A stretch of DNA of 34,705 bases from contig CALHSA010000014.1 in assembly GCA_938038205.1 (NCBI GenBank), forward strand, positions 1 to 34,705, in the 5' to 3' direction. Of the stretch, positions 1-34,705 are shown in pieces. Source of the stretch: an uncultured bacterium. GTDB taxonomy: Bacteria > Bdellovibrionota_C > UBA2361 > JANWWW01. A program made the position numbers and the translations under genes. Each line of letters begins with the position of its first letter. The stretch's first letter is position 1. The notes beneath the pieces were generated by a model, which had not been told where the DNA came from, did not search any database, and was given only the letters and a program-made list of their open reading frames with translations.

Positions 1-170
1 AGGGGTAGATTTCCTCTACCTACCGAATCACAAGCATCATCTACCAAAGCTTGTAATTGAGATCTAGCATACCTGATTATAAAAGGCTGCCATGCCAATG
101 TTAAAAACATCACAAATCCTGCAAATACTGTTGCCAAAGCAAGTAACGAGTAAAAACCTCTATTATTCAT
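1..170 (-). CDS. TadG-like pilus-associated membrane protein, partial (cut by left edge)
   Basis: Only the first 56 codons are inside the window; the gene runs off the left edge. It starts with ATG at 170, one base after the stop codon of the TadE-like gene, so the two are surely co-translated. The N-terminus begins MNNRGFYSLLALATVFAG and continues as one hydrophobic segment (about residues 6-28), then an amphipathic stretch ending LQALVDDACDSVG. That layout (short basic start, one transmembrane helix, then LQxxxDxAxxxxG) is what TadE/TadG (Tad-like) Flp pilus proteins show. The assignment rests on this N-terminus and on the neighbour; the periplasmic domain is not visible. Confidence 0.55.
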   Translation of the reverse strand, partial: MNNRGFYSLLALATVFAGFVMFLTLAWQPFIIRYARSQLQALVDDACDSVGRGNLP

Positions 171-171
171 T

Positions 172-954
172 TTACTGTACCACCCTAGTCCAGGGATTTG
201 TTAACCCGGTTGGATAGGAAACTAAAGCCTCAGCAGTGATAGTGAAATTATTTTCAGGATCACGCGAGAGAGCGTTAGCTAGTCGTGACACCAACCTAAA
301 AACAAAATCTCCCGGGTGTAATTCACAAATTAACTTAAAAGACTCAGGCGGAATCTCACTAACATCCTGAGTAGTCACACACGCTTGGTCAAATGGACCT
401 GTGACAAAACAATCTAAACAGCTTCGAACCTCAGCTGATTGCCCCTGGGTTTGCTGCCCTCCTTCTTCCTCCCGTAAACAAGGATAACTAATAAGTCCTC
501 TCCCAAGAGCATTACGAACATAAAGATTAGCTAAACTTATAGCCAGTAAATGACCAATATGAATACGAGGAGGTGAATCGTTACCTTGGGAATTGTCACC
601 TAGCGAATTGTTACCTCTTCTAAGTAACTCATTATATCGACCAATTATAAGCGGAACTTCACCATTCACGTTGTACATCAGGCCCTCTGGCAACTCTGTT
701 AGGTTAGTATTAGTGTTAAGTCCAGAATTTTGATCTATCAGAGCACCTAGTTGAAGAAAAAAGTCTCCAGCACTAGACCCACTTGGATCTAACCATAATC
801 CTCCACGAATACCACGAGTAACAGCAATTCGTGCTGCATGGTTTACTGCATCCTCCAACGTAAATCTGTATTTAAATAGTAAACCACCATAGTAAAAAGA
901 ACCTAGAAAAATAATACAAATAAAAAGAATTACTAGAAACTTAAAAAACTCCAA
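172..954 (-). CDS. TadE-like exported pilus assembly protein
   Basis: 260 aa. One N-terminal transmembrane helix (about residues 5-25) is followed by RFTLEDAVNHAARIAVTRG, which resembles the segment after the helix in TadE-type pseudopilins. The rest is a soluble, presumably periplasmic domain rich in Gly/Asn/Ser, with five cysteines clustered at about 155-210 that could form disulfides. TadE/TadF/TadG proteins are minor components of Flp (tight adherence) pili. The start is TTG at 954; an in-frame stop lies just upstream and no ATG is available in frame. It is followed one base later by the TadG-like gene. CpaB of the same system lies about 30 kb away at 30982-31860, so the tad genes are dispersed. 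Family membership is inferred from topology, not from a strong motif. Confidence 0.55.
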   Translation of the reverse strand: MEFFKFLVILFICIIFLGSFYYGGLLFKYRFTLEDAVNHAARIAVTRGIRGGLWLDPSGSSAGDFFLQLGALIDQNSGLNTNTNLTELPEGLMYNVNGEVPLIIGRYNELLRRGNNSLGDNSQGNDSPPRIHIGHLLAISLANLYVRNALGRGLISYPCLREEEGGQQTQGQSAEVRSCLDCFVTGPFDQACVTTQDVSEIPPESFKLICELHPGDFVFRLVSRLANALSRDPENNFTITAEALVSYPTGLTNPWTRVVQ

Positions 955-998
955 ACATTTTTAATTATATTGCTGAAAACTTAAAGCCCGCAATAAAA

Positions 999-1379
999 CT
1001 ATTTTCTACGTTTTATTAAATCAAAAAGCTTGATAACCCTAAGCTTAAACTGGAAATCACTACTTACAAACGGGAACATGAATCGGAGAAGAACCTTCTG
1101 ATAGATTACCCATTTAATGTATGAAATCATAAGTCCAAAAAAATTTTTAAATCGAGATTGATAATTTACAGGAGCGATAAAAAAACAACTCTCAGCAGCA
1201 GAGTACATTTCACTAATTATTTTGTCATAATCATCTACACTCTTTGTTTGGTAATCCCAATCCTTGAACAATAACTCAATATCAGTTTTAAGAATTTGAG
1301 TTCTAACAGCGGTTTTTATTTTGTTTACCTCTCTTTCAAGGTCATCATCAAGATTTAAGCCGCCAAAAGATTTCATCAT
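999..1379 (-). CDS. Small unknown protein between SCO and tad genes
   Basis: 126 aa; I do not recognise it. The N-terminal half is charged and helical, and the C-terminal half is aromatic and hydrophobic (about residues 80-110), so peripheral membrane association or one short membrane segment is possible. The ATG at 1379 overlaps the stop codon of the SCO gene (ATGA), which indicates translational coupling. Its position between an oxidase assembly factor and pilus genes does not point to one role. Two consecutive Met codons open the ORF, so the start could be either. Confidence 0.6.
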   Translation of the reverse strand: MMKSFGGLNLDDDLEREVNKIKTAVRTQILKTDIELLFKDWDYQTKSVDDYDKIISEMYSAAESCFFIAPVNYQSRFKNFFGLMISYIKWVIYQKVLLRFMFPFVSSDFQFKLRVIKLFDLIKRRK

Positions 1380-2131
1380 CTTTTTCTAAGCAATAGGTAA
1401 TAAATACCCCCCAAAAATAAAAGAGTTAAAGTACCCCCAATCTGCAAAACTCTAAATGCAAGTAAATTGTACCTCCCCTTCTCTACATCAAATCCGTAAC
1501 ATACTAATTTTACTTTGTCTATAAAACCTCCTAGCTTACCTTCAGAAGCTTCCACTAGCGCCAGATCAAGTTGACCGGTATCTAATAACATTGTTTTAAA
1601 AATATGTGTTACAGTGCCATCCTTGCGAAGTACATATACAGCCGGTGGATGGGCAAACTCATCCCCCTGCTTGATATATAAAAATCCAAGATGTGAGAAA
1701 AATCTCTCTATTTCGTCTTTTGATGAAACTAAAAACAACACATCATCCAAGTCTCTGTCTAGTTCAACTAAAAAAGAGTCTCTTTTCTGCGCTGCTAATT
1801 CAGAATCCTCTTCTGGGTCAAAACTAAAAAAAATCAAATTATAATCCTGACCCGCCTTAAATTTGGACTTTTGAGAGTATAATAAAACCTCTTTAATAAG
1901 AGGACCACAAAGGCTCGGACATCTATAATAAACAGGCACCAGTACAGTAGGCTTGTTAGACAAAAGTTCATAAAACTGAACTCTTCCATTTTTTATTTTT
2001 GAAACAGCTTCAACTGAAACATCCAACACCCTCTCACCAATTCTGTTTAAAACTCCAACCTCCTCCGCGAATAGTCGTAAATACAGAACTATTCCAACTA
2101 AAATAGAAATCCTAGTCATTCTGTAAATCAT
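1376..2131 (-). CDS. SCO1/SenC family copper chaperone for cytochrome c oxidase
   Basis: 251 aa thioredoxin-fold protein of the SCO1/SenC/PrrC family, which delivers copper to the CuA site of haem-copper oxidases on the outer face of the inner membrane. The copper ligands are visible: Cys71 and Cys75 in CPSLCG and His161 in [11 protein letters not shown] hydrophobic N-terminus (about 7-20) is a signal peptide or anchor, and a C-terminal transmembrane helix (about 228-247) follows, as in a subgroup of SCO proteins. The ORF can start at ATG 2131 (20-nt overlap with ftsH) or ATG 2119 (8-nt overlap); the second gives a cleaner signal sequence ([14 protein letters not shown]). It implies aerobic or microaerobic respiration, but no oxidase genes lie in the window. 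Confidence 0.88.
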
Positions 2132-3950
2132 TCGCAGCTAATTCTTTCACTTTGTTTATGATTTGATCTATCTCAGCACCATCAAGCGTTTCCTGAGATA
2201 GAACCGCATCAGCTAATGCATCAAGGATCTTTTTATTTTCTAATATTATCTCTTTTGCTCGATTGTACTGAGTGTCAATGATTTTTTTTACTTCCAAATC
2301 GATTAACTCTTGAGTCTTTTCGGATAGCTCGATTCCTGTTGCTATTTCTCTACCCAAGAAAATATGCTCCTCATTTCTGCTACAATTAAGTAAACCTACT
2401 TTATCACTCATTCCCCACTCTGTTACCATTTTGCGAGCTATCTCTGTCGCCTTTTGGATATCAGAGCTTGCTCCAGTAGTTACCTCACCAAAAACTATCT
2501 CCTCTGCTGCTCTGCCACCAAAAAGGATAGCTATTTGATCTTCCCAGTATGATTTAGTGTAAGTATACCTATCCCCAGCGGGAAGCTGCTGGACTAACCC
2601 TAAAGCCATACCTCTTGGAACAATTGTAAGTTTATGAACTGGATCAGCATGCTTAACAAACTTAGCTACTAAAGCATGCCCAGATTCATGATACGCTGTT
2701 AGTTTTCTTTCTTTTTCAGATATCAAAATCTTTCTCTCAGCGCCCATCAAAACTTTATCTTTCGCATACTCAAAATCTTGATTCTCAACCTGCGATTTAT
2801 TTAGTCGAGCAGCCCTAAGCGCAGCTTCGTTGACAAGAATTTCAAGATCAGCGCCACAAAAACCTGGAGTGCCTTTAGCAATCTTCTCTAGATCTACATC
2901 TTCTGCTAAAGGGACCCTTTTAGTGTGCACTTTTAATATCTCCAACCTGCCTTTGAAATCAGGTCTTGGAACTACAATTCTTCTGTCAAACCTACCTGGT
3001 CGCAGAAGCGCAGGATCTAAAACATCCGGACGGTTTGTGGCAGCTATTATTATTACCCCTTCATTACTCTCAAATCCATCCATCTCAACTAAAAGCTGAT
3101 TTAGGGTCTGTTCTCGTTCATCGTGCCCACCACCTAAACCAGCACCTCGCTGCCTTCCAACCGCATCAATTTCATCTATGAAAATAATACATGGTGCCGA
3201 TCTTTTTGCTTGTTGAAAAAGGTCCCTTACCCTACTAGCTCCAACACCAACAAACATTTCAACAAAATCACTACCTGAAATTGATAAAAACGGCACATTT
3301 GCCTCTCCTGCAATAGCTTTTGCCAACAAAGTTTTACCAGTGCCAGGCGGACCCACAAGAAGAACCCCTTTAGGAATCCTACCGCCTAGTCTTGTAAATT
3401 TTTTAGGATCCTTTAAAAACTCAATAATCTCTTGAAGCTCTTCCTTTGCTTCATCTACTCCAGCAACATCCTGAAACGTTACCCGTTTGTTTAAGCCAAC
3501 TGCTAGTCTTGGACGCGCCTTGCCAAAACTAAAACCTTTCCCTGCTCCTATTTGGACCTGTCTGAATAAAAAATAGAAAAGTGCAAAAATTAATAAAACG
3601 GGTAACAATCCATTAATAAAAATAGCTATCCAAAAACTCTGATTCGAAGGGGTTGCGATTTTTACCTCGATTTTACGAGAAACTGCCCTATCAATTATTT
3701 GCGAATCGTTTGGAATTACAGTGAAGAATTTTTCCCCTTGTTTGTTTTTCCATCTAGCATACTGCCCCTCAATCTCTAACTCCTGAATATCACCATTTTC
3801 CATTTGGGATAAGAAATTTGTGTATGATACAGTCCTTATACCAACTGTACCAAGAGCGTAAACAAATACACTACCTAAAATGATCACAAATATAGTAAGC
3901 CAGATAAAGAAATTCACTGGGCGAGGATTATTCTCTCTTTCCTCATTCAT
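2112..3950 (-). CDS. ftsH: ATP-dependent zinc metalloprotease FtsH
   Basis: 612 aa, the usual length. It is a membrane-anchored AAA+ protease that extracts and degrades unassembled membrane proteins and selected cytosolic regulators. Order of domains: first transmembrane helix (about 14-33), periplasmic domain (34-105), second transmembrane helix (106-129), AAA domain with Walker A GPPGTGKT (200-207), Walker B IIFIDE (255-260) and second region of homology with arginine fingers near 317-323, then the M41 protease with HESGH (421-425). All catalytic motifs are intact. It lies 24 nt after the glycosyltransferase gene. A TAAAAT hexamer 8 nt upstream of the ATG could give ftsH its own near-leaderless transcript. 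It overlaps the SCO gene at its 3' end. Confidence 0.97.
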
Positions 3951-3958
3951 TTTTTTAT

Positions 3959-3964
3959 ATTTTA
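3959..3964 (-). promoter_or_regulatory. Possible -10 element for ftsH
   Basis: TAAAAT on the minus strand with 8 nt between it and the ftsH ATG, in an A/T-only stretch. A start site 6-7 nt downstream of it would fall at or next to the start codon. Base composition alone makes such hexamers common here, so this is weak on its own and is reported because the same spacing recurs in front of other genes. Confidence 0.3.
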
Positions 3965-3974
3965 TTCAAACTCA

Positions 3975-4949
3975 TTAAACTTTACCATTTATACCCGTAA
4001 GAATATCAATGAAGTTATTCACAAAATCCTTGAAATTTAGTTTCTCTAAACACGACTTTTTAGCTTTTTCAGCAAGAGTTTGCCTTAAGATATCATTTGA
4101 AATTAGCTCTTTGATGTAATCAACAGATTCTTTCGAAACAGTTTTACCTACAAATACCGCACTTTCACTCCATATTTCAGGAATTCCTCCCACAGGAGAA
4201 AGAACAAGAGGTAATCCCTTAAAACTAGCTTCAACCGCAGCTTTTGGAATTCCCTCTTGACTACTTAAAAGAATAAAAACCTTATAGTTACTAAGGTACT
4301 TATAGCAATCAACTTTAAATCCCTTAAATATTAGATTTTTACTCTCATACATACTTACAATTTTCTCGGGAAAATCACCAAATACGGTTAGAGAGCTCTC
4401 GGGAAAAAACTTTTTGACAAACTCCCACGTTTGCTCAAAACCTTTAGATTTTCGATAATTCATCACAGTTACGAAATCCCCTTTCTCATCCTCTTCATTT
4501 TCAGCGTACCATTGTTCATCATGGCCCTTGTAAATAACCCTTATCTTGTTTTCTGGAACACCATCATGGATCAACGAATCTTTAACAGCTTTGCAATTTG
4601 AAATTATAAGATCTAAAAGGGGATTCTTAAAACTTAGCCATGATCCAAAATCCAGTTTTGACGTGGTACCTCTATAGGCTAACAATTTATTAGTTTTACC
4701 AAAGAGTTTCATAAGAACTCCTGCAAAAATCATCCTCGAATTAAAACAAATAGTAACGTCAAATTTACCATCTAGTTTTAAATATGGCCTTAAATCAAAC
4801 CTGCTTTTTACGTCTGCTTGTATATAGAGACAATCTGTGCTTCCAACATGCTCATTCGATATGAGTGTAACAGAGTACAACCTACAAAGATCTCTAATAA
4901 GATTTTTTTCTGGTTTATCTGGATTCTGAGTTAAAATAAGACACTTCAT
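3975..4949 (-). CDS. GT4-type glycosyltransferase
   Basis: 324 aa from the preferred start (MKCLILTQ at 4949; an in-frame ATG at 4973 would add 8 residues). The two-domain GT-B organisation is visible: an N-terminal Rossmann half with VTICFNSR, and a C-terminal half with SQEGIPKAAVEAS, which holds the E-x7-E pair of retaining GT4 enzymes (E232 and E240 in this numbering), then LPLVLSPVGGIPEI, the donor-nucleotide loop. Such enzymes transfer sugars to lipid or polysaccharide acceptors on the cytoplasmic side of the membrane. The substrate cannot be told. The protein is slightly short for the family. It heads the minus-strand unit with ftsH, and its ATG overlaps the oppositely oriented ATG of the hydrolase gene within a CATG palindrome. 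Confidence 0.82.
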   Translation of the reverse strand: MKCLILTQNPDKPEKNLIRDLCRLYSVTLISNEHVGSTDCLYIQADVKSRFDLRPYLKLDGKFDVTICFNSRMIFAGVLMKLFGKTNKLLAYRGTTSKLDFGSWLSFKNPLLDLIISNCKAVKDSLIHDGVPENKIRVIYKGHDEQWYAENEEDEKGDFVTVMNYRKSKGFEQTWEFVKKFFPESSLTVFGDFPEKIVSMYESKNLIFKGFKVDCYKYLSNYKVFILLSSQEGIPKAAVEASFKGLPLVLSPVGGIPEIWSESAVFVGKTVSKESVDYIKELISNDILRQTLAEKAKKSCLEKLNFKDFVNNFIDILTGINGKV

Positions 4950-5574
4950 GGAAATTGTTAAACTTGAAGTCACTCCTATAATTCAAAATTGCAGAATAAT
5001 TATCAAGGATAAATTTTGTGTAGTCATCGACCCTGGTGGCGATTTTGAAAAAATAAAGAGTTTAATCTCAGGTTTGATTGTTGAAGAAGTTTGGATAACT
5101 CATAGTCATTTTGACCACATTGGCGCAGTTAAAAAAGTGAAGGAATACTGGCCAGATGCAATCCTAAAAGGGAGTAAAACTGAGAAAATCTTTAGGGAAA
5201 AAGCACAGGAGGCTGCATTATCATGGGGTATTGAAGGTATTGAGAACTGTCCAGAACCGGACGTCTACATTGACGAAGATAGCTTGTTTTATTGGCAAGG
5301 TGTTGAGGTTCATGCTATTTTTACCCCAGGACACTCTCCCGGTCATTTTTCCTTTTATATCCCTAAGGTTAACTCCCTAATTAGTGGTGACACAATTTTT
5401 AAAGGATCAATAGGAAGAACAGATTTGCCAGGATCTAATCACTCTCAATTAATCAAATCAATTAAAGATAAAATTTTTCAACTAGATAATTCTACAAAAA
5501 TACTTCCAGGTCATGGGCCTGATACAATCTTAGAATACGAAAAAAGGACTAATCCATTTTTAGTAAACTTGTAA
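4948..5574 (+). CDS. Metallo-beta-lactamase fold hydrolase (YcbL/glyoxalase II-like)
   Basis: 208 aa. The five-part metal site is complete: HSHFDH (52-57), His129 in TPGHSPGHFSF, Asp148 in SGDTIF and His189 in LPGHGP. The segment GSIGRTDLPGS (153-163) is typical of the YcbL/glyoxalase-II-like group, cytosolic two-metal thioester or phosphoester hydrolases. The usual long C-terminal substrate domain of true glyoxalase II is missing, so hydroxyacylglutathione hydrolase activity is possible but unproven. The start at 4948 uses the same CATG as the divergent glycosyltransferase, so no intergenic DNA exists and each promoter must lie inside the other gene. A TAAAAT at 4932-4937 lies 10 nt before the ATG. 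Confidence 0.88.
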   Translation: MEIVKLEVTPIIQNCRIIIKDKFCVVIDPGGDFEKIKSLISGLIVEEVWITHSHFDHIGAVKKVKEYWPDAILKGSKTEKIFREKAQEAALSWGIEGIENCPEPDVYIDEDSLFYWQGVEVHAIFTPGHSPGHFSFYIPKVNSLISGDTIFKGSIGRTDLPGSNHSQLIKSIKDKIFQLDNSTKILPGHGPDTILEYEKRTNPFLVNL

Positions 5575-5618
5575 ATGCGTTATTCTAAGAGTTATTTTAA
5601 TTTAAATTTGACGTTTAA

Positions 5619-5703
5619 GCCGAGGTGGCGGAATTGGCAGACGCGTCGGATTCAAAATCCGATGCCCCTTGCGGGCGTAAGGGTTCGAGTCCCTTCCTCG
5701 GCA
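5619..5703 (+). tRNA. tRNA-Leu (CAA)
   Basis: 85-nt class II tRNA. The acceptor strand gccgagg pairs with cctcggc, followed by discriminator A at 5703. The D arm contains ggcggaattggcaga; the anticodon stem tcgga/tccga encloses loop ttcaaaa with anticodon CAA (reads UUG). There is a long variable arm (gccccttgcgggcg region), and the T arm is aaggg-ttcgagt-ccctt. The long variable arm, discriminator A and anticodon agree on leucine. No 3' CCA is encoded, so a CCA-adding enzyme is needed. It is the only RNA gene I see. Confidence 0.96.
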
Positions 5704-6347
5704 GCTTCCTAATCAAGGTGATACTTATTCAGATTTTAAGAGAAAGATTGCTCATATTTTTTTAAATAAATTTTTTTAGTTTATTTTACTGGCTAACTGC
5801 GAAACATTCCTCTTAAAAATTCACTTATGAATGATTCATGTTTTTACAACCAAACAGCGAGTAATAAATTAAGTTAAACCTAAAACGGCCAAACAATTAA
5901 CAAATAATCAGTAATCATATGGAGCGTTATCTTGTAAATAAACACAAACAACTATGAAAGGCTTTAATTAAGAGAAAGTTCGGAAAAAGGAAACCTATGT
6001 TTAATTAAAAGAATAAAATTACCAAACTACCGGCAGCTTCTTTCATAACAAGATGCTAAATTTGATAGCTTCATTTCGCGCGTTTATCAATAACACTAAC
6101 AATAAAAGTATGAAGAGTTAAAAGATATCAGATGGTTATGATTAAAAAATTCTTTAGACCAGCTGGGTTTGATTGAAAATTTATTAAAAGAGGTGATAAT
6201 TAATTGGCATGTATGGCTTGGTAAATCTATAATACATAAATTCGAAACGGGTAGAGATGTTTGATCGCTATACATCTATGGATAAAAAATAAGGTATTAA
6301 AAAAATGAGACTATCTTTAGATAATTAGATATAAAGGTTTAGATAAA
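5704..6347. other. Gene-poor, AT-rich stretch of about 640 nt after tRNA-Leu
   Basis: No intact ORF with a start codon worth reporting on either strand, which is exceptional in a window where most neighbours overlap. Contents seen: T-rich runs just after the tRNA; a 13-bp perfect palindrome, ATGAATGATTCAT, at 5827-5839; an imperfect direct repeat of about 12 nt (TTTAATTAAgAG / TTTAATTAAaAG) at 5963-5974 and 6000-6011; and a 40-codon open stretch without a start codon at 6142-6261 on the plus strand. No copy of the tRNA 3' end is visible, so there is no sign of an integrated element. It may be a decayed gene or a non-coding RNA locus. Confidence 0.6.
5827..5839. repeat. 13-bp palindrome in the post-tRNA gap
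   Basis: Perfect inverted repeat ATGAAT-G-ATTCAT. This could be an operator half-site pair or chance in AT-rich DNA. No gene starts nearby on either strand. Confidence 0.3.
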
Positions 6348-6527
6348 ATGGACTTAGAACAAATTAAAGAAGCAGATGTTAATCTAAGATCAAGGTATCT
6401 AATATGCAAAAAAATACCTGATCCTAATAAAGCGCTGGATGAGTATAGAATTTCTCTTCGTAAATTTTTTGGTTTCAAATGCAAACTAGCTTTAAAATAC
6501 GTTAATTCGGTAAGCATTAATTTATAA
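6348..6527 (+). CDS. Small 59-aa unknown ORF coupled to hydrolase
   Basis: Starts with ATG at 6348 (MDLEQIKEADVNLRSRY) and its TAA shares one base with the ATG of the alpha/beta hydrolase (TAATG), the same junction seen between real operon genes elsewhere in the window. The product is a mixed-charge, probably helical peptide with a basic C-terminal half and two cysteines; I see no signal peptide or known motif. A TATAAA hexamer lies 12 nt upstream of the ATG, so this ORF and the hydrolase may form one transcript. The antisense reading frame over the same bases looks like a shadow. Real coding is plausible but unproven. Confidence 0.45.
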   Translation: MDLEQIKEADVNLRSRYLICKKIPDPNKALDEYRISLRKFFGFKCKLALKYVNSVSINL

Positions 6528-7363
6528 TGAGGGAACAGAAAGCGCTTATACATTTTTTACAATCATTAGCCGAGAAATTGGGGGTTTATCCTGACTGGTT
6601 AAAGCAAGCAGAAATTCCTATATTTAACTACTCAGTTCATGGCACATCTGGACCAATAATTCTTCTTCTTCACGGCTTATTTGGACACTTATCAAATTGG
6701 GATGGAGTAATACCGAAACTTGAAAAGGAATGTCAATTAATAGCTTTAGAGTTTCCGATTCTTAGGGGAACAAAATCAGAGGTATCAGTTAAGTCATTAG
6801 CTTTGTATGTCATATGCTTTTTACTGGTAAAAAACCTAAACTCAGTTTATTTATGCGGAAATAGCTTAGGAGGGCATGTTGCAATTAGAACCGCTTTACT
6901 TGTTCCGGATATGATTAAAGGATTAATCCTTGCAGGACCATCTGGTCTGTATGAGAATAGTATAGATACCTTACCAATAAAACCTGACAAAGAATTCATT
7001 AGAAGGCACATGAAGAGGGTATTTTACGATCCTAGTTTAGTAACTGATAAATATGTTGATGAAATTTACACGATTCTGAGTGACAAAGATAACGTTAAAA
7101 GACTTCTTGTTGCAGCAAAAAGTGCTAAGAGAGATTATCTTTTAAATGAGTTACCCCTTGTTAAACCGCCCACACTTTTAATTTGGGGAAGAGAGGACGA
7201 AATAACTACTCTGGAGGTCGGACAGGTTTTTGCCTCTAAAATTCCTAAGCATAAACTAGTTGTTAGAGAGAAATGTGGACATGCCCCTATGATGGAAGCA
7301 CCCTCTTGGTTCGCAGAAGAGGTTCTTAAATTCGTTATGCACAACGAACAACTAGATAGCTAA
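6527..7363 (+). CDS. Alpha/beta hydrolase
   Basis: 278 aa, a cytosolic single-domain alpha/beta hydrolase. The oxyanion-hole motif HGLFGHLSNW starts at residue 49, the nucleophile elbow GNSLGG places Ser113, the acid is Asp224 in WGREDEITT and the base is His252 in CGHAPMMEAP, so the triad is complete. There is a lid of about 60 residues (145-205). The closest general match is the MhpC/RutD/BioH-like esterase or C-C hydrolase group; the substrate cannot be deduced. There is no signal peptide. The ATG at 6527 overlaps the stop of the upstream 59-aa ORF. Its 3' end overlaps the convergent lipoprotein gene by 12 nt. Confidence 0.88.
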   Translation: MREQKALIHFLQSLAEKLGVYPDWLKQAEIPIFNYSVHGTSGPIILLLHGLFGHLSNWDGVIPKLEKECQLIALEFPILRGTKSEVSVKSLALYVICFLLVKNLNSVYLCGNSLGGHVAIRTALLVPDMIKGLILAGPSGLYENSIDTLPIKPDKEFIRRHMKRVFYDPSLVTDKYVDEIYTILSDKDNVKRLLVAAKSAKRDYLLNELPLVKPPTLLIWGREDEITTLEVGQVFASKIPKHKLVVREKCGHAPMMEAPSWFAEEVLKFVMHNEQLDS

Positions 7364-7807
7364 TTCCAATTCTTTCTGAATTAGTTTTATAAGCCTCTCA
7401 AGATTTTGAACTTGCGCAACTGAATCCAGAACTAAGGTTTTTTCCTTGCGATCAAGTATAGAATCTGAAACCTTTATGATTACTTTCCCTCGCTTGATAT
7501 GTTCTCTCTCACTCGAATTTTTTACAATTCTAACAAGCTCGTTAACCTGCTCAGCAACTGTTCTTGTGTAAGCGGACGTTTTTGAGTATTCAAGAGATTT
7601 ATTTTTAAATCTACTCAAGCGAACCCAACCATCTGAGTGTATTGTGTAAACATCTTGTGAATTTCCAGAGTTAATTATTATAGAAACTCTTACCCATTCT
7701 TCTTTTGAATCTATTCTGTCCACTTTAAACGAGATATTATCAATAGTTTGTGTTGCACAACCTAAGAATAGGGTTAAAATAAAGTAAGCTAATATTTTGA
7801 TTAGCAT
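7352..7807 (-). CDS. Small putative lipoprotein
   Basis: 151 aa from ATG 7807; a TTG at 7810 could add one residue. The N-terminus is a signal peptide ending in LFLGC, a lipobox-like sequence with Cys at about residue 17, so the mature protein is probably lipid-anchored. The mature part (about 130 residues) has beta-strand character in its first half, followed by a charged helical C-terminus. I do not recognise the family. It is divergent from apt across a 56-bp gap and convergent with the hydrolase. A TATAAT at 7822-7827 (minus) lies 14 nt before the start. Confidence 0.65.
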   Translation of the reverse strand: MLIKILAYFILTLFLGCATQTIDNISFKVDRIDSKEEWVRVSIIINSGNSQDVYTIHSDGWVRLSRFKNKSLEYSKTSAYTRTVAEQVNELVRIVKNSSEREHIKRGKVIIKVSDSILDRKEKTLVLDSVAQVQNLERLIKLIQKELELAI

Positions 7808-7821
7808 CAAATTCTTAGCTA

Positions 7822-7827
7822 ATTATA
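7822..7827 (-). promoter_or_regulatory. -10 element for the lipoprotein gene
   Basis: Perfect TATAAT on the minus strand, 14 nt upstream of ATG 7807, in the short divergent gap shared with apt. No good -35 is visible at 16-18 nt. Predicted leader about 7-8 nt. Confidence 0.4.
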
Positions 7828-7850
7828 TATACTTCCACAACGTTCAAAAG

Positions 7851-7856
7851 TATACT
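7851..7856 (+). promoter_or_regulatory. -10 element for apt
   Basis: TATACT with 7 nt to the GTG start of apt, so initiation at the usual distance would produce a leaderless mRNA. No Shine-Dalgarno sequence fits between them. The -35 is not TTGACA-like. Confidence 0.4.
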
Positions 7857-7863
7857 TAAAATC

Positions 7864-8379
7864 GTGAAAGTTGAAGATTTCATAATTAGCATAGAGAACT
7901 TCCCTAAACCAGGAGTTATATTCAGAGATATTACTCCAATTTTCTTAAACCCCACAGCGTACAATGAGTGTATTAACTGGTTCTCCGACCGCGTTAAACA
8001 AGCAAATGTAAACAAAATTGTAGCGGTGGAAAGTAGGGGTTTTTTATTCGCAGCTCCGGTTAGTCACGTACTTGGTATTCCCATGGCACTAATTAGAAAG
8101 AAAAACAAGCTACCAAGAGAGAAGGTCGGTATAGTGTACCAGCTGGAATATGGTGAGGAGCTTTTAGAGCTTCATGTTGATTCAATAAACAACGGGGACA
8201 AAGTTGTATTAATAGATGATGTTTTAGCATCTGGAGGTACAGTTAAAGCTTCCAGTGAATTAATCAAGCAAACTGGCGGAATTTTAGTTTTAGGCTTGTT
8301 TTTAATAGAGCTTGAGTATTTACACGGGAGAGAAAATCTGCAAAATTTAAAGATTGACTCAATGATCAGATATGTGTAG
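7864..8379 (+). CDS. apt: Adenine phosphoribosyltransferase
   Basis: 171 aa, full length for the family. It converts adenine plus PRPP to AMP in purine salvage, in the cytosol. Visible signatures: NFPKPGVIFRDITP (12-25), the characteristic Apt N-terminus; VESRGF (55-60); and the PRPP-binding loop VVLIDDVLASGGT (114-126). The start is GTG at 7864, since the Apt N-terminal consensus begins within the next few residues and no ATG precedes it in the gap. Four nucleotides separate it from the ABC transporter gene, so they are probably co-transcribed. Confidence 0.96.
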   Translation: MKVEDFIISIENFPKPGVIFRDITPIFLNPTAYNECINWFSDRVKQANVNKIVAVESRGFLFAAPVSHVLGIPMALIRKKNKLPREKVGIVYQLEYGEELLELHVDSINNGDKVVLIDDVLASGGTVKASSELIKQTGGILVLGLFLIELEYLHGRENLQNLKIDSMIRYV

Positions 8380-8382
8380 AGG

Positions 8383-10035
8383 TTGAAAAACGTAGATTCA
8401 GCATTCTGGCGTAGATTTAAAGTACTTTTTAAGCTTCTTTTCAAAAGAGAGATAGCAATTTTTTTATTTCCAATAACTGCCTTATTGATTGTCTTTGTAC
8501 TTCTTATAAGCTTTACCTTTGGCCAGCTATCAAGAGCCAGAGGTTTGATAGTTGATTCATTAACTAGGGGTGAGGAAGATTTCTTTTGGTCTTCCCTTAA
8601 ATTTTTTCTTCTCGTCTCTGCCTTCTTAATCACTATTGATGTTTTAAAAAGATTCACTGAAGATCGCCTCGTGTTAAGACTAAGGAGAGCAATCAATATT
8701 TACTTTTTAAGTAAATACTTAAGTTTCAATGTAAGTTACATGATTAATCTAAAAAGGAGTGTGGACAACCCCGATCAACGTATAGAGGAAGATACCAGGA
8801 CATTTTGTGCCCAGACTATCTCATTGTTTCTCATTTTCGTTGGAGCTGTATCTACGCTAATTGTACAAGGCTCAATCTTAATAAAAATGGATCTTGGTTT
8901 GTTACTAGTTGCTATAGCATATGCAATTATCGGATCCACTTTAACTTTTTTGGTTGGGAAAAAATTAATAACTCTTAATTGGCTACAGTTAATGAAAGAG
9001 GCAAATTACAGATTTAAATTAATCAGTTTAAGAGAAAACGCTGAGGCAATTAATTTATTTAGAGAGAATAAAAAGGAGTTAACTCGTGCTAGACAGTATC
9101 TGAGGGAAGCTATAAAAAATTTCATAAATATTATTTCAGTTAATAGAAATTTAGGTTTTGTAACAGGGGCTTATAATAATTTAATTTGGCTAATACCTCA
9201 CTTATTTCTTGCATCCGAGGTTTTTAAGGGTGTTAAAACTTATGGTCAGGTTACAATGGCCACAATGGCTTTTGAGCATTTTCTCAACGCATTAAGTTTA
9301 ATAGTTTCCCACTTTACTAACTTGAGCTCATATGCTGCAGTAGTCAACAGATTGGGTGCTCTACATGAGAGTGTTACTCAAGAATCGAAAAACAATTATC
9401 GAATTCAACCCTCCCAATCTGTTGTTTTTAAAAACGTGACAATCTTTATACCCACTGATAACAAGGAGCTTATATCTAACCTTTCATTTGCTCACACCGG
9501 TGGAGGTATGTTAATTATGGGCGATTCAGGTGTTGGTAAATCAGCAATTATACGAGTAATCGCGGGTATTTGGGATTCGTTCACGGGTACTGTTTTTGCT
9601 CCAAATCCAGAGGAGTGCATTTTTCTACCGCAGAAACCTTACTGTTTTGAAGCATCATTCCTTAGCCAACTTTTATACGGAGTTAAAAAAATTCCACCGT
9701 TAGACCTCGTTTTAAAAACCGCTGAGTTTTGCGGTTTAAATGAAACCATGGAAAAACATGGTGGTTTGAGTGCTATAAGAGATTGGACCAAAGTTTTATC
9801 TTTAGGGGAACAGCAAAAGATTGCTTGGGTAAGGCTTTTTCTATCAAATAAAAAATTTTGTTTTGTAGATGAAATGACCACAGCTTTGGATGTTGAAACG
9901 GAAGATTTATTCTACAAAGAACTTGCTAATCGATCAGCTTTGTGGATCAGTATTGGAGTAAGGGAGAGCTTATTCAAACATCATAAAGTAAAACTTATTC
10001 TGAAAGGAAGAGGAAAATGGGAGCTATTAGATTAG
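8383..10035 (+). CDS. ABC transporter, fused permease-ATPase, SbmA/YddA (ABCD-like) type
   Basis: 550 aa half-transporter that should work as a homodimer in the inner membrane. The N-terminal region carries about six transmembrane helices (starting near 26-46, 70-88, 145-163, 172-192 and 265-300) and the diagnostic sequence NPDQRIEED (129-137) of the SbmA/BacA-YddA-ABCD family. The ATPase domain has Walker A GDSGVGKS (380-387), Q-loop Q417 in LPQKPY, signature LSLGEQQ (472-478) and Walker B FCFVDE (492-497). Family members move peptides, vitamin B12 or fatty acyl-CoA; the substrate here is unknown. The start is TTG at 8383, the only in-frame choice. The 3' end overlaps the exported 612-aa protein by 19 nt. 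Confidence 0.88.
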   Translation: MKNVDSAFWRRFKVLFKLLFKREIAIFLFPITALLIVFVLLISFTFGQLSRARGLIVDSLTRGEEDFFWSSLKFFLLVSAFLITIDVLKRFTEDRLVLRLRRAINIYFLSKYLSFNVSYMINLKRSVDNPDQRIEEDTRTFCAQTISLFLIFVGAVSTLIVQGSILIKMDLGLLLVAIAYAIIGSTLTFLVGKKLITLNWLQLMKEANYRFKLISLRENAEAINLFRENKKELTRARQYLREAIKNFINIISVNRNLGFVTGAYNNLIWLIPHLFLASEVFKGVKTYGQVTMATMAFEHFLNALSLIVSHFTNLSSYAAVVNRLGALHESVTQESKNNYRIQPSQSVVFKNVTIFIPTDNKELISNLSFAHTGGGMLIMGDSGVGKSAIIRVIAGIWDSFTGTVFAPNPEECIFLPQKPYCFEASFLSQLLYGVKKIPPLDLVLKTAEFCGLNETMEKHGGLSAIRDWTKVLSLGEQQKIAWVRLFLSNKKFCFVDEMTTALDVETEDLFYKELANRSALWISIGVRESLFKHHKVKLILKGRGKWELLD

Positions 10036-11855
10036 TAATAATGATTCTTACTATTTTAATACAGGCACAAAAGTCTTTATGCTCTGTTTCTTTTCCATCA
10101 GAACCATACTTAATGAAAGCAAAAAAAATTGTTTTAAACTATTTATCCTTAGACAATACTTTTTTAAACCTTGTTGAAGCGACAAATAATATCGATAAAG
10201 AATTTTTATGTGCTCTTGAACTTTTAAAATTTAATCGAATTGATTCTGAAATACAAAAGAAATTAATAGAGTTTAAACCCAAATCCTGGAACTCTAAGGA
10301 ATTTTTACAGCAAGTTTACAGCAAAATAGCCGAGCTTGTTGATACCACAATTTTAGCAAATGAAATACAGCGTTTAGACTCCCTCAAAGGCAATAATCCC
10401 CCAAAAATAGTAAAAATTTTAAAAGCAATTTACTTAAGAGAATTGAGTGATTTAGAGGTTAAACTCATAGCTGAAATGTTAACTTCACTCCCTTTTTTTG
10501 TAACCTTGAAGTTTTTAGAGGAGGCTAATAATGAGATAAGTAATTTAAACATGTTTAAGATTGTTAATACCTTATCGCATGGCCATCTCTTGGGAGCTAG
10601 CGCAAAGCTAATACAGGCCTATGTTAAGCTTAACTTACAGTGTAATGAACCGAGAGTTGAATTTCCAAAATCCTTGGCATGCGTTAATATTTTTCAGAAA
10701 CCACAAGTGATTTCAGTTGATGACTTTTTGATAGCAACATCGTTGGCACAAGAGCAGAAGCTTGAAACTATACTAAAAAATTATCTAACAGATAAAGAAG
10801 ACTTTAACTGCTTAATCCGAAATATAGCTATGAAATCCCCCCTTCAAGGAGAAAAATGTTTAAAAGCTCTTTATTCTTACGTTTTACCAAATAATTTATC
10901 AGTTAAATTAACTCTTAGTAACTATAAAAATGCATTTAAAAACTTCAAGAAATTACAAAATAGTGAGAAAATTACCCTTTTATTAAATCTTAAGGATCAT
11001 ATTAACAATGACCTTAGTTCAACTCTAACCAAAGTGATTATCTCTGAATCTAACCCTGATGTCTGTTTTACTGCAAGCAAGTTTTATAGTAACCTACTTT
11101 TACCTATCCAAGGCAAACTTACTAAACCCTGTTCAAAGATTTTAATATCCCTGTTAACCTGTTCTGATGTTAAAGAAATTTATAAGCTTCTCAATTTTAA
11201 AGAATTAATGCTCTTATTACCAAATCAATGCTTAATACAGCTTGAGAACTTTACAATACCTTTTCCAAGAAAGTTTTTACGATTTTTAATCCAAAAAGAT
11301 CTCTTAGAAAAAATTGAAACTTGTAAAGTTAACATTACAAATTTCTCTTTGGATACATTTATTCCATTCACCGCCCCAGCCTCAACTAAAACGATAATCA
11401 ATTTGTTGGATAGAGATCTTGCCTACTACCTATTTTCAATCTCTCAAGATGAAACTTTATTAAAAGTGGTAAATATAGATGATAACCTCTTAGAGGCAAA
11501 CTCTATCGAAAATCTAATATCACTATCACCTTTTTTGTCTAAAATTTATCATCCAAAATTAATTTTGGAGTTTGTTCGCAACAAAATTCTAACCTCAAAT
11601 TCTCCTGTTGAATCTAAAGAGATCTTAAAGTTTTTGATTCAATACCTATGTCTTACTAAATACAGCGACTCTAATTTACTGGAGTTCTTAACTGAACTTG
11701 AAAACCAAGTAAAAAATTTTAGAACCTTTGCCCAAATTGTAGGGGTTAGGTATTTACTAATAAATGATCAGGCTTTAAAGAAAAAAATTATACTATACCC
11801 TTTTCGTGAAGATATTGAAGAATTAATGTTATCTTGGTGTGAAAAAATTAATTAG
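10017..11855 (+). CDS. Large unknown exported protein coupled to the ABC transporter
   Basis: 612 aa; I do not recognise it. The N-terminus is a signal peptide (basic start, hydrophobic 5-16, possible cleavage after SLCS at about 23). The rest is almost wholly helical with many Leu/Lys/Asn/Ile and scattered Cys, and no membrane helices. Repeating leucine-rich helical pairs suggest an alpha-solenoid, but I see no clean TPR or HEAT consensus. The ATG at 10017 lies inside the transporter gene (19-nt overlap); an alternative ATG at 10041 follows its stop. Coupling suggests it is a periplasmic partner or cargo-handling factor of that transporter (inference). It ends 8 nt inside the convergent rpsB. 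Confidence 0.72.
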   Translation: MGAIRLVIMILTILIQAQKSLCSVSFPSEPYLMKAKKIVLNYLSLDNTFLNLVEATNNIDKEFLCALELLKFNRIDSEIQKKLIEFKPKSWNSKEFLQQVYSKIAELVDTTILANEIQRLDSLKGNNPPKIVKILKAIYLRELSDLEVKLIAEMLTSLPFFVTLKFLEEANNEISNLNMFKIVNTLSHGHLLGASAKLIQAYVKLNLQCNEPRVEFPKSLACVNIFQKPQVISVDDFLIATSLAQEQKLETILKNYLTDKEDFNCLIRNIAMKSPLQGEKCLKALYSYVLPNNLSVKLTLSNYKNAFKNFKKLQNSEKITLLLNLKDHINNDLSSTLTKVIISESNPDVCFTASKFYSNLLLPIQGKLTKPCSKILISLLTCSDVKEIYKLLNFKELMLLLPNQCLIQLENFTIPFPRKFLRFLIQKDLLEKIETCKVNITNFSLDTFIPFTAPASTKTIINLLDRDLAYYLFSISQDETLLKVVNIDDNLLEANSIENLISLSPFLSKIYHPKLILEFVRNKILTSNSPVESKEILKFLIQYLCLTKYSDSNLLEFLTELENQVKNFRTFAQIVGVRYLLINDQALKKKIILYPFREDIEELMLSWCEKIN

Positions 11856-12648
11856 GTATAAAACCCCTTTTCCTTGGCTTTTTATTAAATTCCCTTTTAC
11901 CTTCAAGTACAGCAGCAGCCATGTTATAAGCAAAAATCTCAATAGCTTTTATGCTGTCATCGTTACATGGAATGGGGAAATTAACAAGAGTTGGATCAAC
12001 ATTGGTGTCCACCAAAGCTACAACTGGAATCTGCAACTTTATAGCCTCTTTCAATGCAGTTTGATCCTTTTTAATATCAAAAATAATAAGCAATTGGGGA
12101 AGATCGATCATTTCTCTAACACCTCCTAAGTAGTTTGTTAACTTTTCAACCTCTCTTTTCAACTTAAGAACTTCTTTCTTTGCCAACCATACATCTTCAC
12201 TCTTATCCTCCACTTTGGCTATCAAATTTTCCAGCTCTTTTAATTTAGCGATAGAGTTTCTAACTGTTTGAAAGTTGGTCAAAGTACCACCCAACCACCT
12301 ATTCACGCAATAGAATTCCCCGCAAGCTATCGCAGCATTTTTTACAATTTCTTTAGCAATCTCCTTAGTACCTACAAATAAAATTCGACCTCCAACACTC
12401 GCCCTGTCATGTATAAATTTTCTAGCCTTCATCCAAAGCTGAACAGTCAAATCTAAGTTAATAATTGTCACTCCATCAACAACTGAGTAAATATACTCGG
12501 CAGATTTTGGATGCCAAACTACCTTCCTGTGACCAAAATGGGCACCAGCGTCAAATAGGGATTTGACCGATAACTCTGGCGGTTGAAACTGATCCTCATT
12601 ATCCATTAAACGAGAGAAAGAATTAGTCTCTGTAGTAGAATCCTGCAT
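11848..12648 (-). CDS. rpsB: 30S ribosomal protein S2
   Basis: 266 aa uS2 protein of the small subunit. Family blocks are clear: SLFDAGAHFGHRKVVWHPK (30-48), YIYSVVDGVTIINL, GTKEIAKEIV, NRWLGGTLTNFQTV, and LVDTNVDPTLVNFPIPCNDDS near the C-terminus. The first 27 or so residues (acidic, Ser/Glu/Gln-rich) extend beyond the usual start. The gene normally precedes tsf (EF-Ts), but here it is followed only by a convergent gene that overlaps its stop by 8 nt, so tsf has been separated. Upstream is a TTGATT / 17 nt / GAAAAT promoter-like pair with 8 nt to the ATG and no Shine-Dalgarno sequence. Confidence 0.96.
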   Translation of the reverse strand: MQDSTTETNSFSRLMDNEDQFQPPELSVKSLFDAGAHFGHRKVVWHPKSAEYIYSVVDGVTIINLDLTVQLWMKARKFIHDRASVGGRILFVGTKEIAKEIVKNAAIACGEFYCVNRWLGGTLTNFQTVRNSIAKLKELENLIAKVEDKSEDVWLAKKEVLKLKREVEKLTNYLGGVREMIDLPQLLIIFDIKKDQTALKEAIKLQIPVVALVDTNVDPTLVNFPIPCNDDSIKAIEIFAYNMAAAVLEGKREFNKKPRKRGFIPN

Positions 12649-12656
12649 TTTGGATT

Positions 12657-12685
12657 ATTTTCTCATCTTGTTATTTAAAAATCAA
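12657..12685 (-). promoter_or_regulatory. Putative rpsB promoter
   Basis: On the minus strand TTGATT (12680-12685) and GAAAAT (12657-12662) are separated by exactly 17 nt, and 8 nt lie between the -10 and the ATG. The expected start site is at or one base before the start codon. This is the best two-box promoter I found. Confidence 0.45.
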
Positions 12686-12690
12686 ACTTA

Positions 12691-12873
12691 CTATCTCTTT
12701 TTTGATTCAGCTTCGTTTATTGCATCTATTACTGCTCTTCCAGAAATCTTTTCAAAGCTAGAATGCTCTACTGCCGTAGGGGTAGGTGTAGGATTGTTGT
12801 CCGCTCTTTCACCAGTCCCATGTTCCTCCGATACAAGATAAAGTAAAGCGAATAAAATAAATCTAAACCTCAT
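12691..12873 (-). CDS. Small exported protein (60 aa) downstream of the histidine kinase
   Basis: 60 aa: a basic hydrophobic N-terminus (MRFRFILFALLYLVS) that looks like a signal peptide, then a short polar tail with a PTPTPT stretch and a charged C-terminus. It overlaps the end of the kinase gene by 11 nt, as other real pairs in this window do. A cleaved product would be only about 40 residues. There is no homology I recognise. The reading frame also fills what would otherwise be a 200-nt gap, which slightly favours coding. Confidence 0.45.
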   Translation of the reverse strand: MRFRFILFALLYLVSEEHGTGERADNNPTPTPTAVEHSSFEKISGRAVIDAINEAESKKR

Positions 12874-13915
12874 TCTTTCTTAATGTTAGTACAAAAGTCA
12901 CTCCAATATCATTAGTTTGTGCGTCAATACTACCTCCCATTTTCTCTAAAATATTCTTAACAAGGCTCAACCCTAACCCAGTTCCCTCAATCTCACTGTG
13001 AAATCTTGAAAAAGGTTGAAAAAGCTTTGGTAACTGCTCGGGTTTTATACCCTTTCCATTATCAGTAACATACACTTTAACGGTTTTATCTTGCTGAACT
13101 GATTTGATATCCACCATAAGATCTCTTGTTGGTTCCCTAAATTTAATTGAATTACTCAACAGATTTCTAAAGACAGTTTCGAGCAGTTTCTCGTCTCCTA
13201 GGACAAACTCTTCCCCACCTACGATCCTGACCTTTCCATTTATTTGCTCTAATTCTTCACTGAAAAATGATACCACCCGGCTTAACAAACTTTTTAAGTC
13301 CACCTTCGATAGTTGTACCTCTGTATTTATTGTCTTGTAGTATTGCAAGCAGGTTTCAACAACCCTTGATAGTTTTTTTTCGCTTCTTGAGATCCCCTCA
13401 AATATTTCTCTTAAACCTTGCTCTAAAGTCGAAACTGAGATAAAACTTATGTACCCCTTTAGGGTAAATAATGCTCCTTTGATATCATGGCTCAAAATTT
13501 TCGAAAAAAGTTCAAGCTCCTGATTTTTCCTATGTAATTCGTGTTGTAATTTAATTTCTCTAGTTCGATCTGTAAAAATTTCAATTCCGAGACCATCTAC
13601 TCCAAACATTGAAAAACACTCCAACCATATTGGGGGTTCTTTTTTTACATTAAGTAAAACCTTGAAAGGCTCGACTAGTTTTTCAAACCTTAAAAACCTT
13701 TCATACTCACTGGAGCTCAAAGGGAATAAAATATGGGTTTGCTCCTCTACGCTTTTCCCTTTAAGCGAATCGATCCCTATCCCTAGTAATCTCTCCATGA
13801 AAACATTGAGAAAAATTGGCTCCAATGTTGGCAACTTGCGTATGATAATTCCTAATGGAAGATGATTTAAAATTGAAAAATCAAAAGAATCTGCTTTATT
13901 ACTTAGTCCTAGCAT
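12863..13915 (-). CDS. PAS-domain sensor histidine kinase
   Basis: 350 aa, with no predicted membrane segment, so a cytosolic sensor. A PAS-like domain occupies about 12-118. A short coiled linker leads to the HisKA box SKILSHDIKG with phospho-acceptor His143. The HATPase_c domain shows the N box RNLLSNSIKF (250-259), G1 DNGKG (285-289), F box LFQPFSRF and G2 GTGLGLSL (311-318). All catalytic elements are present. No response regulator is adjacent, so its target is elsewhere. Its ATG lies 7 nt inside the HDOD gene, suggesting that the two work in one signalling unit. Confidence 0.9.
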   Translation of the reverse strand: MLGLSNKADSFDFSILNHLPLGIIIRKLPTLEPIFLNVFMERLLGIGIDSLKGKSVEEQTHILFPLSSSEYERFLRFEKLVEPFKVLLNVKKEPPIWLECFSMFGVDGLGIEIFTDRTREIKLQHELHRKNQELELFSKILSHDIKGALFTLKGYISFISVSTLEQGLREIFEGISRSEKKLSRVVETCLQYYKTINTEVQLSKVDLKSLLSRVVSFFSEELEQINGKVRIVGGEEFVLGDEKLLETVFRNLLSNSIKFREPTRDLMVDIKSVQQDKTVKVYVTDNGKGIKPEQLPKLFQPFSRFHSEIEGTGLGLSLVKNILEKMGGSIDAQTNDIGVTFVLTLRKNEV

Positions 13916-14811
13916 GCGTATAAATCGTACATGTTCGTGTAGTTTTCCTCAGCTTTATGAAGATAATTTGAAAGCGACTCAAATTTACTTCTTATAAAAT
14001 CAAATTCCGAGAGTTTCTCCTTTGCCAACGTTTGAAACTTGTAAAATCCTCGCGGGTGCGCAATACCCAGAGCATGGGCTGTTAAATCAGCAACCTTAAT
14101 CAACCACTCAGCTGAGTACTGATTTACCTTGTCATGATGTAATTTTATTGCTTTTTTAAGATCCTCTGTGAAATTCCACTCCTCAGCAAGTAATAAACCA
14201 ACATCAGTGTGATCAAAAGGGAATAAAGAGGTTTCTGCCTCTACAAAACCTGATCTTGAAGCCCTTTCAATAATTTTTTCATAATCTGATCCCAATCGTA
14301 TATGTAAAACTAATTTTCCAATATCATGCATCAATCCAGCTAAGAAAATAAAATCCGGTTCAGCCACATTCAAAATAGAGTTTAGCCATTTTGCTATAAT
14401 TCCTACAGAAATGTTGTGATGCCATAATAAGGCCCTTAAACCATGCGTGTTAGAGAAGAACTCGCTCATATAACTAGAGCTTAAAAAAGTTTTCGCCTCT
14501 GAAAGACCGATTATTACAAGAGCCTCAGGAACAGTTCTGGCTTTTGATCCACGATCAAAATAAACAGAATTTGAGATCTTTATTATTCGAGCACTAAAAG
14601 CCTCATCAGCTTCAATTACCTCCTGAAGATCCTTAAGATCGCTATTTGGATTAGTAGCCACCATGAACGCTTTCTGAGCATTTGTAGGTAAAGGAGGAAT
14701 TACTTTGTTCCCTAAATAATCCATTATTATTCCCCTTATCGAGGGGGTTAGCCTTACATTTGTTTGTTTTTTTTCATCCCCCGTAGAACCAAAAAAAAAT
14801 CGAAAAACCAT
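13909..14811 (-). CDS. HDOD-domain signalling protein
   Basis: 300 aa. After a 35-residue leader the HDOD fold begins (IPPLPTNAQKAF) with the typical LQEVIEADEAFSARIIKISNS segment. It retains an HD pair in LMHDIGK (162-163), though HDOD proteins generally lack the full phosphohydrolase site. HDOD proteins occur in two-component, chemotaxis and motility regulation. It overlaps the histidine kinase gene and is divergent from fliD across 76 nt, a context that fits control of motility or surface structures (inference). The ATG at 14811 is preceded by TTTTAT and TATACT-like hexamers within a few bases. MDYLGNK at residue 30 is an alternative start. Confidence 0.87.
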   Translation of the reverse strand: MVFRFFFGSTGDEKKQTNVRLTPSIRGIIMDYLGNKVIPPLPTNAQKAFMVATNPNSDLKDLQEVIEADEAFSARIIKISNSVYFDRGSKARTVPEALVIIGLSEAKTFLSSSYMSEFFSNTHGLRALLWHHNISVGIIAKWLNSILNVAEPDFIFLAGLMHDIGKLVLHIRLGSDYEKIIERASRSGFVEAETSLFPFDHTDVGLLLAEEWNFTEDLKKAIKLHHDKVNQYSAEWLIKVADLTAHALGIAHPRGFYKFQTLAKEKLSEFDFIRSKFESLSNYLHKAEENYTNMYDLYAC

Positions 14812-14877
14812 CGAGTATAAAATCGATGTAAAAATAAAAATCTTAAATACTTCTTAATTTTAAAAATTTTATGCCGA

Positions 14878-14883
14878 TATAAA
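14878..14883 (+). promoter_or_regulatory. Possible -10 element for fliD
   Basis: TATAAA with only 4 nt before the fliD ATG. If used, the transcript would be leaderless or would start just inside the codon. Weak alone; the flanking gap is A/T-rich. Confidence 0.25.
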
Positions 14884-14887
14884 GATT

Positions 14888-16261
14888 ATGCCTCAAATTG
14901 GCAGCTTAGATATTGAGAGCCTAGTTTCTAGACTCATCAATGAGAAACTAAAATTAAAAGTTGATCCCCTAAGAAAATTAAAGCAACTTAAAGAAGCAAC
15001 TAGTCAGGCACTAACAAACTTAAAATCTGAGTTTGAGAAACTATCAACTTCTGTTGATGCTTTTAAATCAGCTAACGGAAATGTTATTGAGAAAAAAGCT
15101 ACTTCGTCAAACCAAAACATTCTAACAGTTTCAACGAGCACTATGGCGCAGGTGGGAAGTTACTCGATTCAGGTTACACAATTAGCATCAGGAGGCCAAG
15201 CCACTTCCGGTGGGTATACATCTAAAGAGTCTGCACTATTCCCTACTCTTGATGATAACTTACCTGCCTCAAGTAGAACATTATCCATAACTATTGGTAC
15301 TGGTTCTAATGCAAGCACCTACTCAATAATTTTGGATAGCTCAGATACACTTGAAAGTGTAAGAAATAAACTTGCAAATATAATTCCAAGCAGCAAAGCA
15401 GCCATACAAATTATAAACACTGGGACAGAATCGAATCCTAACTACCGTCTAAGTATCCTGGCTACTAACACTGGGGTTGATTTAGGAACTGTGCAAATTT
15501 CAGGAGGTTCAGCCCCAGAAATTCAATCTTTCATCTCCAACTTTTCCATTCAGTCAGCTCAGAATGCCGTATTTATTATAAACGGCAATCAATTTGAAAG
15601 ATCGTCAAATTCAATAAGTGACGCGATTCAAGGAGTTTCAATAAATTTAATAAGCACAGGTAGCTCTATTGTGAACATCTCAAATGATGTTAGTAAAACA
15701 ATTGAAAAAATAAGAAACTTTATATCAGCTTATAATTCCGTAGTTGATAAAATATCAGAGGGTAACCAGATAAACGTTAATAAAGAAAATTCAGCTGGAC
15801 CTTTAAGGGAGACAAGAGCTGATGAGCTAGCGTTTACATCTATCAGAATGAAAATCTTTGATACGACTATCACAGAAGGATCAAACTCATTCAATTTATC
15901 CTACTTCGGGATTTCAACCTCGAGAGATGGTAAACTGGGTCTGGATGAGCCGAGAATAAGTTACCTAATCAATAACGAACCAGAGAGGGTAGACGCAATT
16001 TTTAAAAAACTAGGAGATGAGGCAGGTAATATTGTTACAGGAATTAAACAGTTTTTCAATTCTTCAAGCCCTTTTGCTAGTAGTATTAATAACCTTAATG
16101 AAGAAATTAGGAATCTAGATGATAGGATTAAAAAAGAGCTCAGCAATTTAAAAGAGGAAGAAAACATGTTAAGGGCTAGTTTTAGCAAAATTACCAAAAT
16201 TCAGAGCAATTTAAATAGGGCCCTTAGTGTCCTGTCAAAAATCACTAACCCTCTTTTTTAA
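14888..16261 (+). CDS. fliD: Flagellar filament cap protein FliD (HAP2)
   Basis: 457 aa, typical length. FliD caps the growing filament and directs flagellin folding. The N-terminal block starts MPQIGSLDIESLVSRLI, followed by a heptad-rich helix (25-70) and the conserved switch to beta structure at STMAQVGSYSIQVTQLAS. The C-terminal block has AIQGVSINLI, NDVSKTIEKIRNFISAYNSVVDKI, the FGISTSRDGKLGLDEPRI segment and a terminal coiled coil (400-450). These match FliD_N and FliD_C order. No fliS, fliC or fliT is next to it, so the flagellar regulon is dispersed. It is transcribed away from the HDOD/kinase pair and may also start the transcript of the following plus-strand block. Confidence 0.9.
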   Translation: MPQIGSLDIESLVSRLINEKLKLKVDPLRKLKQLKEATSQALTNLKSEFEKLSTSVDAFKSANGNVIEKKATSSNQNILTVSTSTMAQVGSYSIQVTQLASGGQATSGGYTSKESALFPTLDDNLPASSRTLSITIGTGSNASTYSIILDSSDTLESVRNKLANIIPSSKAAIQIINTGTESNPNYRLSILATNTGVDLGTVQISGGSAPEIQSFISNFSIQSAQNAVFIINGNQFERSSNSISDAIQGVSINLISTGSSIVNISNDVSKTIEKIRNFISAYNSVVDKISEGNQINVNKENSAGPLRETRADELAFTSIRMKIFDTTITEGSNSFNLSYFGISTSRDGKLGLDEPRISYLINNEPERVDAIFKKLGDEAGNIVTGIKQFFNSSSPFASSINNLNEEIRNLDDRIKKELSNLKEEENMLRASFSKITKIQSNLNRALSVLSKITNPLF

Positions 16262-16291
16262 AGTAAACACTTAAAGGTATCATCTTGGGTA

Positions 16292-16927
16292 TTGAGATAT
16301 TTACTCTTAGTCGTTATTTTAACTATTCTCGTTATCATACCAAGTCTTAATATCTCGTGCCCTGAGGCTAATTTGACTTTGGGTAACAATCGAATTTTAA
16401 TAATCAGGGGATTAAATGGTTGTTTTGTTATTACTCCCAAAATTAAACGTTTCTATAAAGGGTTAATTCACTTTAGATTCTCTTATTTAGGTAATTACAT
16501 TTTAACTATTACCCCAGTTGTTTATTTAGGAAAGTTTAAAAACTTTGAGGAACCAGAGATAAATGAAGAAAGGCTTAGCTTAAATGCTGTTTTATTAGCG
16601 ACATTCTTAGCAAAGGAGCAACTTGAAAAACTAAACTCAATGAAATCTAAACTTGACCAAGAAAAATTAAAAATTGAGAGTACCTTAAAATTAACATCAG
16701 ATAAAACACAAGAGATTGAGGATAGAGAGCTCAAACAGTTAGATTTATTGACTGACAGGATTTCAAGAACAATAAATAACATTCTACAACTTGAGCAAAA
16801 CTTAGAAGCTTTTATGAGAGTAATGCCAGGGTCACGCAGCCTTCTAACATGGAATAATCTCAGAAAACAAACCTTAAAAACTCCTCCAGATACTATCCAG
16901 ATTTGGCGTGAAAATTTTGTTAATTAA
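16292..16927 (+). CDS. Unknown exported coiled-coil protein A
   Basis: 211 aa. The N-terminal hydrophobic segment (3-20) is a signal peptide or anchor, followed by SCPEANLTLG, a beta-rich part (25-80), then a long charged coiled coil (about 95-175) and a short tail. I do not recognise it. The start is TTG at 16292. The next gene has the same architecture (N-terminal hydrophobic segment, an 'SCPE/SPCV' cysteine, a beta-rich part ending in a conserved-looking Phe-rich strand, a coiled coil), so the two may be distant paralogues that pair. Overlaps it by 20 nt. Confidence 0.65.
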   Translation: MRYLLLVVILTILVIIPSLNISCPEANLTLGNNRILIIRGLNGCFVITPKIKRFYKGLIHFRFSYLGNYILTITPVVYLGKFKNFEEPEINEERLSLNAVLLATFLAKEQLEKLNSMKSKLDQEKLKIESTLKLTSDKTQEIEDRELKQLDLLTDRISRTINNILQLEQNLEAFMRVMPGSRSLLTWNNLRKQTLKTPPDTIQIWRENFVN

Positions 16928-17609
16928 ACTTTTCCTTGTATTTGTAAACTATCTTCTTAGTGAATCTTCTCCGTGTGTTTATATATCGAAGTTAAGTTTA
17001 AAACTAAAACCGGCCTCCGAATTTACCTTCGCTATTATTGGAACTGGTAAAGAAATAACAGTTTTAGGTCCAGAAAGTGTTTTTTTCCTTAAAGAGGCAA
17101 CATATATAGTTTCAAATGAAAAACCTAAAGGTTCAATCTTTTTTTTCTTCAGAAATCATAACGTATTAGAAAAATCAGTTTTAAAAATTGAAAAATTTTG
17201 TCCAAAAATACCAATAATGAATACTTTTTTATCAGAGAAAAAAAAAATTGAAATGATTAACACTGAAATAAAATCAAAAAGGGTAGAACTTGAGAAACTT
17301 CTAAAAGAATTTGAAAAATCAGATCAGCTAAATTTCCTCGTAAATCTAAGAATTTTAAACAACCGTTTTTTAATACTTAATCAAATTCTAAATTACAGAT
17401 ACGAATGGCTTGAGGAAATTAAAAATGAAATAACTAATTTTATCGGTAAACTTGATTTCCCTTCTGGAGAGTCTTTCATCTCTGAAAAACATAAAGAACT
17501 AAAAGCCTTAATATTTTTTTTCCTACGTTCAATTAATCGCAGCCACCTTGAAGCTGCAAAAAAAGCTAGGTATATTCTTGTTGATGAATCCGGAGAATTA
17601 CCTGATTAA
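16908..17609 (+). CDS. Unknown exported coiled-coil protein B
   Basis: 233 aa, starting at GTG 16908 inside gene A. It has a signal peptide or anchor (1-18), then SESSPCVYISKLSL, a beta-rich segment with GTGKEITVLGPESVFFL (46-62), and helical or coiled-coil segments (110-230). The ITVLGPESVFFL part is suggestive of a small beta sandwich, such as the FecR-like periplasmic fold that contains similar strands; this is only a suggestion. It is probably periplasmic. It precedes the 57-aa ORF and the DUF6754 gene in an unbroken plus-strand run, so it may belong to the same membrane system. Confidence 0.65.
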   Translation: MKILLIKLFLVFVNYLLSESSPCVYISKLSLKLKPASEFTFAIIGTGKEITVLGPESVFFLKEATYIVSNEKPKGSIFFFFRNHNVLEKSVLKIEKFCPKIPIMNTFLSEKKKIEMINTEIKSKRVELEKLLKEFEKSDQLNFLVNLRILNNRFLILNQILNYRYEWLEEIKNEITNFIGKLDFPSGESFISEKHKELKALIFFFLRSINRSHLEAAKKARYILVDESGELPD

Positions 17610-17757
17610 GCTAACTGTATTATCAATACTCCCTTCTAAAGAGATTTTAAAAAATTTCTGTAGATGCCTGACTCCATTTTTCTCAGTTTTTTTTGAACCA
17701 AGAAATCTGAGGAAAATCTATTACTCTCTTTCCAAAAATTACGCAAAAAGAATTTAA
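17584..17757 (+). CDS. Small 57-aa ORF between coiled-coil protein B and the DUF6754 gene
   Basis: ATG at 17584 (MNPENYLIKLTVLS); ends with TAA sharing a base with the ATG of the next gene (TAATG). It would overlap gene B by 26 nt. The product has a hydrophobic N-terminal third and a basic C-terminal part. Its pattern (LSILPSKE..., then FF.PRNLRK) vaguely recalls the N-terminus of HtrB/LpxL-type acyltransferases, but it stops after 57 residues, so a remnant or an unrelated small membrane protein are both possible. Coupling to the next gene is the main argument for it being real. A longer version could start at 17548. Confidence 0.4.
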   Translation: MNPENYLIKLTVLSILPSKEILKNFCRCLTPFFSVFFEPRNLRKIYYSLSKNYAKRI

Positions 17758-18524
17758 TGATCCTTGCTCTTATCATTTTTATATTAGCCGTATTTCTACT
17801 TGTTTACTTAAACTTTTCGAATATTAAAATAGAGTTACGTGAACTGCCAATAATACCAAAAATTTTTTATGGAGTATCCTTAGCAGCCGAAAAAGGGAGG
17901 CCCATAATTTTCTCCACCGGACTAACAGGATTAGGTCCATTGTTGTATGCCTGTGTTGAAATTCTTAAAGAGATAGCCCGAAGAAGTGCAAGACTAGATA
18001 TTAAACTCTTAATTCCACAAAATGACCCTCCATCCTTGGCATATGTTAATCAAGCATTACAATCGGTATACGCCTCTGAGGGTAAAATATCAAAATATGA
18101 TCCATTATCCGTAGTTTTTCTCTCAGAAGAGCAGTTTGCATACGCTGCAGGCTACATTGGTCTTTTAAAACGAGAAAATGTTGCAGCTGCATTTTTGTTT
18201 GGATATTTTGCGGGAGAAGCATTAATTCTTGCTGAAAGTGGTAAAAATGTTGGAGCTTTTCAAATTGCGGGCTCAGTCAGTCCAGAACAAGTAGCTTTTT
18301 TTTTAGTTACTTGTGAAGATGTTGCTTTGGGAGATGAATTATACGCTGTTTCGGCTAAGCTGAGTGGCGATAAGAATATTTTATATAACCTTAGAGTTGC
18401 AGATATTCTTAAATTGCTCTGTTTAGTAATCATTTTGATCGGTAGCGTTATTCATACAAAACAAACTGGTTTTCTAGATAAATTTCTTACAATACCGGTT
18501 AAACAAAATGTCCAAAGGAATTGA
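17757..18524 (+). CDS. DUF6754-type membrane protein
   Basis: 255 aa. It has an N-terminal transmembrane helix (1-20), a Rossmann-like soluble domain (about 35-205) and a C-terminal helix (218-236). The sequence matches my recollection of the DUF6754 family: GRPIIFSTGLTGLGPL (47-62), a segment of the form DIKLLIPQNDP, VFLSEEQFAYAAGYIGLL (122-139), FGYFAGEALILAESG and VGAFQIAGS. No enzymatic function is known to me for this family. It is followed, with short overlaps, by three membrane or exported proteins and a MutL-like ATPase, a neighbourhood I also associate with this family in other bacteria. It may form a membrane complex with them. Confidence 0.75.
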   Translation: MILALIIFILAVFLLVYLNFSNIKIELRELPIIPKIFYGVSLAAEKGRPIIFSTGLTGLGPLLYACVEILKEIARRSARLDIKLLIPQNDPPSLAYVNQALQSVYASEGKISKYDPLSVVFLSEEQFAYAAGYIGLLKRENVAAAFLFGYFAGEALILAESGKNVGAFQIAGSVSPEQVAFFLVTCEDVALGDELYAVSAKLSGDKNILYNLRVADILKLLCLVIILIGSVIHTKQTGFLDKFLTIPVKQNVQRN

Positions 18525-19332
18525 TATTTTTTTTAAGCTTACAGTTTTTGTAGTTGCTGGTTATTTTATTTTTGATTTTTTTTACTCATCACTAGTAAGT
18601 GAGGTAACTGTAACAGAGAGAATCACACCAGAACTTCTTACTGGTGCGGCTATCATATCTGGAATGGCCTTTGCGCTTGGCACGTTAAACCTTTTTTTAA
18701 ATCACATAAAGAGAGTATCACTTTTTTTGCGTGGATGGTTTTTTAGCTTAGTTCTTCTACTATCTTTAATCACTACTCTTTCTGCTGGAATCGTTGATTT
18801 AATAAATAATGAGAGAGCAAACTTAACTTTAGCCTTCATTTCAAAGCTACTAACCTCTGATGATCCCGATTATTGGAAAAACAAATTTCCACGCTTAACG
18901 AAAAAGTTAGTCGTCAAGTGTGGCGAGGAACTCCCACGTGAATGCTTGGTTAGAGTTCAAGCAGAGTACCAGGAAAAACTGGCTAAAAAAGGTTTACCGA
19001 ACTTTTTATTTAAATTTTTAACTGACGCTTTTTTTGTACCTCTTGGTCAAGCCATGTTTTCACTTTTAGCTTTTTTTATAGCTAGTGCTTCCTTTAGAGC
19101 TTTTAGGTTTAATAACTATCTATCCTTAGCACTACTATTATCTGCTTTGATTGTTTTACTTGGTCAGAATGGATTTGTAGTTGCGCTTTTTCCTGAATTA
19201 GTAGGATTCAGAACTTGGTTGCTCAACTATGTCTCCAGCGGAGTTTTTAAAGTCATAAATATCAGTGCAATCATTGGGGGTTTAATTATAGCTATAAGGA
19301 TTTGGTTATCTATGGATAAATCATTCAAATGA
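18508..19332 (+). CDS. Polytopic membrane protein of the DUF6754/ASKHA cluster
   Basis: 274 aa with about six transmembrane helices: 8-27, 45-63, 74-94, 176-198, 205-225 and 246-266. A hydrophilic domain (about 95-170) between helices 3 and 4 contains a conserved-looking CGEELPRECLVRVQ stretch with two cysteines. It starts inside the DUF6754 gene (17-nt overlap) and ends inside the next (4-nt ATGA overlap), so all three are translationally coupled. I recognise no transporter motif. The likely role is a structural membrane subunit. Confidence 0.72.
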   Translation: MSKGIDIFFKLTVFVVAGYFIFDFFYSSLVSEVTVTERITPELLTGAAIISGMAFALGTLNLFLNHIKRVSLFLRGWFFSLVLLLSLITTLSAGIVDLINNERANLTLAFISKLLTSDDPDYWKNKFPRLTKKLVVKCGEELPRECLVRVQAEYQEKLAKKGLPNFLFKFLTDAFFVPLGQAMFSLLAFFIASASFRAFRFNNYLSLALLLSALIVLLGQNGFVVALFPELVGFRTWLLNYVSSGVFKVINISAIIGGLIIAIRIWLSMDKSFK

Positions 19333-20168
19333 CTCAGTGGGTAATTTACTCTGGTTTATTGATTGCACTACTATTGCCTATAGTCGGAACTATTGAGTTT
19401 AAAACACCAAGAAACGTAGAGGCGGAAAATTTTTTCCAACTAATTGAAGATAATGTCAAACCTGGAGATATTGTTTTTGTTTCACTTGATTTCGGCCCCG
19501 GAACTGCAGCTGAGAACTTACCTCAAGCAAACACCGTAACTGAGCATCTTTTTCGAAAAGGGGCAAAAATTCTTTTTTTATCCTTCAGTCCACAAGCAGA
19601 ACCGTTTTTATCTGGAGTGCCTACTAGTGTAACAGCTAGGTTAAAAAATGAAGGATTAGACCTAAAGTATGGAGAGGATTATGCAATTGCTGGCTTCAGA
19701 CCAGCGCCAGCAGTATTTTTACAAAGATTAGTTCTCAGTCAAAACTTAGCTGAATCATTAGAGAATGACATTTATGGAACACGAATATCAACTTTACCAC
19801 TAGCCAATAATTTAAAGAGTATTAGAGATGTATCAGCATGGTTCGAGTTTACTGGCTTAGCCGGTATGGTTCAAAACTATATACAATATTTGAATACAGG
19901 AAATCTTGTAAAATTTTTTCATGGATGCACATCTGTGATAGTGCCTGAGGCATACATTTACAAAGATTCGAAACAAATACTTGGCTTGCTGGAAGGTATA
20001 ACAGGTGGTGTGGTTTATGATGAGCTTTTATCAAAAAGATATGAGAATCGAGCTCGTTACAGTGAATTCTCAACTCAATTTCAAAGTTTATCGTTAGGTC
20101 AACTTTATATCCTGTTTCTAATACTGCTTGGAAATTTATTAACCCTCATAAAGAATGTACGAAACTAG
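19329..20168 (+). CDS. Membrane-tethered soluble-domain protein of the DUF6754/ASKHA cluster
   Basis: 279 aa. An N-terminal hydrophobic segment (4-20) and a C-terminal one (about 255-272) enclose a globular alpha/beta domain. The domain begins VKPGDIVFVSLDFGPGTAAE (43-62), then a Rossmann-like alternation (AKILFLSFSPQAEPFL; GLDLKYGEDYAIAGFRP) and ends QILGLLEGITGGVVYDELL. I recall homologues next to DUF6754 genes but know no function. The two anchors place the domain on one side of the membrane, as in the DUF6754 protein. It overlaps both neighbours (4 and 14 nt). Confidence 0.72.
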   Translation: MTQWVIYSGLLIALLLPIVGTIEFKTPRNVEAENFFQLIEDNVKPGDIVFVSLDFGPGTAAENLPQANTVTEHLFRKGAKILFLSFSPQAEPFLSGVPTSVTARLKNEGLDLKYGEDYAIAGFRPAPAVFLQRLVLSQNLAESLENDIYGTRISTLPLANNLKSIRDVSAWFEFTGLAGMVQNYIQYLNTGNLVKFFHGCTSVIVPEAYIYKDSKQILGLLEGITGGVVYDELLSKRYENRARYSEFSTQFQSLSLGQLYILFLILLGNLLTLIKNVRN

Positions 20169-20826
20169 TGTAATAATTCTTGCTGGCTTAGGAACACTTG
20201 CAATTTATTCCTACTTGTTTGGTGAAAATTATGTTTATCGATTTTTTGAACATATATTCATAGGAGTTGCTGCAGCGTATGTTCCGCTTCTAATCATAAG
20301 GGATCAATTGTGGCCCCAGGGTCTTGCATACTTACTCGGATATTCGGAATTAATAGATCCAAATTATCAACCGAATAATTTTAAGTATTTTGTAATAAGT
20401 TTAAGTTTTTTAATTGGTCTTTTCTTTTACTTTAGCTACATATCCAGTAGATTAACGATCTTTACTAAATTCGCAATTCTAATAAGTTTGGCTATATCAG
20501 CGGGCATTAGCATTAAAGGAAATTTCACTGAGCTGTTACCGCAAATTAAATCAGCAATAAAGCCCTTGTGGGATGAATACGAAATCTTATATTCCAATAT
20601 AGTATTTCTGATTTGTATTGTTTTTACGTTTACCTATTTTATTTTCTCGCTAAACACGAAAAAAACTCCAATTCAAGATTGGATGATGCGGATTTCAAAA
20701 GTGCTCTTAATGATCTGTTTCGGAGCTTTTTTTGGCTCAACTATTAGTGCAAGATTAAGCTTACTGGTAGAAAGAGTTTACTTCTTATCAAACGAATGGA
20801 AAAGAGCAATATTAAGTCTATTTTAG
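20155..20826 (+). CDS. Second polytopic membrane protein of the DUF6754/ASKHA cluster
   Basis: 223 aa, about six transmembrane helices (roughly 5-23, 33-52, 78-95, 101-116, 143-165, 180-198) with the loop RDQLWPQGLAYLLGYSELIDPNY after helix 2. I recognise no motif. The ATG at 20155 lies in the preceding gene (14-nt overlap) and its end overlaps the ATPase gene by 31 nt, so it is bound to both by translation. It probably forms the membrane part of the complex with the protein at 18508-19332. Confidence 0.7.
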   Translation: MYETSVIILAGLGTLAIYSYLFGENYVYRFFEHIFIGVAAAYVPLLIIRDQLWPQGLAYLLGYSELIDPNYQPNNFKYFVISLSFLIGLFFYFSYISSRLTIFTKFAILISLAISAGISIKGNFTELLPQIKSAIKPLWDEYEILYSNIVFLICIVFTFTYFIFSLNTKKTPIQDWMMRISKVLLMICFGAFFGSTISARLSLLVERVYFLSNEWKRAILSLF

Positions 20827-22406
20827 CAGTAGATTTTGGATCTACTACTACCAAAGCAAGGCTTTTTAATTATCTGGGAAACTGGAGCCTTTATGGAATT
20901 GGTGAGTCTCCTACCACTGTAGAGAGACCTCATTTAGACGTTAGTATTGGTTTATTCAATGCTTTAAATCAGATTGAAGTTAAAAAAGGTATTAAGCTAT
21001 TCGATGGCGAAAAAATAAATACTGAAAAGTTTTATGCTACAAGCTCTGCTGGCGGAGGACTACAAGTAGTTATATTGGCGCCAACGAAAGAGATTTCAGG
21101 TTTGAGAGCTGAAAAAGCTGCTATGTTAGCTGGAGCAATTGTTCTTAAAACATTCACTTTGGATTCTTTCTCCGACGAAACCCAAATCATCAGAGAGATT
21201 GCAGAGCTTAAACCAGATATAATCATCATTTCAGGTGGTTTCGATGACTCATCGAGCGGGTATGTGGAAAAGTTAGCAGAGTATGTAGCTGCAGCATCAC
21301 CAAAGCCAAGGTTTGGGTATCAAGAAAAGATACCAGTGATTCTAGCAGGATCTCAAAAGTCAAACGAAGTAGCTCAAAAAATTTTACAGAATCATTTCAA
21401 AACTCACGTATTAGACAATGTTTCTCCCTCGGAAAACACAACCAACATCAAACCTTTGATTCAAGCTATCCACGATATTTTTATAGATCATGTTATGTCA
21501 AATGCTCCAGGTTATGACAAAATTCTAAAAATGACATCTGAGCCACCTTTAGCAACGCCAATAGCAGCTGGAAAGATGATTAAATATTGCGCAGAAAAAC
21601 TGAAAACAGCGATACTTGGTGTCGATATTGGAGGAGCAACAACTGATATATTTAGTTGTGATCAAAAAGGCGGAAATTTTTTACGTACAGTTTCAGCAAA
21701 CTATGGAATGAGTTTTTCAGCTACTAACGTTATTTCAGATGCAAGAAAATACCTGGGTATATCCTTCTCTCAAAGCACTCGTTCAGCTTTATTTGATAAA
21801 ATGTTAAGACCTAATTCTCTTCCGGTTACATTGGATGCTTTAAAAAATGAATTAGTTTTAGCAAAATCTGCACTAAGGTTAGCAATTAAGCAACATTATG
21901 CATTTAGAGGTGAGCCTTTAAATCCTCGACTCATAATAGGGTCTGGAGGCGTTATTAGTCATGCACCATTTAATTCTCTAGGAGCGGAAATCCTAATTTT
22001 TGGTTTTGAACCAACTGGAATTGTAGAAATTGTATCAGACAACCTATTTCTTCTCCCACACCTTGGGGCAATATCATTAAATTATCCTGAAGTTGCTATG
22101 ACACTGTTTCTAACAGAGTGCATTAAACCATTATGCATTTATATAAGACCATATTATTTCTTTTCTGTTAGCTCCAACTCTAAGCGAGTTCTTGCTGAGG
22201 TTTCTATAAATTCAAAATATCATTTCGAACTAACAGCTAACAAAAGAGTTTTTTACTCACTTCCAGAGAGTATTAAAGAAATTTCAATTAAAAGGAAATG
22301 GGGAGTTTTTTTCAACGAGCTAAATGCTATAACTTTTTTTCCAAATAGCAAAACTATTTGCCTTGATGGCACGAAGCACTTAGAGATTCAGGATACAGTG
22401 AACTAA
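20796..22406 (+). CDS. MutL/GlmL-type ASKHA ATPase (glutamate mutase L-like)
   Basis: 536 aa. The acetate kinase/Hsp70/actin-type nucleotide fold is clear: phosphate-1 AVDFGSTTTKARLF (11-24), phosphate-2 LGVDIGGATTDIFS (274-287) and adenosine motif LIIGSGGVISHA (379-390). The block ATSSAGGGLQVV (81-92) is typical of the 'glutamate mutase L' family. True MutL/GlmL accompanies B12-dependent glutamate mutase (MutE/MutS), absent here, so the name probably misleads. The C-terminal 100 residues (after about 440) are poorly conserved and beta-rich. The cluster context suggests that ATP binding by this protein regulates or energises the membrane proteins encoded upstream (inference). It overlaps the convergent hflX by 53 nt. 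Confidence 0.83.
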   Translation: MEKSNIKSILAVDFGSTTTKARLFNYLGNWSLYGIGESPTTVERPHLDVSIGLFNALNQIEVKKGIKLFDGEKINTEKFYATSSAGGGLQVVILAPTKEISGLRAEKAAMLAGAIVLKTFTLDSFSDETQIIREIAELKPDIIIISGGFDDSSSGYVEKLAEYVAAASPKPRFGYQEKIPVILAGSQKSNEVAQKILQNHFKTHVLDNVSPSENTTNIKPLIQAIHDIFIDHVMSNAPGYDKILKMTSEPPLATPIAAGKMIKYCAEKLKTAILGVDIGGATTDIFSCDQKGGNFLRTVSANYGMSFSATNVISDARKYLGISFSQSTRSALFDKMLRPNSLPVTLDALKNELVLAKSALRLAIKQHYAFRGEPLNPRLIIGSGGVISHAPFNSLGAEILIFGFEPTGIVEIVSDNLFLLPHLGAISLNYPEVAMTLFLTECIKPLCIYIRPYYFFSVSSNSKRVLAEVSINSKYHFELTANKRVFYSLPESIKEISIKRKWGVFFNELNAITFFPNSKTICLDGTKHLEIQDTVN

Positions 22407-23460
22407 GTATCATTTTTTTTAACTCAAAAATATGTCTCCGTTTTAGTGCGGATACACAAATATTTGGGAAATCGGAGAAAGATCCGTAAACCTCAGGAAT
22501 GCCAATATCAATTTTATTAATTACCACCAAAATTTTATCCTCTGATACTCCTATATCCTTTAGGATGTTTAAAACTTTTTCAAATTTATCTCGAGCACTT
22601 GTATCAGAGGCATCTACAACCACCAAAACAAGATCACTCTCAGCTATCTCCATGATAGTACTTTTAAAAGTTTCGTAAAGTTGAGGTGGAAGATCTCTAA
22701 TAAAACCAACAGTGTCAACAAGCATAAAGCTATGGTAATTTTTCCCATCCAGAGATCCTGAGACAAGCCTCCTTTTTGGATCTAGTGTAGCAAATAGTTT
22801 ATTTTTTACCTCAGCATCCTTCCTACCAAGAATAGCATTAAATAACGAGGATTTCCCAACATTCGTGTAGCCAACAAGCGTCACTATGGGATAAAAGCCC
22901 TTAGGAGGTTTCCCTAGAAGGGATCGTCGTTTTTCTAATAATCTTAATTTATCAGTCAGTATTTTTATCCGCTCTCTACTTCTTCTTCTAGAAATCTCAA
23001 GTTTTGTTTCTCCTGGCCCTCTTCCTCCAATCCCACCTACTAACCTTGATAAACCACTATCTAATTCAGTAAGCTTCGGCAAGTTGTACTCCAGTTGAGC
23101 CAGCTCGACTTTTAATTTTCCCTCAGCACTTTGAGCTCTGCGAGCAAAAATGTCAAGAATTAGCATGTACTTATCTATAACCTTCACTGGTATTCTCGAG
23201 GTAATCTCCTTCCACTGACCTGGCTTTAGAGGGTGATCAAAAACTACAAGCTCAAACCCCTCTCGTTCACAAATCTGAGCAATCTGATCTAATTTACCCT
23301 TACCAACAACAGACTTTGGGTCCATCTTGGCCCTCGTTTGAACTATGATTTTTTCTGGATTTAAACCCTCAGCTAAACATAAAGACTTAGTCTCCTCTAA
23401 AATCTCCAAATCTCTCTTCTTATGCTTTGGATCTATGATCCCTACGATTAAAGTTTTCAA
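22354..23460 (-). CDS. hflX: Ribosome-associated GTPase HflX
   Basis: 368 aa, normal length. HflX splits stalled or hibernating 70S ribosomes under stress. The N-terminal HflX domain ends in the glycine-rich linker GGRGPGETKLE (145-155); a coiled-coil stretch follows; the G domain has G1 GYTNVGKS (197-204), G2 FATLDP (223-228), G3 DTVGF (249-253) and G4 NKID (315-318). The start is TTG at 23460, overlapping the TGA of the AAA gene (TTGA). The last 53 nt, encoding a non-conserved C-terminal tail, lie within the 3' end of the ASKHA gene on the other strand. Confidence 0.95.
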   Translation of the reverse strand: MKTLIVGIIDPKHKKRDLEILEETKSLCLAEGLNPEKIIVQTRAKMDPKSVVGKGKLDQIAQICEREGFELVVFDHPLKPGQWKEITSRIPVKVIDKYMLILDIFARRAQSAEGKLKVELAQLEYNLPKLTELDSGLSRLVGGIGGRGPGETKLEISRRRSRERIKILTDKLRLLEKRRSLLGKPPKGFYPIVTLVGYTNVGKSSLFNAILGRKDAEVKNKLFATLDPKRRLVSGSLDGKNYHSFMLVDTVGFIRDLPPQLYETFKSTIMEIAESDLVLVVVDASDTSARDKFEKVLNILKDIGVSEDKILVVINKIDIGIPEVYGSFSDFPNICVSALKRRHIFELKKMILSSLYPESLSASCHQGK

Positions 23461-24260
23461 TTTAATTTAACTCGATCTAGCAGATCAGATACAAACCTCA
23501 ACTTGCGGTAAGATGAAAAATCAAACGAATCAAAATTGATCCCCTTTCTATATTTAATTTTCATTCTCCATACAAAAGCAATATCATGATTTAATATTAT
23601 ACCATTATCAAACTCAGAGGTTAACTCTGTGTCAAAAAATTCATCAGGTAAATCCTCAACTTCTAATTGATCTTTACTGATCTTTTTTGCCAATGTTATT
23701 ACATCAAAAAAATTCCTTGGCCAATTAAAAAGTTCTAGTATTCTAGCCGCATCTGGGGATACCTTAAGGGATTTTTCAGTAAGATTTTTGTAAACATAAA
23801 CTAACGCTGGGATCACATCCTGAATCCTTTTTTTAAGAGGTGGAAAATAAATTTCATGATATGCCCAGCTTGTAGTAAGCAACCATGAAATAATCTCCTT
23901 TACTTTTTCTCTACTAATTACAAAAATATCGCAAGTCTGGGATTTAATCAGTGTAGTAAAAATCTTTTCCAACTGGCTTGTTAGAGGGGGTTGGTCAAAT
24001 ATGATAACGGATTGTAAATTCTGGCTCTGAATTTTTTGTAACTGGCTATCAAATTCTTTTACTTTTTCAGCATCCTGCCATGAAATCTCAGATATAGATA
24101 TTGGAATTACATGATTATATAAGCAGTATGTTTGAGAGAAAAAGCTTTTTCCTGTAAACTCCGGACCCCAAAGGTAAAAGAAATTTTGGCCTATTCTTGA
24201 AGATTTGATAATTTTATTAAGATTTCTAGTAAATTCACTGTCCCCAGGTATTTCCCTCAC
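23457..24260 (-). CDS. Degenerate sigma-54-activator-like AAA+ protein
   Basis: 267 aa. Walker A is present as GPEFTGKS (32-39), but the Walker B region reads VIIFDQ (85-90) instead of the usual hhhDE, and the sigma-54-contacting GAFTGA loop is absent. The C-terminal part is recognisably NtrC-like: PLKKRIQDVIPALVYVY (141-157) matches the 'LReR.eDI..L' block, and FNWPRNFFDVI (178-188) matches 'y.WPGNvrEL'. No receiver domain is present and there is no clear helix-turn-helix at the end (the last 60 residues are unique). It is therefore probably a non-canonical regulator or scaffold and not a sigma-54 activator. The start is GTG at 24260. Overlaps hflX. Confidence 0.65.
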   Translation of the reverse strand: MREIPGDSEFTRNLNKIIKSSRIGQNFFYLWGPEFTGKSFFSQTYCLYNHVIPISISEISWQDAEKVKEFDSQLQKIQSQNLQSVIIFDQPPLTSQLEKIFTTLIKSQTCDIFVISREKVKEIISWLLTTSWAYHEIYFPPLKKRIQDVIPALVYVYKNLTEKSLKVSPDAARILELFNWPRNFFDVITLAKKISKDQLEVEDLPDEFFDTELTSEFDNGIILNHDIAFVWRMKIKYRKGINFDSFDFSSYRKLRFVSDLLDRVKLN

Positions 24261-24314
24261 TAAATTTTAGATGCTCATGCTAATCATTAAGTGGAATTCT
24301 AGCCATGCAAGATT

Positions 24315-24320
24315 TATAAT
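24315..24320 (+). promoter_or_regulatory. -10 element for rpsU
   Basis: Perfect TATAAT with 8 nt to the ATG of rpsU; a TGGAAT 17 nt upstream (24292-24297) is a weak -35 (3 of 6 matches). Initiation would fall at about the start codon. The AAGG before the ATG is too close to act as a Shine-Dalgarno sequence. Confidence 0.45.
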
Positions 24321-24328
24321 TTTAAGGC

Positions 24329-24667
24329 ATGGCAACAAGGGGTCGAAAAAAGTTAGCTAGTGGTTTGGCTGTATCAGATGAAGCCGACATGATGGATACC
24401 GATGCAAGTCTGTTCAAAGAAACAGATGATCAGGTTGAGATTCAAAAAGGTATTCCATTAGAGGTTTTTGTAGAGGGAGATAATATTGAAAAAGCGTTGA
24501 AAGCTCTTAAAAGGAAGCTTGTTAGAGAGGGGGTATTTAAAGAGTTTAAAGCAAAAAGATATTTTGAAAAACCATCACAAGCCAGAAAAAGGAAGAGAAA
24601 TGAGATAAAACGCAAGATTGAAAAAATTGAGAGAGAACGATTGAGCGCTCTTCAGCTAATTAAATGA
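24329..24667 (+). CDS. rpsU: 30S ribosomal protein S21 with N-terminal extension
   Basis: 112 aa, against about 60-70 for most bS21. The bS21 core runs from about residue 40: IPLEVFVEGDNIEKALKALKRKLVREGVFKEFKAKRYFEKPSQARKRKR, followed by a basic helical tail. The first 39 residues are additional: a basic start (MATRGRKK) and an acidic segment (DEADMMDTDASLFKETDD). bS21 sits on the 30S platform next to the anti-Shine-Dalgarno end of 16S rRNA. No other start codon gives a conventional length in register, and the -10 box 8 nt upstream of this ATG supports it. It is divergent from the AAA gene. Confidence 0.92.
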   Translation: MATRGRKKLASGLAVSDEADMMDTDASLFKETDDQVEIQKGIPLEVFVEGDNIEKALKALKRKLVREGVFKEFKAKRYFEKPSQARKRKRNEIKRKIEKIERERLSALQLIK

Positions 24668-24740
24668 GAATTAAAATTAAAAATGAATTCTTAATAGTGT
24701 ACAACCCGAGTATTCTGACATGCTATCATTAACGTAAAAG

Positions 24741-25139
24741 ATGTCAATCGATTGGCTTTTAGATCTTCAAAAATCACTGGAATTTGGAAAAGAGTTTTTT
24801 GCTGTTCAGGGAGTCGGAAAGGGTGTGTGGATCATATCTAGAGATAAAGAAGCTCTTATATCTCAAGCAAAAAGTTTGGCAGATGCAAAAGGTTTTCCGA
24901 TTACTGTTTACAAGTTAATTCCCTTGAGTGAGAGTGTTACTGGTTGCGTTTATTTAGTCCCAACAAAAGTTGAGGAATCGGTTCACAGAGGAGAACCGAA
25001 TATTCAGTGGAGTTTAGTTGAAACTAAAGACGCGGCGGAACTTATAAGAGATCTTTCTCAAGGTCCAAGTCCCTACTTTGGTGCGCTCGAAGTTATAACT
25101 GTTAATCCTTCGAATAATCCCTCTAGTCAGAAACCCTAA
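24741..25139 (+). CDS. Unknown protein upstream of gatB (132 aa)
   Basis: Cytosolic-looking alpha/beta protein with no signal peptide or membrane segment, and a disordered Asn/Pro/Ser tail (120-132). Notable segment: FFAVQGVGKGVWIISRDKEALISQAKSLADAKG (19-51 region). I recognise no family. It starts at ATG 24741 with TATCAT about 12 nt upstream. Its TAA shares a base with the ATG of the next small gene, which in turn shares a base with gatB, so the three are one translational unit. A link to tRNA amidation or to ribosomal function is possible by context only. Confidence 0.7.
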   Translation: MSIDWLLDLQKSLEFGKEFFAVQGVGKGVWIISRDKEALISQAKSLADAKGFPITVYKLIPLSESVTGCVYLVPTKVEESVHRGEPNIQWSLVETKDAAELIRDLSQGPSPYFGALEVITVNPSNNPSSQKP

Positions 25140-25414
25140 TGCCGCTCTTCCAAGGAGAAGAAATAATTATTGTAGAAGAAATAATTACTTCACGATATAA
25201 AGGTTTAAGAAGACCTTTTAATTGGAGTGAGAGGGTTGAGGGATTTGACGTTGTAAAGACCGTAGATGGAAGACAGATCAAGCTATTCAGTAATGCCCAA
25301 CAGTCAGTTCCTGCTAAAGGTTGGAAATTGGCTATTCAGAAGCAGGGAGATCATTATATATGGACCTTATATGGTTTTACAGATGAGGCTGAATTCTCTT
25401 TGGAAGACTTTTAA
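25139..25414 (+). CDS. Small unknown protein (91 aa) coupled to gatB
   Basis: 91 aa, beta-rich, with alternating polar/hydrophobic strands (EEIIIVEEII; GWKLAIQKQGDHYIWTLYGF) and an acidic C-terminus. No cysteines, signal or membrane segment. It is joined by TAATG junctions to the gene before (25139) and to gatB after (25414), so it is almost certainly translated. I recognise no family. Confidence 0.7.
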   Translation: MPLFQGEEIIIVEEIITSRYKGLRRPFNWSERVEGFDVVKTVDGRQIKLFSNAQQSVPAKGWKLAIQKQGDHYIWTLYGFTDEAEFSLEDF

Positions 25415-26865
25415 TGGATTTTGAGCCGGTAATAGGTCTTGAACTTCACCTTCAATTAAACTCTACATGTAAATTATTTTCGAGAGCTGCTAATAAATTC
25501 ACCGAGGAACCAAACCTAAACGTTGATTACTATACATTTGCTTTACCTGGAACATTGCCCGTGCTAAATTTTGAGGCAGTTCGTAAAGCTTTAACATTAG
25601 CTTTAGCTCTAAATTGCCAGATTAACAAAGTGTCTTATTTTGATCGTAAACATTACTTTTATCCAGACTTACCAAAAGGTTACCAGATTACTCAATTTTA
25701 TCAGCCTCTAGCTGTTCTTGGAAAATTTATTTATCCAACCGATGGAATCTTAAAAGAGGTTCCCATAAAGTCTATCCAACTTGAGGAGGATGCTGGGAAA
25801 AGTTTGCATGACAAAACCCTAGGAAAATCGTTAGTTGATCTTAATCGTGCTGGTATGGTTTTAGTGGAGGTTGTAACAGATCCATGCTTTAGGAGACCTG
25901 ATGAAGCGGCAGAGTTTTTAAAGCATTTTAGAAACCTTGCTAAATTTTTAGATATCTCAGAAGCTAATCTTGAGAAAGGTTCCCTACGATGTGATGCGAA
26001 TGTTAGTGTAAGACCCAAAGATTCGATGGCCTTGGGTAATAGGGTAGAGATAAAAAATCTAAACTCCTTTAAATTCCTAACTCTTGCATTAAGTTATGAA
26101 ATAGGTAGACAAATCAAGGAGTTAAATTCAGGTAGAGAGGTTAAAAAAGAAACTAGGGGTTACAACGCTGAGAGAAACATAACGTACTCTTTAAGGACAA
26201 AAGAGGAATTGAGCGATTACAGATATATGAGAGATCCGGATCTGCCAGCTCTGTGTATCAGCGAAGCAATGCTTGATGAGGTACGTAGCAATATACCAGA
26301 GTTACCTCATAGCATATATAAGCGACTTGTTGAGATTGAAGGTGTTCCTAGTGCCGAAGCCATGCAAATTAGTTACAACAGGCCCTTGTACGAGTATGCT
26401 AAGTATATAAATTCAAGGGGAGTCTCTTTTAAACTAGCTATAAATTATTTAATTAACGATATCACCAGCCACTTAAAGGATCGGGACAACCCTGATGAGA
26501 TCCCGGTAAAAAGAGAAAGCCTAGCAGAATTATTACTTTTATATCAACAACGAAAGATCACATCAAAGGCCGTTAAGGAATGCATAGACGGAATGTTCAA
26601 GGACCCAGAACTTAACATAATGGATTTTCTTAAATCTAAAGAGTTCTTGATATCATTTACTGAGGAAGAAGTGCTCAACCTAGTAGATCAGGTTATATCT
26701 AGTTTCCCGGAGGTTATTCAGGAAATTAAAAAACAAACTGATCCAACAAACGAGTATGCCTCTAAACGCATATCTTTTTTAGTTGGTCAGGTCATGAAAC
26801 GTAAAAAAGGCCTTGACCCAAAGTTTGTTTTTGATCTTATACAAGAAAAACTTGGTATAAGATAA
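25414..26865 (+). CDS. gatB: Aspartyl/glutamyl-tRNA(Asn/Gln) amidotransferase subunit B
   Basis: 483 aa, normal length. GatB is the kinase/tRNA-binding subunit of GatCAB; it phosphorylates Glu-tRNA(Gln) or Asp-tRNA(Asn) so that ammonia from GatA can convert it. Family blocks: EPVIGLELHLQLNS (4-17), DRKHYFYPDLPKGYQITQF, LEEDAGKSLHD, GSLRCDANVSVR, NRVEIKNLNSF, RYMRDPDLP and a C-terminal YqeY-like helical tail (about 330-483). Here gatB is on the opposite strand from gatC-gatA and separated by one unrelated gene, an uncommon split of a frequently clustered set. Confidence 0.97.
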   Translation: MDFEPVIGLELHLQLNSTCKLFSRAANKFTEEPNLNVDYYTFALPGTLPVLNFEAVRKALTLALALNCQINKVSYFDRKHYFYPDLPKGYQITQFYQPLAVLGKFIYPTDGILKEVPIKSIQLEEDAGKSLHDKTLGKSLVDLNRAGMVLVEVVTDPCFRRPDEAAEFLKHFRNLAKFLDISEANLEKGSLRCDANVSVRPKDSMALGNRVEIKNLNSFKFLTLALSYEIGRQIKELNSGREVKKETRGYNAERNITYSLRTKEELSDYRYMRDPDLPALCISEAMLDEVRSNIPELPHSIYKRLVEIEGVPSAEAMQISYNRPLYEYAKYINSRGVSFKLAINYLINDITSHLKDRDNPDEIPVKRESLAELLLLYQQRKITSKAVKECIDGMFKDPELNIMDFLKSKEFLISFTEEEVLNLVDQVISSFPEVIQEIKKQTDPTNEYASKRISFLVGQVMKRKKGLDPKFVFDLIQEKLGIR

Positions 26866-26902
26866 CGGAAACAAAAAAAAATAACATAACTTAATTAGAT
26901 AA

Positions 26903-27805
26903 ATGAGTATAAATTCATTAGAGTTACTGACTTTTCTCCTTCCTCCACAAATTCAATTACTTATGGCTGCAGGTTATCTTGCACAGAAATATTTAAATGG
27001 AGAAGAGATAACCGTAGCCGATGCTCTTTCACTTGGGGTTGGGAGTATTCCTTCAGTAAGAGCAGCTCGTCTGCTAGCAAATCCTATTAACTTAAGAAAA
27101 GTTAAGACAGTTATGGACCGAGAGGGGCCATTAATAAAAAGCATTATTTATAACAAGTACCTTAAAGTTCCTGAAGAGGCCCTATTAAAGTCCGTAAAAA
27201 ATTTAAATAACACCCCTGAGAGTATGACAAGATTTTTCCAAGCCATAGATGAATATGACAAATCGGTATCAAATTTACTCACAGATAAAAGAATTCGCGA
27301 ACAAGTAGCAAAACAGTGCCCTCAATTTGCAAAGCTTAATCCTAGAGAGCAAGAACTTCTTCTGGATAATTTAATAAGAAAAGAGGTAGACGATTCTTTA
27401 AATCGTGTGATAGCAGAAGTAAATTCTAAAAACATTGACCAAAATTTAAAAAAACGAGTAATAAAAAGACTTGAAAAATCGAAAGCTCGAATACGAAAGA
27501 AAAAGAAGGCTAAAAAACCAAAAAATTGGTTTATGAGACAATCCAATCAAAAACGTAGAAACGTGACACATCAACCAGGAGTCCGGGTAGAAGCTGTTAC
27601 GCCAAGTAAAATGAACTCATCAGTGGACCCTAGAACCCCTGATAAAAAACCACATGATCCAGTTCAAGATAAGAGAGTCGAAAGGAATTCCCCAAAGGTA
27701 GACTTGGGTCAACCTAAGACAAAAACTAAAAATCCCAGAAGTTTTCTGGTAAAGGGTATGTTCGGAAAAGCAGAAAATTCGGTGTTTGGAAAAATCTATG
27801 AATAG
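26903..27805 (+). CDS. Unknown basic protein between gatB and gatA
   Basis: 300 aa; I do not recognise it. The N-terminus (1-60) is hydrophobic and helical, with YLAQKYLNGEEITVADALSLGVGSIPSVRAARLL, a pattern reminiscent of membrane-inserting helical hairpins or linker regions in secreted toxin-type proteins, but not diagnostic. Residues 70-190 are helical and charged; from about 190 the protein is strongly basic (KARIRKKKKAKKPK) and then low-complexity and probably disordered (Pro/Lys/Asn-rich) to the end. A nucleic-acid or polyanion-binding tail is plausible. It starts 37 nt after gatB and ends 10 nt before the convergent gatA stop. Confidence 0.65.
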   Translation: MSINSLELLTFLLPPQIQLLMAAGYLAQKYLNGEEITVADALSLGVGSIPSVRAARLLANPINLRKVKTVMDREGPLIKSIIYNKYLKVPEEALLKSVKNLNNTPESMTRFFQAIDEYDKSVSNLLTDKRIREQVAKQCPQFAKLNPREQELLLDNLIRKEVDDSLNRVIAEVNSKNIDQNLKKRVIKRLEKSKARIRKKKKAKKPKNWFMRQSNQKRRNVTHQPGVRVEAVTPSKMNSSVDPRTPDKKPHDPVQDKRVERNSPKVDLGQPKTKTKNPRSFLVKGMFGKAENSVFGKIYE

Positions 27806-27815
27806 CCGTTGTTTT

Positions 27816-29237
27816 TTAACAAATTAATATTGGTGGGACAGCTTTGTTAAATTCATGATTTCTCTCAAAAAGCTCAGCATAATGAAATAATTTATCTTCG
27901 GAGAATAAATTGCCAATAATTTGAACGCCAATCGGTAAATTATTTGAAGAGAATCCAGCGGGAAATGATAGTGCTGGATATCCACACAAATTTGCAAGAA
28001 CAGTAAAAATATCCATTAAATACTCTTGAACAACCGTTTGGCTCTCATCTATTCGAGGTGGCAAAACAGGACTAGTTGGTGTAAGTAAAACATCAATATT
28101 TTGGAACACCTCCTCCATCATTCTAAAAACTCTGCCCCTAAGTTTAAGTGCCTTAGAGTAATACCTACCTTGATACCCAGCAGAGAGCACAAAATTTCCC
28201 AATAAAATTCTTCTCCTTACCTCCTCTCCAAACCCTAGAGTTCTAATTTTGAGGTAATATGAGTCTAACTCAGTTTCAGTGGCATCAAGACTAAAGCCAT
28301 ACCTTAACCCATCAAATCTGCTAAGATTTGAAGCAGCTTCAGCAGTGCAAATAATGTAGTAGCACGGAATGATATACTTTAAAAACTCCAAATTAAGCTC
28401 CAAACACTCGTAACCCTCTTCTTTAAAAAAATTGATTGTTTTTGAGTAAGTTAACAGAATTTCAGGGTCTATATGATTCCTAAACTCATTAAGGTTTAGG
28501 TATCCAAATCTTTTTTTTATTACGGGTTCTGGGAAAGCCGAGGAATCAACTGAAGTTTCATCATTCTCATCAATCCCCGAGATTAAATTAAGGATCTCAC
28601 GGACGGTGTTAACATCAGAGGCCATTACACCTATGCAATCTAAACTTGAGCCAAAAGCGATTAACCCATACCGACTGACTTTACCATATGTTGGCTTTAG
28701 GCCATACACTCCACAGAAAGCAGCTGGAAGCCTGACTGAGCCCCCCGTATCCGATCCCAGAGCAGCCACACAAATCCTACTAGCTACTGCTACTGCTGAA
28801 CCTCCACTTGAACCTCCAGGAACCCTGGTAATGTCCCAGGGGTTAAGACACGCACCGTACACCGAATTCTTATTCTTTGATCCCATACCAAACTCATCCA
28901 GATTTGATTTTCCAACTATAAAACACCCTGCCTCTTTCAACCTTTTAACCGCTGTAGCATCATAGGGCGGAATAAACCCCTCTAGAATTTTACTGGCTGC
29001 AGTTGTAAGAATATCTTTAGTTACTATATTGTCTTTAATTACAACAGGGACCCCAAAAAATTCCTTTTTGCCATTCAAATCAGAATTATTAAAATTTAGA
29101 GCTTCAAAATTTGAGGTGATTATACAATTTGTCTGCCGAACCTTTTCATAGTTATATAAAATTTGATCGTAAACAAATTTCAATCCTTTTTTTTCTCTTA
29201 ACTCAAAAAAACTTTTCAAAGTGAGATCAAGTATCAT
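27816..29237 (-). CDS. gatA: Aspartyl/glutamyl-tRNA(Asn/Gln) amidotransferase subunit A
   Basis: 473 aa amidase-signature enzyme that hydrolyses glutamine and supplies ammonia to GatB. The Ser-cisSer-Lys triad can be placed: Lys68 in VVIKDN, Ser143 in GGSSGGS and Ser167 in GSDTGGSVRLPAAFCG; the 75- and 24-residue spacings equal those of characterised GatA proteins. The C-terminal substrate segment PTSPVLPP is present. The start at ATG 29237 overlaps gatC by 11 nt. Together with gatC and gatB it makes a complete GatCAB, implying mischarging by a non-discriminating GluRS and/or AspRS. Confidence 0.97.
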   Translation of the reverse strand: MILDLTLKSFFELREKKGLKFVYDQILYNYEKVRQTNCIITSNFEALNFNNSDLNGKKEFFGVPVVIKDNIVTKDILTTAASKILEGFIPPYDATAVKRLKEAGCFIVGKSNLDEFGMGSKNKNSVYGACLNPWDITRVPGGSSGGSAVAVASRICVAALGSDTGGSVRLPAAFCGVYGLKPTYGKVSRYGLIAFGSSLDCIGVMASDVNTVREILNLISGIDENDETSVDSSAFPEPVIKKRFGYLNLNEFRNHIDPEILLTYSKTINFFKEEGYECLELNLEFLKYIIPCYYIICTAEAASNLSRFDGLRYGFSLDATETELDSYYLKIRTLGFGEEVRRRILLGNFVLSAGYQGRYYSKALKLRGRVFRMMEEVFQNIDVLLTPTSPVLPPRIDESQTVVQEYLMDIFTVLANLCGYPALSFPAGFSSNNLPIGVQIIGNLFSEDKLFHYAELFERNHEFNKAVPPILIC

Positions 29238-29511
29238 CAGTTATCACTAACGGCGCTACAATATATGAACTTAATGTCTTTGGAACGTTCCTAAAAAGCT
29301 CATCCCTTCGTACATTTAAGGGCTGATTAAAATACTTAATTCTTAGAAATTTGCTAGTAGGATGAACAAATTCCTCCTCATTTAAGTTTTCTATCTCATC
29401 AAGTGCCTGAAAAAGCTCTAGTATTGCTACAATAGACTCCGAAATATTTTCACCCTCTATTTTCGACAAATGCGTTAAAAAATCAATGGAAACTAACGGC
29501 TTATCCGACAT
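29227..29511 (-). CDS. gatC: Aspartyl/glutamyl-tRNA(Asn/Gln) amidotransferase subunit C
   Basis: 94 aa, the expected size. GatC is a belt-like stabilising subunit that wraps GatA and contacts GatB. The short N-terminal helices (FLTHLSKIEGENISESIVAI) and a central linker lead to the conserved-type C-terminal region containing LRRDE-like 'VRRDELFRNVPKT'. It overlaps gatA by 11 nt. It is divergent from sthA across 58 nt. Confidence 0.9.
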   Translation of the reverse strand: MSDKPLVSIDFLTHLSKIEGENISESIVAILELFQALDEIENLNEEEFVHPTSKFLRIKYFNQPLNVRRDELFRNVPKTLSSYIVAPLVITDDT

Positions 29512-29552
29512 TTAAACAACTTTGTTGATCTTTAGAGTATCATAATTTAAGG

Positions 29553-29558
29553 TATTAT
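29553..29558 (+). promoter_or_regulatory. Possible -10 element for sthA
   Basis: TATTAT with 11 nt to the sthA ATG, in the 58-nt divergent gap with gatC. Predicted leader about 4-5 nt; no Shine-Dalgarno sequence in between. No strong -35. Confidence 0.35.
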
Positions 29559-29569
29559 TTAAACAGCAA

Positions 29570-30979
29570 ATGACAAAGTATGATTATGATCTTGTTGCGA
29601 TAGGTTGTGGCCCTGCTGGTCAGAAGGCCGCATTACAAGCTGCAAAATTAAGGAAGAAAACGGCAATTATTGATGAAAGAGAGGTTGTAGGCGGAATCTG
29701 TACAAATATTGGCACTATTCCAAGCAAAAGCTTTAGAGAGGCAGTCATATACCTTTCGGGTTACAGGCAGCGACCGATTTATGGAGCAGGCTATCGAGTT
29801 AAATCAAAAATAGAGATGCAAGATCTTACCTACAGGTGTGCAAAAATAATAGGTTCAGAGGTAGAGGTAATACGAGCCCAATTAATGAGAAATAATGTTG
29901 ATGTAATTTTTGGGCACGGCAGTTTACTTGATGAACACACTATTTTGGTAAAAAAAACAGATGGCACAGAGGAAAAAATAACCTCTGAATTCATAGTAAT
30001 AGCTGTAGGTGCTAAACCTTACCATCCAGAAAACATTGTTTTTAATCAGAGAAACATACTTGACTCTGATTACATACTAACACTTCCAGAGTTACCGAAA
30101 AGTATGATAGTAGTTGGCGGTGGTGTAATTGGAGTTGAATACGCAACGATGTTTGCAGCATTAGGAGTCGCTGTTACACTAGTTGATGGAAGAAAAAGAC
30201 TTTTATCTTTTATAGATGAAGAGATTGTAGAGAGCCTTAAATATCAAATGAGATCCAACGGCATTACCCTTCGATTAGGTGAGCAAGTAACAAAGGTAAA
30301 AGAAAAGGAAGATCATTCTGGTGTCATTATTGAATTATCTAGTGGGAAAGTATTGGTAGCAGATGTTGCTTTGATCTCAGCAGGTAGAGTAAGTGCTACT
30401 ACTAATTTGGGATTAGAAAATGTTGGTATCGAATTAGGGGAGAGAGGTAAAATAATTGTTGATGAAAATTTTCGCACTAATGTGAAAAATATCTTTGCGG
30501 TTGGTGATGTGATAGGTTTTCCGGCTCTTGCGTCAACCTCTGCCCATCAAGGTAGATTAGCAGCTTTGGCTGCATTTGATTTCAAAAATACAGTGAAGGA
30601 ATATGCATTACCTTTTGGTATATACAGCATACCAGAAATATCAATGGTTGGTATGACTGAAGAGGAAGCTACAGAGAAGAATATCCCTTATGAGGTTGGA
30701 GTTGCAAAGTACAGGGATTGTGCTAAAGGTGTAATTATAGGTGATATGGAGGGAATGATGAAAATTCTAATACACAGAAAAGATAAAAGCTTACTAGGGG
30801 TCCATATAATCGGTGAGGGGGCTTCAGAGTTAATTCACATAGGTCAGACGGTAATGGGCTTGAATGGTACTTTAAATTACCTTTTAGATGTAGTTTTTAA
30901 CTTCCCTACGTTAGCTGAATCTTACAAAATCGCTGCTTACAATTGTTTCAATAAGCTTACTGCAGCGGAAGAGTTGTAG
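29570..30979 (+). CDS. sthA: Soluble pyridine nucleotide transhydrogenase (Si-specific)
   Basis: 469 aa flavoprotein that moves hydride between NADPH and NAD+ in the cytosol. The FAD-binding GCGPAG starts at 12; the region GGICTNIGTIPSKSFREAV keeps the first redox Cys (Cys44) but has Thr49 where dihydrolipoamide dehydrogenase has the second, which is the SthA hallmark. VEVIRAQL (98-105), the NAD(P)-binding GGGVIGVE (183-190) and the C-terminal interface LLGVHIIGEGASELIHIGQTV / FNFPTLAESYK also follow SthA and not Lpd. Convergent with cpaB, 2 nt apart. Confidence 0.9.
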   Translation: MTKYDYDLVAIGCGPAGQKAALQAAKLRKKTAIIDEREVVGGICTNIGTIPSKSFREAVIYLSGYRQRPIYGAGYRVKSKIEMQDLTYRCAKIIGSEVEVIRAQLMRNNVDVIFGHGSLLDEHTILVKKTDGTEEKITSEFIVIAVGAKPYHPENIVFNQRNILDSDYILTLPELPKSMIVVGGGVIGVEYATMFAALGVAVTLVDGRKRLLSFIDEEIVESLKYQMRSNGITLRLGEQVTKVKEKEDHSGVIIELSSGKVLVADVALISAGRVSATTNLGLENVGIELGERGKIIVDENFRTNVKNIFAVGDVIGFPALASTSAHQGRLAALAAFDFKNTVKEYALPFGIYSIPEISMVGMTEEEATEKNIPYEVGVAKYRDCAKGVIIGDMEGMMKILIHRKDKSLLGVHIIGEGASELIHIGQTVMGLNGTLNYLLDVVFNFPTLAESYKIAAYNCFNKLTAAEEL

Positions 30980-31001
30980 CTTTATTCTAGTGGAATAAGC
31001 T
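30978..31001. terminator. Possible bidirectional hairpin at the sthA/cpaB junction
   Basis: AGCTTTATTC, a 5-nt loop, and GAATAAGCT form a 9-bp stem with one bulged T. The structure covers the stop codons of both convergent genes, which fits a shared terminator, but no U-tract follows on either strand and the stem is AT-rich. Confidence 0.3.
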
Positions 31002-31860
31002 CACCCACTTTGTCGCAAGAGATAGCAAAAAGTTTGTCACCTATTTTTACTGTACCACTCTTACAACCAATTTCCTTTTTGTTTTCAACCTGGTAGTTAG
31101 GATCTGTTATAAACCTATCAGACACTGCTTCCACTTTAGGAACCCCGGAATCATCAGGGGCCCTCATAATCAAACCCAATCTACCAGATTGTTTTGCCGT
31201 TTGAATGACCAATGCTTCCTCAGGAGTGACCTCTAAAGTTAGGGTGGTTCTTCTAGGCTGAGATTTCCTAGCTTCAGGCCCTTTACCAGCGGAAAAAACT
31301 GTTGGATCACCACCTAATGATAAAACTCTAGCATTGTGAACAATAATTCTTGTCTCAAGTGATTTATTTTTGGGGTTACGGTAGGTTAACGTCACATCAA
31401 CTCTAGTCCCAGGTCTTGCGAAACCCTCCACAGAAGTTGTTTCATCAACCTCTATTGATACTGCCCTCATACCTGGACTCAAAGGTAAAGAAACAACTAT
31501 AGGCTCACTCGATATTTGCCTGAATCTTAACGGAGTACCAGGCTCTAACACCTCTACCGTATAAAAGTTCATTACATCCTTCAAGTTAGTAACTGCATCC
31601 TCAAAAACCTGATTTTTAGGCCAAAGAACCTCCCTAAATCTGACCGTTGATAATTGTACGCCTACAGGAACACTTTTCTCAGGCGTATACAAGGTAACTG
31701 TTAGGGGCTCTGCCATTGAAACTGTCGATTTAGAAACTTTTTTAAGTGAAGTTAAACTGTAAATTGTAATCAAGACTGTAAGAACCATGAAAATAGCTAC
31801 AATACTTAGTATTTTTAGTCTAAAAGAGACTGAACTTAATCTTCGAGTTTTCTGGAGCAT
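30982..31860 (-). CDS. cpaB: Flp pilus assembly protein CpaB/RcpC
   Basis: 292 aa. One N-terminal transmembrane helix (about 16-35) is followed by a periplasmic SAF-like domain (about 52-125; EPLTVTLYTPEKSVPVGVQL, EVLEPGTPLRF) and the CpaB core: SPGMRAVSIEVDETTSVEGFARPGTRVDVTLTY, then TLEVTPEEALVIQTAKQSGRLGLIMR. That order is diagnostic for CpaB/RcpC, which supports secretion of Flp pilins by the Tad machine. Usually it sits upstream of the secretin gene; here it stands alone between sthA and a divergent lipoprotein gene, far from the TadE/TadG-like genes at 1-954. A Cys pair lies in the last 35 residues. Confidence 0.88.
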   Translation of the reverse strand: MLQKTRRLSSVSFRLKILSIVAIFMVLTVLITIYSLTSLKKVSKSTVSMAEPLTVTLYTPEKSVPVGVQLSTVRFREVLWPKNQVFEDAVTNLKDVMNFYTVEVLEPGTPLRFRQISSEPIVVSLPLSPGMRAVSIEVDETTSVEGFARPGTRVDVTLTYRNPKNKSLETRIIVHNARVLSLGGDPTVFSAGKGPEARKSQPRRTTLTLEVTPEEALVIQTAKQSGRLGLIMRAPDDSGVPKVEAVSDRFITDPNYQVENKKEIGCKSGTVKIGDKLFAISCDKVGELIPLE

Positions 31861-31894
31861 CTAATGAAATTATAATACTTTTTAATATCGGTAA

Positions 31895-32242
31895 GTGTTT
31901 TTATTTTTTAAAACTTTTTTGCTAAGTTTTTTGATCGTATCCTGTGTCAAATCCTCAAACCTTCCCAAAGTTTCCTCAAAATTAGTCGAACCTCGTAAAT
32001 TAGAAAACCGAGATGCACTAATTATAAATGTGCCTGATAAATTCAGACAGGCGCAAAATTTGAGAGTGATTTTTAAGTGTAGTAATAAAAGTGAACTAGT
32101 TGTTCAGACATTGAATGAAGAATCAAGATTCTCGATTAGTGATAATTATTATATTTTTGTTCAAGAGCCAGCAGATTGTTTAGTTGATTCGGTTAAGCTT
32201 GTTTTTGATAATACAGAGTCAGATTGGATAGTAGTTCAATAG
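31895..32242 (+). CDS. Small putative lipoprotein
   Basis: 115 aa. The signal peptide ends LLSFLIVSC, a good lipobox (Ile-Val-Ser-Cys, Cys about residue 17), so an outer- or inner-membrane lipoprotein is likely. The mature part has beta strands (DALIINVP; NLRVIFKCS; ELVVQTL; YYIFVQEP), suggesting a single small beta domain. The family is unknown. The start is GTG at 31895 with TAATAT about 6 nt before it. It is divergent from cpaB across 34 nt, which could mean a pilus-associated lipoprotein, by context only. Confidence 0.65.
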   Translation: MFLFFKTFLLSFLIVSCVKSSNLPKVSSKLVEPRKLENRDALIINVPDKFRQAQNLRVIFKCSNKSELVVQTLNEESRFSISDNYYIFVQEPADCLVDSVKLVFDNTESDWIVVQ

Positions 32243-32258
32243 GGTATTAATAAAAGGA

Positions 32259-32287
32259 TTTAGGGTTAAATGACAATACTATAAAAT
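32259..32287 (+). promoter_or_regulatory. Putative scpB promoter
   Basis: TTTAGG (32259-32264) and TAAAAT (32282-32287) are 17 nt apart, with 6 nt from the -10 to the ATG, so the transcript would be leaderless. No Shine-Dalgarno sequence is present. Confidence 0.4.
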
Positions 32288-32293
32288 TTTTGT

Positions 32294-32803
32294 ATGAATT
32301 TAAAAAGACAACTTAAAGCTGCCTGCATCGCAAGTGCAGACAAAGGTATAAATGTAAGCAAAATTTTAGATATCTTACAAATTAATTTAACGGAATTATT
32401 ACAGCTGGTAGATGAGATTAACCAAGAAGATGATGTTATTCAACTTAAGTTTACAGGGAAAAAAATTTTTGCGAATATTAAAGCTGAATATTTTGATTTA
32501 TTGAAAAAACTTGATCTCATCTCAGAAACAAAATTATCCCCTTCCTTACAAGAGACATTAGCGATAGTAGCTTATCTATCTCCTTGTAAAAAATCTGAAA
32601 TAGACTTTATAAGAGGAGTTGAATCTAGTCACACTATTCTCTCCCTGATGAATTTAGGTTACATACAAAAAACGGGTGATGATCAATATGAACTTAGTGA
32701 GAAAGCATTATCTCACATGCAAATAACTGAACCTTCTGAACTTCCAAACTACGATTTGATCAGAAGTGAGTTTCAAGTTAAGCTCCAAAATTTGAAATTA
32801 TAA
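32294..32803 (+). CDS. scpB: Segregation and condensation protein B (ScpB)-like
   Basis: 169 aa, slightly short for ScpB (about 180-200). ScpB is the winged-helix kite subunit that, with ScpA and SMC, compacts chromosomes. The N-terminal winged helix (1-70) is weakly conserved; the second contains the recognisable block SLQETLAIVAYLSPCKKSEIDFIRGVESSHTILSLMNLGYIQ (83-124 region), matching 'ALETLAIIAY.QPITR.EIE.IRGV'. The usual GRP...YGTT ending is degenerate (TGDDQYELSEKAL). No scpA is next to it. Followed by the M42 peptidase after 40 nt. Confidence 0.78.
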   Translation: MNLKRQLKAACIASADKGINVSKILDILQINLTELLQLVDEINQEDDVIQLKFTGKKIFANIKAEYFDLLKKLDLISETKLSPSLQETLAIVAYLSPCKKSEIDFIRGVESSHTILSLMNLGYIQKTGDDQYELSEKALSHMQITEPSELPNYDLIRSEFQVKLQNLKL

Positions 32804-32843
32804 TCTAGATTAACCATTTATACTTGTTGTTAAATTTAAAGAT

Positions 32844-33911
32844 ATGAAAATCGATTTAAAATTTCTAAGAGATTTGGTTCTAACTCCATCTCCCACGGGT
32901 TTTGAGCATAGGATACAGTCGGTAGTAATGGAATATTCTAAAAAGTTTGCATCAACTGTTAACTCAGACAATCATGGCAATTTTTATGCATGTGTGAATC
33001 CAAATGGTTCACCTAAGGTAATGGTTGCAGGTCATTGTGACCAAATTGGTTTTATGGTAAAAAAAATTTCTAAGGAAGGTTTTATACATGTAACAGCTCT
33101 CGGTGGTATTGATCCCGGAGTCCTACCCGGTTCGAGGGTTGAGATCCACTCCTCCAAGGGTAAAATTGAAGGAGTTTTTGGAAGAAAGCCAATTCATTTG
33201 CAATCGAATGAGGAAAGACAAAAAATGAGTTTAGAGCTCAGTAAAATGTGGATAGATATTGGAGCAAAAAACAAGCAAGAAGCGGAAAAGTATGTAAAAA
33301 TTGGTGATCCTGTGACTTTTAAGCTTGAGCTCCTAGAACTAAAAAACGATCTTATTTGTGCTCCTGGATTAGATGATAAAGTTGGAGTATTTGTGGCATT
33401 TGAAGCGTTGAGGATTCTATCAACAAAAAAAATTAAATGTGCTTATTATGCCGTCAGCACAGTGCAAGAAGAGATAGGATTACGTGGTGCTAAAACTAGC
33501 TCTTTTTCAATAGAGCCAGATATTGGATTTGCTGTTGATGTGACTTTTTCATCCGATAATCCTGGAAGCGATGAGAATAAGATTTCGGAGGTTAAACTTG
33601 GTCAAGGACCAGCAATTGTTGTGGGGCCTAACGCAAATTTAAAAGTTAATGAACTATTATTTGAAGTTGCCTCAAAAAGGAAAATAAAATACCAACTTGA
33701 TCCGGTTGGAGGAGCATTAGGGAATGATGCGAATGCAATCCAAGTAAACAAATCTGGGGTAGCCACTGGAAGTATTGGGATCCCTAACAGATATATGCAT
33801 ACTCAGGCTGAAATTTGCTCAAGCTATGATCTTCAACAGGCTGTTGATCTGTTGGTGGAATTTTGTTTAGCTCTAAATTCTAAATCAACTTTTAAACCGT
33901 TGCCGATTTGA
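32844..33911 (+). CDS. M42 family metallo-aminopeptidase (glutamyl aminopeptidase/FrvX type)
   Basis: 355 aa, normal for the M42 clan MH peptidases, tetrahedral cytosolic aminopeptidases with two metals. Ligands and catalytic residues can be placed: His64 and Asp66 in AGHCDQIGFMV, Asp177 in APGLDDKVG, Glu209-Glu210 in VQEEIGLRGA, Asp232 in AVDVTF and His319 in RYMHTQAE. The dimerisation/PDZ-like insert domain (about 75-165) includes GVFGRKPIHLQ. Specificity (glutamyl or general) cannot be told. Its stop TGA overlaps a TTG that opens the next ORF. Confidence 0.93.
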   Translation: MKIDLKFLRDLVLTPSPTGFEHRIQSVVMEYSKKFASTVNSDNHGNFYACVNPNGSPKVMVAGHCDQIGFMVKKISKEGFIHVTALGGIDPGVLPGSRVEIHSSKGKIEGVFGRKPIHLQSNEERQKMSLELSKMWIDIGAKNKQEAEKYVKIGDPVTFKLELLELKNDLICAPGLDDKVGVFVAFEALRILSTKKIKCAYYAVSTVQEEIGLRGAKTSSFSIEPDIGFAVDVTFSSDNPGSDENKISEVKLGQGPAIVVGPNANLKVNELLFEVASKRKIKYQLDPVGGALGNDANAIQVNKSGVATGSIGIPNRYMHTQAEICSSYDLQQAVDLLVEFCLALNSKSTFKPLPI

Positions 33912-34705
33912 CACAGGAAGAAAGCTTCATTGAAGAAAAGGCATTAAGTGTGTCCATTTGCAACCATCTTTTTGCTATTCTACAGGGAGAATACGCAAAA
34001 CTAAAAGCTAGTGAAAGTTTACAGGTTGATTTCCCTGAGCACAGAAGATCGCCATTTGAGCTTTATGATTTAGAGATTCACATCGCTGAATTAATTGAAT
34101 GGGCTCAGCTTGCAGAAAATGGAAAAACCCTTTTTAAAAAAGATTGGGGTGAAAATTTAAAAACGATAGCAGCGAAGAAAACATTTTCTCTACTGGATAA
34201 ATCTTTGCAAATTAACTTATCTGACTCAGAATTCGCTAGTGAACTGGAATCTAAATTTTTTGATACTAAATCAGATCTGGTTAAAACTAAGCTCGCAATG
34301 TGTTTATTGGCTAAAAAACACTATGTTCGTGATAATTTTGGAAAATTTGAACACATCGTAAAAGGTGATTTAGAATCAATTCAAATTCAACAAAATGTTA
34401 ACCTACAAATACTAAATGATTTAATACTAGATTTTGACAATAAATATCCTTTTAGTGATGAAATATATCAAGCGATCAGAGAGGAGCTGGCCTGGAGTGA
34501 GAGGCTTTTCAAAGTTTATGCGAATCAATCAAAAATAAAAAAATGTTTGTTTCGTCCCCCAAGATATAAAGATACCATAATTCCAGAGAATCAAATTCCT
34601 CTTTGGGAAAAAACCGGGTTCCCTTTAATAGTTGCTTCAAATTGGTTTTGCTATAATTTCTCGCCTGAGGAGGCTTTAGAATGGTCTTCATTTGGTATTC
34701 AAGAC
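33908..34705 (+). CDS. Unknown protein, partial (runs off right edge)
   Basis: Open for 266 codons from TTG 33908, which overlaps the TGA of the peptidase gene (TTGA, as at hflX), to the window end with no stop. The product begins LTQEESFIEEKALSVS (initiator read as Met), is helical and soluble with many aromatic residues in its second half (FRPPRYKD; PLWEKTGFPLIVASNWFCYNF), and has no signal peptide. I do not recognise a family. An ORF on the other strand (34509-34691) is a shadow. The real end and domain content are outside the window. Confidence 0.7.
   Translation, partial: MTQEESFIEEKALSVSICNHLFAILQGEYAKLKASESLQVDFPEHRRSPFELYDLEIHIAELIEWAQLAENGKTLFKKDWGENLKTIAAKKTFSLLDKSLQINLSDSEFASELESKFFDTKSDLVKTKLAMCLLAKKHYVRDNFGKFEHIVKGDLESIQIQQNVNLQILNDLILDFDNKYPFSDEIYQAIREELAWSERLFKVYANQSKIKKCLFRPPRYKDTIIPENQIPLWEKTGFPLIVASNWFCYNFSPEEALEWSSFGIQD

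Follow-up and report, generated by a model that had tools for sequence, protein, structure and literature searches.

GlmL/MutL (PF13941) is known as an accessory protein of the B12-dependent glutamate mutase and ornithine aminomutase and belongs to the ASKHA family. The PilM-PilN-PilO-PilP and GspL-GspM platforms of type IV pili and type II secretion combine an actin-like cytosolic protein with inner-membrane proteins and periplasmic coiled coils, while NqrA and RnfC contain a small barrel-sandwich domain. A gene run that recalls these systems was analyzed in the window, i.e., the whole stretch of 34,705 nucleotides (Table 1). No published description of the seven-part set to which it belongs was found in the literature searched.

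Table 1. Features of the gene run, with positions in the window.
Feature	Position	Strand	Description
A1	16292..16927	+	ORF; N-terminal membrane segment or signal, small domain, then coiled coil
A2	16908..17609	+	ORF; exported coiled-coil protein
57-aa ORF	17584..17757	+	Probable shortened SMALL subunit; lies before DUF6754, as SMALL does in relatives
DUF6754 protein	17757..18524	+	Membrane segment, probably cytosolic alpha/beta domain, membrane segment; PF20539
TM1	18508..19332	+	Six membrane segments, predicted N-in/C-in; putative periplasmic insert between segments 3 and 4
TETH	19329..20168	+	Membrane segment, probably periplasmic Rossmann-like domain, membrane segment; predicted N-in/C-in
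TM2	20155..20826	+	Six membrane segments; invariant E32-H33
MUTL	20796..22406	+	Cytosolic ASKHA-fold ATPase, PF13941 family

Gene order and co-occurrence

The preliminary description had proposed five overlapping core genes at 17757-22406 (4-31 nt), and the ORF coordinates agree. In the order DUF6754/TM1/TETH/TM2/MUTL, the overlaps are 17, 4, 14 and 31 nt, and the 57-aa ORF overlaps the DUF6754 gene by 1 nt (TAATG). Since the arrangement recurs among homologues in 19 of 20 loci from the window's phylum, the five-gene run is a genuine set and not a chance run of ORFs.

The cassette of DUF6754, TM1, TETH and TM2 hardly varies. Gene order was testable in 64 loci, drawn from at least nine phylum-level groups (the window's phylum, Binatia, Planctomycetota, Armatimonadota, Poribacteria, Sumerlaeota, WOR-3/Stahlbacteria, Zixibacteria and Eisenbacteria), and was kept in 61 of them, in line with the earlier statement that the core set is conserved in distant phyla. 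Homologues of TM1 were present in these four-gene cassettes, and in WOR-3 and Zixibacteria whole cassettes occurred in two or three tandem copies.

Both DUF6754 and MUTL were present in all 20 near-complete genomes of the window's phylum. Outside this phylum, MUTL was often encoded in a separate SMALL-MUTL(-DOWN) cluster, and MUTL scoring above 800 bits was found in 37 of 39 DUF6754 genomes, linked or not. Among 294 Planctomycetota genomes, 69 possessed both genes, six DUF6754 only, four MUTL only and 215 neither, i.e., 69 with both as compared to 10 with one. For DUF6754 and DOWN, the respective numbers were 67, 8, 2 and 217. The flagellar gene for FliD, used as a control, showed no association with DUF6754 (38/37/110/109, P=1; the P values for co-occurrence are not corrected for shared ancestry). 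In 26 of the 69 Planctomycetota with both, DUF6754 and MUTL were separated by over 250 kb or located on different contigs, and five genomes of this group had DUF6754 without MUTL or DOWN. The separate locations together with the null result for FliD speak against mere hitch-hiking, and the scattering of homologues without co-occurrence that had been named as a refuting outcome did not occur. Because MUTL and DOWN co-occurred with the cassette linked or not and SMALL travels with either half, MUTL, DOWN and SMALL are part of the same system as the cassette; the coupling of the genes in one system is well supported.

A promoter and terminator scan gave no more sites than shuffled sequence, no anti-phage defence model was matched in a PADLOC search, and the sole match in a PHROGs search was a weak one (19.8 bits) of MUTL to a partition protein. 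None of the neighbouring genes pointed consistently to a function.

Additional members and exported coiled-coil proteins

DOWN and SMALL are members of the set that had been overlooked at first reading. DOWN is a cytosolic barrel-sandwich protein, encoded away from the window in its own genome and present in 43 of 46 genomes of the phylum, that genome included. SMALL comprises about 90 aa in relatives, as compared to 57 aa in the window's ORF. Judging from its position and a weak match to the SMALL profile (10.2 bits, and 10.6 bits for the ORF of genome G001, both with a tiny database), the 57-aa ORF is probably a shortened SMALL. This ORF and the coiled-coil pair had been regarded as possible lineage-specific periplasmic parts; since DOWN and SMALL belong to the set, the ORF may instead be a core part.

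In the window's phylum, pairs of exported coiled-coil proteins are encoded ahead of the cassette. A1 had a homologue in G001 only (phmmer 2e-10), no sequence relative of A2 was detected, and neither showed significant similarity to UP1 or UP2 of relatives. Since hhalign gave a probability of only 31% for A1 and the UP1 profile, A1 is taken to occupy the place of UP1 by position and architecture, and A2 that of UP2 by position only.

These pairs, together with the precedents of actin-like cytosolic proteins in the type IV pilus and type II secretion platforms, suggest a reading in which MUTL is a static scaffold (cf. PilM, FtsA, GspL) of a structural inner-membrane platform and not a motor. We consider this improbable: neither pilin nor secretion genes were seen in the neighbourhoods inspected, Pfam scans gave no match to the PilM, PilN, PilO or GspL families, and the nucleotide motifs of MUTL are fully conserved, although the latter would be compatible with a scaffold.

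Architecture of the membrane proteins

The topology given here is a prediction from hydropathy and charge. Hydropathy bore out the two six-helix proteins described earlier, with six membrane segments each in TM1 and TM2, and likewise, in DUF6754 and TETH, a soluble domain flanked by membrane segments at the N- and C-terminus. The DUF6754 protein is a member of PF20539 (E=8e-56, 189.4 bits; Pfam curated cut-off 27). Pfam assigns no function to this family, and no open-access paper naming it was found. TETH, TM1 and TM2 matched no Pfam family above the cut-off, and scans of all their members gave no consistent family.

The two soluble domains had been placed together, but the membrane probably separates them. 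Positive charges follow the first membrane segment of DUF6754, and in other phyla the protein carries a fused fibronectin-like N-terminal extension (the match being below Pfam's cut-off). These charge patterns and the fused domain point to a cytosolic DUF6754 domain and a periplasmic TETH domain.

Both proteins were modelled with AlphaFold (pLDDT 90.4 for DUF6754; pLDDT 93.2 and pTM 0.90 for TETH). Foldseek searches of the models against the PDB gave no match at E<=0.001; the fold matches were generic Rossmann-like and non-significant, and TM-scores by query were low (0.14-0.37) among the matches listed. PDB sequence searches with the DUF6754, TETH, TM1, TM2 and MUTL profiles gave nothing significant. 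Between DUF6754 and TETH, the hhalign probability was at most about 21% and below 6% at most settings, and because of these low values sequence homology is not claimed. The in-register alignment scored 25.9, the highest score among 40 block shuffles being 22.7, which is a lead; the domains may share the order of helices and strands and are perhaps remote paralogues.

In TETH, D54, E62, D147 and Q216 were invariant and H73 nearly so. Such conserved polar residues, present in both soluble domains, would suit a membrane-bound enzyme, e.g., of envelope lipid or isoprenoid metabolism, in which TETH and DUF6754 are catalytic Rossmann-like domains activated by MUTL. SMALL-MUTL adjoins plsX (and fabH) in WOR-3 and MUTL adjoins ispH in Stahlbacteria, but these neighbours are lineage-specific, ordinary housekeeping genes. 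An enzyme is regarded as unlikely, as the fold searches returned nothing beyond the generic matches and there would be no obvious need for one domain of this kind in the cytosol and another in the periplasm.

The invariant E32-H33 of TM2, the conserved E and H in the six-helix proteins TM1 and TM2 and the barrel-sandwich domain of DOWN (which matches NQRA_N above the cut-off in the own genome and, more weakly, RnfC_N in relatives) would fit a redox or ion-translocating complex of the Nqr/Rnf kind. However, no Rnf or Nqr family was found for TM1 and TM2 members among the matches listed, and Pfam shows neither an iron-sulphur nor a flavin or NADH domain in DOWN. Barrel-sandwich domains are common to many unrelated proteins, and a PDB profile search with DOWN gave only weak lipoyl, TamB or KOW-like matches. 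Such a complex is therefore judged highly unlikely.

MUTL and the mutase question

MUTL matched PF13941 over positions 1-448 of 450 (E=2e-82, 277.5 bits; cut-off 27) and is thus a full-domain member. The motifs DxGSTTTKA, DIGGATTD and GSGG, which cover phosphate 1, phosphate 2 and adenosine, were invariant across 13 members. Family match and intact nucleotide-binding motifs agree with the earlier assignment as an ASKHA-fold ATPase. No relevant paper on PF13941 was found in the literature searched.

MUTL was present in 44 of 46 genomes of the window's phylum, in single copy in nearly all, whereas MutE (PF06368) was above the cut-off in 0 of 46, the own genome (81% complete) included. Thus, the view that a mutase-chaperone annotation does not fit held in this lineage, and mutE elsewhere in the genome, the outcome named as refuting it, did not occur. 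The accompanying claim that no B12 enzyme is present is true of the window only; it is false genome-wide, because methylmalonyl-CoA mutase is encoded in the own genome, which also has a B12-binding domain, and in 40 of 46 genomes of the phylum.

The presence of this mutase and the naming of PF13941 after glutamate mutase L would allow MUTL to be a conventional chaperone that reactivates a B12-dependent mutase (glutamate or methylmalonyl-CoA), its linkage to membrane genes being incidental. Besides the absence of MutE, MUTL failed the NCBI GlmL cut-offs (161.7 vs 475, 150.2 vs 600 and 120.9 vs 204). The genomes G007, G011 and G014 (91-92% complete) had no match to PF01642, the methylmalonyl-CoA mutase family, yet kept MUTL, DUF6754 and DOWN, and MUTL follows DUF6754 whether linked or unlinked. 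For methylmalonyl-CoA mutase, there is a dedicated G-protein chaperone (MeaB/MMAA). A mutase chaperone is accordingly very improbable, and the system is one without a tie to glutamate mutase.

Low-scoring MutL relatives in Planctomycetota, as far as inspected by eye, lay among other metabolic genes.

Discussion

The genes of the locus make up a single functional system, which is probably a complex of the inner membrane switched by the cytosolic actin-like ATPase; we assign this reading a probability of roughly 0.6. The physical complex, its mechanism and its cargo are what we infer. First, TM1 and TM2 would lie between the cytosolic DUF6754 domain and the periplasmic TETH domain. Second, MUTL, which is predicted to bind and hydrolyse ATP, would dock on the membrane part from the cytosol, probably at DUF6754, and DOWN and SMALL would act as adaptors. 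Third, its open/closed cycle would be relayed via the membrane part to TETH and, in the window's phylum, also to the two exported coiled-coil proteins. The output may be an envelope process that is driven or gated, e.g., transport or assembly. The groups that carry the system have envelopes thought to be two-membraned. A more specific version is offered tentatively, with odds well short of even: an undescribed transmembrane machine of at least nine phylum-level groups, in which two soluble domains with their helices and strands in the same order, perhaps remote paralogues, stand on opposite faces of the inner membrane, and signalling or transport from one to the other is driven by an actin-like ATPase.

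The set of about seven genes, for four membrane proteins and one actin-like ATPase among others, is co-inherited even when the genes are far apart. A system found in 20 of 20 near-complete genomes of a phylum and in many other phyla is without known function. Moreover, a large branch of a family annotated as mutase chaperones serves another role, and many such annotations may therefore be wrong. Since the set has a patchy distribution in Planctomycetota, some species of which can be cultured, its function is open to direct test by gene removal.

The likeness to PilM-PilN-PilO-PilP and GspL-GspM is one of function by analogy only. The set described here has polytopic and Rossmann-like proteins where those platforms have single-pass and ferredoxin-like ones; there was no sequence match in Pfam scans, PilP included, and neither pilins nor a secretin were seen nearby. 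DOWN has the same kind of small barrel-sandwich domain as NqrA and RnfC, but lacks their cofactor and NADH domains, and the Rnf/Nqr membrane subunits were absent from the set among the matches listed. With GlmL/MutL, MUTL shares the ASKHA family, the full domain and the nucleotide-binding motifs. It differs in falling under all three NCBI GlmL-type cut-offs, with a length of about 600 aa in most members, and in that, instead of a glutamate mutase partner gene, it is accompanied by SMALL, DOWN and the membrane cassette.

Gene Organization

The window makes up a single contig from a genome of 1.2 Mb, 81% complete. Its five core genes overlap by 17, 4, 14 and 31 nt, as anticipated by the preliminary description, which had given overlaps of 4–31 nt. 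Upstream of them and on the same strand come the coiled-coil ORFs A1 and A2 and a 57-aa ORF; the stop of the last overlaps the DUF6754 start. Separately, the histidine kinase and HDOD-domain genes overlap each other and are probably a signalling pair. Immediately before A1 stands the FliD gene, both in the window genome and in G001; the other 19 neighbourhoods read do not have it there.

Coordinates of features in the window and, below, in comparison loci
Feature	Position	Strand	Remark
ORF	10017-11855		612 aa; no Pfam match at E<=0.001
Histidine kinase, HDOD-domain genes	12863-14811	-
FliD	14888-16261		flagellar cap
A1	16292-16927	+	coiled-coil
A2	16908-17609	+	coiled-coil
57-aa ORF	17584-17757	+
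DUF6754	17757-18524	+	PF20539
TM1	18508-19332	+	six membrane segments; no Pfam/NCBIfam family above cut-off
TETH	19329-20168	+	domain between membrane segments; no Pfam/NCBIfam family above cut-off
TM2	20155-20826	+	six membrane segments; no Pfam/NCBIfam family above cut-off
MUTL	20796-22406	+	MutL, PF13941
HflX-like GTPase gene, overlap with MUTL 3' end	22354-22406	-	53 nt, convergent
ORF	23457-24260		267 aa; no Pfam match at E<=0.001
ORF	26903-27805		300 aa; no Pfam match at E<=0.001
ORFs after DUF6754 of G011	L045:10621-13154		400, 229, 213 aa
MUTL paralogues of 824-879 aa	L200:3523-6162, L201:3275-5749, L202:2001-5017		Eisenbacteria, Planctomycetota
Low-scoring MutL relatives	L197:3266-6039, L199:3711-7167		Planctomycetota

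Conservation of the Gene Set

Within the phylum, DUF6754 was found in 43/46 genomes and MUTL in 44/46; each occurred in 20/20 genomes with completeness of 90% or more and contamination of 5% or less. MUTL was almost always single-copy, and both genomes with two matches have them split over contigs. The order of the cassette, DUF6754-TM1-TETH-TM2, was identical in 19 of 20 neighbourhoods, mostly with MUTL next. The exception was G011, where the ORFs after DUF6754 were unmatched by the TM1, TETH and TM2 profiles and MUTL and DOWN lie together on a different contig; its cassette is either very divergent or replaced.

The core set had been described as conserved in distant phyla, which a DUF6754 profile scan of 84,980 species genomes and gene order upheld. 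Named relatives belonged to Binatia, Planctomycetota, Armatimonadota, Poribacteria, Sumerlaeota/BRC1, WOR-3/Stahlbacteria, Zixibacteria and Eisenbacteria; MAGs of the window's phylum, also in the scan, are labelled Bdellovibrionales, Deltaproteobacteria or Dadabacteria. TM1, TETH and TM2 followed DUF6754 in 61 of the 64 loci with >3 kb downstream of it. In WOR-3 and Zixibacteria (L118, L119, L123, L128, L131), the entire cassette occurs in two or three tandem copies, a pattern that speaks for a single unit and suggests specialised or hetero-oligomeric versions.

Outside the phylum, MUTL is often not adjacent to the cassette. The proposed co-occurrence of DUF6754 with MutL-like genes nevertheless held: full-length MUTL (>800 bits) was present in 37/39 DUF6754 genomes of other phyla. 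Among 294 Planctomycetota, counting only MUTL matches well above generic relatives and excluding six genomes with a best score <160 bits, 69 carried both genes, 6 only DUF6754, 4 only MUTL and 215 neither. The corresponding counts were 67, 8, 2 and 217 for DUF6754 and DOWN, and 68, 5, 1 and 220 for MUTL and DOWN. FliD, a patchy flagellar control, showed no association with DUF6754 (38/37/110/109, P=1; P values uncorrected for shared ancestry). In 26/69 genomes, DUF6754 and MUTL were separated by >250 kb or sat on separate contigs; some of the contig splits may be assembly breaks. Thus, MUTL belongs to the same system as the cassette even when unlinked.

Further parts were recognized among the relatives. 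DOWN (about 370 aa, with a barrel-sandwich hybrid domain) comes after MUTL in most of them; SMALL (about 90 aa) precedes DUF6754 in most, and many also have a pair of exported coiled-coil proteins (UP1, UP2) upstream of SMALL. Unlinked MUTL often stands as SMALL-MUTL or SMALL-MUTL-DOWN. Since SMALL accompanies either half, cassette or MUTL, it ties the halves together. The five genes first described are one conserved set, but the list was incomplete, lacking DOWN and SMALL. The window genome's DOWN, with an NQRA_N match above cut-off, sits on another contig (G000:C29), as does that of the closest relative. The 57-aa ORF occupies the SMALL position, with a weak profile match (10.2 bits); A1 and A2 occupy the UP1 and UP2 positions, and comparison with the UP1 and UP2 profiles did not demonstrate homology.

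At L202, one of the paralogue-bearing loci, a DOWN-like gene comes after a second MUTL. The low-scoring MutL relatives have as neighbours genes that look, by eye, like those for PrpF and isocitrate-lyase family enzymes, which may be another MutL context.

MUTL and Glutamate Mutase

GlmL has been described as a chaperone for glutamate mutase reactivation (PMC4682846). As far as genomes can tell, MUTL does not have this role, and the earlier objection to the annotation stands: MutE was above cut-off in 0/46 phylum genomes, and the window MUTL fell below the NCBI cut-offs for GlmL, its ornithine version and the GlmL family. The two weak MutE matches were both in G004, one inside a methylmalonyl-CoA mutase hit. 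The accompanying statement that no B12 enzyme is present was correct for the window but not for its genome, which encodes methylmalonyl-CoA mutase. G007, G011 and G014 (all 91–92% complete) retain DUF6754, MUTL and DOWN despite having no match to PF01642, the methylmalonyl-CoA mutase family.

Predicted Topology and Structure

Topology was predicted from charge and hydropathy. In DUF6754, positive charge is nearly lacking ahead of the first membrane segment and 5–9 positive charges lie close behind it, which points to a cytosolic domain. In WOR-3, Poribacteria, Eisenbacteria, Zixibacteria and Sumerlaeota, an N-terminal signal and a fibronectin type III-like extension (fn3 matches below cut-off, the best two at E=2e-4 and 5e-3) precede this segment, likewise placing the domain inside. 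Nearly all TETH members carry positive charges before the first and after the last membrane segment, so the TETH domain should be periplasmic. TM1 fits an N-in/C-in protein with a variable insert of 75–150 aa outside. A cytosolic location is presumed for MUTL and DOWN because both families consist of soluble proteins.

AlphaFold models were confident for TETH (pLDDT 93, pTM 0.90) and DUF6754 (pLDDT 90, pTM 0.84). Searched against the PDB, they matched nothing at E<=0.001; weak matches were generic Rossmann-like folds. In both models a membrane helix and a further helix are followed by six strands that alternate with helices, then by a closing membrane helix; element positions are similar in the first half. 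Compared as profiles, the two proteins showed no significant similarity, and the in-register alignment outscored 40 block shuffles and two reversals. Paralogy of the two is a lead only.

Proposed Function

The genes form one co-inherited set that includes an ATPase with invariant nucleotide motifs. DUF6754, TM1, TETH and TM2 would form an inner-membrane complex, on whose cytosolic face MUTL would dock with DOWN and SMALL; ATP binding and hydrolysis could then alter the complex, with effects on TETH and the periplasm. In TETH and TM2, invariant acidic and histidine residues may mark a ligand, proton or metal site.

In other phyla, neighbours are ordinary metabolic genes that vary by lineage. 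In WOR-3 (L177, L178, L182, L184), SMALL-MUTL follows a glycine dehydrogenase subunit gene, mostly before plsX, with fabH too in L182; in Stahlbacteria (L188, L193), MUTL-DOWN adjoins ispH. A link to lipid or isoprenoid synthesis is possible.

DUF6754, PF20539 and PF13941 were unmentioned in the open-access literature searched. The nearest analogy is offered by pilus and secretion platforms and their actin-like proteins, to which no sequence match was seen.
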